Shown here: piece after piece, positions 1 to 48,996 of the stretch
Numbering within the stretch: position 1 is the first letter of the stretch
Layout: each line of letters opens with the position of its first letter
NCBI RefSeq assembly: GCF_015999335.1
Contig: NZ_JAEACP010000029.1
Span: 1 to 48,996, forward strand
Direction of reading: 5' to 3'
DNA: 48,996 nucleotides
Origin: Tabrizicola soli
Lineage (GTDB): Bacteria; Pseudomonadota; Alphaproteobacteria; Rhodobacterales; Rhodobacteraceae
The notes under the pieces: model-generated
Seen by the model: only the letters and a program-made list of their open reading frames with translations
Databases searched by the model: none
Told to the model about the DNA's origin: nothing
Position numbers and translations under genes: made by a program

Positions 1-119
1 GCTGGGCGACGGTGCCCGGAACAGATGCTCCGAACCGCGATATCGCGCAGGCCTGCCTCGCAGCCCTTGATGTTGACGCATTGCCGGAGCGCCCGGAAAG
101 CGCGGTCGATGAAGGATGA
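1..119 (+). CDS. 3' end of an unidentified protein
   Basis: An open frame (complete codons from base 3) runs into the window and stops with TGA at 117-119. The visible 38 residues end in an acidic tail (ERPESAVDEG). Its stop overlaps the ATG of the next gene in an ATGA, the coupling seen all through this window, which supports both genes being real. Too little is visible to name a family. The start lies outside the window. Confidence 0.45.
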   Translation, partial: WATVPGTDAPNRDIAQACLAALDVDALPERPESAVDEG

Positions 120-589
120 ACCGCGCCATGCCGATAGCTTCACCCGAGACCACCGAGCTCGAACGGCGTGTGCTGGCTCACGAACGGATCCTGCAAGCTC
201 TGATCGCCTACATGGCCCGTACCGAGCCGCGTTTCGTGGACCACCTTCGAGAACGCTTCGTCGAGCCGATGAGTATGGCCAGGCACGAACACGACCACCG
301 CGAAACCGACGACTACGCGGCAGAATTCATTCGCGCCGTGATGCTCCTCGGAGAAGCGCGGGTGCCAAAGGCGAAGGAGCCGGAAATGACCGACATGAAA
401 CCCGTGCCGCCGAAAAGCAGAGGAGCGCAGGATTCTTCGATGGACCGGCCGGCACAGCGCGGTGGGGTTCAGGTTCGCGAAAGAAACGGCATCTGGGAGG
501 TGCAGGTCGATGGCGGGTTTCGTGGCGACTACCACCAGAAGGAGCATGCCCTTGCGGCTGCGGCTTTGCACAAGTTGTCGCCCCGATGA
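116..589 (+). CDS. hypothetical protein, 157 aa
   Basis: The start ATG overlaps the preceding stop (ATGA, 116-119). The N-terminal part (residues about 10-55) looks helical and charged (TELERRVLAHERILQ). After a Pro/Lys-rich linker the last 35 residues resemble a small beta-alpha unit (VQVRERNGIWEVQVDGGF then an Ala-rich helix), loosely like DUF2188-type domains. That resemblance is weak and I do not assign a function. No signal peptide or membrane segment is seen. The longer ORF in another frame that covers it (from base 25) has low-complexity Arg-rich composition until base 790 and is probably not coding there. Confidence 0.55.
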   Translation: MNRAMPIASPETTELERRVLAHERILQALIAYMARTEPRFVDHLRERFVEPMSMARHEHDHRETDDYAAEFIRAVMLLGEARVPKAKEPEMTDMKPVPPKSRGAQDSSMDRPAQRGGVQVRERNGIWEVQVDGGFRGDYHQKEHALAAAALHKLSPR

Positions 590-624
590 CCAGCAGCACC
601 CACCCCACAGTCCCGACGGACTTC

Positions 625-672
625 TCGATCCAGGTGGCTGAGAACGAAGGCATGCCAACGAGACCGAATTCC
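625..672 (+). repeat. copy 1 of a 16-residue coding repeat (AENEGMPTRP)
   Basis: Read in frame 1, these bases give a peptide with core AENEGMPTRP. A second copy at 3205-3252 differs at only three of sixteen residues, and the DNA shares an exact AACGAAGGCATGCC core. Here the peptide lies upstream of the likely signal-peptide start at 790, in a frame that opens with an ATG at 586 overlapping the previous stop. It may be the remains of a small gene or a short recombined segment. Confidence 0.5.
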
Positions 673-789
673 AGAGCCTCCCCGCTAGCGCCCGCGCCCA
701 CTCGACGGCTGACCGGAACGCTCACGCTTGGGCTATCGAGGACTCGCGCGGCAACCAACGGGCTCTGGTCCGCCAAGGAACAAGCTGCG

Positions 790-1572
790 ATGAGACATCC
801 CTTGGCGAGGCTGATCGCGCGGACGGCAGCCATAGCCGGTGTGATCGCCTCTTTCGCCTTTCCCGTGCTTGCGCAGGATGGAACCGGCCCAATGCCGGAG
901 AACGCCCAGCCGCGCAGCTATGGCGGCGGATGGGTCTGCGATCTCGGTTACCGGGTAGAGGGCGCCGAATGCCTGCCTCTCGACATCCCCGAGCATGCCT
1001 ATCCAACCGGGCGCTCCTACGGGACGGGGTGGGAGTGCAACCGAGGGTACGAGGAGGTGGACGGGACGTCCTGCAATCCCATCCCGGTGCCCGCCAATGC
1101 CTTCCTCCGGTCTTCCGGTTACGATTGGGAATGCGAACGCGGGTTCCGGCAGGAGGACGAGGCATGCGTGCCCATTGTTCTGCCCGAGCGTGCCTACCTG
1201 ACGGACGATGCCTCGGGGAGGGGATGGACCTGTGATCGTGGCTTTGAGGCCGCCGCGGGGACATGTTTGCCGATTGCCGTGCCAGAGAACGCGTATCTGA
1301 CCAACGCAGACTACGGCGCCGCCTGGGCTTGTGAGAGAGGCTTCGTCAGAATCGACGACCGATGCGACGCCGTTGTCGTGCCATCGAATGCTTATCTGGA
1401 CGAGGCATCCTATGGACCGGGCTGGAGCTGCGAGCGCGGATACGAGGTGCTGAATGGCGCCTGCGTCGCCATCGATCTGCCAGAGAACGCCTATCTCGAC
1501 CGATCCGGCAACCGGTGGAGCTGCAATCGAGGTTTCCAGCTTTCGGACGGGGCGTGCGTCCTTGGAAGATGA
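790..1572 (+). CDS. secreted protein with seven Trp/Cys repeats
   Basis: The chosen ATG at 790 gives a classic signal peptide (basic start MRHPLARLIAR, hydrophobic core, AQ cleavage region near residue 29), with AAGGAA nine bases upstream. The mature protein is seven tandem units of about 30-34 residues with the pattern P-E-N-A-Y-L, then Y-G-x-G-W-x-C-x-R-G-[FY], then G-x-C-x-x-I. Each unit has two Cys, so a disulfide per unit in the periplasm or outside is likely. I do not recognise the family. The frame stays open upstream to an ATG at 586 that overlaps the preceding stop, so a 328-aa form cannot be excluded, but it would bury the signal peptide. It precedes a transglutaminase-like gene by 13 bases. 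Confidence 0.7.
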   Translation: MRHPLARLIARTAAIAGVIASFAFPVLAQDGTGPMPENAQPRSYGGGWVCDLGYRVEGAECLPLDIPEHAYPTGRSYGTGWECNRGYEEVDGTSCNPIPVPANAFLRSSGYDWECERGFRQEDEACVPIVLPERAYLTDDASGRGWTCDRGFEAAAGTCLPIAVPENAYLTNADYGAAWACERGFVRIDDRCDAVVVPSNAYLDEASYGPGWSCERGYEVLNGACVAIDLPENAYLDRSGNRWSCNRGFQLSDGACVLGR

Positions 1573-1585
1573 GGGTGACAGAACG

Positions 1586-2413
1586 ATGCGCAGCCGCGTG
1601 TCCGGCATGCGCGTCAGCATAGGGTGTCGTCTCCGATACAGCTTCCCTCAACCGACGCCTCTGATTGCGCTTCTGAACGTGCACTACTCGCGGTTCGGCG
1701 ATCTGGAGCGTGCCGATTATCTCGTGACCTCGCCGAGCGTGCCCCTCGAAAGCTACCGGGATGGCTTCGGCAACTGGTGCACGCGCGTCCTGGCTCCGGC
1801 GGGCGACTTCTGCCTGTCGACGGATGGCGTCTTCCGCGACACGGGCCTGCCTGATCCCTCCATGCCCGGCGCGCGGCAGCACGAGGTTCAGGATCTTCCT
1901 TTCGAGACGCTCGTGTTTCTGCAGGGCAGCCGGTATTGCGACACCGACCTTCTGTCGGAGGAGGCGTGGCGCCTATTCGAGACCACGGACGCCGGATGGT
2001 CACGCGTCCAGGCGATCTGCGATTTCGTGCATGGACATGTCCGCTTCGACTATATGCAGGCGAAGGCGACGCGCACCGCATCGCAGACCCTCGCCGAGCG
2101 ACAGGGTGTCTGCCGCGACTTTGCCCATCTCGCCATCGCGCGGTGTCGTTGCATGAACATTCCGGCCCGCTACTGCACCGGATATCTGAGCGACATCGGT
2201 GAACCTCTGCCTCATCCGCCAGGGGATTTTGCTGCCTGGATGGAGGTATTCCTTGCTGGAGAATGGCACATGTTCGACCCGCGGAACAACAAGCCGAGGT
2301 TTGCGAGAATCCTGATCGCGCGCGGTCGCGATGCTGCTGATGTTCCTCTGACTCAGACCTTCGGCCAGAACACTTTGATGGAATTCAAGGTCTGGACGGA
2401 TGAATTGGCCTGA
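1586..2413 (+). CDS. transglutaminase-like cysteine protease family protein
   Basis: 275 aa, with the N-terminal beta-rich domain (residues 10-120) and transglutaminase core of the bacterial COG1305 type. The nucleophile is Cys176 in GVCRDFAH, and Asp231 lies in MFDPRNN. Where the core usually has His-Ala-Trp, this protein reads DFAAWMEVF (215-222), so the expected histidine is Ala. Relatives with a non-His residue there exist as far as I recall, so activity is uncertain. The tail (IARGRDAADVPLTQTFG) is typical of this subfamily. Start at 1586 was taken for GAGGG upstream; an ATG at 1607 is an alternative and starts closer to the conserved domain. A second family member follows at 3552. Confidence 0.8.
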   Translation: MRSRVSGMRVSIGCRLRYSFPQPTPLIALLNVHYSRFGDLERADYLVTSPSVPLESYRDGFGNWCTRVLAPAGDFCLSTDGVFRDTGLPDPSMPGARQHEVQDLPFETLVFLQGSRYCDTDLLSEEAWRLFETTDAGWSRVQAICDFVHGHVRFDYMQAKATRTASQTLAERQGVCRDFAHLAIARCRCMNIPARYCTGYLSDIGEPLPHPPGDFAAWMEVFLAGEWHMFDPRNNKPRFARILIARGRDAADVPLTQTFGQNTLMEFKVWTDELA

Positions 2414-2545
2414 CTGACCTTGGGTTTCTTTTCTGCGCGGCATCGGAATTCGGGTTGTTAGCCCCAATATATGTACTGCTGATGCCAGTTATCCTGGTCC
2501 GTGTTGGATGAGGAGTTGGCGTCGGCCAATCAAAGGATCGATGAA

Positions 2546-2683
2546 ATGTCCACCAAGAATCTGGCCGGCAGCGCTGCGGCCGTGTTGAAGCGGAAGCCGA
2601 CGAATACATCGGCGCCCCCTGCCAATGTGAGTAAGTCCAATGCCGCCGCCACGAAAGTGCATGCGAAGCCCAAGACATCTTGA
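2546..2683 (+). CDS. possible small basic protein, 45 aa
   Basis: A short frame with AGGA nine bases before ATG 2546 (a GTG at 2501 would extend it to 60 aa). The product is rich in Lys, Ala, Ser, Thr and Pro with no hydrophobic segment. It is the only coding candidate between 2414 and 2754. No family is recognised and the call rests only on the ribosome site and frame. Confidence 0.3.
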   Translation: MSTKNLAGSAAAVLKRKPTNTSAPPANVSKSNAAATKVHAKPKTS

Positions 2684-2754
2684 GACGTGCACGGGTTACG
2701 CGCCCCAATCCCCAAAAAGGGCGCGCATGGCCGGCAGAAACACTGGGAAGGATC

Positions 2755-3294
2755 ATGCAAATGGAAGATCTGACGAGCAAGACCGTTGCGATTTTTTCCC
2801 GTCCGTTCACCGTTCCTGGCTTTGCCGAGACTCTTCCGGCCGGAGAATACGAGATCGAAACGGAGTTGGTTTCGCCCCCGGATCAACGGGATCCCGCGGC
2901 ATGGATGGCCGCGGTCCAGGTTAAGCTTCATCCCAGGGCATCGCATCCCGGACTTGCGCGGACTCTGACCGTTTCCCTTGCCGACCTCGACCAAGCACGC
3001 GCCAGAGACAAGCTCACGGGCAGGGCCTTGTCCAACTTATTCCTTGAAGAAATGCTGTCTGACCCGATGGTACAGCTCGTGATGATAGCCGACGGCGTCT
3101 CCGAGGCGCACCTGCGACATCTCTATTCCGGGTCTGGGACATCCGATCCGAACCTGGCTGCGCCGCTTTCGAAGACGACCGCCCGAGGAGCGCGGGACGA
3201 AGAGTCGATCCGGGCCGCCGAAAACGAAGGCATGCCTACGCGACCGGACTCGCCGCCGCCCTTGCGCACCCATCTGGCTGCGGGAAAAACGTGA
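2755..3294 (+). CDS. hypothetical protein, 179 aa
   Basis: ATG at 2755 follows a good GGGAAGG ribosome site. Residues about 8-60 (VAIFSRPFTVPGFAETLPAG) look like a small beta domain, followed by a mixed region. The C-terminus carries the AENEGMPTRP peptide also found at 625-672. The stop overlaps the ATG of the zinc-ribbon gene by one base (TGATG). No signal peptide. Function unknown; co-transcription with the next gene is likely. Confidence 0.6.
   Translation: MQMEDLTSKTVAIFSRPFTVPGFAETLPAGEYEIETELVSPPDQRDPAAWMAAVQVKLHPRASHPGLARTLTVSLADLDQARARDKLTGRALSNLFLEEMLSDPMVQLVMIADGVSEAHLRHLYSGSGTSDPNLAAPLSKTTARGARDEESIRAAENEGMPTRPDSPPPLRTHLAAGKT
3205..3252 (+). repeat. copy 2 of the AENEGMPTRP coding repeat
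   Basis: Within the 3' end of the 2755-3294 gene. Thirteen of sixteen residues match the copy at 625-672, whereas the flanking sequences do not match. On the other strand both copies read GMPSFSA, so the direction of selection is not certain. Confidence 0.6.
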
Positions 3295-3503
3295 TGGCCG
3301 ACGAGGCCATCTCCAAGGGTGAGGTACCGGACATCGCGACCCCAAGGGCCGTGGGTGATGTTCCGCAAGAACGCCGATGCCTGCGATGCGAAACCTCGTT
3401 CTGGAGCAAAGGCTTCGGAGAACGGATTTGCCGACGCTGCAAGGGGTTGAATGCTTGGCGGAACGCCGCGCCCGTCAGCGCGGGCGCATCTCGCCGCCGC
3501 TGA
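3294..3503 (+). CDS. small zinc-ribbon protein, 69 aa
   Basis: Two Cys pairs, Cys29-x2-Cys32 and Cys46-x2-Cys49, 13 residues apart (CLRC and CRRC), form a likely zinc ribbon. The ends are basic (GASRRR), which fits nucleic-acid binding. Start ATG 3294 overlaps the previous stop in TGATG. It sits 48 bases before the second transglutaminase gene. Function inferred from the motif only. Confidence 0.65.
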   Translation: MADEAISKGEVPDIATPRAVGDVPQERRCLRCETSFWSKGFGERICRRCKGLNAWRNAAPVSAGASRRR

Positions 3504-3551
3504 TCCCCGCAGCCGCGCGCCGTCTTCCTCAATCCTAACTGGAACATCATT

Positions 3552-4475
3552 TTGGCCTGCCTCGAGATCGTTCACACCACGACCTACAGATACCGTCAAA
3601 AGGTCCCTCTTGGGCCCCATCGGTTGATGCTACGTCCCCGAGAAAGCAGGGAGCTGCGACTACTTGCACATGCCCTCTCCCTTTCTCCGACGGCGACGGT
3701 GACCTGGGCGCATGACGTGGCCGGCAACGCTGTCGCCACCGCCATCTTTGACGGCGTGACGGATCATCTGGTGATCGAGAGCCGTGCCACAGTGGATCTC
3801 ACCGCGCCTGCATGGCCGATCTTTGCCATCGCCGCCTCGGCCGCGCAGTACCCCTTTGTCTACGCCGACGACGAATGGACGGATCTGGGCGCGCTGACTG
3901 TTCCACAATATCCCGACCCGGACGGCCGGCTTTCCCTATGGGTCGAGGGCTTTATCATGGCGCGCCCGACCGACACGCTGTCCTTGCTGAAGGACATCAG
4001 CAATGGTGTGTTCACCCAGATTTCCTACCAGAGCCGTGACACTGAAGGCACCCAGTCACCGATCGAGACGCTCGACCGGCGATGGGGCTCGTGCCGTGAT
4101 CTTGCGGTCCTGCTTGCCGAAGCCGCGCGCACGCTTGGACTCGGTTCCCGCATCGTATCCGGCTATCTGTCAGATGCGGAAGAAAGCCTCCTTGGGTCTG
4201 CGGGTCCCGGGTCCACCCATGCCTGGGTCGAGATATTTGTACCCGGTGCCGGATGGATTGCCTTCGATCCCACGAACCGAAGCTTCGGGTCCCGGAACCT
4301 GATACCACTCGCCGTGTCCAGAAACATCGCACAGGTGACCCCGGTGGCAGGCAACTTTGTCGGAACGAACGTCGATTTGCTCTCGATGGAGGTACTCGTA
4401 AAAGTAGAGAGTGCTTCGGCACAAGACAACTCGCTACTGGCCCCAATAGGCGGGGCGGACATCGCGCTTGTCTAA
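3552..4475 (+). CDS. transglutaminase-like domain protein
   Basis: 307 aa starting at TTG 3552 (no ATG fits the conserved N-terminus, VHTTTYRY). It has the N-terminal beta domain (residues 5-85) and a complete catalytic triad: Cys181 in GSCRDLA, His223 in STHAWVEIF and Asp239 in FDPTN. This is the standard COG1305 cytoplasmic transglutaminase/protease-like arrangement; the substrate is unknown. Together with the gene at 1586 it forms a pair of related enzymes, the second with an intact triad. Confidence 0.85.
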
Positions 4476-4868
4476 TGGCGTTTCGGTGGGACTGGCTTGC
4501 GCCTGCTGGTTTAAACCTAGCAATAATAATGCTTTAATGACCGGAGAAGGTTGGACCTCAGGCCCATCCGCTCCGCCATTTGCCCTTGTAAAAGCGTTCT
4601 CCCCCTCAGGCTGCGACCGGATTTTTCCGTTGTTTTCGGGGGTTATGCGGGCGGGGCTGAGAACCGGCCTCGGTGCCAGGAGGCCTGAAAGCGTTCTCTC
4701 GGGGCCGATATTCTCCGGACCTCTTAACCGCGGCCGTTTCGGTGAACAGCCCACAATGCATTGATATAGTAACAAAAAAGCGGTCACGCGCAGCCTTCAC
4801 CGTTCGAAATGGCGTTCGGCTGGAGGACGCCACTGACATCGAACGCAGCACCCCCCGAAGGGGGCATT
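4476..4868. other. 393-bp intergenic junction
   Basis: No convincing gene. It holds a 10-bp palindrome GGTTTAAACC (4508-4517), two direct copies of AAAGCGTTCTC about 96 bp apart (about 4592 and 4688), A/T-rich patches, and a hairpin of five C and five G around GAA (4852-4864) just past the stop of the minus-strand DUF3037 gene. The hairpin lacks a T run, so it is not a clear intrinsic terminator. This junction separates plus-strand cluster genes from the minus-strand restriction operon and is a candidate island edge. Confidence 0.5.
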
Positions 4869-5723
4869 CTATTGAGCGCGCCCTTCGTGATGCCGCACTT
4901 CGTCCTCGATGCGGTTCACGAAGTCATCGATCTGGTCTTCATCAAACACGTCATTGTCGAATGGCACTTGCCGGAGAATCTCGACCGCATTCCGGTACGC
5001 CGGCACCAACGACGCGCTCTGCGGACGCCCTACTATGAAATGCACCTGCACGTCGTCGGTCGCGCCGACCTTGACTGCCGACAGGTGGCCCAGCCAGCGG
5101 CGCGCCTTGTCCTTGATATTGTCGGCGTCAGCGAGATCGAAGGACAGTGGCTCATAGACGTGCCAGCGCCCGTTCTTCCATGCATGCCGGAACTCGACGG
5201 CATCCGTGCTGCCCTGAACGCGTTTGGGTTCGAGCTCGATCGTGACGCCCTGCTCCTTCAGCTTCGCCTCCACCGGGCGCCACACGTCTTCGTCGGACCT
5301 GCGACGCAGCGAAGGCCGGTCATAGCGCGCGACAAGGCGCTGATAGAGCTGGTCGAAGGTCTTCTGCGGGTCGGCCGTCAGACCGGCGCCGATGGGCGAC
5401 CACTGCAACGAACTGTCGTCGAGCGGGAGAGCGATGCGCGCATAATCTCCCGCGGTCTTGTCGCCCTTGAACAGACCTTCGGACTTCAGGCCGCGCTCGA
5501 CCCCCCTCATTCCGCGCTCGATGGCCTCGATGGCCCGCTTGTAGGAATCGCTGTCGAGATCGGGGAAGACATTCTTGATGCGCCCGAAGGTCTTGCGGGC
5601 CTTCGTCAGGATCAACGGTCGGCCGGGAACGACCATGACCAAACCAACATTCACGAATTCCCCGGTCAGGACATCGTGGATGTAGCGCAGAACGACGTAG
5701 CTGTATGGCTCCTTCGTGCTCAT
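4869..5723 (-). CDS. DUF3037 domain-containing protein
   Basis: 284 aa. The N-terminus (YSYVVLRYIHDVLTGEFVNVG) is the hallmark of DUF3037. Start ATG (5723) overlaps the stop of the HipA-like gene in ATGA; the longer upstream frame is Arg-rich and unlikely. DUF3037 genes are known neighbours of HipA-like kinases, so the two proteins probably act together, possibly as kinase and partner or antitoxin-like protein. The molecular role is not known. It is the last gene of the hsdR-hsdM-hsdS-hipA-like operon. Confidence 0.8.
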   Translation of the reverse strand: MSTKEPYSYVVLRYIHDVLTGEFVNVGLVMVVPGRPLILTKARKTFGRIKNVFPDLDSDSYKRAIEAIERGMRGVERGLKSEGLFKGDKTAGDYARIALPLDDSSLQWSPIGAGLTADPQKTFDQLYQRLVARYDRPSLRRRSDEDVWRPVEAKLKEQGVTIELEPKRVQGSTDAVEFRHAWKNGRWHVYEPLSFDLADADNIKDKARRWLGHLSAVKVGATDDVQVHFIVGRPQSASLVPAYRNAVEILRQVPFDNDVFDEDQIDDFVNRIEDEVRHHEGRAQ

Positions 5724-6508
5724 GACAGTATCCTCCCAAGTTCCGCGATGCATGCGTCGATGTTGTCCCGGGCGCCAGCGATCAACTTCAACGCAGCATC
5801 TATGTCGTCGCGGGCGGCGGCCCACTCCGGCGGGATCACCCCTTCATACTCCCTCAGGCGCGCGTCCGACAAGGCGGCCCAGCGAGATTTGATCGGCCCG
5901 AAGTCGATCGGCGCGCCTTTCAGCTCATGCACGAAAATATGCCTGCCGGGTGCTGCCAGATCGTTCATGCCACCGAGAATCCATGGCGCCCGCCACAACA
6001 GGATCAGCCGGTGGGCGAAGGCAAGCTCATGGTCGATGATCCGTAGATCGTCGCCGCGGACAAGACAGTTCGGGTTCTCCGCCCGCCGGTCCGGGTTCTG
6101 GATGATCGCATCGAACAGCAGGACGCTGGATGCCACAGGCCGCATCGCGTCCGACAGGCGCTGGCCGGTGGTCCAGGCCGAGAACCCCGGCGTGCGGGTC
6201 GAGCCGAAAGCGACGGGGCAACTGCGGCGCAGCTTGTCGGCGACCTGCGCGTCGGTCACGGCGGGGATGATCTCGGGCGGGATTTCGACCAGCCAGGGTC
6301 TGGGCACCGGCAGTCCCAGATCGGCGGCCAGGCAGGCGGCGATGGCCTCGCGCGCAAGGTTCACCACATTCTGGTCGCAACCCGCCGAGAGCTTGACGAA
6401 AACCTCGATCTCCTCCTCGCCGTCTGCTTCGCAGGCCGACAGGATCGGGCCCGTACGGCCCTGAATGGCAACCCTGTCGATCCGGGTCAGGACGGCGCGA
6501 GGGATCAT
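5720..6508 (-). CDS. HipA-like kinase family protein
   Basis: 262 aa, shorter than true HipA (about 440), matching the compact HipA_2 type. Kinase-like features are visible: Lys39 in VFVKL, a catalytic-loop-like NPDRRAEN (Asp140, Asn145) and a metal-binding-like IIDHELAF (Asp159). HipA proteins phosphorylate host targets and can arrest growth; the target here is unknown. Start ATG overlaps the hsdS stop (ATGA 6505-6508) and its own stop overlaps the DUF3037 start, so it is translationally coupled to a restriction system, an unusual arrangement. Confidence 0.8.
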   Translation of the reverse strand: MIPRAVLTRIDRVAIQGRTGPILSACEADGEEEIEVFVKLSAGCDQNVVNLAREAIAACLAADLGLPVPRPWLVEIPPEIIPAVTDAQVADKLRRSCPVAFGSTRTPGFSAWTTGQRLSDAMRPVASSVLLFDAIIQNPDRRAENPNCLVRGDDLRIIDHELAFAHRLILLWRAPWILGGMNDLAAPGRHIFVHELKGAPIDFGPIKSRWAALSDARLREYEGVIPPEWAAARDDIDAALKLIAGARDNIDACIAELGRILS

Positions 6509-7656
6509 GCCGCGGCAGCCTTTCCGTTGAAGATCTCGTGCAGCATGGCGGGGATCAGGGCTTCGACATCCTGCGCGGTACTGGCGCGGATGACGCGGGC
6601 TGCGCGGGCCTTCGCCTGGATGCGGTCGAACCAGTGCTGGCGGTCGATCAAGGGGACGGGCACTTGCAGAGCTTCGAGCTTCTTCAATCCCAGCGTTCGG
6701 TTCCGTCCTGCCCCGCCGGGGGATGCTTCACCCAGCTTCTGCAACCCTTCGGGCGTTGAAAAGTAGAACCGCAGGAACTCCACTATCGCCGTCTCGGGCG
6801 CGGGCACGCATGACAGGAAGCGGTGTGATCCAACGCGGCCCTCATCTTCCGGCTGCGCGACGGCGACAGCGCCCTCCCAAGCGAAGACGATGTTGAACAG
6901 GAGGTCGCCAGCGCAGATGCGGAACAGCTTCTTGTTGCCGACTTCTACCCCGGGCAGATCAGGTTTGTGAAACGTGCCTTTGCCGAACGAGCGGACGCCG
7001 AGTTCGGGATAGGTGCCGTCAAGGTCGATCTCGACCGGGCGGCGCACCAAGGGGGCGACTTCGGCCATGGAGCGCAGGGGGGCGCCGTCGATGGCGCGCT
7101 GGAAGGCTTTCAGCAGCAGGGCCTGGGTTTCGCGCTCGGCGGCGTCGATGGCGCGACGGCGTTCCTCCACCAGGGCCGCGACCCTGTCGAGCCGCTGGAC
7201 GATACGGCGCTGTTCGTCGAGGGACGGAAGCGGCACCGTCATCTTCAGGAATTTTGCTTCCTTCATGCGTACGCGGTTTGTCGAACCCTCGCTCGCTCGA
7301 CGGCACAGCTCAATGAACTCGGGCGTGCGTGAATACCACTCAAAGAAATGCGGCAGCACCGTTGAAGCGTCGATGTTGAAGCAGGGGAAATCGTTGCTGA
7401 CCAGCGCGCCGTCCAGTTCTTCGGGAACGATGCCAAAGGCGCCATGGCGAGCATCAATCCGTGAAATCAGAAACTGGCCAGCCTTGGCGGAGTACTGTCG
7501 AGCAGCGGCAATGGCCGTCCCTGGGACCTCGCCGCGAAGCGTGAGGCCCTTTCCCCACAGACGCGCGGTGATCTGCTTGTATTGCTCATTCGGTTTGACG
7601 GGGAGCCAGTCCTCTGACTTGGTCAGGAACCTGTCGATGGTAATCGTCCGCAACAT
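6505..7656 (-). CDS. hsdS: type I restriction-modification specificity subunit
   Basis: 383 aa with two target-recognition domains (roughly residues 1-150 and 190-345), each followed by the conserved helix start (VPLPSLDEQRRIV near 140-150, QVPVPLIDRQHWFDRI near 335). It sets the DNA sequence recognised by the HsdRMS complex. ATG at 7656 was chosen because it overlaps the hsdM stop (TGATG) and has GAGGAG nine bases upstream; GTG 7665 and TTG 7659 are weaker options. Its stop overlaps the HipA-like start. Confidence 0.9.
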   Translation of the reverse strand: MLRTITIDRFLTKSEDWLPVKPNEQYKQITARLWGKGLTLRGEVPGTAIAAARQYSAKAGQFLISRIDARHGAFGIVPEELDGALVSNDFPCFNIDASTVLPHFFEWYSRTPEFIELCRRASEGSTNRVRMKEAKFLKMTVPLPSLDEQRRIVQRLDRVAALVEERRRAIDAAERETQALLLKAFQRAIDGAPLRSMAEVAPLVRRPVEIDLDGTYPELGVRSFGKGTFHKPDLPGVEVGNKKLFRICAGDLLFNIVFAWEGAVAVAQPEDEGRVGSHRFLSCVPAPETAIVEFLRFYFSTPEGLQKLGEASPGGAGRNRTLGLKKLEALQVPVPLIDRQHWFDRIQAKARAARVIRASTAQDVEALIPAMLHEIFNGKAAAA

Positions 7657-9221
7657 CAAACGCACTCCTCCAGCACGGCCTTGATCTCGTCCATGATGCC
7701 GAGGATGCGCTGTTCCTGCGCGATGATCGCGTCCACGATCTCGGACGGCGCGCGGTGATCCGCGACCTCGCCGGAATGCGGGTTCTTGATGTCGAGGTTG
7801 CAGGCGATGACGCGCTTCTGCGCATCACGCTGGATCAGGTCGGCCGCAGAGACCTTCCAGGCGCGCTCATCTTCCTCGCGCTTGTTCCACCAAGCGAGGC
7901 AGCCCGCGAACTCCTCATAGACCATCGGCGCGGTCTTCGAATATTTCTTGCGGCCCTCCGGCAGCGGCATCTCGTAATACCAGATGTCTTTCGTCGGTCC
8001 GCTGGTGTCGAAGAAGATCAGGTTTGCCGGGATGTCGGTGTAGGGGGCGAACACGCCCTCGCGCAGGCGGACCACCGTGTGCAGGTTGAACCTTTCCAGC
8101 AGGTCAGCCTTGATCCGCGCCGAGATGCCATCGCCGAACAGCGTGCCGTGCGGGACGACGACCGCGGCCCGCCCGCGCCCGGCGCGTTTCAACCGCCGCA
8201 TGATCAGCTGCAGGAACAGCAGCGCCGTTTCGGCCGTGCGGCGGTCCTCGGGGAAGTTGTTGAGGATGCCCGCTTCCTCCTCGCCACCGAAGGGCGGGTT
8301 GGTGAGGATGATGTTCACCCGTTCGGCCTCGCCGATTTCGTTCAGGCGAAAGCGCAGCGCGTTGCCGGCGTCGATCCGGGGCGCATGCAACCCGTGCAGC
8401 AGCAGATTCAGCTGTGCCAGCAGGTAGGGCAATGACTTGGCCTCGCCCCCGATGATGCTGCCCTCCTGCAGGACGCGGCGTTTTTCGACGGTGTCTGCCT
8501 GCTTTTCCAGATGCAGGAAGGATTCGGTCAGGAATCCGGCGGTGCCGCAGGCGGGATCCAGGATGGTTTCACCGAGCTTCGGGTCCGTCACCTCGACCAT
8601 GAAGCGCACCACCGGGCGCGGGGTGTAGAACTCGCCCGAGTCCCCGGCGGCGTCGCGCATCTCGCGCAGCAGTGTCTCGTAGAGGCGGCCGAGGGTGTGG
8701 ACCTCTTCGGAGGAGTCGAAATGGATGCCGTCGATCAGGTTCACCACGTCGCGCAGCAGGTAGCCACTTTCCATGCGGTTGGCGAAGCCCTGAAAGACTG
8801 TGGCGATCACGTCGCGCCGCTCGCGCCGGCCATTGTCGCCCCGCAAGGCGCGCAGATAGGCGAACAGACCGGGGCCGCGGGTGCCGTCCGGCCGCTCGGT
8901 CATTTCGGAGACGAGGAACGACAGCAGGTCGGGACCGGTGATCCCATCGGCGTCTGCCGCCCAGTCACGCCAGCGATACGGGGCTTCGATGATCGGGCGG
9001 TAGTCCTTGCCCGCCAGGTCCGCGCGCCCTTCCTCGATCCGCTCCATGTCGTCGAGGAACTTCAGGAACATGATCCAGGTGAGCATCGGCAGGCGGTCAA
9101 GGTCGCCGTTCAGCCCCTTGTCCTTGCGCATGATCTTGCGCGCCGACTTGATGATGCTGTCGAGACGCTGGGCAGTGGTCAGTTGCTTCGGCGCAGCCTT
9201 CTTGCGGGCGGTTGTGGCCAA
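7656..9221 (-). CDS. hsdM: type I restriction-modification DNA methyltransferase subunit
   Basis: 521 aa from a TTG start at 9221, preceded by AAGGAG at ideal spacing; upstream frame sequence is low-complexity. N-terminal HsdM helical domain (residues 15-170), then the methyltransferase domain with SAM motif DPACGTAGF (222-230) and catalytic NPPF (308-311), the signature of N6-adenine methylation. It methylates the HsdS-specified site to protect host DNA. It lies 16 bases after hsdR and overlaps hsdS by one base. Confidence 0.93.
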   Translation of the reverse strand: MATTARKKAAPKQLTTAQRLDSIIKSARKIMRKDKGLNGDLDRLPMLTWIMFLKFLDDMERIEEGRADLAGKDYRPIIEAPYRWRDWAADADGITGPDLLSFLVSEMTERPDGTRGPGLFAYLRALRGDNGRRERRDVIATVFQGFANRMESGYLLRDVVNLIDGIHFDSSEEVHTLGRLYETLLREMRDAAGDSGEFYTPRPVVRFMVEVTDPKLGETILDPACGTAGFLTESFLHLEKQADTVEKRRVLQEGSIIGGEAKSLPYLLAQLNLLLHGLHAPRIDAGNALRFRLNEIGEAERVNIILTNPPFGGEEEAGILNNFPEDRRTAETALLFLQLIMRRLKRAGRGRAAVVVPHGTLFGDGISARIKADLLERFNLHTVVRLREGVFAPYTDIPANLIFFDTSGPTKDIWYYEMPLPEGRKKYSKTAPMVYEEFAGCLAWWNKREEDERAWKVSAADLIQRDAQKRVIACNLDIKNPHSGEVADHRAPSEIVDAIIAQEQRILGIMDEIKAVLEECV

Positions 9222-9237
9222 GTTGATCTCCTTCGAT

Positions 9238-11616
9238 TCAGGCGGTGTAGAGCAGACGCTGCAGCTCGGTGACGGCGCTGCGCAGCTCCTTGCTTCCGCC
9301 GAAGCGGGCGGCAATCTCGATCACATTGCCCCATTCGTTGAATGGCGGGACTTCGAGGATGTCGGGCAGCTTGAACTGGGCACTGCCGTGTTCGGCGTAT
9401 TTCTCGAGCACGGCATCCAGAACTTCGCGGGCATCCGGCCCGAAGCGGGCCAGAAACTCGTCCTGTTCCCGCAGCAGACGGTCAGCCCGCTCTCGCCGGG
9501 TGCGCAGCGGCGCGTTGTAGGCGAGATGGCAAAGGAGATCGAACGGGTCGGCCTCCGGCTTTCCGACCGCATCGGCCAGGGAGTCGAGGTCGATGCCCTT
9601 CTCCTCCAGCCGCTCGACGATTTCGGCCCGACGCTCGGGATCGAGCCAGTCCGTGCGCAATTCGGACGCATTGGGATAGAGCGTGCGGACCTTGTCGCCG
9701 GTGTAGTCGGTAAGCTGGCGGCAGGCGAGCTGTCGCCCCTCGGCATCGAGCTCATAAACGAGGTGCCGGACAATCGCGACCTCGCCGCCGTCGACATAGA
9801 ACTTGCGGGGACCGGTCTCGGTCTCGTCGCCGAGATCGACAGGGCCATCCGGAACATCGGGTCCATCGGGGAAATCGTCGGGATCCGGCGCCGTCTCCTC
9901 GATCTCGCGCTCCTCGACGACTTCGCCATCCGCATTGATCACCGCCTCGTCCTCTCGGACGGGATCGCCGTCAAAGGCGGGATCGGCAAACATGCGTGTT
10001 GCCGTGCCGGTATAGTCGATGATGTTGAAGGCGAGCTTGCCGTAGTCTGGCCGGAGGCGCGTGCCGCGCCCGATGATCTGCTTGAACTCCGGCATGGAGC
10101 CCACGACGCGGGCGAGCACGACGTTCTTGCAGGTCGGGGCGTCCACGCCGGTGGTGAGAAGTTGCGAAGTGGTGAGGATGACCGGCGTCTGGGTCTCGAC
10201 ATCCTGGAACTTCGCCCGGTGCGCGCTGCCGACATCACCCTCGTCGGACGTCACCCTACAGACGTAGTCGGGATGATCCTTCACGAGATCGGTGTTCAGG
10301 GCGGCGAGCGCCTGCCGCATTTCGAGCGCGTGTTCCTGGTCGACGCAGAAGACGATGGTCTTGGCGAAGCGGTCGGTCTCGGCCATGAAGCCCGCGAGGT
10401 GTTTCGCGATGGCCTGCGTTCTTGCACGAAGCGCCACGACCCGCTCGAAGTCTCGCGTGGAGTATTCGGCGTCGGGGATCTCACGTCCGTAGCGGTCAAG
10501 CTCGCCCCGCGTCGGGCGCCAACCGGCAGCATCGTAGTCCGAGATGACACGGTGAACGCGGTACGGGGCAAGGAAGCCGTCGGCGATGCCCTGCGCAAGG
10601 CTGTATTCGTAGAGCGGATCGCCGAAGTAGTTGTAGGTGTCGACGTTGTCCTCGCGCCGCGGCGTCGCCGTCATGCCGATCTGGGTCGCGGGCTCGAACC
10701 ACTCGAGAATCTCGCGCCAGTTGCTGTCGTCCCGCGCGCTGCCCCGGTGGCATTCGTCGATGATGATGAGGTCGAAGAAGTCGCGAGCATATTCGCGATA
10801 GAGGCCGGGGCGGTTCTCGTCACGCGCGATGGACTGGTAGATCGCGAAATACATATCGCGGCTCTTGACCGCCATGCCACCAGCGATCTTGTGCCGAGCA
10901 TCGCCGAACGGGCTGAAATCCTTGGCCATCGGATCGTCGACCAGGACATTCCTATCAGCAAGAAACAGGATCTTCGGGTTTCTGTTCACCCCTTTCGAGT
11001 TCCAGCGTGCCGACCAGAGCTTCCAACTGATCTGGAAGGCAACGGCGGTCTTGCCCGATCCGGTACAAAGGGTGAGCAGTGCCCGCTTCCTGCCCTGAAG
11101 CGCCGCCTGAACGGCGCGGTTCACGGCGATCTCCTGATAATAGCGAAGGGGCTTGGCCCGATCCGGAAATGTGGGCGTCAGCAGCCGTTCGGCCACTTGG
11201 TCATCGACGATGCCCTCGGCGCGGCGGAGCCGGGCCCAGAGGTCATCAGGCGCCGGAAAATCCCCGATAGTTCGCTCGATCCCGGTCGTATAGTCGAATT
11301 CGACGATTTCGATGCCATTGGTGGAATACGCGAACCGAAGGCCAAGGATCTCGGCATACTCCTTGGCTTGCTGAAGCCCCTCTGCGGCATGCCTGTAGCG
11401 GGACTTGGCTTCAACAACCGCGATCGGAAAGTCTGGATTATACCGAAGCAGATAGTCAGAGCGCTTCTGCTTGCCCCGGCGCGCCTTGCCGCCGACAAAC
11501 ACGACCCGGCCGTCAGTGAAAGTTCTCTGCTCGTTGATGGCGTGAGGGCGATCGTCCCAGCCGGCTGCCTGCAGCTTGGGGACGACGAACTTCCTGCAGG
11601 TATCGGCCTCGTTCAT
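9238..11616 (-). CDS. hsdR: type I restriction endonuclease subunit R
   Basis: 792 aa. The N-terminal nuclease domain has the PD-(D/E)XK residues Asp54 and Glu69-Ala-Lys71. Helicase/translocase domain follows with Walker A TGSGKT (185-190), DECH box (287-290), TATPRRED, and the RGTRLRPD motif VI region. An acidic linker (about 580-610) precedes the C-terminal domain. ATG 11616 is preferred over the TTG two codons upstream. As first gene of the operon it would cut unmodified invading DNA. All key motifs appear intact. Confidence 0.93.
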   Translation of the reverse strand: MNEADTCRKFVVPKLQAAGWDDRPHAINEQRTFTDGRVVFVGGKARRGKQKRSDYLLRYNPDFPIAVVEAKSRYRHAAEGLQQAKEYAEILGLRFAYSTNGIEIVEFDYTTGIERTIGDFPAPDDLWARLRRAEGIVDDQVAERLLTPTFPDRAKPLRYYQEIAVNRAVQAALQGRKRALLTLCTGSGKTAVAFQISWKLWSARWNSKGVNRNPKILFLADRNVLVDDPMAKDFSPFGDARHKIAGGMAVKSRDMYFAIYQSIARDENRPGLYREYARDFFDLIIIDECHRGSARDDSNWREILEWFEPATQIGMTATPRREDNVDTYNYFGDPLYEYSLAQGIADGFLAPYRVHRVISDYDAAGWRPTRGELDRYGREIPDAEYSTRDFERVVALRARTQAIAKHLAGFMAETDRFAKTIVFCVDQEHALEMRQALAALNTDLVKDHPDYVCRVTSDEGDVGSAHRAKFQDVETQTPVILTTSQLLTTGVDAPTCKNVVLARVVGSMPEFKQIIGRGTRLRPDYGKLAFNIIDYTGTATRMFADPAFDGDPVREDEAVINADGEVVEEREIEETAPDPDDFPDGPDVPDGPVDLGDETETGPRKFYVDGGEVAIVRHLVYELDAEGRQLACRQLTDYTGDKVRTLYPNASELRTDWLDPERRAEIVERLEEKGIDLDSLADAVGKPEADPFDLLCHLAYNAPLRTRRERADRLLREQDEFLARFGPDAREVLDAVLEKYAEHGSAQFKLPDILEVPPFNEWGNVIEIAARFGGSKELRSAVTELQRLLYTA

Positions 11617-11773
11617 GCGCAATCTACTTTGCCCGGTTTCGACATGCCGTCGCGCGGCCCACGGCTTGTCAAAGAACTCGGCTCAGATCAATGCGCAATT
11701 CTTTGGTTTGGCGGCTCTTTCGCCTGACAACGGCTCCCAGAGGCTACAGTCTGGCCGACTGCTGCCGCAAGCC

Positions 11774-12169
11774 CTATTGCGTCCCGGGCAACAGGGATTC
11801 GATCTGACCCGACCATTCATCCGGAATCTGCCCACGCAGGGACTGGAGTGTGAGGCCCGGCGGCTGCCGCCCTTCAAGGATCGCCTCGACGAGATCGGGG
11901 GCAAGCTGCGTCAGCCGAAGCACCCGCGTGAGGTAGGAGACCGCGATACGCTCGCGCGCGGCCAGCTCGGCGACCGTGGCGAAATCCCCGGATTCCAGCA
12001 TACGCTTCCAGCGGAAGGCCCGGGCCAGCGCCTTGACGAGGGCATCATCGGGACGGCGCTGGGCGGATGCGCCCTCGGACAGCAGCATCTCCTTCCGCCC
12101 GCCTCGCTTGATGATGCGAAACGGGACATGGATGGTGACGGTCTCGGGGATCGGTGTGGCACGGGTCAT
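11774..12169 (-). CDS. recombinase-associated HTH protein
   Basis: 131 aa. The middle (ATVAELAARERIAVSYLTRVLRL, about 65-87) reads as a ParB/KorB-type helix-turn-helix, followed by a short C-terminal region (LTLQSLRGQIPDEW). ATG overlaps the recombinase stop (ATGA 12166-12169). Genes like this commonly follow DUF2924/serine recombinase cassettes in alphaproteobacterial islands; a role in recombination directionality or regulation is inferred, not shown. Confidence 0.7.
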   Translation of the reverse strand: MTRATPIPETVTIHVPFRIIKRGGRKEMLLSEGASAQRRPDDALVKALARAFRWKRMLESGDFATVAELAARERIAVSYLTRVLRLTQLAPDLVEAILEGRQPPGLTLQSLRGQIPDEWSGQIESLLPGTQ

Positions 12170-13488
12170 ACTGTTGCTCCGATGTCGGTGGCCATTTCGC
12201 GCGCCAGCCCGGCCAGCCCGTCCATGCGCAGCCGGACCTTCAGGCCTTCGGTGCCGATCTCGACCCGCTCGACCAGAAGCCCAACGATGCGGGCCTGTTC
12301 GGCGGGGAAGAGTTCATCCCACAGCGGGTCGAGCCGGATCAGCGCGTCGCGCGCGTCGGCCTCGGTGATCTCGCCGTGCTGCACCCGCGCGGCCTTCCAC
12401 GTGCCCGCGACGATTTCCGGCTGGCGGAACACGGCGCGAAGCTGGTCGATGATGGCAGCCTCGATCTCACCTGCGGGCACGCGACCGATGGGACATGCGC
12501 CCGCGCCATGCTTCAGCACGGTCTGGCTGACGTAATAGCGATAGAGCCGCCCGCCCTTGCGGGTGTGGGTCGGCGAGAACGCCGCGCCGTCCGGCCCGAA
12601 CAGCAGCCCCTTCAGCAGTGCGGGCGTGTCGGCGCGGGTCCGGGCGGCGCGCTTGCGCGGGCTTTCGGTCAGGATGGCGTGAACCCGGTCCCACGTTTCG
12701 CGGTCGATGATGGCGTCGTGCTCGCCGGGATAGCTCTCGCCCTTATGCACCGCCTCGCCGATATAGGCACGGTTCGACAGCATCCGGTAGATGTACTTCT
12801 TGTCGATCCGGTTGCCGTGCGGGGTGCGGATGCCGCGCTTGCCCACCTCCCGCGCCAGTTCCGTGCAGGACCCGATCTCGAGAAACCGGGCGAAGATCCA
12901 GCACACATGCGCGGCGGATTCCTCATCCACCAGCAGCTTGCGATTCTCGACCCGATAGCCATAGGGCGGGACCCCGCCCATCCACATCCCCTTCCTGCGG
13001 CTGGCGGCGACCTTGTCGCGGATGCGCTCGGCCGTCACCTCGCGCTCGAACTGGGCGAAGCTGAGCAGGATGTTCAGTGTCAGCCGCCCCATCGAGGTGG
13101 TGGTATTGAACGACTGCGTCACCGAGACGAAGGTCACACCGTTCCGGTCGAACACCTCGACCAGCTTGGCAAAATCCGCCAGCGAGCGGCTGAGGCGGTC
13201 GATCTTGTAGACCACCACCACATCGACCAGCCCGTCCTCGATGTCGTCTATCAGCCGCCGCAGGCCCGGCCGTTCCAGCGTGCCGCCGGAGATGCCGCCG
13301 TCATCATACTGATCGCGGACCAGCACCCAGCCTTCGGATCGTTGGCTGGCGATGTAGGATTCGCAGGCCTCCCGCTGGGCGTGCAGGCTGTTGAACTCCT
13401 GCTCCAATCCCTCCTCGGAGGATTTCCTTGTATAGACGGCGCAGCGGAGCTTGCGGACGGGTTTCGGCTTTTCCGACGGCTTCGTCAT
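12166..13488 (-). CDS. large serine recombinase (site-specific integrase/invertase family)
   Basis: 440 aa. N-terminal resolvase domain has the nucleophile Ser23 in AVYTRKSSEEG, then DDGGISGGTLERPGL and VYKIDRLSRSL motifs; next come the recombinase domain (about 190-290, GVPPYGYR) and a C-terminal part equivalent to the zinc-ribbon region (YRYYVSQTVLKHG) that appears to lack most zinc Cys, as is common in this alphaproteobacterial group. It is the only integrase candidate in the window and may mobilise the island or the prophage. Start ATG 13488 overlaps the DUF2924 stop. Confidence 0.9.
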   Translation of the reverse strand: MTKPSEKPKPVRKLRCAVYTRKSSEEGLEQEFNSLHAQREACESYIASQRSEGWVLVRDQYDDGGISGGTLERPGLRRLIDDIEDGLVDVVVVYKIDRLSRSLADFAKLVEVFDRNGVTFVSVTQSFNTTTSMGRLTLNILLSFAQFEREVTAERIRDKVAASRRKGMWMGGVPPYGYRVENRKLLVDEESAAHVCWIFARFLEIGSCTELAREVGKRGIRTPHGNRIDKKYIYRMLSNRAYIGEAVHKGESYPGEHDAIIDRETWDRVHAILTESPRKRAARTRADTPALLKGLLFGPDGAAFSPTHTRKGGRLYRYYVSQTVLKHGAGACPIGRVPAGEIEAAIIDQLRAVFRQPEIVAGTWKAARVQHGEITEADARDALIRLDPLWDELFPAEQARIVGLLVERVEIGTEGLKVRLRMDGLAGLAREMATDIGATV

Positions 13489-13940
13489 GCCCGACCCCGG
13501 TGGTTCTTCAGCCCGAAGAACACCCAGCCGTTCCAGCGGGTGCCAGTGATCGCGCGGGCGATGGCCGACAGCGACTTGTAGGGCCGGCCCTGCCATTCGA
13601 AGCCGTCGGCGGTGACGGTGACGATCTGTTCGACGCCCTGCCACTCGCGCAGAAGCCGTGTGCCGGTAATGGGGCGGTCGCGGTCGGCGCGGATGCCGCG
13701 CTTATTTCGATCGCCGCCGTCGAGTTCCTCGCCCAGCCGTTCCAGCCGCCGGATCGTCTCCGGTTTTAGCCCGCCATGGGCGAGTTCCTGGATCCGGTAG
13801 GACAGCCGACTCTCCAGGTAACGGCGGTTGAACGGCGGCGGCTCGCTGTCGAACAGGTCGCGCCACTGTTTCTTCAGGTCGAGCGTCGGCGTGGTCTTGA
13901 GCGCGGCGAGGCGCGCGGGAATGGGATCGGGCTTGTTCAT
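13485..13940 (-). CDS. DUF2924 domain-containing protein
   Basis: 151 aa. Typical DUF2924 features: LAALKTTPTLDLKKQWRDLF near the N-terminus, NRRYLESRLSYRIQELAHG, and a C-terminal EWQGRPYKSLSAIARAITG block resembling a small DNA-binding fold. The family is nearly always adjacent to large serine recombinases and is thought to assist them. It overlaps the recombinase and the upstream 67-aa gene by 4 bases each. Confidence 0.88.
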   Translation of the reverse strand: MNKPDPIPARLAALKTTPTLDLKKQWRDLFDSEPPPFNRRYLESRLSYRIQELAHGGLKPETIRRLERLGEELDGGDRNKRGIRADRDRPITGTRLLREWQGVEQIVTVTADGFEWQGRPYKSLSAIARAITGTRWNGWVFFGLKNHRGRA

Positions 13941-14140
13941 GCATTTCTCCGGCGAGTTGGAGTTGCATGACGGCATTTGTCGTGCGGAGAGTGTAGGCAA
14001 CGTTCTCCAGTATCGTCAGATACTTCGCCCATTTCCCGCATCCGCAGCCGAACCAGCCCGAGCGCCATCAGGCCGCACAGCTCGGCGCGGCGTTCCGCGG
14101 GCGTCATCTGGTCGGGCGGGAGCGGATTGGGGCGCTTCAT
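13937..14140 (-). CDS. recombinase-cassette small protein, 67 aa
   Basis: Starts MKRPNPLPPDQMTPAERRAEL, a sequence style common for the small protein upstream of DUF2924. It has a predicted helix (residues 12-35) and a His/Cys-containing tail. First gene of the four-gene minus-strand cassette, with ATGA overlap to DUF2924. No clear Shine-Dalgarno. Function unknown. Confidence 0.65.
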   Translation of the reverse strand: MKRPNPLPPDQMTPAERRAELCGLMALGLVRLRMREMGEVSDDTGERCLHSPHDKCRHATPTRRRNA

Positions 14141-14214
14141 GTCGAGGGGATACCTGTTCGGTGCTGTCGATACCGATCAAAAGCCACCCGGATGCGCGGA
14201 ACGGGACAAGACCG

Positions 14215-14242
14215 TTGCCAGTGTGCTCTGGCCGAATAGACT
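14215..14242 (+). promoter_or_regulatory. possible sigma70-type promoter
   Basis: TTGCCA (14215-14220) and TAGACT (14237-14242) are 16 bases apart, about 50 bases before the TTG start of the 712-aa gene, in the 150-bp divergent gap with the recombinase cassette. Match is moderate only. Confidence 0.25.
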
Positions 14243-14290
14243 AGCGTTCGAAGATCTCGTCCGCTGTGTATCGCGTAGGTTGGAACTGTC

Positions 14291-16429
14291 TTGGCAAAAC
14301 GAAGCGCTGAAAATAATCCAAGTCTTGAGCTGCTCATCAAGGAAGCGGCTCCCGCACTGGTTGGCAAATTTCTTTCACATCCCGACTTCACTAGTCTGGG
14401 ATTGGGCGTTGTCGGCCAAGCGGAGGGGGCGGTCGAAACCGCAGTTTCGGAGATTCGGCGCAAGTCAGCGGCTGCTTCCTTTCAAATTGAACAGGCAGCT
14501 TCCGAGATTCTGGATCAGTCAGAGGACGTCCCAGACCGCTTAGCTCTTCGTATCGTAGAGGAGCGGCTGAGCGACGAATTTATTTCCCGGTATCGAGATA
14601 CTGTTGGTGGCCTCAATAGAGCACTATTAAGATGGATCGAAGCTCCATCCGTTTTTGTCGAAGTTGATCGAACCTGGCGTTTCCAGAGGTTCCGGGAAAC
14701 TGGTCGTTTTTATGAAGGGCGCTTTGTCGATATTCCCATTCGACTGTCAACTGACGACATAGAGTGCGACAAACTTGAACAGGAAATTGAGTCGCAGCTT
14801 GGACTGGTCGACGGCTGCAAAGTCTATGCTTGGAACGACCTCAGTGCAGACCCCCGAAGTGATAGAATCATATTACTCGTGATGAGTGGCGGCCAAAATG
14901 TGCGTGTTCGCGAATGGAAAACGGGACAAGAACCAAGGCCACTAGATTATCAACCAGTCGACGAATTTCTGATTAGCTACACCCCCTCTCGCGGCATGAT
15001 CGAGGTATGCGCTCAAGATCCGGTTGCTCGCCGTGTGCTGGGTGAATCTTTTGCGAAGAAGGTTTTGAATGTAGACCTGTTGACCCGACCACTGAGCTGG
15101 GAGGTTTATAATCTTTGGCGGTTTCGCGAGACAGTGGAGCTCGACATTCCGGCACATCTGAAAGGACGCGTTCTCGCAACTACTGTCATCGAAGCTTCCA
15201 TAACTGCTGGGATCAAGGGACAGACTTTCTCTGCAAAATGCGGACCGAAGGACGACATGCGTCCCTTCGCGAAAAGGCTCTTGGCCGCGGTTCGGGGACT
15301 GCCAGGGGCTGGCAGGATAGTACGGGTCGTAATTCATGTGACTTACCAGCCGCACGGGAGGGAGCGTGCGTCAAGCTTTACCTTTGCCTTGTCAGGGAAA
15401 AACCGCTCGACGGTCGCGGGCCTCAGGCAGAGGGAGCGCATCGCAATTGCAAATGCACTTCTGGAGCATTGGAAAGTTGTTGAAAAATATCAGTCACTCT
15501 CGGGCGCAGAGATGAGCACTGCCATACCAAATATCCTTCGTTTGCTGGACCACGCCCCGGGGCCCGTCGAGGCGGACATGATCGAAGGTCTCGGGGGAGA
15601 CATCGCTCTATTGAACAAGGCCAGCATTACTGTCCGTCGCGGGCTCGCAGATATTGTCCTTTTAGAGGACGAACTTTGGAATGTGGGTGATGATGCAGTC
15701 CTGAAGGCAGATGGAAGCGTCGTTGCAGTCGACTCAGAGAAACGTGAAGGTCCCACTCTCCCGCGTAAGGTGGTCGAGCAATACGAAATTCGCACCGACG
15801 AAATACTGCATGAAATCCTGTCTGCGATGACATTTGTAAAGCGCACAGGGCGGCGCGTTTCCGAAACAAAAAATCTCTGGCGGGTCGGCAGCGTTGAGAT
15901 CGAAGGTGTAACTATCCCGGTGTGGATCGCCCGTAACCTCGACAATGGAGAGGTTTGTGCGGAAGTCGATACAGCGTTGCGCCGGATGCCTGATTTGCCC
16001 CAGGGAGTGGTCTTGGCAACAGGTGTGTCGCCTTTCCAGTGTCTTGGCAGTCATGTTGTTGTTCCCATTACTTCTTGCCTGGGTCCAGGCAAAGAAGCTG
16101 ATGCAGAGCTTTTGAAGACCGAATTTCTTGCCGGTCGGGCTCTCGCCGCAGCAGGCGAGCGCGCGCGGCTTTTGCAGGTGGGTGCTACCCTTGCCAAACT
16201 TGTCGTTCCCGGGAAAGGCGAGATTGTCGTGAACGGCAAGACGCGGGTCGATGCGACGCGCCTAATGGTGGACGCCGCGAACGCGGGCGGCCTAGCCGTG
16301 CCGACAGGCGACATCTGCGGTGAAGGCATGGATCATCCAAGGCAGGTATACGGCACCGCTTTATGGAAGGACCTATACCCCAAGTTCATCGAGAGTGGGG
16401 GACGAGGGTCGTGGCGCATCGCACGCTAA
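14291..16429 (+). CDS. unrecognised 712-aa protein, accessory candidate
   Basis: A long frame starting TTG (14291). The DNA is visibly richer in A/T than its neighbours, with codons such as aaa, att and ttt, suggesting separate acquisition. I see no Walker, nuclease, protease or membrane motif. The N-terminal third is helical (QIEQAASEILDQSED), the middle (about 100-330) alternates strand-like segments, and the last 90 residues (DATRLMVDAANAGG and GTALWKDLYPKFIE) could be a winged-helix-like domain. It stands alone between a recombinase cassette and the phage early genes, where cargo genes are common. Defence or host-interaction role is only inferred from location. Confidence 0.75.
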   Translation: MAKRSAENNPSLELLIKEAAPALVGKFLSHPDFTSLGLGVVGQAEGAVETAVSEIRRKSAAASFQIEQAASEILDQSEDVPDRLALRIVEERLSDEFISRYRDTVGGLNRALLRWIEAPSVFVEVDRTWRFQRFRETGRFYEGRFVDIPIRLSTDDIECDKLEQEIESQLGLVDGCKVYAWNDLSADPRSDRIILLVMSGGQNVRVREWKTGQEPRPLDYQPVDEFLISYTPSRGMIEVCAQDPVARRVLGESFAKKVLNVDLLTRPLSWEVYNLWRFRETVELDIPAHLKGRVLATTVIEASITAGIKGQTFSAKCGPKDDMRPFAKRLLAAVRGLPGAGRIVRVVIHVTYQPHGRERASSFTFALSGKNRSTVAGLRQRERIAIANALLEHWKVVEKYQSLSGAEMSTAIPNILRLLDHAPGPVEADMIEGLGGDIALLNKASITVRRGLADIVLLEDELWNVGDDAVLKADGSVVAVDSEKREGPTLPRKVVEQYEIRTDEILHEILSAMTFVKRTGRRVSETKNLWRVGSVEIEGVTIPVWIARNLDNGEVCAEVDTALRRMPDLPQGVVLATGVSPFQCLGSHVVVPITSCLGPGKEADAELLKTEFLAGRALAAAGERARLLQVGATLAKLVVPGKGEIVVNGKTRVDATRLMVDAANAGGLAVPTGDICGEGMDHPRQVYGTALWKDLYPKFIESGGRGSWRIAR

Positions 16430-16441
16430 GCGCTCGTCCGA

Positions 16442-16460
16442 CTAGGTTTCAGCTAGGTTT
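16442..16460 (+). repeat. tandem CTAGGTTT direct repeats
   Basis: CTAGGTTT occurs at 16442-16449 and 16453-16460, an 11-base period (one helical turn), in the leader before the first phage early gene. It could be an operator. No other copies were noticed. Confidence 0.35.
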
Positions 16461-16497
16461 GGCTGCCTGACCCACTCTGATTCCCCGTGATCTGAGA

Positions 16498-16521
16498 AGG
16501 CTCCTCTCAACAAAGGAGCCT
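16498..16521 (+). promoter_or_regulatory. hairpin sequestering the Shine-Dalgarno of the Com-like gene
   Basis: AGGCTCCT (16498-16505) and AGGAGCCT (16514-16521) are perfect inverted repeats around an 8-base loop. The right arm contains the AGGAG ribosome site (16514-16518) seven bases before ATG 16526, so folding would block initiation. No T run follows, so it is not a terminator. In phage Mu, Com opens a comparable inhibitory stem on mom mRNA; here the stem lies on the Com-like gene itself, so autoregulation is a reasonable inference. Confidence 0.65.
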
Positions 16522-16525
16522 CCAG

Positions 16526-16762
16526 ATGGCCTACCCACTTCAAGCTCGAGCGCGTTCATCGCTCAGCCCGCTGAGCACCAAGCCCACCACCTCCAATTCG
16601 GAATGGCGCTGCACGCGCTGTGACAAGCTGCTCGGCGTCTGCCGGGACGGCCGCATGCACCTGCGCTTCGCGCGGGGGCACGAGTATCTCGTGGGCTTCC
16701 CGGTTCAGGCCACCTGCCGCGGGTGCGGCACGCTGAACCACGCGACCGCGCCCGCGCGCTGA
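16526..16762 (+). CDS. Com-like zinc-finger protein (Mu Com family)
   Basis: 78 aa with zinc-binding pairs Cys29-x2-Cys32 (CTRC) and Cys64-x2-Cys67 (CRGC), and the family-typical RCTRCDKLLG start and CGTLN end. Mu Com is an RNA-binding translational activator of the mom DNA-modification gene. Two DNA methyltransferase genes lie further along (27798, 29123), but no mom gene is seen. The leader folds over its own ribosome site (16498-16521). First gene of the early block. Confidence 0.75.
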   Translation: MAYPLQARARSSLSPLSTKPTTSNSEWRCTRCDKLLGVCRDGRMHLRFARGHEYLVGFPVQATCRGCGTLNHATAPAR

Positions 16763-16862
16763 CGCGCGCATTCACCCACCCCCCCTGAAATCGCAGAGAC
16801 GCGCGACGTCCTGACCTGGCCACGAGAAGGCGCCGGACGCCTGGCCGCAAGGCAGGCGTCCG

Positions 16863-17585
16863 ATGTCCTTCGCGTGGCACGAGATCCGTGATCACCTCAT
16901 GCAATCTTCCTCCAACCTTCACTTCCAGCGCCGTTTCGACGCCGTCAGGCGTGCGCAGGCCGCCATCGCACCGTTCCGGGATCCGGCGGCTCTGCTGGAC
17001 GGGCTGCATCGCACGACCGGCGATCCGGCCCGGAAGAACCTGATCCTCTCCGCGCTCGTCGAGGCGGCGCAGGGCGACGGGCCCGCGTCCGACTGCGCTC
17101 TGACGCTGCTGTTGCTGGCGCTCTGGCCCGGCCTCGACGCCATCCGGCGTCGGTCGATCTGGCGCAGGCTCGGCACCGCCGACGAGGTTGCGTCCGATGT
17201 TCTGGCGCGCACCACCGAGGCGATCCGCAGCCTCGACCTTGGGCGCGTCAACTGGATCGCGGCCACGGTCCTGCGCAACGTCGAGCGCGACATGATCCGC
17301 GTGCGCCAGCGCGACCAGGCGCGGGAACATCTCGCCAGCGGCGCCGACCCCGACGAGGTGGCGGACAGCGGCGACAGCGGGATCGGCGCGGCCGGGTACG
17401 CAAAGCTGAACGGCGCCATGCGGAAGCTGCTCGGCGACGACGCCCTCCTGGTGATTCGCGTGTCGATCGAGGGCTTCTCGCAGGCCGAGGTCGCCGTCGA
17501 ACTGGGGCTGACCGAGGCGGCCGCCCGCAAGCGGTACCAGCGCGCCATGCGCCGGCTGCGCGGCGCCCTCCAGGAAATCCCCTGA
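16863..17585 (+). CDS. sigma-factor-like transcription regulator
   Basis: 240 aa. The C-terminus (residues about 195-236: LVIRVSIEGFSQAEVAVELGLTEAAARKRYQRAMRRLR) matches a sigma-70 region 4 helix-turn-helix. The earlier part (about 95-150, RRLGTADEVASDVLARTTEAI then VNWIAATVLRNVERD) is compatible with a diverged region 2. It may direct RNA polymerase to phage promoters. No anti-sigma gene is seen beside it. Start ATG 16863 has no strong ribosome site. Confidence 0.6.
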   Translation: MSFAWHEIRDHLMQSSSNLHFQRRFDAVRRAQAAIAPFRDPAALLDGLHRTTGDPARKNLILSALVEAAQGDGPASDCALTLLLLALWPGLDAIRRRSIWRRLGTADEVASDVLARTTEAIRSLDLGRVNWIAATVLRNVERDMIRVRQRDQAREHLASGADPDEVADSGDSGIGAAGYAKLNGAMRKLLGDDALLVIRVSIEGFSQAEVAVELGLTEAAARKRYQRAMRRLRGALQEIP

Positions 17586-17590
17586 ACCGA

Positions 17591-17660
17591 TGTCCCGATC
17601 CGGTCCCGCCGGTGGCTTTTCCCATTCGAGCGCCCCGAGCGCCTTCCCTCCAACCGAAAG
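17591..17660 (+). repeat. conserved leader element, copy 1
   Basis: Starts with TGTCCCGATCCGGTC (17591-17605), identical to 19095-19109, followed by a C/G-rich block then CTTTTCCC, and near its end CCTCCAACCGAAAG. It lies in the 84-base gap before the ATG at 17670, at the same distance (about 80 bases) from a start codon as copy 2. Confidence 0.6.
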
Positions 17661-17669
17661 CAGACACGC

Positions 17670-17864
17670 ATGAACCGCACTGCCGATCTGTCGCTCGAGG
17701 ATTTCAGGCGTCTTCCGGGGCTCTATCGCCGCTGGGAGCTGACCGAGGTCTGCGAGCCCAACCGCAACTATCAGATCGAGGACGCCGGCGCCCATGCCGA
17801 CGGGACTCCGCTGCTGGCGATCTACGTCGCCGAGCCCGCGCCCGACGTCCGCGAGGCCGCGTGA
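17670..17864 (+). CDS. hypothetical phage protein, 64 aa
   Basis: Small acidic protein (LSLEDFRRLPGLYRRWELTEVCEPNRNY) with no hydrophobic segment. It follows copy 1 of the repeated leader. Its stop region TGATG could couple to an ATG at 17864 in the next frame, though the next gene more likely starts at 17903. Function unknown. Confidence 0.55.
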   Translation: MNRTADLSLEDFRRLPGLYRRWELTEVCEPNRNYQIEDAGAHADGTPLLAIYVAEPAPDVREAA

Positions 17865-17902
17865 TGCGCCTCCTCAATCACATCATCTCACGGAGAAAAG
17901 CC

Positions 17903-18199
17903 ATGCCGGACCAGCCGGACGACATCACCCGTCTTCGCGCCGCGAGCTACGCCCTCGAAGACCTCCCCGAAACCATCGCCTTCCCGCAGCGCCCCGGTGA
18001 CGAGCCGCGCGAGCCGCTGCCGGTCGTCGAGGCGACCTTGGACGAGATCGCCTTCGCGCTCGTGGAAGCGGAGCGCGAGAGCACGGCCGCCTACCGCCGC
18101 GCGGACGCGCTGAAGCGGCTCTACAAGCTCGCCCGCGAGGCCGGGTGCATCGGCGCAGACCGCGCCGCCGCTGCGGTGATGAAGAAGGAGGGCCAGTGA
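17903..18199 (+). CDS. hypothetical phage protein, 98 aa
   Basis: ATG 17903 has GGAG eight bases upstream and is preferred to ATG 17864. The second half is helical (LDEIAFALVEAERESTAAYRRADALKRLYKLA), likely a coiled or helical bundle. The stop overlaps the ATPase start (TGATG), so it is probably made together with the recombination genes. Family not recognised. Confidence 0.65.
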   Translation: MPDQPDDITRLRAASYALEDLPETIAFPQRPGDEPREPLPVVEATLDEIAFALVEAERESTAAYRRADALKRLYKLAREAGCIGADRAAAAVMKKEGQ

Positions 18200-19074
18200 T
18201 GGCCCTTCCGATCATCGGGGCCGACGAACGGCTCGCGCAGCGCAAGGGGATCAAAGGCGTCATCTTCGGCCGGTCCGGCATCGGCAAGACCAGCCTGCTC
18301 TGGACGCTGAATCCATCCGCCACGCTCTTCCTCGACCTCGAGGCCGGGGATCTGGCGGTCGAGGGGCTGGAGATCGACACGCTCCGGCCCCGGACCTGGA
18401 AGGAATGCCGCGATTTTGCGGTGTTCATCGGCGGGCCGAACCCGGCGCTGCGCGAGGATCAGCCCTACAGCCAGGCGCATTTCGACGAGGTCTGCGGCCG
18501 ATACGGCGATCCGGCGGTGATCGGGAAGTACGAGACCGTCTTCATCGACTCGATCACCGTGGCCGGGCGGCTCTGCTTCCAGTGGTGCCGTGGGCAGCCC
18601 GAGGCCTTCTCCGAGAAGACCGGCAAGCCCGACATCCGTGGCGCCTACGGTCTGCATGGCCGCGAGATGATTGGGTGGTTGACCCACCTGCAGCACACGC
18701 GCGGCAAGCATGTCTGGTTCGTGGGCATCCTCGACGAGCGGCTCGACGACTTCAACCGCAAGGTCTTCCAGCCGCAGATCGACGGCTCGAAGACCGGACT
18801 CGAACTGCCCGGGATCGTCGATCAGGTCATCACCATGGCCGACATCGCCGATGTCAACGGCCAGCCGCAGCGCGCATTCGTCTGCCAGACGCTGAACCCA
18901 TGGGGCTATCCGGCCAAGGACCGCTCTGGTCGCCTCGATAGGGTCGAGGCCCCGCATCTCGGACGGCTGATGGAGAAGATCCAGCGTCCCGCGGCGCCTG
19001 CCTCCGAACGCCTGACCTGGCCGCCGGTGACGCCCACCGATCCCGCCTCCGCGCAGGAGCCCGACCATGGCTGA
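18199..19074 (+). CDS. RecA-like AAA ATPase, Sak4-type recombinase
   Basis: 291 aa with Walker A GRSGIGKTS (about residues 24-32), a Walker B-like strand ending VFIDSIT (about 114-120) and the VWFVGILDERLDDF block typical of phage AAA_24/Sak4 proteins. These are single-strand annealing or strand-exchange proteins of phage recombination. Neighbours fit: a putative ssDNA-binding protein and a helicase follow. Start overlaps the previous stop. Confidence 0.8.
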   Translation: MALPIIGADERLAQRKGIKGVIFGRSGIGKTSLLWTLNPSATLFLDLEAGDLAVEGLEIDTLRPRTWKECRDFAVFIGGPNPALREDQPYSQAHFDEVCGRYGDPAVIGKYETVFIDSITVAGRLCFQWCRGQPEAFSEKTGKPDIRGAYGLHGREMIGWLTHLQHTRGKHVWFVGILDERLDDFNRKVFQPQIDGSKTGLELPGIVDQVITMADIADVNGQPQRAFVCQTLNPWGYPAKDRSGRLDRVEAPHLGRLMEKIQRPAAPASERLTWPPVTPTDPASAQEPDHG

Positions 19075-19094
19075 GCCCAACTCGCCATGCCCGG

Positions 19095-19165
19095 TGTCCC
19101 GATCCGGTCGCCGGGGTGGCCTTTCCCCACTGACGCCGCTGCGCGTCCCATCCTCCAACTGAAAG
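19095..19165 (+). repeat. conserved leader element, copy 2
   Basis: Matches 17591-17660 with an identical first 15 bases, the conserved G/C block plus CTTTCCCC, and the late CCTCCAACTGAAAG. The G/C block can pair GGTCGC with GTGGCC (with G-T pairs) around CGGG, followed by TTT, so a small attenuator-like hairpin is possible in this copy; copy 1 folds less well. Confidence 0.6.
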
Positions 19166-19175
19166 GAGCCGCGCA

Positions 19176-19799
19176 ATGTCCGGACCCTGGAACGACTTCA
19201 ACTCCGCCCAATCCAACACCAACGTCATCCCCAAGGGCACGCTCGCCAAGGTTCGCCTGACGCTCCGCCCGGGCGGCTTCGACGACCCCTCGCAGGGCTG
19301 GACCGGCGGCTGGGCGCGCCGCGCCGCCACCGGCGCCGTCTATCTCGACGCCGAATATACGGTGCTCGAGGGTCCCTATGCCCGGCGCAAGATCTGGTCG
19401 CTGATCGGTCTCTACAGCCCGAAGGGCCCGGACTGGGCGAACATGGGGCGCGGCCTGATCCGCGGCATCCTCAACTCGGCGCGCGGCGTGTCGGACAAGG
19501 ACAACTCGCCCGAGGCGCAGGCCCGCCGCCGCATCAACGGCTTCGGTGATCTCGACGGCGTCGAGTTCGTCGCCCGCATCGACATCGGCACCGACACCAA
19601 CGGCGAGGACAAGAACGAGATCCGCGCCGCCGTCACCCCCGATCACCGCGACTACGCCGCGCTGATGGGCACGGTCGCGCCGCAGTTCACCGCCGCCCCG
19701 GCGCAGGGCCACGCCCCGCAGCAGCCCGCCACGGCCACCCAGCCCAGCCAGCCCGAATCCGCCCCCGGCGCTGCCGGTCGGCCGAGCTGGGCGCAGTAA
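19176..19799 (+). CDS. putative phage ssDNA-binding protein
   Basis: 207 aa. Starts MSGPWNDFNSAQSNTNVIPKG, with a beta-rich core (residues 25-150: KVRLTLRPGG, YLDAEYTVLEGPYARRKIW, GVEFVARIDI) and a disordered Pro/Gln/Ala tail ending GRPSWAQ, an overall plan like SSB proteins whose tail recruits partners. Position between the Sak4-like ATPase and the helicase supports this. AAAGGAG sits ten bases before the ATG. Family assignment is inferred. Confidence 0.6.
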   Translation: MSGPWNDFNSAQSNTNVIPKGTLAKVRLTLRPGGFDDPSQGWTGGWARRAATGAVYLDAEYTVLEGPYARRKIWSLIGLYSPKGPDWANMGRGLIRGILNSARGVSDKDNSPEAQARRRINGFGDLDGVEFVARIDIGTDTNGEDKNEIRAAVTPDHRDYAALMGTVAPQFTAAPAQGHAPQQPATATQPSQPESAPGAAGRPSWAQ

Positions 19800-19813
19800 G
19801 GGGGATCCCGGCC

Positions 19814-21541
19814 ATGCGCCTGCGCCCCCGCCAGAAGACCTTCGTCGAGCGCAGCGTGGTTGCGCTCGCTTCCCGCGGCAACACGCTGGGCGTGGCGCCC
19901 ACGGGTGCTGGCAAGACCATCATGCTCTCGGCGGTCACCGGCGAGATGATCGGCGACGGCGCCAAGGCCTGCGTGCTGGCTCATCGCGACGAGCTGACCG
20001 CGCAGAACCGCGCCAAGTTCCAGCGCGTGGTGCCGGGCGTCACCACATCGGTGATCGACGCCACCGAGAAGTCCTGGGGCGGCCAGGTCGCCTTCGCGAT
20101 GGTGCCAACGCTGGCGCGGGACTCGAACCTCGCCGACATGCCGCGCCTCGACCTGCTGGTTGTCGATGAGGCGCACCATGCCGTCGCCGACAGTTACCGC
20201 CGCATCATCGACCGGGTGCGGGAGGCCAATCCCGACGCGCGGATCTTCGGGGTCACGGCGACGCCGAACCGGGGCGACAGGAAGGGCCTGCGCGAGGTCT
20301 TCGACAACGTCGCCGACCAGGTCCGGCTGGGCGAGTTGATCGCCTCTGGCCACCTCGTGCCGCCGCGCACCTTCGTCATCGATGTGGGCGTGCAGGACGA
20401 GTTGCGCTCGGTCCGGAAGACCATGTCGGATTTCGACATGGCGGAGGTGGCGGGCATCATGGACCGCGCCCCCGTCACCGACGAGGTGATCCGGCACTGG
20501 AAGGAGAAGGCGCAAGAGGCGGGGAGCGGTGGAGCCGCGACAGGGAATGGAAGAAACTACCGGCAGACCGTGGTGTTCTGCTCCACCGTCGCGCACGCCG
20601 AGCATGTCACCGAGGCGTTCAGGGCAGCTGGCGTTTCCGCCGCGCTGATCCACGGCGATCTGGCGGCCGAGACGCGGAAGGCGATCCTCGCCGACTACGC
20701 GGCGGGGGACATCCGCGTCGTGGTCAACGTGGCGGTGCTGACCGAGGGCTGGGACCATCCGCCCACCTCCTGCGTCGTGCTGCTGCGGCCGAGTTCCTAC
20801 AAGTCGACCATGATCCAGATGGTCGGGCGGGGCCTGCGCACGGTGGATCCCGAAGAACACCCCGGCATCGTCAAGACCGACTGCATCGTGCTGGATTTCG
20901 GGACATCGAGCCTGATCCACGGCACGCTGGAACAGGATGTCGATCTGGACGGCAAGACCGAGACCGGTGAGGCCCCCACCAAGACCTGTCCGGCTTGCGA
21001 GGCAGAGATCCCCCTGGCCGCCAGCGAATGCCCGCTCTGCGGCGAGGCGTTCCCGCGCGAGGACGAAGGGGCCGGCGAAGGCGGCGACACTGTCCCGCTG
21101 TCGGGTTTCATGATGACCGAGATCGACCTCCTGAAGCGGTCCAGCTTCGCATGGGTCGATCTCTTCGGCACCGACGATGCGCTGATGGCCACCGGCTTCA
21201 CCGCCTGGGGCGGCATCTTCTGGTTGGAGGGCCAATGGTATGCGGTCGGGGGCCGGCGCGGCGCCACGACACGCCTGCTCGGCATCGGCGAGCGGACAGT
21301 CTGCCTTGCGCAGGCCGATGACTGGCTGAACGAGCACGAAAGCGACGAGAGCGCCTTCAAGACCCGTTCCTGGCTGCGTCAGCCGCCGACCGAGAAGCAG
21401 CTGCAATTCCTGCCCCCCGAATGCCGCCACGACTTCGGCCTGACGCGATACCGCGCCTCGGCGCTGATCTCGTTCCAGTTCAACAAGCGCGACATCCGCC
21501 GGCTGGTGATGGCCGCCGAGCCCGAGCGGAGGGCCGCGTGA
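19814..21541 (+). CDS. DEAD/DEAH-box superfamily 2 helicase
   Basis: 575 aa. Motif I PTGAGKT (29-35), motif II DEAH (118-121), motif III TATPNR, motif V/VI region VLTEGWDHP and MVGRGLRT. A zinc-ribbon insertion (CPACEAEI, CPLCGEAF, around residue 395) follows the helicase core, then a C-terminal domain with FAWVDLFG. Phage replication or recombination helicase of the SSL2/RadD type. The stop overlaps the GTG of the next gene. Confidence 0.88.
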   Translation: MRLRPRQKTFVERSVVALASRGNTLGVAPTGAGKTIMLSAVTGEMIGDGAKACVLAHRDELTAQNRAKFQRVVPGVTTSVIDATEKSWGGQVAFAMVPTLARDSNLADMPRLDLLVVDEAHHAVADSYRRIIDRVREANPDARIFGVTATPNRGDRKGLREVFDNVADQVRLGELIASGHLVPPRTFVIDVGVQDELRSVRKTMSDFDMAEVAGIMDRAPVTDEVIRHWKEKAQEAGSGGAATGNGRNYRQTVVFCSTVAHAEHVTEAFRAAGVSAALIHGDLAAETRKAILADYAAGDIRVVVNVAVLTEGWDHPPTSCVVLLRPSSYKSTMIQMVGRGLRTVDPEEHPGIVKTDCIVLDFGTSSLIHGTLEQDVDLDGKTETGEAPTKTCPACEAEIPLAASECPLCGEAFPREDEGAGEGGDTVPLSGFMMTEIDLLKRSSFAWVDLFGTDDALMATGFTAWGGIFWLEGQWYAVGGRRGATTRLLGIGERTVCLAQADDWLNEHESDESAFKTRSWLRQPPTEKQLQFLPPECRHDFGLTRYRASALISFQFNKRDIRRLVMAAEPERRAA

Positions 21542-21966
21542 ACGATGGCGCGCAAATCCCGGCGCCGCCCGCGCTGGGTCCGGATCGGCCCGGCCATGAT
21601 CGCCTCTGGCATCCGCGGCCGATCCTCTGCGCCGTCTGCACATCCCGCACCCGCGGCTTTGGCTGGTTCGATCCCAGCCGGCTGCGCCCCAAGCGCACTC
21701 GCCGCTGGTTCTGCTCCATGGGCTGCCAGACGGCCTTCACCCGCAAAGCGAGGAAAGGAATGAGCGTGGTCGATTTCACCGAAGAGGAAAGCCAGGCGTT
21801 GCCCGCCGTGATGCGCGCGCTCGCCCCCGAGATGGAGCGGATCGGCTGGGACCGACCGCTGGCCGGGCTGACCAAGAATGACATGCACCGGCTGATCGTC
21901 GCCACCGTCGAGGCCTTCCGCGCCGAGATGGCCGAGATTGCCAGCCAGTCGGAGGTCCCCTTCTGA
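21538..21966 (+). CDS. DUF6511 domain-containing protein
   Basis: 142 aa from a GTG at 21538 that overlaps the helicase stop (GTGA). Residues 32-65 hold the family signature: CAVC, GFGWFDP and RWFCSMGCQ, a probable zinc site. The C-terminal half is helical. The gene is a regular member of this phage replication block in Rhodobacterales; role unknown. TGATG overlap to the nuclease gene. Confidence 0.75.
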   Translation: MNDGAQIPAPPALGPDRPGHDRLWHPRPILCAVCTSRTRGFGWFDPSRLRPKRTRRWFCSMGCQTAFTRKARKGMSVVDFTEEESQALPAVMRALAPEMERIGWDRPLAGLTKNDMHRLIVATVEAFRAEMAEIASQSEVPF

Positions 21967-22733
21967 TGCTGGACTATAATCGCCGTCCCAGCTTCGCCGA
22001 CCGGGTCAACGCCGCCGTCGATCAGGCGCTCACCGCCGATCAAGCCACGCGGCCGCCCCGCGACTATCTCGGCGGCTCGCGCCTCGGCCATGCCTGCGAG
22101 CGCGCCCTGCAGTTCGAGTTCACTTCGACGCCGAAGGACGAGGATCAGGAGTTCACCGGGCAGGCGCTGCGCATCTTCGCCATCGGCCACGCGCTCGAGG
22201 ATCTGGCCGTCGCCTGGCTGCGCGGCGCGGGCTTCGACCTATACACCCGCAAGGGCAACCGGTCCGATGGCGGCCAGTTCGGTTTCTCGGTCGCTGGCGG
22301 GCGCATCCGCGGTCATGTCGACGGGATCGTCGCCGCCGGGCCCGAAGGCTTCGGTCTCGCCGTTCCCGCGCTCTGGGAATGCAAGACCATGAACGCGAAG
22401 AATTGGCGCGCCTGCGTCAAGGACGGCGTGACGAAGTCGAAGCCGGTCTACGCCGCCCAGATCGCGGTCTATCAGGCCTACATGGAAGGAACGGTCCCTG
22501 GCATCTCGGCCGCGCCCGCGCTCTTCACCGCGATCAACAAGGACACCGCCGAGCTGCACCACGAGCAGGTCGCCTTCGACGCTGATCTCGCGCAGCGCAT
22601 GTCCGACCGGGGCGTCCGGATCCTGCAGGCGACCGATGCGGGCGAGCTGTTGCCCCGTATCGGCACCAACCGCGACTTCTTCGAATGCCGCTTCTGCCCA
22701 TGGGCCGCGCGCTGCTGGGGGCTGCCCGGATGA
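21966..22733 (+). CDS. Cas4-like PD-(D/E)XK nuclease with four-Cys cluster
   Basis: 255 aa. Nuclease residues: His75 in GHALED, Asp119 in GHVDG and Glu138-x-Lys140 (ECKTM). Cys44 plus Cys241, Cys244 and Cys250 give the one-plus-three spacing of an iron-sulfur cluster, as in Cas4 and AddB-type exonucleases. No CRISPR or cas genes are nearby, so this is a phage replication or recombination exonuclease rather than an adaptation protein. It overlaps the primase start by four bases. Confidence 0.82.
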   Translation: MLDYNRRPSFADRVNAAVDQALTADQATRPPRDYLGGSRLGHACERALQFEFTSTPKDEDQEFTGQALRIFAIGHALEDLAVAWLRGAGFDLYTRKGNRSDGGQFGFSVAGGRIRGHVDGIVAAGPEGFGLAVPALWECKTMNAKNWRACVKDGVTKSKPVYAAQIAVYQAYMEGTVPGISAAPALFTAINKDTAELHHEQVAFDADLAQRMSDRGVRILQATDAGELLPRIGTNRDFFECRFCPWAARCWGLPG

Positions 22734-25129
22734 GCAACGCGCCCGTCGAGCCGCCCGATCCACCCCAGACACTTGAGGATGCGCCCATGACCGCCGATTA
22801 CGAAGACCGCTCCGCCCCGCCCGACGCATCGACGGGCAATCTCGTCCACTTCAACCCCTGGCGGGATTTCAACGATGCCGCCCCGACGGCCGATGTCTTC
22901 GGCGACGAGCCCGACCCCGAGCAGATCACCCAGTTCATGGAGGTGGTCTTTGGCTACTGCGACGGTCTGATCCCGGTGCGCAGTTTCATCGACAAGGGGC
23001 AGGGCATCGACGGCCGCCCGCACAACATCTGGATCGAGGCCGAGGCGGGTGTTGCTGGAAAGATGGCCACCTTCGCCACATGGGCCTCGCGTGAGGGGGC
23101 CGCAGTCTATGTCATCCCCGGCACGGTCGCCGCAGTCGGCCATGCCAAGGCGACGGAAATCCTGCAGATGCAGGCCGTGGTCGTGGACATCGACAGCGGT
23201 GACATCGCCGCCAAACGCGCTCATCTGGAGCGCCATCTCGGGCCGCCCACCATGGTCGTGGAAAGCGGTGGTGTCACGGCCGAGGGGCAGCGCAAGGCCC
23301 ATGTCTGGTGGAAACTCACAGAACCCGCCGAGGGCAGCGACATCGCCCGCGTGACGCGCCTGCGCGGCGACATTGCCGCCAAGGTCGGGGGCGACATGCA
23401 TTTCCGCTCGGCCCACCAGCCGATCCGGGTGGCTGGGTCTGTCTATTACAAGAACAACCTCAAGACGCAGGTCCGGATCGTCGAACTGAACGCGGGCCTC
23501 GAGCGGGATGTGGGAGAGTTCATCGAGGCTGTGGCCGACATGCCTCCTGCACCCGGTATCAGTCAGGCACCGGATTTCGCCACGCCGGACAAGCCCCGCG
23601 TCGACGATGTGCTGGTAACCCCGGTGCGCGAGGGTGGGCAGGACGACTGGTCCCGTTTCGAGGGGGCATCGGCCGCGATCGGCCATTTCATCCGCATGGT
23701 CCACGAGGGCCGGATGTCGAAGGACGAGGGCTGGCAGGCGATCTGTGGCTACAACGCCGCCATGCTGCGGCCCCAGTGGCCGGTGGAGAGGCTCAAGCGC
23801 GAGTCCGAGCGCCTCTGGGCGATCCATGTCGAGAATCATGGACCACCGCTGATCCGGCTCGACAGCGCAGCACCTGTGCCGAATGAACTGCCCTCATTCA
23901 CGCTGGGTGCGCTACTCGACGACCAGAGCCCGATGCCCGCCGACATCATCGCGCCGCGCGTCCTGACGCCTGGGGGGCTTCTGGTTCTTGGCGGCGCGCC
24001 CAAGGTCGGCAAGAGCGATCTCTTGATTTCCTGGCTCGTGCACATGGCGGCGGGCCAGCCATTCCTCGGCTTCACTCCGCCACGGCCCCTGAGAATCTTC
24101 TACCTGCAGGCGGAGATCCAGTATCACTATCTGCGGGAGCGCATGCAGCAGGTGACGCTGCCCGCGAGGCTTCTGATCGCCGCCCGCGACAACCTGGTTG
24201 CCACGCCAAAGCTGAAGATGCTGCTGGACACCGAGGGCAGCGTGCGCGTGGCGCAAGCTATCCGGCATGCTTTCCCGGGCGATCCTGTCGACATCATCTG
24301 CATCGACCCCATCCGCAATCTCTTCGACGGCGGCCCGGACGGCGGCGGCGAGAACGACAACGCCGCGATGATGTTCTTCCTGAAGGACCGAGTCGAGGTT
24401 TTGCGCGACCACATCAGCCACGACTGCGGCGTCATCCTGGTCCACCATACCAAGAAGCTCAGCAAGCAGCAGGTGAAGGATGATCCCTTCCTCGCCCTCT
24501 CGGGGGCCAGCGCGCTCAGGGGTTTCTACACCACCGGCCTGATCCTGCACCGCCCCGACGAGGACAACCCGCAGCGCAAGCTCGAGATCGAGTTGCGTAA
24601 CGGTCCAGCTTTGACCGCCAAGCTGATCGACAAGGTCAGGGGCGAATGGGTCGAGATAAACGCCATCAACGAACGGCTGGTGCGCGCTGAGGTGGGGGCA
24701 AAGCACGATGCTGAGCGCGACCGCAAGGGCGAGGCGATCGTCCACATCCTCATGAACGAGGCCCTGACGGGCCGGATGTACACCATGACCCTGTTCGCCG
24801 AGTCCTTCGAGAACACGAGCGGCCTCAGCGGCCAGACCAGCATCCGCGACCGCCTCAATGTGCTGACCACCAAGGGGGTCATCAAGTTCGTCAAGGGCGA
24901 CGCTGCCAGCGCCCTCGGCCTGCCGACGGATCGCAGCAAGTATGGCTATCTCTGCACCGAGTTCATGGAGCTGGCGATCGGTGACGAGGTCGTGGATCCC
25001 GACACCGGTGAAGTCCGCTTGGCGCGGATTCCGGTGCTACCGAGTCACTACAAATGCCCCCAAACCGGAGCGCTCCTGCCGGTCGAAAACCCCGCTGTCT
25101 GGGTCTATCCGGAGGGGTTTGAGGGATGA
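22730..25129 (+). CDS. primase-polymerase/helicase fusion (RepA-type AAA ATPase)
   Basis: 799 aa. The N-terminal part looks like an AEP/RepB-type primase: VVVDIDSGD (Asp153, Asp155), His191 in KAHVWWKL, and AHQPIRVAGS. After a linker comes a RecA-fold ATPase (AAA_25): Walker A GGAPKVGKSD (421-430), Walker B IICIDPI (about 520), and VILVHHTKK. It probably initiates phage DNA synthesis. ATG 22730 overlaps the nuclease stop; ATG 22787 is an alternative. The iteron cluster starts 26 bases after its stop. Confidence 0.82.
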   Translation: MSNAPVEPPDPPQTLEDAPMTADYEDRSAPPDASTGNLVHFNPWRDFNDAAPTADVFGDEPDPEQITQFMEVVFGYCDGLIPVRSFIDKGQGIDGRPHNIWIEAEAGVAGKMATFATWASREGAAVYVIPGTVAAVGHAKATEILQMQAVVVDIDSGDIAAKRAHLERHLGPPTMVVESGGVTAEGQRKAHVWWKLTEPAEGSDIARVTRLRGDIAAKVGGDMHFRSAHQPIRVAGSVYYKNNLKTQVRIVELNAGLERDVGEFIEAVADMPPAPGISQAPDFATPDKPRVDDVLVTPVREGGQDDWSRFEGASAAIGHFIRMVHEGRMSKDEGWQAICGYNAAMLRPQWPVERLKRESERLWAIHVENHGPPLIRLDSAAPVPNELPSFTLGALLDDQSPMPADIIAPRVLTPGGLLVLGGAPKVGKSDLLISWLVHMAAGQPFLGFTPPRPLRIFYLQAEIQYHYLRERMQQVTLPARLLIAARDNLVATPKLKMLLDTEGSVRVAQAIRHAFPGDPVDIICIDPIRNLFDGGPDGGGENDNAAMMFFLKDRVEVLRDHISHDCGVILVHHTKKLSKQQVKDDPFLALSGASALRGFYTTGLILHRPDEDNPQRKLEIELRNGPALTAKLIDKVRGEWVEINAINERLVRAEVGAKHDAERDRKGEAIVHILMNEALTGRMYTMTLFAESFENTSGLSGQTSIRDRLNVLTTKGVIKFVKGDAASALGLPTDRSKYGYLCTEFMELAIGDEVVDPDTGEVRLARIPVLPSHYKCPQTGALLPVENPAVWVYPEGFEG

Positions 25130-25154
25130 GCTTGGGCGCCCCGATACGATCCGC

Positions 25155-25351
25155 AATCTGGCGCGTCGATCCCGAAATCTGGCCAGATTTCGCGCAATCT
25201 GGAATCCCGGCGCAATCTGGAATCTGGCTTTTCTGCCGTGATTTCAAATGCTTGATGGCCGCGATCCAGATTGCGGAGGGGGTCGTCCGAAATCTGATCC
25301 GCAATCTGGAGTCTGCAATAAATATCAGTGGGTTGCGCCAGATTCCAGATT
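25155..25351. repeat. iteron cluster, putative phage replication origin
   Basis: The heptamer AATCTGG is present exactly six times on the plus strand (25155, 25176, 25196, 25214, 25221, 25303) and four times as CCAGATT (25183, 25266, 25338, 25345), plus AATCTGA at 25291. Many are preceded by CGC or CGA. Two copies meet head to head in a perfect 20-bp palindrome (25173-25192). A short A/T-rich stretch (25316-25327) lies among them. Location directly after a primase/helicase gene fits an origin bound by the initiator. Confidence 0.75.
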
Positions 25352-25370
25352 TCGGAAAGAGCCCCCCTAA

Positions 25371-25418
25371 AGGGGTGGGTGCACCCCCCGCAAGGGCGGG
25401 GATGCACCACCCACCCCT
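25371..25418. repeat. large composite hairpin beside the iterons
   Basis: AGGGGTGGG..TGCA (25371-25383) pairs with 25403-25418 except for a three-base bulge, and encloses a second perfect hairpin CCCCGC-AAGG-GCGGGG (25386-25401). No T run follows. It could mark the edge of the origin or act as a transcription pause before the resolvase gene. Confidence 0.55.
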
Positions 25419-25541
25419 GGGCGATGTTCCCGGGCCGAAACCTTGGTCCGAGGACGATCCGACGACGGCGGCCCCGTACCGCCAAGCACCAGACCGCCGT
25501 CGTCTTCCACCACCACAGGCCACCGGCAAGGGAGACCCATC

Positions 25542-26081
25542 ATGGCTCAGCCGACTCTGATCCCCAATTGCGACGGCGCAAGGCTTGAATCGCTGCCGCT
25601 CGACACGCCCCGCAACCGCTGCATCCTCGCGCTCGACCTCGGCACCTCGACCGGCTGGGCGATCCGCGGCCATGACGGCCTGATCACCAGCGGCACCGTC
25701 TCGCTGCGCCCCGGCCGCTTCGACGGCGGCGGCATGCGCTACCTGCGCTTCACCAACTGGCTGACCGAGATCGACCGGCTGTCCGGTCCAGTCGCCGCGA
25801 TCTGGTTCGAGGAAGTCCGCCGCCACGCGGGCACCGACGCGAGCCATATCTACGGCGGGCTCATGGCCACGCTGACCGCATGGGCGGAACTGCGCGGCGT
25901 GCCCTACGAGGGCGTCCCGGTCGGCACGATCAAGCGTCATGCCGCTGGCAGGGGCAACGCCGACAAGGCCGCGATGGTCGCCGCCGTCCGCGCCCGCGGC
26001 TTCAGCCCCGCCGACGACAACGAGGCCGACGCCATCGCCATCCTGCTCTGGGCGATCGAGACGAAGGGAGGTATCGCATGA
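25542..26081 (+). CDS. RuvC-like Holliday junction resolvase
   Basis: 179 aa with the RNase H-like fold residues: Asp32 in ALDLGTSTGWA, Glu90 in IWFEEV and the late acidic pair in DDNEADAIAIL (about 158-168). Such phage resolvases trim branched DNA before packaging. The 412-bp gap upstream is the origin-like region. ATG 25542 chosen for domain fit; upstream frame is Pro/Arg-rich. Overlaps the next gene by ATGA. Confidence 0.85.
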   Translation: MAQPTLIPNCDGARLESLPLDTPRNRCILALDLGTSTGWAIRGHDGLITSGTVSLRPGRFDGGGMRYLRFTNWLTEIDRLSGPVAAIWFEEVRRHAGTDASHIYGGLMATLTAWAELRGVPYEGVPVGTIKRHAAGRGNADKAAMVAAVRARGFSPADDNEADAIAILLWAIETKGGIA

Positions 26082-26278
26082 GGTGGCACCCCCATGGCTA
26101 CGGCGGTCGGCGCCGGGATCCCGAACAGGTCAAGCGCGAGGGCTGGCAGGAACAGGGCGTCCTCGCGGTCTCCGCCGATGACGACCGCCTCACCTGGCCC
26201 GAGCGTGAACTGGTCCGCCAGCTGGGCGAAAAGCTCTACGGCCCGCGCCCTTCCGACAGGGAGGCGCGCCATGGCTGA
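26078..26278 (+). CDS. hypothetical phage protein, 66 aa
   Basis: ATG overlaps the resolvase stop (ATGA) and the stop lies 8 bases inside the DUF6362 gene, so the frame is held on both sides. Basic N-terminus (MRWHPHGYGGRRRDPEQ) and a helix (LTWPERELVRQLGEKLYG). No family recognised. Confidence 0.6.
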   Translation: MRWHPHGYGGRRRDPEQVKREGWQEQGVLAVSADDDRLTWPERELVRQLGEKLYGPRPSDREARHG

Positions 26279-26651
26279 TCGTGAATGGACCGCGGACTGC
26301 GTCGCCGATCATTTTGAGGAGGCGTTCCGCACCCTGCGAAAGCTGCCGCCCGTAAAGGCGCAAGGCTACTTCAACACTTGGCCCGACATCGTGCGCACCA
26401 GCCGCGAGATCGCGGCGATGGAGCCGCAGCCGATGCGGGTCTGGCCCTCGGCCGCCGCGATCACCCGGCTCGAGCAGACCTTCGACTGGGTGCTCTGGAT
26501 CGAGGAGGCGGAGCGCAAGCTGGTTTGGTCCCGCGCGGCCCGTGTGCCGTGGAAGCAGATCAGCGGGGAACTCGGCTGCGACCGCACGACCGCATGGCGG
26601 CGCTGGCAACTGGCGCTGACGAAGATCGCCGCGCGCCTGAATGCGCAGTGA
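26271..26651 (+). CDS. DUF6362 family protein
   Basis: 126 aa. Recognised by the run of family features: EEAFRTLRKLP, GYFNTWPDI, ITRLEQTFDWVLW and the C-terminal helix-turn-helix-like LVWSRAARVPWKQISGELG then TTAWRRWQLAL. Likely a DNA-binding regulator at the end of the early operon, possibly controlling the switch to late genes. An intrinsic terminator follows 70 bases later. Confidence 0.75.
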   Translation: MADREWTADCVADHFEEAFRTLRKLPPVKAQGYFNTWPDIVRTSREIAAMEPQPMRVWPSAAAITRLEQTFDWVLWIEEAERKLVWSRAARVPWKQISGELGCDRTTAWRRWQLALTKIAARLNAQ

Positions 26652-26658
26652 CTCCAAT

Positions 26659-26675
26659 GTGTTGCAACACTTTTT
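26659..26675 (+). promoter_or_regulatory. palindrome GTGTTGCAACAC followed by T5
   Basis: A perfect 12-bp palindrome 8 bases after the DUF6362 stop, followed by five T. With no loop it would form only a short stem, so an operator-type site is as likely as a weak terminator. Confidence 0.4.
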
Positions 26676-26720
26676 CCTTCGACATCTGCAACAGATCCGT
26701 GCTATTCCGAAGGCAAGATG

Positions 26721-26754
26721 GGGAGAGTGCGCTGGAAAGCCCGCTCTCCCTTTT
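26721..26754 (+). terminator. intrinsic terminator of the early operon
   Basis: GGGAGAGTG (26721-26729) pairs with CGCTCTCCC (26742-26750) over nine positions, one being G-T, with a 12-base loop and TTTT directly after. It closes the plus-strand block 16526-26651. Confidence 0.75.
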
Positions 26755-26771
26755 GCGTTGACGGGGGCCTT

Positions 26772-26811
26772 CTGGACCCCGGCATCCAGCGAGGGTCCGG
26801 CCGGGGTCCAG
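26772..26811. repeat. 12-bp perfect inverted repeat
   Basis: CTGGACCCCGGC (26772-26783) and GCCGGGGTCCAG (26800-26811), 16 bases apart. Not followed by T. Its core resembles the TGGACTCC repeats 200 bp further on. Confidence 0.6.
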
Positions 26812-26967
26812 CCCACGGCAGTTTCCGGTTCCTTCCTGGGCGTTTTCGTATGCTGGCGGGCGAAGCGCGGCGCATCGCTAGCGACAGGGCCGGATTTTTG
26901 GGAAGCCACCCCGGCCGGAAGCCACCGCACAAGATGAGATAACAACGCAATAACAGAGACTTGCATG

Positions 26968-27021
26968 GTGGACTCCGGGGTGGAAATCCTGGACTCCGGA
27001 ATCCACCGCTGCTGGACTCCA
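26968..27021. repeat. TGGACTCC repeat array with inverted repeat
   Basis: TGGACTCC occurs at 26970, 26991 and 27014, spaced 21 and 23 bases (about two helical turns). GGTGGACTCCGG (26968-26979) is also an 11-of-12 inverted match to CCGGAATCCACC (26997-27008). The array lies between the early terminator and the 3' end of the SRAP gene. The rest of 26652-27042 shows no gene. Operator or packaging-site roles are possible. Confidence 0.5.
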
Positions 27022-27042
27022 CCGACCGGGAGCCACCTGCTC

Positions 27043-27708
27043 TCACACCTCGATGGGCTCGATCAGGCTCGCATCGTCGTTGCGAACCGAGCCGACGGCG
27101 CGGCCGACTTCGTGCCACGTCAGGCCATCGAGCGGCAGCCGCGGCACCTCTACACCGACGACCCCCGACAGCCAATCGGGCAGCGTCTCGGGTGCAATCA
27201 GCAACGGCATGCGGTCGTGGATCGCCGCCATCGGCCCGCGTGCGGGTTCGGTGATGATGGTGCAAGTCAGCCCCTCGAAGTCGGGCAGGCGCACCTCGGA
27301 GCAGAGCCCGGCCATCAGCAGCGCCGGCGCGTTGCCGGCCGGATGGATGTAATGCGGGTGCTTGCCGTCAGGGAGCTGCTGCCACTCGTAGTAGCCGCTC
27401 GCCAGCACGGCGCAGCGCCGGTGACGCCATGCATCGCGGAAAGCGGGCTTGCGCGCCGCCTCTTCGACGCGGGCGTTGAAGGTGCTGGCCTTCCAAGTGG
27501 CGAGCGGGCTGCGATACCAGCCAGGGATGAGCCACCAGCGGGCCAGCGCACCCTCGGGGCCTTCCTCCCCTGTTCGAACGATCGGCACCATTGCCGTCGG
27601 CGCCACGTTGTAGCGGCTGGGGATCACCCCTTGGGGCGCGCTCGCCAGCGTCAGCCAGGATCGGAACTCGGCCCAGCTCATTTCTGCGAGCGTGATGCGT
27701 CCGCACAT
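27043..27708 (-). CDS. SRAP-domain (HMCES/YedK) protein
   Basis: 221 aa starting ATG 27708 so that the catalytic Cys is residue 2 (MCGRITL), as required after Met removal; a TTG two codons upstream would ruin this. Other family features: RYNVAPT, FNARVEE, and TIITEPARGPMAAIHDRMP with the active His. SRAP proteins form crosslinks with abasic sites in single-stranded DNA, protecting it during replication. Minus strand, 89 bases from the divergent methyltransferase gene. Confidence 0.9.
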   Translation of the reverse strand: MCGRITLAEMSWAEFRSWLTLASAPQGVIPSRYNVAPTAMVPIVRTGEEGPEGALARWWLIPGWYRSPLATWKASTFNARVEEAARKPAFRDAWRHRRCAVLASGYYEWQQLPDGKHPHYIHPAGNAPALLMAGLCSEVRLPDFEGLTCTIITEPARGPMAAIHDRMPLLIAPETLPDWLSGVVGVEVPRLPLDGLTWHEVGRAVGSVRNDDASLIEPIEV

Positions 27709-27797
27709 CGACAATGCCCTCCCGCGCGCCCTGAAGGGTAGCGCATCCCGTCCGGGAACTTGAGCCCGAACGGGACGAAGTTCAGCAAGGAACCCTC

Positions 27798-29123
27798 ATG
27801 ACCCTCGCCTTCGCCCCCGAGCGGATCGAGACTTGGCCGCTTGCACGCCTCGTGCCCTACGCAAGGAACGCCAAGCTGCATGGGGCCGACCAGGTCGCCA
27901 AGATCGCCGCCAGCATGGCCGAGTTCGGCTGGACCGTGCCCTGCCTTGTGGCCGAGGACGGAGAGCTGATCGCGGGCCACGGCCGCGTCCTGGCGGCGAC
28001 GCAGCTCGGTCTGACCGAGGCGCCGGTGATCGTGCTGGGGCATCTGACCGAGGCGCAGCGGCGTGCCTACCGCATTGCGGACAACAAGCTGACGGAACTC
28101 GGCACGTGGGACGAGGCGCTGCTGTCGGCGGAACTCAACGACCTGCTCGCAGAAGATTTCGACCTGTCGCTGGTCGGCTTCTCGGATGGCGAGTTGGACA
28201 AGCTTCTGGCCTTCGTGCCGGAAGGCGATGGCGAGGAAGCTGGCGCCGGGGGCTCCGTGCCGCCGGTGACCATCCCCGAGCCGCCGCGCAATCCGGCGTC
28301 GCGCACCGGCGACCTGTGGATCCTCGGCGATCACCGGCTGCTTTGCGGCGACAGCACCAGCCCTGACGATGTGCGCCGTCTGATGAACGGCGAGCGGGCG
28401 ATCCTGTTCGCCACCGATCCGCCATACCTAGTGGATTACGACGGTTCGAACCACCCGACGCGGAACAAGGACTGGTCGCAGTCCTACGGCGTCACTTGGG
28501 ACGACAGTTCGCAGGGCGCGGAACTCTACGACGGCTTCATCGCCGCCGCTGTCGCCGAGGCAATCACTGAGGATGCAGCCTGGTATTGCTGGCATGCCTC
28601 GCGCCGCCAGGCGATGCTGGAGGCCTGCTGGGAAAAGGCCGGAGCCTTCGTCCATCAGCAGATCATCTGGGTGAAGGACCGCGGGGTTCTGACCCGCTCC
28701 CATTACCTCTGGAAGCACGAGCCCTGCTTCATGGGCTGGCGCCGCCCCAACCGCCCGCCGAAGGTGGCCGAGCAGACGCTGCCCTCGACCTGGGAAATGC
28801 CATCCTTCGCCAAGGACGAGCGCCCCGACCATCCGACGCCGAAGCCGCTCGATGCTTTCGGCATCCCGATGCGCCAGCATGTGGCACGCGGCGGGCTTTG
28901 CTACGAGCCGTTCTCCGGGTCCGGGTCGCAGATCATGGCAGGCGAGGCCAACTATCGCCGCGTCTTCGCGATGGAGATCAGCCCCGCCTATGTCGATGTC
29001 GCCGTGGAGCGCTGGCAGGCCGAGACCGGCAAGGATGCGATCCTCGATGGCGATGGCCGAACCTTCGCAGCCGTGAAGGCCGAGCGGCTGGGGCCCGACA
29101 CAGATACAGACGCTGCCGCCTGA
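27798..29123 (+). CDS. ParB-domain/N6-adenine DNA methyltransferase
   Basis: 441 aa fusion. The N-terminal ParB-like domain (about 10-95: LVPYARNAKLH, ELIAGHGRVLA) is followed by a beta-class methyltransferase with DPPY (207-210) before FSGSGS (372-377). It modifies adenine, probably to protect phage DNA from host restriction. The ParB-like part may load it on DNA. Its stop overlaps the cytosine methyltransferase start (TGATG). Not part of the HsdRMS complex. Confidence 0.9.
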   Translation: MTLAFAPERIETWPLARLVPYARNAKLHGADQVAKIAASMAEFGWTVPCLVAEDGELIAGHGRVLAATQLGLTEAPVIVLGHLTEAQRRAYRIADNKLTELGTWDEALLSAELNDLLAEDFDLSLVGFSDGELDKLLAFVPEGDGEEAGAGGSVPPVTIPEPPRNPASRTGDLWILGDHRLLCGDSTSPDDVRRLMNGERAILFATDPPYLVDYDGSNHPTRNKDWSQSYGVTWDDSSQGAELYDGFIAAAVAEAITEDAAWYCWHASRRQAMLEACWEKAGAFVHQQIIWVKDRGVLTRSHYLWKHEPCFMGWRRPNRPPKVAEQTLPSTWEMPSFAKDERPDHPTPKPLDAFGIPMRQHVARGGLCYEPFSGSGSQIMAGEANYRRVFAMEISPAYVDVAVERWQAETGKDAILDGDGRTFAAVKAERLGPDTDTDAAA

Positions 29124-30127
29124 TGGCCGTCTATTACAACGATTCCGACCCCGCGGCCTGTGCCTGGCTGCGGGAACTGATCGCGGTCGGCCAGTTGCCC
29201 GCAGGCGAGGTGGATGAACGCTCCATCCTCGACGTGGAGCCGTCCGACCTGCGGGGCTTCACGCAATGCCATTTCTTCGCCGGGATCGGCGGCTGGCCCC
29301 ATGCGCTGCGCCTCGCCGGCGTGGCCGAGGACCGGCCGGTCTGGACCGGTTCGCCGCCCTGCCAGCCGTTCAGCCAGGCCGGGCAGCGCAAGGGACAGAA
29401 CGATGACCGCCACCTCGCCCCCGCATTCCTGCGCCTCGTTGCCGCCTGCCGCCCGGACCTCGTCTTCGGCGAGCAGGTTGCCAGCGCGGCGGTGCTCGGA
29501 GCGTCTGGCCGAATGGCTGGAACAGCGGCTGCGGACACGGCTGGCTGGGCGTGGTTCGACGCTCTGGCGGATGCGCTGGAGGCGGCATCTTACGCCGTCG
29601 CGGCGGCCGATCTGCCGGCTGCGTGCATCGGCGCCCCGCATATCCGCCAGCGGCTGTTCTTCGGCGCCGTCGCCATGGAACCCGGCGATGGCGGGCTGGG
29701 CCACGGCCTCGGCGCGCGATCACAAGGACGGTGCGGAATGTCTGAATGTCCCGATCAATGCGCTGCTGGGCCGACAGGTCTGGTTGGCGGGCTGGCCGAC
29801 GCCGATGGCCGGATCGCCGGCCACAGAGAGCTACAACGCAGCCGGCAATACCGATGCCAGCCGCAGGACCGTGGCGCTACTGAACTGGACGGACCCCTCG
29901 TCGATCCCGCCGGGACCGGCGCGACGGACGGCGTCTGGCGCGATCCGGACTGGCTCCTCTGCCGCGATGGGCGCTGGCGACCGGTTGAGCCCGGAACATT
30001 CCCGCTGGCTGATGGGATATCCGGCCGCATGGGGCTCTTGCGGGGCTACGGCAATGCGATCGTGCCGCCGCTCGCGGCGGAGTTCGTGACGGCGTTTCTG
30101 GAATGCCTGCCGGAGGGTCTGCGATGA
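29123..30127 (+). CDS. DNA cytosine C5-methyltransferase
   Basis: 334 aa. Motif I FFAGIGGW (51-58), catalytic PCQPFSQ with Cys80, motif VI as GEQVAS (Gln in place of the usual Asn), QRLFF (motif VIII) and YGNAIVPP (motif X), so the frame is complete. The C-terminal third is odd: the +1-shifted frame at 29712-30089 also reads like a methyltransferase C-terminus (see separate entry). Coupled to the adenine enzyme upstream and by ATGA to the DUF7220 gene. Confidence 0.85.
   Translation: MAVYYNDSDPAACAWLRELIAVGQLPAGEVDERSILDVEPSDLRGFTQCHFFAGIGGWPHALRLAGVAEDRPVWTGSPPCQPFSQAGQRKGQNDDRHLAPAFLRLVAACRPDLVFGEQVASAAVLGASGRMAGTAAADTAGWAWFDALADALEAASYAVAAADLPAACIGAPHIRQRLFFGAVAMEPGDGGLGHGLGARSQGRCGMSECPDQCAAGPTGLVGGLADADGRIAGHRELQRSRQYRCQPQDRGATELDGPLVDPAGTGATDGVWRDPDWLLCRDGRWRPVEPGTFPLADGISGRMGLLRGYGNAIVPPLAAEFVTAFLECLPEGLR
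29712..30089 (+). other. alternate-frame methyltransferase-like C-terminus
   Basis: In the frame one base ahead of the main gene, 125 codons read ARDHKDGAE, AGWPTPMAGSPATESYNAAGN, GPARRTASGAIRTGSSAAM and SRWLMGYPAAW. These are the hallmark segments of C-termini in a large group of phage-type cytosine methyltransferases. The main frame simultaneously carries motif X. It could be ancient overprinting, a frameshift relic or a frameshifted isoform. Confidence 0.5.
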
Positions 30128-30345
30128 GACAGTCCCGCGCCATGTCGATGGTCGAGGCTGCGACGAATGTCGTCGTCGGCTATGTGCTGGCCATCGCCAC
30201 GCAGATCGTCGTGTTCCCGTGGTTCGGGATCGAGACCGGGCTCGGGGAGCATCTGACCATCGGCTTGGCCTTCGTCGGCGTCTCGCTGGCGCGTGGTTAC
30301 CTGCTGCGGCGGCTGTTCGAGACGATCCGGATCCGGGGCCGATGA
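30124..30345 (+). CDS. DUF7220 family small membrane protein
   Basis: 73 aa with two likely membrane helices (about 13-35, VVVGYVLAIATQIVVFPWFG, and 42-58) and a basic C-terminus. Start MRQSRAMSMVEAATN matches the family pattern. ATGA overlap with the methyltransferase. Role unknown; sits in the phage inner membrane gene slot near the end of the block. Confidence 0.75.
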   Translation: MRQSRAMSMVEAATNVVVGYVLAIATQIVVFPWFGIETGLGEHLTIGLAFVGVSLARGYLLRRLFETIRIRGR

Positions 30346-30347
30346 TG

Positions 30348-30379
30348 AAAAGCCGCCGCCCGGTCTCCCGGACGGCGGC
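30348..30379 (-). terminator. intrinsic terminator, minus strand
   Basis: GCCGCCG (30352-30358) pairs with CGGCGGC (30373-30379), continued inside by CCGG/CCGG around TCTC with one mismatch. Read on the minus strand the stem is followed by TTTT (30351-30348). It would end transcription of the DUF3489 gene and also folds just past the DUF7220 stop on the plus strand. Confidence 0.7.
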
Positions 30380-30404
30380 CATCGACTCGTCGGGCCCAGT
30401 TGCG

Positions 30405-30620
30405 TCAGGCGGCAGGGAGTTTGTACACCCGCCCCCTGTTTTCGACCTTCTCGGAGGTGATCGTCAGCCCCAGCCTCTTCTTGAGTGCCCCGGCAAGGGC
30501 GCCCCTCGCCGTGTGAGGCCTCCACTGCAAGGCGGTGGCGATCTCGTCGATGGTGGCGCCTTCCGGCGCGCGCAGCATGGCGATCAGGGTGGCCTGCTTG
30601 GTATCGGAAAGCTTGGTCAT
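30405..30620 (-). CDS. DUF3489 domain-containing protein
   Basis: 71 aa, winged-helix-like: KQATLIAMLRAPEGATIDEIATALQWRPHTARGALAGALKKRLG is the DUF3489 core, followed by a wing (ITSEKVENRGRVYKL). Probably a small DNA-binding regulator. Minus strand inside a plus-strand block, with its own terminator at 30348-30379; the region upstream should contain its promoter. Confidence 0.85.
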   Translation of the reverse strand: MTKLSDTKQATLIAMLRAPEGATIDEIATALQWRPHTARGALAGALKKRLGLTITSEKVENRGRVYKLPAA

Positions 30621-30715
30621 GGGGTCGTCTCCGTGTTCGGGCCCGCGGGATGCGGAGCCTTCTACGACCCCAAGCCGCGCAGGGCGCGCGGCAGGAGTTC
30701 CGGCGGCGCCGGAGA

Positions 30716-30985
30716 TCAGCGGGCGTGCTCGCCCTCGCCGAAGGCGCTGTCGGTGATGCGCTTCAGGAGGCTGGCGTAGTGTTCGAGGGTGCCGACCATG
30801 GCCCAGCCCACCTCGTCGGGGTGGCAGTTGAAATGGTCGTCGCTGAGGGCCTGCAGGCGGGCGAGCATCTCGTCGATCTCGGCCTTCTTGCCGATGAAGG
30901 CGTTCAGGGCCGCTTCCTTGTTGCGCCGGGCCTTCTCGGCGCGGAGTTCATGGCGCGGGGTTGTGATCGGGTTGAGGCGGGTCAT
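30716..30985 (-). CDS. hypothetical phage protein, 89 aa
   Basis: Mostly helical (ELRAEKARRNKEAALNAFIGKKAEIDEMLARLQAL), with a His/Cys/Asp stretch (DDHFNCHPDEVGW) and a final amphipathic helix. ATG 30985 chosen from where the protein-like composition begins. Divergent from the terminase genes across a 114-bp gap that probably carries promoters in both directions. Confidence 0.65.
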   Translation of the reverse strand: MTRLNPITTPRHELRAEKARRNKEAALNAFIGKKAEIDEMLARLQALSDDHFNCHPDEVGWAMVGTLEHYASLLKRITDSAFGEGEHAR

Positions 30986-31099
30986 CGGGGTGGCTCCGTG
31001 GTGGGGTTTCTTCGTTGTCCTGCATCCGTGTTCGCTCTGTCCGCGATGCTTATCAACGTAAATCAAGCACCTGAATCTGAATGATAATCGGAGCCGCGG

Positions 31100-31696
31100 A
31101 TGCAGGGCATGAGCGAGCGCCAGTACGCCGCCCATGTCGGGCTGTCGCGCGGCGCAATCCAGAAGGCGAAGACCGCCGAACGGCTGGTTCTCTATCCCGA
31201 TGGCAGCATCAACGCGGCCGCCAGCGACGCCAGGCGTGCCGAGACGACGGACCCGTCCAAGACCCGGAAGCCACCCGAACCGAAGCTGAAGCCGGTCCCA
31301 GAGGCGGCGGTGGCGGCCGTCGGCGACACGCTGCGCGAACAAGGGTTGGCGGTCCCGGCCATCGGCGGCGGCACGACGTTCCTGCAGGCCAAGACCGCCA
31401 ACGAGGTACTGAAGGCGCAGGAACGGCGCATCCGGCTCCAGAAGCTGAAGGGGGAGCTGATCGAGCGGGCCCGCGCGCTGGCGCTGGTGTTCCGGCTCGC
31501 GCGGGAGGAACGGGACACGTGGGTGACCTGGCCTGCACGCGCCGCGGCGCTGATGGCGGCCGAGCTCTCGGCCTCGTGCCGCGACGCGACGGGCCAACAG
31601 ATCACCCTGGAGCCAGCCGCGATGCAGAAGGTGCTGGAGAAACATGTACGCGCCCACCTCGACGAACTCGCCGAGGTCCGGCCCGACTTCCGGTGA
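31100..31696 (+). CDS. phage terminase small subunit (Nu1-like)
   Basis: 198 aa. An N-terminal helix-turn-helix (QYAAHVGLSRGAIQKAKTAERL, residues 8-29) would bind the packaging site; a Pro-rich linker leads to a long helical region (AQERRIRLQKLKGELIERARALALVF) for oligomerisation and contact with the large subunit. ATG 31100 has GGAG seven bases upstream; ATG 31109 is an alternative. Overlaps the large subunit gene by 53 bases. Confidence 0.8.
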   Translation: MQGMSERQYAAHVGLSRGAIQKAKTAERLVLYPDGSINAAASDARRAETTDPSKTRKPPEPKLKPVPEAAVAAVGDTLREQGLAVPAIGGGTTFLQAKTANEVLKAQERRIRLQKLKGELIERARALALVFRLAREERDTWVTWPARAAALMAAELSASCRDATGQQITLEPAAMQKVLEKHVRAHLDELAEVRPDFR

Positions 31697-33638
31697 GAGC
31701 GGCGATGGCCTGAAGGACTTCGACGGCGCGGGCGACATCCTGCGCGCCTGGGGCAACGGGCTACGGCCCGACCCGGACCTGACCGTCTCGGAATGGGCGG
31801 ACCGGCACCGGATGCTCTCGGGCCGCGCCTCGGCTGAACCGGGGCGGTATCGCACGGGGCGCACGCCCTACATGCGCGAGATCATGGACCGGCTCTCGCC
31901 CGGCGATCCGACCCAGCGGATTGTGTTCATGAAGGCCGCGCAGGTCGGCGCGACCGAGGCGGGCAACAACTGGATCGGCTTCGCAATCCACCAGGCGCCA
32001 GGGCCGATGCTGGCGGTCCAGCCCACGGTCGAGCTGGCCAAGCGCAACTCGCGCCAGCGGATCGACCCGCTGATCGACGAGAGCCCGGAACTGCGGGAGC
32101 GGGTCAAACCCGCGCGCTCGCGCGATGCGGGCAACACCATGCTGTCGAAGGAGTTCGCGGGCGGCATCCTGATCATGACCGGGGCCAACTCGGCGGTCGG
32201 ACTCCGGTCCACCCCGGCGCGCTACATCTTCCTCGACGAAGTCGACGCCTATCCCGCCTCGGCCGACGAGGAAGGTGACCCGGTCACGCTGGCCGAGGCG
32301 CGGTCGCTGACCTTTGCGCACCGGCGAAAGGTGTTCCTGGTCTCGACCCCGACGATCCGGGGGCTTTCGCGCATCGAGCGCGAGTATGAGGCGTCCGACC
32401 AGCGCCGGTTCTTCGTGCCGTGCCCGCATTGCGGCGCGATGCAGTGGCTGAAATTCGACAGGCTGCGCTGGCAGAAGGGCCGCCCGGAGACGGCGGAATA
32501 CATCTGCGAGGGTTGTGATCAGCCCATCGCGGAACACCACAAGACGGCGATGCTGGAGGGCGGCGAATGGCGGGCGACCGCGACCGCCGCCGATCCGACC
32601 ACGGTCGGGTATCACCTCTCGGCGCTCTATTCGCCGATCGGCTGGCTGAGCTGGGAGCGGATCGTTCGGGCATGGGACGCGGCCCAAGGGTCGATTGATG
32701 CAATCAAGGCGTTCCGCAACACCATCCTCGGCGAGACCTGGGTCGAGACCGGGGAGGCACCGGACTGGCAGCGGCTGCAGGGGCTGAAGGAGGACTGGAC
32801 ACCGGGCACCGTCCCTGCGGGCGGGTTGTTCCTGACCGCCGGGGCGGATGTCCAGAAGGACCGGATCGAGGTCGATATCTGGGCCTGGGGCAGGGGGCTT
32901 CAAAGCTGGCTCGTCGATCACGTCGTGATCGAAGGGGGACCGGGCGATCCGGGATCCTGGCAGAGGCTCAGCAGTCTCCTCGGCCGGACCTGGCTTCATG
33001 CCTGCGGCACGCCGATGACCATCGCCCGGCTCGCGATCGACACCGGATACGAGACGGCGGCGGTCTATGCCTGGGCACGTCAAACGGGCTTTGGCCAGGT
33101 GGCTCCTGTCAAGGGGCTGGAGGGGTTCAACCGGTCAAGTCCGGTGACGGGTCCGACCTATGTCGATGCCACCGTTGCCGGCAAGCGTCTGCGCCGCGGC
33201 GCGCGGCTCTGGACGGTCGCGACCTCGACTTTCAAGGCGGAAACCTACCGCTTCCTGCGGCAGGATCGACCGACGAGGGAGGAGATCACGGCCGGTGCAT
33301 TGGTTCCGGCGGGAACCGTACATCTGCCGGACTGGGTCGACAGCGAATGGCTGAAGCAGCTGACCGCCGAGCAGCTGGTGACGGTGAAGACCAGGCGCGG
33401 GTTCGCGAAGCTCGAATGGCAGAAGCTGCGCGAGCGGAACGAGGCGCTGGACTGCCGGGTCTATGCCCGCGCCGCCGCCTGGATCGCAGGCGCGGACCGC
33501 TGGCCCGAGGCGCGGTGGCAGGAGTTGGAGCGACAGCTGGTCGTGACGGGGGAAGGGAAGACGGGTGACGCGCCCCCGACACAGCCATCCCGGCCATCGG
33601 CACGGCGGCGGACGGTGCGGTCGAGCTACATGGGGTGA
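31644..33638 (+). CDS. phage terminase large subunit (GpA family)
   Basis: 664 aa, usual size for lambda-type GpA. ATPase region includes FMKAAQVGATEAGNN (about 95-110, the Walker A-like segment) and FLDEVDAYP (Walker B, about 195). A zinc-finger pair CPHCG and CEGC follows (about 258-295), then the nuclease domain with GADVQKDRIEVDIWAWG (about 405) and the ARAAAWI end. It cuts and pumps DNA into the prohead. The 53-base overlap with the small subunit is long; a later start is not obvious. Confidence 0.92.
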   Translation: MYAPTSTNSPRSGPTSGESGDGLKDFDGAGDILRAWGNGLRPDPDLTVSEWADRHRMLSGRASAEPGRYRTGRTPYMREIMDRLSPGDPTQRIVFMKAAQVGATEAGNNWIGFAIHQAPGPMLAVQPTVELAKRNSRQRIDPLIDESPELRERVKPARSRDAGNTMLSKEFAGGILIMTGANSAVGLRSTPARYIFLDEVDAYPASADEEGDPVTLAEARSLTFAHRRKVFLVSTPTIRGLSRIEREYEASDQRRFFVPCPHCGAMQWLKFDRLRWQKGRPETAEYICEGCDQPIAEHHKTAMLEGGEWRATATAADPTTVGYHLSALYSPIGWLSWERIVRAWDAAQGSIDAIKAFRNTILGETWVETGEAPDWQRLQGLKEDWTPGTVPAGGLFLTAGADVQKDRIEVDIWAWGRGLQSWLVDHVVIEGGPGDPGSWQRLSSLLGRTWLHACGTPMTIARLAIDTGYETAAVYAWARQTGFGQVAPVKGLEGFNRSSPVTGPTYVDATVAGKRLRRGARLWTVATSTFKAETYRFLRQDRPTREEITAGALVPAGTVHLPDWVDSEWLKQLTAEQLVTVKTRRGFAKLEWQKLRERNEALDCRVYARAAAWIAGADRWPEARWQELERQLVVTGEGKTGDAPPTQPSRPSARRRTVRSSYMG

Positions 33639-33648
33639 GGGCAGGAGG

Positions 33649-34263
33649 TTATTGCTGCAGGATTTGGCGGCTGCGAGCGAATGCGTCGAGGGCGATCTTC
33701 CTCTTCGCAGCGAGCTTCCGCACGCGCGCCGCTATCTCGGCCTCCCCGAAGTCGACCGGGTTGAACGGGCCGCCATACCAGCGGACCATTTCCTTGTGCT
33801 GCGGATGACGTCGGTTTGCGATGGCTTCGACGAAGTCCAGGAAACCGGGCGGGCCGCCGACATCCTCGGGCGGTGCGGTGCGTTCGCCCGCGACGAAGAG
33901 GGGATAGTCGATATCGGGATCGGCTGCACCGACATGTTCGACAAGGACGCGATGCTGCCAGTCGTCCCCGAAATCGTAGGTGTAGTGGATCTCGGTGATG
34001 CCACGATCGATCAGCGTGCCGAGGCGCATGCCCTTGGCCTGGTAGATCTTGCGGCCCCAGACCGCATCCTCGGGATCGGGCTCGCCATAGACGCGGTCGT
34101 CGATGCTGAACTGGTAAAGGTGGGTGTTCTCCCAGGGCATCACCGCCTGGATGACCTCGTGCAGGGCGCGGAGGTTGGTGGTCAGGCTGACCTCGAGCTC
34201 ACGCCAGATGCAGGGCTCGAGATGCAGAAGTTCGATGCGAAGGCGGGCAATCCGGTCGGTCAT
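33649..34263 (-). CDS. pRiA4b ORF-3-like protein
   Basis: 204 aa. Family features: IELLHLEPCIWRELEV, LRALHEVIQAVMPWENTHLYQF, and YTYDFGDDWQHRVLVE. These proteins occur on plasmids and islands; the function is not established. It lies on the minus strand, only 10 bases past the terminase stop and before gpW, so it is an inserted gene read from its own promoter. Confidence 0.88.
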   Translation of the reverse strand: MTDRIARLRIELLHLEPCIWRELEVSLTTNLRALHEVIQAVMPWENTHLYQFSIDDRVYGEPDPEDAVWGRKIYQAKGMRLGTLIDRGITEIHYTYDFGDDWQHRVLVEHVGAADPDIDYPLFVAGERTAPPEDVGGPPGFLDFVEAIANRRHPQHKEMVRWYGGPFNPVDFGEAEIAARVRKLAAKRKIALDAFARSRQILQQ

Positions 34264-34311
34264 GGCGGGCCTGGTCGGGACGGGTCACGGGCAGGATAGA
34301 GGCGGGCCGTC

Positions 34312-34527
34312 ATGGCGACAATCACGGAACTCCGCGCCCGCCGCGAGGCGCTGGCCGCGCAGCGCGCCTCGGGCGTGGCACGGGTCAGCTATGACGGCAA
34401 GACCGTGGATTATCGCTCCGTGGCGGAGATCGACCGGGCCCTCGAGGTGCTGGATCGCGAGATCGCCTCGGCCGAAGGGCGAAGGATCGTGCGGCAGGTG
34501 CGCGTCATGACGGACAAGGGGCTCTGA
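34312..34527 (+). CDS. gpW-type head-tail joining protein
   Basis: 71 aa, the size of lambda gpW (68). Pattern: ITELRARREALAAQRASG, VSYDGKTVDYRSVAEIDRAL, then a helix. gpW plugs the portal channel after packaging and prepares the tail attachment site. Two bases separate it from the portal gene. Confidence 0.85.
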   Translation: MATITELRARREALAAQRASGVARVSYDGKTVDYRSVAEIDRALEVLDREIASAEGRRIVRQVRVMTDKGL

Positions 34528-34529
34528 AC

Positions 34530-36056
34530 ATGGGGCTGTTCGACAGGTTCCGCCGCGGGGCCGTTGCTGGCGGGGCGACCGGTGGCCCTGCAGCCATGCG
34601 CGCCCGGCTCGAAGGCGCCATGGCCAAACGCCGACTGCGGGGCTGGAACCCGCCCCTGGAGAACATCAACGCGCTGGTGGCCTCGGGTGGTCCGCGCCTT
34701 CTGGCCCGTGCCCGCGAACTGGTGGTCACCAACGGCTATGCGGCAAATGCCTGCGAGGCCTTTGCCGCGAACCTCGTCGGCGACGGAATCAAGCCCTCGT
34801 CGCTGATCGAGGCTGCGGACCTTCGCGATCGGGTCCAGAAGCTCTGGCTGGCCTGGACCGACGAGGCCGATGCGGATGCGCTGACCGACTTCTACGGGCT
34901 GCAGGCCATGGTCGCGCGCGAGATGTTCGTCGCCGGCGAGTGCTTCGTCCGGCTACGCGCGCGTCGGCCCGAAGATGGTCTGCTGGTGCCCATGCAGTTG
35001 CAGCTTCTGCAGTCCGAGATGCTGCCCTTCGAGAAGACGGAAACTGCACCCAACGGCAACCGGATCCGCTGCGGGATCGAGTTCGATCGCGTAGGGCGGC
35101 GGGTGGCCTATCACTTCCGCCGCCGCCATCCGGGCGACAGCACGGACCTGCCGGTGGCGGTCCCCGACACCATTCGCGTGCCGGCCGAGGAGGTGCTGCA
35201 CATCTACCGGCCCATCGATGCAGGCCAGATCCGGGGGCTGCCGCATGTCGCACCCGCCATGGTGCGCCTGTTCCTTCTCGACCAGTACGATGACGCGGAA
35301 CTCGACCGGAAGAAGACCGCGGCGATGTTCGCGGGCTTCATCACCAAGACCGTGCCGGATGAGCCCATGATGGGTGAAGGGGCCGCCGACCCCGAGGGTG
35401 CCGCGATCGCCAGCCTCGAGCCCGGCACGATGCAGGTGCTGCTGCCGGGTGAGGATGTGAAGTTCTCGTCTCCGGCCGATGTGGGCGGGGGCTACGAGGC
35501 TTTCCAGTACCGTACGTTGCTGGCGGTCTCGGCCTCGCTCGGTCTGCCCTATCACCTCGTGACCGGCGATGTCCGGCAGGCGAACTATTCCAGCCTTCGG
35601 GCCGAACTGGTCGAATTCCGTCGCCGCATCGGGCAACTGCAGCATGGCGTGATTGTGCACCAGTTCTGCAGGCCCATCTGGGCGCGCTGGATGGAGACGG
35701 CGGCGCTCGCGGGTGCGCTCGATCTGCCCGGGTTTGCCGCCGCGCCCGGCCGGTTCCGCGCGGCACAATGGATCCCGCCGCGCTGGGACTGGGTCGATCC
35801 CTTGAAGGATATCCAGGCACAGGTCCTGGCGCTGGAGGCCGGGATCACCTCGCGGCGCAAGGTGGTCGAGGCCACCGGCTACGATGTCGAGGAGGTCGAC
35901 CGCGAGAACGCGGCGGATGCCCGGCGGTCGGCCGATTTGGGCCTCCGATACCGGACCAGCCCCGGCGAGGCGCAAGGTGCACGCGCCACGCCCGCAAGGT
36001 TGCCCGACCCGGACACCGATGGATCCGGCGCGGACGCTGAACCCGAACAGGAGTGA
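34530..36056 (+). CDS. phage portal protein (lambda B family)
   Basis: 508 aa. Typical lambda B-like segments: NPPLENINALVASGGPRLLARARELVVTNGYA, MVAREMFVAGECFVRLR, VLHIYRPIDAGQIRG, VSASLGLPYHLVTGDVRQANYSSLRAELVEFRR. It forms the ring through which DNA enters and leaves. The C-terminal tail is acidic and disordered. Five bases before the protease. Confidence 0.92.
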   Translation: MGLFDRFRRGAVAGGATGGPAAMRARLEGAMAKRRLRGWNPPLENINALVASGGPRLLARARELVVTNGYAANACEAFAANLVGDGIKPSSLIEAADLRDRVQKLWLAWTDEADADALTDFYGLQAMVAREMFVAGECFVRLRARRPEDGLLVPMQLQLLQSEMLPFEKTETAPNGNRIRCGIEFDRVGRRVAYHFRRRHPGDSTDLPVAVPDTIRVPAEEVLHIYRPIDAGQIRGLPHVAPAMVRLFLLDQYDDAELDRKKTAAMFAGFITKTVPDEPMMGEGAADPEGAAIASLEPGTMQVLLPGEDVKFSSPADVGGGYEAFQYRTLLAVSASLGLPYHLVTGDVRQANYSSLRAELVEFRRRIGQLQHGVIVHQFCRPIWARWMETAALAGALDLPGFAAAPGRFRAAQWIPPRWDWVDPLKDIQAQVLALEAGITSRRKVVEATGYDVEEVDRENAADARRSADLGLRYRTSPGEAQGARATPARLPDPDTDGSGADAEPEQE

Positions 36057-36060
36057 CAGG

Positions 36061-37074
36061 ATGAAGAGCTGGTACACGATCCGCGCCCGAGGCACGGGGG
36101 CGGAAGTGCTGATCTATGACGAGATCGGCGCCTATGGCGTCAGCGCCAGGGGGTTCCTCGCCGAACTCGGCGCGCTGCCTGACGCAGTGCCGATCGACCT
36201 GCGGCTCAACAGCCCCGGCGGCTCGGTCTTCGATGCGGTGGCCATCTACAACGCCCTGCAGCGGCATGACGGCACCATCACCGTCTGGATCGACGGCATT
36301 GCCGCTTCGGCCGCGTCCTACGTCGCCATGGCGGGCGACGAGATCGTCATGCCTGAGAACGCCTTCCTGATGATCCACGATCCCTCGGGGCTGGTCATGG
36401 GCACCGCCGCGGACATGCGCGAGATGGCGGACACCATGGACAAGATCGCGGCCGGCATGGTCCGAGGCTATGCGGCCCGGTCCGGACGCGCCGAGGAAGA
36501 GATCGCGGCCCTGATGGCGGCCGAGACCTGGTTCGACGCGGAAGCGGCCCTGGAGGCGGGGCTGGCCACCCGCAGGATCGAGCCGGTGCGGATCGCCGCC
36601 AGCTTCGACATCGGCCGTTTCCGCAACGCGCCGCCTGTGCTGGTGGACGCGGTTGCGGCCGCTGTCGCCGATCCTACTCAGGAAGCGGAACCGGATCGTG
36701 TTGAAGCCGACGAGGGCGCCGAGGATGTCCTCGATCAAGCCGATCCTGCGACCGTGCTGGAGCCCGGCCCGGAACCGGCCCGGCCGTCGAACCCTGACGC
36801 TGCACCGCCCCACATCGACCCTGCCGCCGTCCGGGCCGAAGCCATCGCCCATGCCCGGGCCGTGATCGACCTCTGTCGTCTCGCGGGCCAGCCGCAGATG
36901 GCGGGGCGCTTCCTGGAGGAGGACGCCGGCCTCGACGCGGTGCGCGCGAGCCTTCTCTCCTCCCGCGCCGAGGCCACGCCCGAGATCTCGCCGCATCACC
37001 CGCAACCCGGGCCCAGCCCCAGTGCCCGCCCCTGGGGCGACGTGATCGCCCGCACCTTCAAGCTGAAAGGATGA
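36061..37074 (+). CDS. ClpP-like prohead protease
   Basis: 337 aa. ClpP/S49-type domain in residues 1-190: LNSPGGSVFDAVAIYNAL, active Ser83 in DGIAASAASYVA, His106 in MIHDPSG. The following Pro/Glu-rich linker (about 205-260) and the C-terminal part (AEAIAHARAVIDLC to TFKLKG) may serve as scaffold, as in lambda C/Nu3. It trims the prohead during maturation. Confidence 0.9.
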   Translation: MKSWYTIRARGTGAEVLIYDEIGAYGVSARGFLAELGALPDAVPIDLRLNSPGGSVFDAVAIYNALQRHDGTITVWIDGIAASAASYVAMAGDEIVMPENAFLMIHDPSGLVMGTAADMREMADTMDKIAAGMVRGYAARSGRAEEEIAALMAAETWFDAEAALEAGLATRRIEPVRIAASFDIGRFRNAPPVLVDAVAAAVADPTQEAEPDRVEADEGAEDVLDQADPATVLEPGPEPARPSNPDAAPPHIDPAAVRAEAIAHARAVIDLCRLAGQPQMAGRFLEEDAGLDAVRASLLSSRAEATPEISPHHPQPGPSPSARPWGDVIARTFKLKG

Positions 37075-37078
37075 TCCC

Positions 37079-37444
37079 ATGACCACGCTGGTTGAAGGCA
37101 AACACCCCGGCGGCTTCCTCGTCTGGGAAGCCTTCCGCGACTACACCCGCGAGACCATCACCATCGCCTCAGGCTTGCTCGAACCCGGAACGGTGCTGGG
37201 CAGGATCACCGCCTCGGGCAAATATGCCGCCCACGACCCGGCCGCGGTCGATGGCACCGAGACCGCCGTGGCCCTGCTCTGGGGGCGCGCCGATGCCAGC
37301 GCTGGCGAGGTCGTGGCCGTCGCGGTGGTGCGCGGTCCCGCCATCGTCAATCGCCACGATCTGGTCTTCGCTGGCACGCCGACCGAGGGCGAGATCGCCG
37401 CGGCGCATGCAGCACTCCTGGCCGCCGGCATCCTCCTGCGCTGA
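37079..37444 (+). CDS. head decoration protein (lambda D-like)
   Basis: 121 aa, beta-rich: ETITIASGLLEPGTVLGRITASGKY and ALLWGRADASAGEVVAVAVVRGPAIVN. Size and position between protease and major capsid match lambda gpD, which stabilises the expanded head. Start four bases after the protease stop. Confidence 0.88.
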   Translation: MTTLVEGKHPGGFLVWEAFRDYTRETITIASGLLEPGTVLGRITASGKYAAHDPAAVDGTETAVALLWGRADASAGEVVAVAVVRGPAIVNRHDLVFAGTPTEGEIAAAHAALLAAGILLR

Positions 37445-37468
37445 TCCCCCCATCGAAAGGACATTCCC

Positions 37469-38482
37469 ATGGCGACCATGGACATCTTCGAAGGCGATGC
37501 CTTCTCGATCATCGAACTGACCCGCGCGCTGGAGAACATCCCCTTCAAGCCCGCGATCCTCTCGGGCGCGAACCTTTTTGGCCCGCGCGGCGTGCGTGCG
37601 CGCAGCGTCGTCATCGAGAGCCGGGACGGCACGCTGCAGCTGATCCCGTTCTCCCAGCGCGGTTCGGCCTATGAGCAACAGGTGCCGGAGCGCCGCGAAA
37701 TGCGGGCCTTCGTCGTGCGCCAGTTCAAGAAGCAGGACGTGCTCTGGGCCTCGGAGATCCAGGGCATCCGCGACCACGGTTCGGAAACCGCCACCCAGCA
37801 GGTGCAGACCGAGGTCGCCCGCAAGCTGGGGCGGCTCAGGAATGACGCCGAGGCCACCTTCGAGTTCCACCTCTTCAACGGCATCCAGGGCGTGGTGAAG
37901 GATCCCAAGGACGGGGCGGTGGTGGTGAACTACTTCACCGAATTCGGCATCACGCCCGCCACCGAGGTCGACTTCGACCTCGACAACGCGAGTCCGGCCT
38001 CGGGCGCGCTCCGAAAGCGCTGCCAGGCGCTGATCGAGAGTGTCGAGGACAGCCTTGGCGGGCTGGCCGCCGGTCAGGTGCAGCTGCGCGCCGAATGTGG
38101 ATCGGCTTTCTTCGCCGATCTGGTGGCCCACAAGGAGGTGCGCGAGACCTATCTCAACACCGCCGCTGCCGCGGACCTGCGGGGCAGGGTAGGGGAGGAG
38201 GTCAGCTTTGGCGGCATCACCTTCCGCCGCTACCGGGGCGGCCTCGGCTTTGGCGTGCCGACCGACAAGGCCTGTTTCTATCCCGAGGGTGTCGAGGGCC
38301 TCTTCGAGATCTACTACGCCCCCGCCGACACCTTCGAGACGGTGAACACGCTGGGACTGCCGCTCTATGCGCGCATGATCCCGGACCGCGACCGCGACGA
38401 ATGGGTGCGCCTCGAGATCGAGAGCAATCCTCTGCCGATCTGCACCCGCCCGCAGGTTCTGCGTTCGGCGCGGCGGACGTGA
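37469..38482 (+). CDS. major capsid protein (lambda E family)
   Basis: 337 aa (lambda E is 341). Features: FSIIELTRALENIPFKPAIL, LIPFSQRGSAYEQQVPERREMRAFV, and the late VNTLGLPLYARMIPDRDRDEWVRLEIESNPLPICTRP with the usual C-terminus. Forms the icosahedral shell. AAAGGACA lies ahead of the ATG; the stop overlaps the next ATG (TGATG). Confidence 0.93.
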   Translation: MATMDIFEGDAFSIIELTRALENIPFKPAILSGANLFGPRGVRARSVVIESRDGTLQLIPFSQRGSAYEQQVPERREMRAFVVRQFKKQDVLWASEIQGIRDHGSETATQQVQTEVARKLGRLRNDAEATFEFHLFNGIQGVVKDPKDGAVVVNYFTEFGITPATEVDFDLDNASPASGALRKRCQALIESVEDSLGGLAAGQVQLRAECGSAFFADLVAHKEVRETYLNTAAAADLRGRVGEEVSFGGITFRRYRGGLGFGVPTDKACFYPEGVEGLFEIYYAPADTFETVNTLGLPLYARMIPDRDRDEWVRLEIESNPLPICTRPQVLRSARRT

Positions 38483-38793
38483 TGAGTGCCTTCGTCGCCG
38501 CGCTGGAGGAACTCTTCGCCGATCCCAATCTTGCACGGGATGTCGTCCATGTTGCGGATGGCGGCGCGCCCAGACTGATCCGCGCGGTCATGCGCCGCGC
38601 GGATGCGATCACCGACTTCGGCGATGCCCGGCTCTGGTCGGAAACCACCCGGATCGATCTGCGCGTGGCCGAGGTGCCAGCCCCGCGCCCGGGCGACCGG
38701 ATCGAGATCGACGGCGAGGCCTTCCTCATTCAGGGTGAGCCCGTCCGCGACCGCGAGCGGCTGGTCTGGACCGTCGATTTGCGCCCGGCGTGA
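38482..38793 (+). CDS. head-tail joining protein (FII-like)
   Basis: 103 aa, beta-rich C-terminus (RIDLRVAEVPAPRPGDRIEIDGEAFLIQGEPV). Position after the capsid gene and size match lambda gpFII, which links the finished head to the tail. Overlaps the next gene by GTGA. Confidence 0.75.
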   Translation: MSAFVAALEELFADPNLARDVVHVADGGAPRLIRAVMRRADAITDFGDARLWSETTRIDLRVAEVPAPRPGDRIEIDGEAFLIQGEPVRDRERLVWTVDLRPA

Positions 38794-39428
38794 CGGCGAT
38801 GAAGCTGAAGCTCGACATCGATCCGGACATCGTCGCGATGATGGCGGCCGAGGTCGCAGCAGGGGAACGCGCGGTCTCGGCGGCGATCCGTGAGGCTGGA
38901 ACCGGCCTCAAGACCGCCTGGCGCGGGCAGATCACCGGCGCGGGCCTCGGGCCTCGGCTCGCCCGCACCATCCGGTCGGAGCAGTTCCCGAAAGGCAGGG
39001 CCAGCCTGAACGCGGCGGCCGTGGTCTGGTCCAAGGCCCCGGTCATCGTCGGCGCGCATGACACCGGCCCGCTGATCCGGTCCAGGAACGGCTTCTGGCT
39101 GGCGATCCCAACCGCGGCGGCGGGCAAGTCACAGCGCGGCGGCCGGATCAGTCCCGGGGAGTGGGAGCGCCGCACCGGCCTGCGCCTGCGGTTCATCTAC
39201 CGCCGTACTGGCCCGAGCCTCCTGGTCGCCGAAGGACGGCTGAACACGAAGGGCAGGGCGGTCGCATCCCGCTCAAGGACTGGCCGGGGCCTCGTCACCG
39301 CGCCGATCTTCCTCCTTGTGCCGCAGGTCAAGCTGCCGAAGCGGCTGGACCTCGCGCGGGACGCCGAGCGGGCGCATGACGCCGTGCCTGGGTTGATCGT
39401 GGCGAATTGGTTGGAGGGACGCGCGTGA
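38790..39428 (+). CDS. DUF6441 family protein (tail completion role likely)
   Basis: 212 aa. DUF6441 features: AVSAAIREAGTGLKTAWRGQI, FPKGRASLNAAAVVWSKAPVIVGAHDTG, FWLAIPTAAAG and FIYRRTGPSLLVAEGRL. The position corresponds to lambda gpZ-type tail completion or neck proteins. GTG 38790 overlaps the previous stop; ATG 38799 is an alternative. Confidence 0.78.
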   Translation: MTAMKLKLDIDPDIVAMMAAEVAAGERAVSAAIREAGTGLKTAWRGQITGAGLGPRLARTIRSEQFPKGRASLNAAAVVWSKAPVIVGAHDTGPLIRSRNGFWLAIPTAAAGKSQRGGRISPGEWERRTGLRLRFIYRRTGPSLLVAEGRLNTKGRAVASRSRTGRGLVTAPIFLLVPQVKLPKRLDLARDAERAHDAVPGLIVANWLEGRA

Positions 39429-39465
39429 TCTTCCGGCGGATATCGTTCGGCGCCGCTCTCTTCGA

Positions 39466-40329
39466 TCAGTTCGGACGCTCCACGGGCTGAGCGCGCTCGA
39501 TGTCAAACTGCATGAACCGATCGAAGAGCGGCGTCTTCTGGTATAGTGGATCCTGGACTCGCGTCGCTTCGACCGCCGGCATCGACTTGAGGAGACCGAA
39601 CCACGACAAAGGTGTCAGATAGACGGCCCGCATGTAGACCTCGAGCACATTGAGCGGTTCGTCGAGGAATTTCTCGGGAGGCACGAAGCAGTAACGCGTC
39701 AACTGGGGTACAGATCGCGGCAAGTCGGCCGTGATCGAGAGGCACCAGAAGACGATCCCCGCCTGCTCATGGACCCAAGGATGCGCCAACTTGGTCAGGG
39801 TTCTCGGGTTGACCCTCGCGAAGGCCGCTTCGAAAACCGCCCGCACCGTCGATGCATCGATCAGGTTCTCGCGCAGGCGGCGACCCGCTTCCGTCACAGC
39901 AAGCCGCCCGCCATCGATCTGGATGAGGCGGGCGGCAATCGCGAGTGCCATCAGGAAGTCGAGAGGACAGATGGTTTCCTGATCAAGCGGGCGTCTGAGA
40001 TGCCTGGTCATCTCAGTGTCGAAATCTGGCCAATCCATTGTCGTCAGCAGAAGATCGAGGCTTTCGGAGGTCATGGCGCCGCTCGGCAGCAACGCAATCC
40101 GTCCTTCGCCGATCAGGGTCAGATAAAGGCGCAAATTGCGGAAGATGACCGATCCAGCAATGTCAGCGGCATTGCCGTGATAGTCGAGGTGCAGAGGTGA
40201 TCGAGGCGAGTGGAAGGGCACCAGATCGTAGAACGGTCCCGCGCCCAGTTGCAGCCAGGCAGGATGCACGTCGTTCAGCCACCTGGTCAGGTTGGATGGA
40301 AGTGGTGCCGATAGTCTGAGTCTCGACAT
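39466..40329 (-). CDS. unrecognised 287-aa protein inserted in the tail genes
   Basis: No named family. A helical, Leu-rich protein; residues about 135-165 (AARLIQIDGGRLAVTEAGRRLREN) look like a winged helix, and similar segments occur in the long C-terminal parts of some pRiA4b ORF-3-type proteins as I recall, so a link to the gene at 33649 is possible but unproven. Minus strand between DUF6441 and the tail terminator, with 37- and 41-base gaps. No transmembrane segment or signal peptide. An independently expressed phage cargo gene is inferred. Confidence 0.7.
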   Translation of the reverse strand: MSRLRLSAPLPSNLTRWLNDVHPAWLQLGAGPFYDLVPFHSPRSPLHLDYHGNAADIAGSVIFRNLRLYLTLIGEGRIALLPSGAMTSESLDLLLTTMDWPDFDTEMTRHLRRPLDQETICPLDFLMALAIAARLIQIDGGRLAVTEAGRRLRENLIDASTVRAVFEAAFARVNPRTLTKLAHPWVHEQAGIVFWCLSITADLPRSVPQLTRYCFVPPEKFLDEPLNVLEVYMRAVYLTPLSWFGLLKSMPAVEATRVQDPLYQKTPLFDRFMQFDIERAQPVERPN

Positions 40330-40370
40330 GCCGATTCAGTTCCCATGATGACAGGCTAGCAGGTTATCCG

Positions 40371-40790
40371 ATGCCCACCCCCCGCGAAACCATCCTCGCC
40401 GCGCTGCACGCGCGGCTATCGGCGCTGCCTGCGACCGTCCTGCGCGGCGAGGTGCTGCCCGAACGCGTGCCAGCTGCGGGCCTCCTGATCCTGCGCGATG
40501 GCGAACCGGGGGAGCCGGAGGTCACGCTGTCGCCGCTGGCCTACCACTACCAGCACCGGGCGGAGATCGAGGCGGTGGTCCAAGGCGCCGCGCGTGACGC
40601 GGCCTTCGACACGCTCTGCGCCAGTATTGGCGCGGCGATTGCCGCCGACCGCACGCTGGGCGGGCTCTGCGACTGGGTCGAGGCGGAGGCGCCGCGCCCG
40701 GTCGATCTGCCGGTGGAGGGGGCGGCGGGTCTGAAGGCCGCCGTGATCCCCGTGGTTCTGCATTACGCGCTGGCGGACCCGCTCGTCTGA
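40371..40790 (+). CDS. tail terminator protein (lambda U-like)
   Basis: 139 aa. Starts TPRETILAALHARLSALPAT, then a beta-alpha core (VTLSPLAYHYQHRAEIEAVVQ) ending VIPVVLHYAL, the usual pattern of siphophage tail terminators (sometimes mislabelled acyl-CoA transferase). Sits before the tail tube as expected. Its 3' end overlaps the minus-strand bactofilin gene by 28 bases. Confidence 0.75.
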   Translation: MPTPRETILAALHARLSALPATVLRGEVLPERVPAAGLLILRDGEPGEPEVTLSPLAYHYQHRAEIEAVVQGAARDAAFDTLCASIGAAIAADRTLGGLCDWVEAEAPRPVDLPVEGAAGLKAAVIPVVLHYALADPLV

Positions 40791-41188
40791 GGCGCGACCG
40801 GATCCGTAAGCGCCGGTTCCGCTGCTGCCATGCGATGCAGGTCGCCTTCGACGAAGGCCCCCGCGGCGACGCTGATCGTCCCGTAAGTGATGCGACCCGT
40901 GAGCCTGCCGGTCGGGTGGATGCTTACAGTCGCCGCGGTGACATCGCCGGTGACCGAGCCCCCCAGGTCAAGCTGCTCGGCGGTGATGTCGCCCTTCACC
41001 CTGGCGTCGGGTTCGACCGTCAGATGCGGTCCCGCCAGGTTGCCGTTGATCTGGCAATGCACCTGGATCTGCCCCGTGCTGGTGACATGACCGTCGATCT
41101 GGAGATCGGCGGCGAGGATCGAGGGCCTGGCTGACACTCCGGCGGGGGCTGTCAGCACCGGCTTCTGGACAAGGTCCCGGTAACTCAC
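40763..41188 (-). CDS. bactofilin family (polymer-forming cytoskeletal) protein
   Basis: 141 aa from GTG 41188, with AAGGAA eight bases upstream. The central beta-helix has the regular hydrophobic ladder of bactofilins: ILAADLQIDGHVTSTGQIQVHCQINGN, then LTVEPDARVKGDITAEQLDLGGSVTGDV and YGTISVAAGAFVEGDL. Bactofilins polymerise into cell-shape or scaffold filaments. A copy in the antisense direction between two tail genes is unusual. No membrane segment, although the short tails could mediate membrane contact. Confidence 0.88.
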   Translation of the reverse strand: MSYRDLVQKPVLTAPAGVSARPSILAADLQIDGHVTSTGQIQVHCQINGNLAGPHLTVEPDARVKGDITAEQLDLGGSVTGDVTAATVSIHPTGRLTGRITYGTISVAAGAFVEGDLHRMAAAEPALTDPVAPQTSGSASA

Positions 41189-41284
41189 GCGGCATTCCTT
41201 CGCTTCTGGCGCGCAGGCTGTCCTGCCTGCGCGCGTCTCAGCCAATCCTGGTGCGGAACGCACCCCTCTTGCAAGGAGAAGAAC

Positions 41285-42223
41285 ATGGCACGTGCGCAAG
41301 GCGCGCGGGCGCAGATGGCGCTTGCGTTCGAGACCACCTACGGCATCCCGCCCGTGAGCGGCTTCACCCGGATGCCCTTTGCCAGCACCACGCTCGGCTC
41401 GGAGCAGCCGCTCCTGTCGAGCGAGCTTCTGGGCTACGGCCGCGATCCCCTGGCCCCGGTCAAGGATGCGGTGACGGCGGATGGCGATGTGGTGATGCCG
41501 ATCGATGCCGAGGCCTTCGGCTTCTGGCTGAAGGCGGCCTTCGGCGATCCGGTCACCACCGGCACGGGGCCATATAACCACGAGTTCCGCTCGGGGAGCT
41601 GGACCCTGCCGTCGATGTCGATCGAGACCGGGATGCCGGAGGTGCCGCGTTATGCGATGTATTCCGGCTGCGTCCTGGACCAGCTCAGCTGGCAGGTGCA
41701 ACGCTCGGGCCTCCTCACCGCCACCGCCCGGCTGGTGGCGCAGGGCGAGACGATCGCCGCCGCGAGCGGGGCTGGCACGCCTGCCGAACTGGAGTTGCGG
41801 CGCTTCGGGCACTTCAACGGCACGATCAGCCGTGATGGCGTGGCCCTCGGCAACGTGGTCTCGGCCGAGATCACCTATGCCAATAGCCTCGACCGGATCG
41901 AAACCATCCGCAGTGACGGCAAGATCGACGGGGCCGATCCCTCCATTGCCGCCCTCACGGGGCGGATCGAAGTCCGCTTTGCCGACCAGACCCTGGTGGC
42001 ACAGGCGCAGACCGGCGATCCCTGCGAGATCGGCTTCGCCTACACCCTGCCTTCGGGCGAGAGCTTCAGCTTCACCGCCCATGCCGTCTACCTGCCGCGG
42101 CCCCGGATCGAGATCCCGGGCCCGCAGGGCATCCAGGCCAGCTTCGACTGGCAGGCGGCCCGGGCCGAGACCACCGGCCGCATGTGCACCGCCGTCCTTG
42201 TCAACTCTGTCGCAACCTATTGA
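41285..42223 (+). CDS. phage tail tube protein
   Basis: 312 aa. Typical start AQGARAQMALAFETTYGIPPVSGF and tube-protein segments (YNHEFRSGSWTLPSMSIETG, FGHFNGTISRDGVALGNVVSAEITYAN, GEIGF-like FAYTLPSGESFSFTAHAVYL). It forms the hollow tail tube in hexameric rings. A strong AAGGAG precedes the ATG. Confidence 0.88.
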   Translation: MARAQGARAQMALAFETTYGIPPVSGFTRMPFASTTLGSEQPLLSSELLGYGRDPLAPVKDAVTADGDVVMPIDAEAFGFWLKAAFGDPVTTGTGPYNHEFRSGSWTLPSMSIETGMPEVPRYAMYSGCVLDQLSWQVQRSGLLTATARLVAQGETIAAASGAGTPAELELRRFGHFNGTISRDGVALGNVVSAEITYANSLDRIETIRSDGKIDGADPSIAALTGRIEVRFADQTLVAQAQTGDPCEIGFAYTLPSGESFSFTAHAVYLPRPRIEIPGPQGIQASFDWQAARAETTGRMCTAVLVNSVATY

Positions 42224-42236
42224 GAAGCCTCCCGTC

Positions 42237-42674
42237 ATGCTGACCCTCGATCTCACCAATGCACCGTCCTGGTGCGACCTCGTCCCCGGCGTGCGCGTGA
42301 AGCTGCGCCCGCTGACCACCGCGCTGATGGTCTCGGCGCGCGGCGATCCCGCAGTTGCCGATCTGCCCGAGGGGGTCGCCACCGAGGAGGCGGCGCTCGC
42401 CATGGCCAAGGCGCTGGCGCGGCGCGCGATCCTCGACTGGGAGGGGATCGGCGATGCCGGGGGCCAGCCCTTGCCGGTCAGTCCCGAGGCGATTGACGCA
42501 CTCCTCGACCTCTGGCCCGCCTTCGAGGCATTCCAGTCGTCCTATGTCGCGAAGGCCCTCCTGTTGGACGCGGAAAAAAACGGCTCTGCGCCCTTGCCGA
42601 CTGGGTCTTCGGCGGGGGCGAAGGCTACTGCGCGGCCTGCGCCGGAGACTGCCCCGACTGCCCCGCAAAGCTGA
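42237..42674 (+). CDS. tail assembly chaperone (lambda G-like, zero-frame product)
   Basis: 145 aa. Residues 10-110 (WCDLVPGVRVKLRPLTTALMVSAR, AKALARRAILDWEGIG, LLDLWPAFEAFQSSYVAKALLLDAEKN) are the chaperone domain. After the slippery A AAA AAC the zero frame continues only 30 residues of Ala/Pro/Thr-rich tail to a stop at 42674. Equivalent to gpG, needed to load the tape measure before tube assembly. The frameshift gives the longer GT-like form (next entry). Confidence 0.85.
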   Translation: MLTLDLTNAPSWCDLVPGVRVKLRPLTTALMVSARGDPAVADLPEGVATEEAALAMAKALARRAILDWEGIGDAGGQPLPVSPEAIDALLDLWPAFEAFQSSYVAKALLLDAEKNGSAPLPTGSSAGAKATARPAPETAPTAPQS

Positions 42675-42901
42675 ACCAGCCGCAGACGCTGGACGGCGCG
42701 CAAGTCTGGGACCTGGTCCAGCGCCTCGGCGGACAGCTGCGCGAGATCCCCGGCGCGGTGATCGGCTGGGACATGGGTGCGGCGCTCGCGATGGGCGCCG
42801 CCCTTGGCATCTCCCCGCCCGCCATCGCAGAACTGCTGCCCGAGATCGAGGCGGTGATGGTGCGCCGCGTGAACGATCAGATCGCGGCGAACCGCGACTG
42901 A
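42237..42901 (+). CDS. GT-like tail chaperone made by -1 ribosomal frameshift
   Basis: A ribosome slipping one base back on A AAA AAC (42575-42581) leaves the gpG-like frame after residue 115 and reads RLCALADWVFGGGEGYC, then CAACAGDCPDCPAK, then QTLDGAQVWDLVQRLGG to a TGA at 42899-42901: a 221-aa fusion. The shifted part has no ATG of its own upstream, is clearly protein-like, and sits exactly between G and the tape measure, as lambda T does. Two Cys pairs might bind metal. Confidence 0.85.
42575..42620 (+). promoter_or_regulatory. programmed -1 frameshift signal
   Basis: Slippery heptamer A AAA AAC at 42575-42581 in the correct phase, 7-base spacer, then a stem-loop: CGCCC (42589-42593) with GGGCG (42616-42620), two G-T pairs (TT/GG), and GCCGA (42596-42600) with TCGGC (42609-42613) around an 8-base loop. 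Spacing and stem strength match known -1 signals. Confidence 0.85.
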
Positions 42902-42929
42902 CCCCATCCTGAACCGGAGTCCCGATCCC

Positions 42930-45401
42930 ATGGCAGAAAAGCGTGTCTCCGTCCGGCTTGCCGCCGTGGGCGGCCGCCAGGTGCGGGCCGAACTGGAAGG
43001 TGTCGGCGAGGCCGGGGCGAAGGGCTTCGGCCGCCTCAGCCGCGAGATGGAACTGGCGAACACCCGGTTGGCCGGCTTCGCCCGTCGCGCGGGTCTGGCT
43101 CTCGGCGCTGCCGCTGCCGCCGCCACGGCCTCGCTGGGGCTGATCGTCCGCTCCACGGCCGAGAGCGCGGCGCAGATCCGGCAGTTCGCGCAGGTCGCCA
43201 ATGCCACGCCGGAGGCGCTGCAGCGCTGGTCCGCTGGCGCGCGGACGGTCGGGATCGAGCAGGAGAAGCTTGCCGATATCCTGAAGGACGTGAACGACCG
43301 GGTCGGGGATTTCCTGCAGACCGGCGGCGGGCCGATGAAGGACTTCTTCGAGACCGTCGCGCCGCGGGTGGGCGTCACCGCCGACCAGTTCGCGCGGCTT
43401 TCCGGCCCCGAGGCGCTGCAGCTTTACGTCGACACGCTGGAACGCGCGGGCCTGAGCCAGCAGGAGATGACCTTCCATCTCGAGGCGATGGCCTCGGATG
43501 CAACGCGCCTCCTGCCGCTTCTGCGGAGTGGCGGGGCCGAGATGGCGCGGCTGGGCGACCAGGCGGCGGGCCTCGGCGCGGTTCTGGACGGCGATGCGCT
43601 GGAGGCGCTGCGGCGCACGCAAGCCGCACTGGGCACGGTGTCGCTGGTCTTCGAGGGCCTCCGCAATCGCATTGCGGTTGCCGTTGCCCCGACCGTCGAG
43701 GCGCTGGCCAAGGCCTTCGTCGCGCTCGCCTCGGACAGCGGCATTCTGCGGACCGCGATCGATGCACTGGTCGGCAATCTCGGCCGCCTGGCGACCTATG
43801 CTGCGACCTTCGCCGCGGTGATAGCGGGACGCTGGGTTGTCGGCGTCGCGGCGGCGGCGCTTTCCGTCCGCGGCCTTGCCACGGCTCTCGTCTTCCTGCG
43901 AGGGGCCCTCATCCGCACCGGCATCGGGGCGCTGATCGTCGGCGCGGGGGAGCTCGTCTACCAGTTCTCGCAGCTGGTCGCCCGGGTCGGCGGTGTCGGC
44001 GAGGCCTTTCGGCTTCTCGGCGATCTGGCGCGGGAGGTCTGGTCGCGCATCGGCCTGTCGCTGGATACGGCCTTCGCGCGGATGGCGGCAGGTTGGGAGG
44101 GGCTGAAGGCGGCAGGCATCACGGCCATGGAGGGCAGCATCGCCGGTGTCGTCAGCTTCGGCGACCGGACGGCGGCGATCTTCCAGGGCGCCTATGACGC
44201 GGCGGTGGCGATCTGGGGCAGCCTGCCCGGGGCGATCGGCGACTTCGCCTTCCAGGCCGCGAACGGTCTGATCTCCGGCGTCGAGGCGATGCTGAACGGC
44301 GTCGTCACCCGCATCAACGGCTTCATCGAGGGGCTGAACGCGGCCCTCGCCCTCCTGCCGGAGTGGGCGACAGGCGAAGGTGGGGTGCGGATCGGCATCC
44401 TCGACCCGGTGGAACTCGGCCGGATCGGCAACCCGTTCGAGGGCGCGGCAACGGCCGCGGGGACCGCTGCGGCGGAGGCCTTCTCCACGGCACTGGCCCA
44501 GACCTATCTGGAGCCGCCCGATCTCGGCCTCGGCGCGATGGCCGGCGACGCCCGCGCCACAGCGGCGGGTTATCGTGAGGCGGCGGCCATGCTCGCCGAT
44601 GCCGCGGGTCGGCCGCTGGCCAGCTGGCAGGCGCTGAAGGACGCGATGACCGGCGCGGGCAGCGAGGGCGAAGCGGCGCTCGACGGCGCGGCGGAGGCGG
44701 CGGACGCACTTGCGGATGGATTCGACGAGGCAGGCGGCGCGGCCGGGGGCGAGGGTGCGGCGGCGAAGAAGGCAGCGGAAGAGGCGGCAACCGGCTGGCA
44801 GGCCGTCACCAAGACCCTGGCGGACTATGCCAAGGGCGCGATGGACTGGGGCCAAGGCCTCGGCGAGACGCTGGTCTCGGCCTTCACCTCGGCCGAGACC
44901 GCCTTCCGGACCTTCGTCACCACCGGCAAGTTCGACTTCAAGGGGCTCGTCTCCTCGATCCTCGCCGATCTGGCGACGCTGACCTTCCGGACTTCCGTCC
45001 TCGGCCCCCTGGCGGACTGGCTCTCGACAGGCCTCGGCGGGATCTTCGCCCCGGTGAAGCATGCGGGCGGCATGGTCGGGGGCCCCGGTCCTCGGCGGAT
45101 GGTGCCCGCGATCGCCTTCGCCGGTGCGCCCCGGATGCATTCCGGCGGTTGGGCCGGGCTTCGGCCCGACGAGGTGCCCGCCATCCTGCAGCGCGGCGAG
45201 CGGGTGCTGTCGCGGGCAGAAGTTGCCAGCGGCATGGGGCGGGCTGCTGCGGGCGGCGTCACGATCAGCATCGATGCGCGCGGCGCGCAGGCGGGTGTCG
45301 CGGAACAGATCGATGCGAAGCTGCGCGCCGCGATCCCGGAAATTGCGCGGCTGGCCCGCGCCAGCGTTGCCGATGGGCGGCGGCGCGGCCACGCCCTCTG
45401 A
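42930..45401 (+). CDS. tail tape measure protein
   Basis: 823 aa, the largest late gene apart from the tip, fixing tail length. N-terminal segment SVRLAAVGGRQVRAELEGVGEAG is typical of tape measures; long helical and hydrophobic stretches follow (about 50-75 and 260-345, ATYAATFAAVIAGRWVVGVAAAALSV) that may cross the host membrane at injection. C-terminal GGIFAPVKHAGGMVGGPGPRRMVP and LRPDEVPAILQRGERVLSRAE are common in this family. Confidence 0.92.
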   Translation: MAEKRVSVRLAAVGGRQVRAELEGVGEAGAKGFGRLSREMELANTRLAGFARRAGLALGAAAAAATASLGLIVRSTAESAAQIRQFAQVANATPEALQRWSAGARTVGIEQEKLADILKDVNDRVGDFLQTGGGPMKDFFETVAPRVGVTADQFARLSGPEALQLYVDTLERAGLSQQEMTFHLEAMASDATRLLPLLRSGGAEMARLGDQAAGLGAVLDGDALEALRRTQAALGTVSLVFEGLRNRIAVAVAPTVEALAKAFVALASDSGILRTAIDALVGNLGRLATYAATFAAVIAGRWVVGVAAAALSVRGLATALVFLRGALIRTGIGALIVGAGELVYQFSQLVARVGGVGEAFRLLGDLAREVWSRIGLSLDTAFARMAAGWEGLKAAGITAMEGSIAGVVSFGDRTAAIFQGAYDAAVAIWGSLPGAIGDFAFQAANGLISGVEAMLNGVVTRINGFIEGLNAALALLPEWATGEGGVRIGILDPVELGRIGNPFEGAATAAGTAAAEAFSTALAQTYLEPPDLGLGAMAGDARATAAGYREAAAMLADAAGRPLASWQALKDAMTGAGSEGEAALDGAAEAADALADGFDEAGGAAGGEGAAAKKAAEEAATGWQAVTKTLADYAKGAMDWGQGLGETLVSAFTSAETAFRTFVTTGKFDFKGLVSSILADLATLTFRTSVLGPLADWLSTGLGGIFAPVKHAGGMVGGPGPRRMVPAIAFAGAPRMHSGGWAGLRPDEVPAILQRGERVLSRAEVASGMGRAAAGGVTISIDARGAQAGVAEQIDAKLRAAIPEIARLARASVADGRRRGHAL

Positions 45402-45416
45402 TGAAGGCCAATTCTC

Positions 45417-46019
45417 ATGCCTGACGTGATCCCCGAACTGCCGCTGACGCTGGTGCAGACGCTGGAGCGTCGCCTCGTCACCGCCACGGCCGTGGCGGCC
45501 TCGCCCTTCACCGGGACCGAGGAGGTCCAGGACTGGGGCGGGGAATGGTGGGATTATGCGATCGAGATGGCGCGCACCACCGGCCGCGACGGCCGCCGCC
45601 TCTCGGCCTTCCTCACCGCCCTCGGCGGCCCGCGCGGGCGGTTCCTGTTCCGCGATCCGACGATCCGGCAGGCGGGAAGCACGCTCGCGCCCCAGGTCGC
45701 GGGCGGGTTCCAGAGCGGCAACCAGCTCATCACCGCCGGATGGCCGCCCTTCGCCACGCCCCTCTTTGCCGGGGACTTCTTCTCTCTGGGCTCCGGCGCC
45801 GAGACCCGGCTCCATCAGCTGACGGCGGATGTCGTCACCGACGAGGCGGGCATGGCCAGGCTCGCCTTCGTGCCGCGGCTCCGGACCCCGCCCGAGGATG
45901 GCACGCCCCTTGAGATCGCCGCCCCGGCCGTGGTCCTGCGCCTGACCGCGCCGGTCCCGACCCGGATCGGCCGGGCGGACACGTTCCTCTTCACCCTTGC
46001 TGCCCGGGAGGCCTTATGA
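45417..46019 (+). CDS. minor tail protein (distal tail, 200 aa)
   Basis: Beta-rich protein with EVQDWGGEWWDYAIEMARTTGRDGRRLSAFLTAL and GRFLFRDPT, resembling distal tail proteins at the tube tip. Together with the next three genes it occupies the same order as gene transfer agent gp12-gp15 of Rhodobacter. Overlaps the next gene by ATGA. Confidence 0.7.
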   Translation: MPDVIPELPLTLVQTLERRLVTATAVAASPFTGTEEVQDWGGEWWDYAIEMARTTGRDGRRLSAFLTALGGPRGRFLFRDPTIRQAGSTLAPQVAGGFQSGNQLITAGWPPFATPLFAGDFFSLGSGAETRLHQLTADVVTDEAGMARLAFVPRLRTPPEDGTPLEIAAPAVVLRLTAPVPTRIGRADTFLFTLAAREAL

Positions 46020-46576
46020 GCCGTGATCTCAACCCCGACTTTGCCGCCGCCCTCGCCGCGCGCGATCTGCGCCCGGTGATCCTCTTCGAGGGCCACTTCG
46101 CCTCCGGGCCGCTGCGGCTCTGGTCGGGCCTCGGCGAGATCGGCTGGGCCGGGGAAAGCTGGTCGGGCGCGGGCGCGCTTCTGGGCCTCGGCTCCATCGA
46201 GGAAACCTCCGAGGTGGTGGCGGGCGGCACCTCGGTCTCGCTCTCCGGCATCCCGCCGCACCTGGTGCAGCTGGCGATCGCCGAGGCGCGGCAGGGCCTG
46301 CCGGGTCGGGTCTGGCTCGGGCTCCTGACGCTGGAGGGCCAGATCCTCGCCGATCCCGTGCTCGCCTTCGCCGGGCGCCTCGATGTGCCCGAAATCACCG
46401 ATGATGCGGAGACCTGCCGGATCACCATCAGCTACGAGTCCCGCCTGATCGACCTCAACACGCCCAGAAGCTGGCGCTACACCCATGAGAGCCAGCAGGC
46501 GCTCCATCCCGGCGATCTCGGGTTCGAATATGTGGCTGCGATCCAGGATCGGGAAGTGACCTGGGGGCGGGGATGA
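46016..46576 (+). CDS. phage tail protein, DUF2163-like
   Basis: 186 aa. Starts SRDLNPDFAAALAARDLRPVILFEGHF, contains LWSGLGEIGWAGESWSGAGALLGLG and a beta-rich core ending ISYESRLIDLNTPRSWRYTHESQ, matching baseplate hub-type proteins of siphophages. ATGA overlaps on both sides. Confidence 0.72.
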   Translation: MSRDLNPDFAAALAARDLRPVILFEGHFASGPLRLWSGLGEIGWAGESWSGAGALLGLGSIEETSEVVAGGTSVSLSGIPPHLVQLAIAEARQGLPGRVWLGLLTLEGQILADPVLAFAGRLDVPEITDDAETCRITISYESRLIDLNTPRSWRYTHESQQALHPGDLGFEYVAAIQDREVTWGRG

Positions 46577-46986
46577 GGGGGGCACGGATCGAGCATTGGG
46601 AACGCCATCTGGCTGAGGCGGTCGCGGCTGCACAGGCACGTCCCTTTGCCTGGAGCCAGAATGACTGCCCGATCTTTGCCTTCGAAACCCGGCAGCTTCT
46701 GACCGGCGGCACCGATGTCGCGGCCCTCTGGCGCGGACGCTACCGCACCGCGCGCGGCGGGCTGCGGGTGATGCGCCGCCTTGGCTGGGACACACTCGAG
46801 GAGATGGGCCGGGCCCTCCTCGGTCCGCCACTGGCCTCCGTCCACCTCGTGCAGCGCGGCGATCTGGTCCTCGCCAAAGGTGGCACCGGCTTCGGCGTCT
46901 GTCTCGGGGCCCGGGCCGTCGGCATGGCGCCCGAGGGGCTTGTCAGTCTGCCGATATCGGCCTGCGCGCTGGCCTGGCGCGTCTGA
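46573..46986 (+). CDS. DUF6950 family tail protein, peptidase-like
   Basis: 137 aa. IEHWERHLAEAVAAAQARPFAWSQNDCPIFAFE contains the Asn-Asp-Cys motif, and VQRGDLVLAKGGTGFGVCLG follows the NlpC/P60 pattern of a GDLV-strand near the active site. In gene transfer agents a cell-wall peptidase sits in this slot. Catalytic activity is inferred; the histidine is not clear. Confidence 0.7.
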   Translation: MRGARIEHWERHLAEAVAAAQARPFAWSQNDCPIFAFETRQLLTGGTDVAALWRGRYRTARGGLRVMRRLGWDTLEEMGRALLGPPLASVHLVQRGDLVLAKGGTGFGVCLGARAVGMAPEGLVSLPISACALAWRV

Positions 46987-47033
46987 CCCAACGCAACGCA
47001 CCCACCACCTCTTCCCACCGGAAACCCACCCCG

Positions 47034-48996
47034 ATGCCCTTCATCGTCTCTGCCGTCACGGCGATTGCCGGGGCGATCTCCGGTGTCCTGGCCGCGGGCG
47101 GCATTGGTGCTGCGCTGGTGCGGCTCGGCGGCACGCTTCTCCTGTCCTATGCCTCCCAGGCGCTGATGCCGAAGCCGAAGGTGGCGCTGCAGGCCAGGAG
47201 CGTGACGGTGCGCGAGCCGGTGGTGCCGCGGGATCTGGTCTATGGCCGGGCGCGGAAGGGCGGCGTCATCACCTTCCTGCATGCCTCGGGGGCGAAGGAC
47301 CAGTATCTGCACCTGGTGGTCGTGCTCGCCGCGCATCGGGTCAGATCGATCGGGGCGATCTGGTTCGACGGCGAGATGGCCGTCAGCGCGGGCGGCCTCG
47401 TGCAAGGCCGCTGGGCGGGCAAGATCACGGTGGAGAAGCGCCTCGGGGCCGAGGATCAGGCAGCGTTCGCCAGCCTCATGGAAAATGTCCCGGACAAATG
47501 GACCGCGGCGCATCGGCTGGCGGGCTGCGCCGCACTCTATCTGCGGCTCACCTATGATCCGGATGCCTTCCCGGGCGGGATCCCGAACATCACCGTCGAC
47601 ATCGAGGGCAAGGATGACATCCTCGATCCGCGGACGGGAACCCGCGGCTATTCGGAGAACCCGGCGCTCTGCCTCGCCGACTATCTCGCCCATGCCACCT
47701 TCGGCATCGGGGCGGGGATCGGTGCCGCCGACGGGGTCGAGGCTGCAAGCCTGATGGAGGCCGCGAACATCTGCGACGAGACGGTGCCGCTCGCCTCCGG
47801 GGGTTCCGAGCGGCGTTACAGCTGCAATGGCGTCGTCTCGCTGTCCGAGCCCCCGAAGGCGATCATCGAGGGTCTCCTCTCCGCCATGGCCGGGCGGGCG
47901 GCGGTGCAGGGCGGCACCTGGCGCATCCATGCCGGGGCGTACCGGCTGCCCGAGATCACGCTCGGTGCCGATGATGTCCGCGCGGGCGGACTGGTGCTCG
48001 CCACCCGCGTCAGCCAGTCGGAGAACTTCAACGCCGTGCGCGGCCAGTTCGTGAGCCCGGAGAACGACTGGCAGCCCGACGACTTCCCGGCCTACATGAG
48101 TGACATCTATCTCGCCGAGGATGGTGGCGAGCGGAAATGGCGCGACCTCTCGCTTCCCTTCACCATCTCGGCCGCCATGGCACAGCGCCTGGCGAAGATC
48201 GAACTCGAGCGGGCCCGGCGCCAGATGACGGTGAAGCTCTCGGGCAAGCTCGCCGCCTGGCGCGCCGGGGTCGGCGAGACCGTGATGCTCTCCTATGCCC
48301 GCTGGGGCTTTGCCGCCAAGCCCTTCGAAGTCCAGGGGGTGAGTCTTGACCTCAGCGCCTCTGGCGATGGCGCGCTTCTCCTGCCGGAACTGGTCCTGCG
48401 CGAGACTTCGCCCCTGGTTTATGACTGGTCGGCCTCGGAAGAGGCGATCTATGCCGCGGCCCCACGCACCAGCCTGCCGGGACCGGGTGATGTGCCGGCA
48501 CCCGGCACGCCGCATCTTGCCGAGGAGATGTATGAGACCCGGGGCGGCACCGGGGTACGGACGCTGATCCGCGCCACATGGGTCGAAGCCCCCTCCGACT
48601 TCGTGCGCGAGTATCAGGTCCGGGCGCGGCGGCTGCAGGATGTCAACGGCGCGCCGACCGGGGAAGACTGGATCACCCTTGGCCGCACCGACCAGCCCTC
48701 CTGGGAGATCCGCGACGTGAAGCCCGGCCGCTGGGAGGTGGCGGTGAAGTCGCTCTCGGTGATCGGGGTCTCCTCGGGTTATGTCAACGCCGAGATCGAG
48801 ATCCTCGGGCTGACCGCCCCACCCGCTGCCCTCGAAAATCTGACGATCCAGACCGCGGGCGGGCTGGCGATCCTGAAATGGTCGCCCTCGGCCGATCTCG
48901 ACGTGCGGATCGGCGGGCGGATCGTGATCCGGCATTCCGCCGCCACGACCGCGACCTGGGCCACCTCGACCAGCATGGACGAGGTGGCAGGCTCCG
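47034..48996 (+). CDS. tail tip/host specificity protein (J-like), partial
   Basis: ATG 47034; at least 654 codons without a stop to the window end, so the C-terminus is missing. Start region ITAIAGAISG-like FIVSAVTAIAGAISGVLAAGG, then VREPVVPRDLVYGRARKGGVITFLHA, LHLVVVLAAHRVRSIGAIWFDGE, and a later fibronectin-like region (residues about 495-600: RTLIRATWVEAPSDFVREYQVRARR). This is the central tip protein that contacts the host surface. The receptor-binding part would follow outside the window. Confidence 0.88.
   Translation, partial: MPFIVSAVTAIAGAISGVLAAGGIGAALVRLGGTLLLSYASQALMPKPKVALQARSVTVREPVVPRDLVYGRARKGGVITFLHASGAKDQYLHLVVVLAAHRVRSIGAIWFDGEMAVSAGGLVQGRWAGKITVEKRLGAEDQAAFASLMENVPDKWTAAHRLAGCAALYLRLTYDPDAFPGGIPNITVDIEGKDDILDPRTGTRGYSENPALCLADYLAHATFGIGAGIGAADGVEAASLMEAANICDETVPLASGGSERRYSCNGVVSLSEPPKAIIEGLLSAMAGRAAVQGGTWRIHAGAYRLPEITLGADDVRAGGLVLATRVSQSENFNAVRGQFVSPENDWQPDDFPAYMSDIYLAEDGGERKWRDLSLPFTISAAMAQRLAKIELERARRQMTVKLSGKLAAWRAGVGETVMLSYARWGFAAKPFEVQGVSLDLSASGDGALLLPELVLRETSPLVYDWSASEEAIYAAAPRTSLPGPGDVPAPGTPHLAEEMYETRGGTGVRTLIRATWVEAPSDFVREYQVRARRLQDVNGAPTGEDWITLGRTDQPSWEIRDVKPGRWEVAVKSLSVIGVSSGYVNAEIEILGLTAPPAALENLTIQTAGGLAILKWSPSADLDVRIGGRIVIRHSAATTATWATSTSMDEVAGS

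What the first reader, a model, noticed from the sequence alone, without database searches (positions are those of the whole stretch)
25155..25351. Iteron-like array of AATCTGG after the primase gene: candidate phage origin
Ten exact AATCTGG/CCAGATT copies plus one near copy lie in about 200 bases; about 0.02 would be expected by chance for a 7-mer on both strands. Two form a perfect 20-bp palindrome (25173-25192), two pairs are adjacent (25214/25221 and 25338/25345), and an A/T-rich patch lies among them. The array is directly after an AEP primase/helicase fusion and before a composite hairpin. Initiator-bound iterons are established for plasmid and phage origins; applying this here is inference.
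Basis: partly seen in the sequence, partly recalled or inferred. Interest (0 to 1): 0.82.

Follow-up and report, generated by a model that had tools for sequence, protein, structure and literature searches.

The report
Phage origin with swappable recognition cassette
The repeated seven-letter word lies in what is very probably the starting point for copying a bacterial virus's DNA; in many related viruses the repeats have been rewritten at nearly the same spacings, together with the part of the copying protein that would read them.

Summary
In detail: ten exact AATCTGG copies at 25155-25351, three others in 48,996 bp, no other close AATCTGG pair in the host genome. Relatives with the same 814-aa PrimPol-helicase gene were compared (141 distinct 3' regions). 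AATCTGG clusters in 58 of 160 fetched loci; most other regions carry a different repeat there, and classes with different repeats share nearly the same site map. Two IHF-consensus-like sites 78-82 bp apart lie among the repeats in 110 of 138 regions (shuffles 1.1); a hairpin with compensatory changes follows. Repeat type tracks the protein's C-terminal domain, residues 681-814, predicted winged helix (nearest neighbour of same class in 131 of 137). It does not track the rest of the protein (55 and 58 of 137), RuvC (64 of 119) or a ParB-like gene (18 of 73). Best reading: a replication origin bound by the initiator's own C-terminal domain, inherited with it as a cassette; binding and initiation are inferred. 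It works like SaPI/PICI rep-ori and RSF1010 oriV but belongs to neither. Unexpected: a start-stop-coupled frame through the array is nearly always open without conserved amino acids.

The parts
22685..25129 (+). Initiator gene, 814 aa: AEP/PrimPol domain about 75-290, RecA-like helicase about 400-660 (AAA_25), C-terminal winged-helix-like domain about 676-811
24725..25126 (+). Coding part for residues 681-814, the stretch that tracks the repeat type (candidate origin-recognition domain; predicted recognition helix 717-729)
   Evidence: secondary structure
25151..25354 (.). Array of ten exact and one near copy of CCGnAATCTGG-like repeat, both orientations, with a 20-bp palindrome at 25173-25192
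25242..25254 (+). IHF-like site 1, TTTCAAATGCTTG (1 mismatch to WATCARnnnnTTR)
   Evidence: consensus as quoted in a passage of PMC8407004
25323..25335 (+). IHF-like site 2, TATCAGTGGGTTG (exact), 81 bp from site 1
25361..25422 (.). Composite hairpin 1, candidate primase start (ssi-like) site
   Evidence: DNA fold -25.6 kcal/mol, z -3.05; compensatory pairs in relatives; no terminator-like site here
25461..25504 (.). Hairpin 2 (GACGACGGCGG/CCGCCGTCGTC), optional in relatives
   Evidence: left arm found in 88 of 132 loci
25126..25560 (+). ATGA-coupled frame through the origin, 144 codons; its stop codon begins 16 nt after the first base of the RuvC start codon
25542..26081 (+). RuvC-like gene, control gene on the far side of the array
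   Evidence: phrog_159 E 1.1e-27 (ORF taken from 25443); start by inspection

Best explanation
The array is the replication origin of this prophage. The C-terminal winged-helix domain of the PrimPol-helicase encoded next to it binds the repeats. Two IHF-like sites 81 bp apart bend the DNA so that the groups of bound sites come together. The RecA-like helicase part is loaded and opens the DNA, and the PrimPol part primes, perhaps at the hairpin just beyond the array. C-terminal domain and array are inherited and exchanged between phages as one cassette, which is why the repeat differs between relatives whose initiator cores are alike. Shown by computation: array, layout, IHF-like pair, hairpin covariation, association with the C-terminal domain only among the parts tested. 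Inferred: binding, IHF occupancy, helicase loading, origin firing. Priming at the hairpin is the weakest step (about 0.4).
For: Position directly 3' of the initiator gene: in all 58 loci with an AATCTGG cluster it begins 22-53 nt after the stop. Different repeats on nearly the same site map: relative to IHF-like site 1, arrays of classes A, C and D share most sites within 1-3 bp. Nearest neighbour by residues 681-770 has the same repeat class in 131 of 137 loci, against 55 (61-400) and 58 (401-660) of 137. Class changes: 17 on the C-terminal tree (15 is the minimum), 64 on the core tree, 139 proteins. Label-free: Spearman of repeat distance with 681-770 0.56 and with 771-814 0.61, with the core 0.05; Mantel permutations at most 0.09. 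Nine other gene products do not track it. IHF-like sites: 71 exact against 2.5 expected in 138 regions; pair at 78-82 bp in 110 of 138 (shuffles 1.1; other spacings 7-28), and in 54 of 138 under a strict cut where other spacings give 0. Host encodes both IHF subunits over cut-off. Hairpin stem exceeds all 10 shuffles in 106 of 135 loci, with compensatory pairs. PrimPol fold nearest S-2L PrimPol and RSF1010 RepB'.
Against: No experiment. The C-terminal codons touch the array, so part of the association may be linkage. The commonest 7-mer fails to exceed all 50 shuffles in 32 of 141 regions: class N 9 of 9, H3 6 of 7, H2 5 of 7, B 5 of 20. In 20 relatives with long flanks the array region has the highest 7-mer count in 13, ties in 3, is lower in 4. 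The IHF-like pair is absent in classes B (0 of 20) and I (0 of 4). Raw GC skew is higher after than before the array in 21 of 21 loci, but four-fold synonymous sites show no clean switch there. Two distant relatives (L177; L178, the same place as L233) show no array. The predicted recognition helix carries less class information than the wing and its neighbours. The winged-helix call rests on a model with middling structural matches.
Confidence: 0.85

Rival explanations
1. The array is an operator: the initiator, or another phage regulator, binds it to control transcription of the RuvC-to-late-gene part of the operon.
For: It lies between co-directional genes, IHF sites also occur at promoters (recalled), and a reading frame is kept open through it.
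Against: No sigma-70-like promoter in 24900-25700 (other promoter types not covered). The repeat type tracks the helicase's own C-terminal domain, not the other genes tested. It lies after, not before, the gene of the likely binder.
Confidence: 0.08
2. A partition or packaging site (parS-, pac- or cos-like) bound by the ParB-like methylase fusion or the terminase.
For: A gene with a ParB-like N-terminal part lies 2.5 kb downstream (27798-29123); repeats and IHF sites occur in such sites (recalled).
Against: The ParB-like gene does not track the repeat type: same class in 18 of 73, against 66 of 71 for the C-domain in the same loci. The terminase gene lies 6.3 kb away; its association was not tested.
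Confidence: 0.03
3. Association by linkage only: array and C-terminal codons are neighbours and travel together, while another protein reads the repeats.
For: The domain and array abut, and exchange on both sides is evident.
Against: The 5' limit is sharp, at residue 681, the domain boundary: silhouette -0.03 for 641-680, +0.43 for 681-720. RuvC, about 0.4 kb away, is largely uncoupled. No other tested gene tracks the repeat.
Confidence: 0.06

Closest known systems
SaPI / PICI rep-ori replicons
   Same: Initiator helicase gene directly followed by an origin of short iterons read by the helicase's C-terminal domain (passages in PMC7581432; passages in PMC6092414)
   Different: RecA-like AAA_25 helicase, not the DUF927 or Primase_Cterm (D5-type) helicases named in PMC7581432; a phage with its own structural genes, not a satellite; repeats interleaved with two IHF-like sites; hairpin and open frame
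RSF1010 (IncQ) oriV with RepA, RepB', RepC
   Same: RepB'-like PrimPol fold, a helicase, iterons, stem-loops (RepC/RepA/RepB'/ssi scheme: passage in PMC4234260; that RepA is a RecA-fold helicase is recalled)
   Different: The functions sit in one polypeptide; no RepC homologue was identified; the hairpin is not shown to prime
pRN1 ORF904 and its stem-loop
   Same: Primase + helicase + C-terminal winged helix, with a sequence-variable, structure-conserved stem-loop 3' of the gene as putative origin (passages in PMC4234260)
   Different: ORF904 has an SF3 helicase and its origin lacks iterons; here iterons dominate
Phage P4 alpha protein with ori/crr (recalled; mentioned in passages of PMC4234260 and PMC6092414)
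   Same: One protein with primase, helicase and C-terminal winged-helix origin binding
   Different: TOPRIM-type primase (passage in PMC4234260); other helicase family and origin layout (recalled)

Membership tests
SaPI/PICI-type replicon | Origin lies immediately 3' of the initiator gene | tested here: met
   Array starts 25 nt after the stop; same place in relatives. That it is an origin is inferred
SaPI/PICI-type replicon | Multiple short iterons | tested here: met
SaPI/PICI-type replicon | Two iteron sets flanking one A/T-rich region | tested here: inconclusive
   Sites fall into three groups separated by two IHF-like spacers; A+T only up to 60% per 30 bp
SaPI/PICI-type replicon | Initiator's C-terminal domain binds the iterons | not testable with these tools
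   Association only
SaPI/PICI-type replicon | Helicase of DUF927 or Primase_Cterm/D5 type (as in PMC7581432) | tested here: not met
   Only PF13481 AAA_25 even at E up to 10; RAD51/DMC1-like fold
SaPI/PICI-type replicon | Satellite that depends on a helper phage | tested here: not met
   Own terminase, portal, protease, capsid, tape measure; induction not tested
RSF1010-type (IncQ) replicon | RepB'-type primase | tested here: met
   Foldseek 3h25 E 3.4e-6 and 3h20 E 8.1e-6; fold level only, best match is S-2L PrimPol
RSF1010-type (IncQ) replicon | Separate RepA, RepB', RepC polypeptides | tested here: not met
   One ORF of 814 codons
RSF1010-type (IncQ) replicon | ssi hairpins used as primase start sites | tested here: inconclusive
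   Hairpin kept by compensatory change; priming not testable here
pRN1-type replicon | AEP + SF3 helicase + winged helix, with a stem-loop origin lacking iterons | tested here: not met
   RecA-like helicase and iterons present
Iteron origin with IHF sites | IHF consensus WATCARnnnnTTR within the origin | tested here: met
   One exact, one with 1 mismatch in the window; 71 exact in 138 regions against 2.5 expected; occupancy not tested

The most novel reading that the evidence does not exclude
A temperate-phage family carries its origin-recognition domain and origin as one exchangeable cassette. The repeat has been rewritten into about a dozen or more sequences on a nearly fixed scaffold of site positions and IHF-like sites, while the replication enzyme stays the same. 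In the ATG-coupled classes the whole origin also lies inside a translated frame that starts on the initiator's stop codon and is kept free of stop codons without amino-acid constraint, so that ribosomes cross the origin on the way to RuvC.
Probability: 0.4. Interest if true: 0.8.

Novelty: new variant of a known kind. Interest (0 to 1): 0.68.

Why it matters
The family is a natural data set of paired recognition domains and repeats on a constant enzyme and a nearly constant scaffold, from which a winged-helix/iteron recognition code could be read and tested. It joins functions that RSF1010 splits over three proteins in one phage protein with its origin. It also gives a simple handle (C-terminal domain plus repeat type) for locating origins in a large group of mostly alphaproteobacterial prophages; in the phage collection no record covers 80% or more of the initiator.

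Tried and rejected
GC skew: mean raw skew is higher in the 12 kb after than in the 8 kb before the array in 21 of 21 loci, though not every locus changes sign. At four-fold sites the upstream genes, RuvC, capsid and tape-measure genes are negative on average, the next genes near zero, and only the terminase gene is clearly positive. Treated as equivocal.

A protein-coding array: the ATGA-linked frame has a stop within 74 codons in 2 of 90 non-H loci, the other two frames in 82 and 70. Substitutions are about equal in the three codon positions (class A 0.256/0.237/0.291; B 0.299/0.285/0.310; C 0.213/0.186/0.184), unlike the primase end (class C 0.081/0.063/0.305; B 0.157/0.139/0.417). So it is an open frame but not a conserved protein. 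Column-shuffle control: A 39 of 41 open against at most 30; B 20 of 20 against 18; C 14 of 14 against 13. Relatedness is not controlled. The primase control for class A is spoiled by length differences.

Incompatibility of co-resident prophages: of 8 genomes with two copies, 6 have different classes; chance of the same class is 0.147. No signal.

DnaA boxes: 1 exact in 137 loci, 77 with one mismatch, none in the window even with one mismatch. Rfam: nothing above chance. PDB by sequence: nothing credible. Pfam on the C-domain: 3 of 22 members match LexA_DNA_bind, best E 0.027, not used. Elements sharing only the PrimPol half (L232, L234-L236) and the betaproteobacterial L229 have no 7-mer above 50 shuffles.

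Dropped rows and labels: regions under 100 bp and duplicates were left out (141 distinct kept, among them the window and three). One search skipped L172-L174 and L178 because their matches lay on the other strand; checked: L172 has AAATCTG x8, L173 and L174 look class-B-like but do not exceed shuffles, L178 has nothing. L050 and L159 were dropped from the protein matrix. Eight of 77 proteins with an in-frame stop in the stretch chosen were dropped before alignment. Repeat classes were assigned by eye and are imperfect: L105 and L166 look mislabelled and account for up to three of the six mismatches; one search repeats the test without labels. In one search the start of the stretch searched for a hairpin was set by me per group of classes.

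Full report
What is there. The window holds a tailed prophage (terminase, portal, protease, capsid, tape measure, tail) with a replication block: Sak4-like protein, helicase, Cas4-like exonuclease, an 814-aa protein, RuvC, DUF6362 and two methyltransferases. The array lies between the 814-aa gene (22685-25129) and RuvC. All its reported details hold, apart from the minor corrections given in the observation check. It is the densest 7-mer cluster of the window, and the close-pair pattern AATCTGGN{0,25}AATCTGG occurs nowhere else in the host assembly.

Relatives. 80 viral-contig and 80 genome-contig loci were fetched (the best 80 of 596 and of 326 confirmed candidates; some contigs occur in both). 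A search of 61 genomes (host and relatives) gave 20 places, among them the window and a second, partial match in the host. AATCTGG clusters (5 or more in 300 bp) occur in 58 of the 160 loci, 42 of 137 distinct regions, always beginning 22-53 nt after the gene. In most of the others a different repeat sits there. In 141 distinct downstream regions the chosen seed 7-mer exceeds all 50 dinucleotide shuffles in 97, the commonest 7-mer in 109. By class: A 41 of 43, C 14 of 14, H4 12 of 13, B 15 of 20, H1 6 of 7, H5 6 of 6, I 4 of 4, but H2 2 of 7, H3 1 of 7 and N 0 of 9. I sorted the 141 regions by eye into 15 repeat types and one group without a clear repeat: for example CCGnAATCTGG (43), CCGAAACTGG (20), CCAGAACACGG (14), GAGGACGAACA (13), GATGACAGAGG (7), GATGACAAAGG (7), ATGAGGAAGG (7), AACTCCTC (6), and singletons such as AAATTTG. 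Some types differ by one or two bases.

Same scaffold, different words. In an alignment of 14 arrays the repeats change while spacer and hairpin columns are shared. Site positions from the stop codon in the window are 25>,46>,53<,66>,84>,91>,136<,161>,173>,208<,215<. A CCAGAACACGG array (L124) has 25<,45>,52<,68>,83>,90>,126<,133<,171>,207<,214<, and the AAATTTG array (L020) has 24,45,65,83,90,137,160,172,209,216 (one mismatch allowed). The H, B and I classes have other maps. Between the groups lie two matches to the IHF consensus WATCARnnnnTTR, quoted in a passage of PMC8407004. There are 71 exact matches in 138 regions against 2.5 expected. Pairs 78-82 bp apart occur in 110 of 138 at up to 3 mismatches in the two sites together (shuffles 1.1; four other spacing bands 7-28) and in 54 of 138 at up to 1 (other bands 0); no class B or I region has one. 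The host has genes over the NCBIfam cut-off for both IHF subunits.

What the repeat tracks. With residues 681-770 the nearest neighbour has the same repeat class in 131 of 137 loci; with 61-400 in 55, with 401-660 in 58. RuvC: 64 of 119; Cas4-like: 50 of 132; DUF6362: 46 of 105; DUF6511: 40 of 110; helicase: 43 of 94. ParB-like methylase: 18 of 73; phrog_2300: 41 of 91; Sak4: 29 of 87; second methylase: 1 of 3, too few. These are above label permutation (about 16-19 for the first five), as expected for related phages. The class changes 17 times on the C-terminal tree and 64 times on the core tree (139 proteins, FastTree). Without labels, the distance between repeated 6-mers correlates with residues 681-770 (0.56) and 771-814 (0.61), weakly with 641-680 (0.12), not with the core (0.05) (135 loci). 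The boundary at 681 is sharp. Columns in 737-754, 701-707 and 755-770 carry most information on class, the predicted recognition helix 717-729 less. The simplest reading is that this domain reads the repeats, and that domain plus array move as a cassette. Linkage alone is less likely, because RuvC on the other side is largely uncoupled, but binding is not shown.

Hairpin. Directly after the array most loci have an inverted repeat whose stem exceeds all ten shuffles (106 of 135; weak in classes N and C2). In 24 loci 4 of 17 pairs of the consensus show changes on both sides; two inner pairs are also often broken. No terminator-like site was found at it. RSF1010's RepB' primes at stem-loops exposed by RepA after RepC binds iterons (passage in PMC4234260). 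By analogy the hairpin may be the priming site; this is inference. A second hairpin before RuvC is found in 88 of 132 loci only.

An open frame through the origin. In 90 loci outside the H classes an ATG overlaps the gene's stop codon (ATGA). Its frame has a stop in the first 74 codons in 2 of 90, the other frames in 82 and 70. Codon positions vary about equally, so no protein sequence is being kept. Of 99 ATG-linked loci (H included) the frame runs into RuvC in 34, ends before the RuvC ATG in 28, near it in 8 and well after it in another frame in 4; 25 could not be judged. In classes H1-H4 the frame is short (5-63 codons); H5 and N lack the ATG. A possible reason is protection of the operon's mRNA from Rho-dependent termination; this is a guess.

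Counter-evidence. Class N and two distant relatives (L177; L178, which is the same place as L233) lack a visible array. A betaproteobacterial plasmid element matching only residues 402-808 has four AGTTGGC copies and a hairpin-like stretch in the same place (L229), but that count does not exceed its shuffles. Four elements sharing only the PrimPol half have no array. In 20 relatives with long flanks the array region has the highest 7-mer count in 13, ties in 3 and is lower in 4. The skew test is equivocal.

Comparison with what is known. [quoted passage not shown] Passages of PMC6092414 describe the same order in PICIs and say no other known bacterial replicon shares it. The present system works like that but has a different helicase, is a phage with its own structural genes, and adds an IHF-like pair and a hairpin. 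Paper searches (listings only) showed no paper on this family. The phage collection has no record covering 80% or more of the protein; the best are Wolbachia phages over residues 389-655.

Noticed in passing
6508-11622 (-): Complete-looking type I restriction-modification set (S, M, R subunits) next to a serine-recombinase-like integrase at 12169-13644.
   Followed up: partly
27798-29123: Methyltransferase with a ParB-like N-terminal part, overlapping a second methyltransferase ORF (28586-30127).
   Followed up: partly
14001-16000: Lower G+C (0.54-0.55) than the rest (0.58-0.74); the 712-aa ORF 14291-16429 has no Pfam or PADLOC match.
   Followed up: no
L209, L213, L219 (about -8 kb) and L189, L205, L201 (+1.8 to +4.4 kb from the array): Other short clustered repeats, ATCCCCC and CGAAACG-like, recur in relatives at those distances.
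   Followed up: no
L232 (host contig C13, 86500-95500): The host genome holds a second gene sharing only the PrimPol half (39% identity), without an array after it.
   Followed up: partly
L016, L022 and most ATG-coupled loci, 0-230 bp after the initiator stop codon: Stop-free ATGA-coupled frame through the origin without amino-acid constraint; unexplained.
   Followed up: partly
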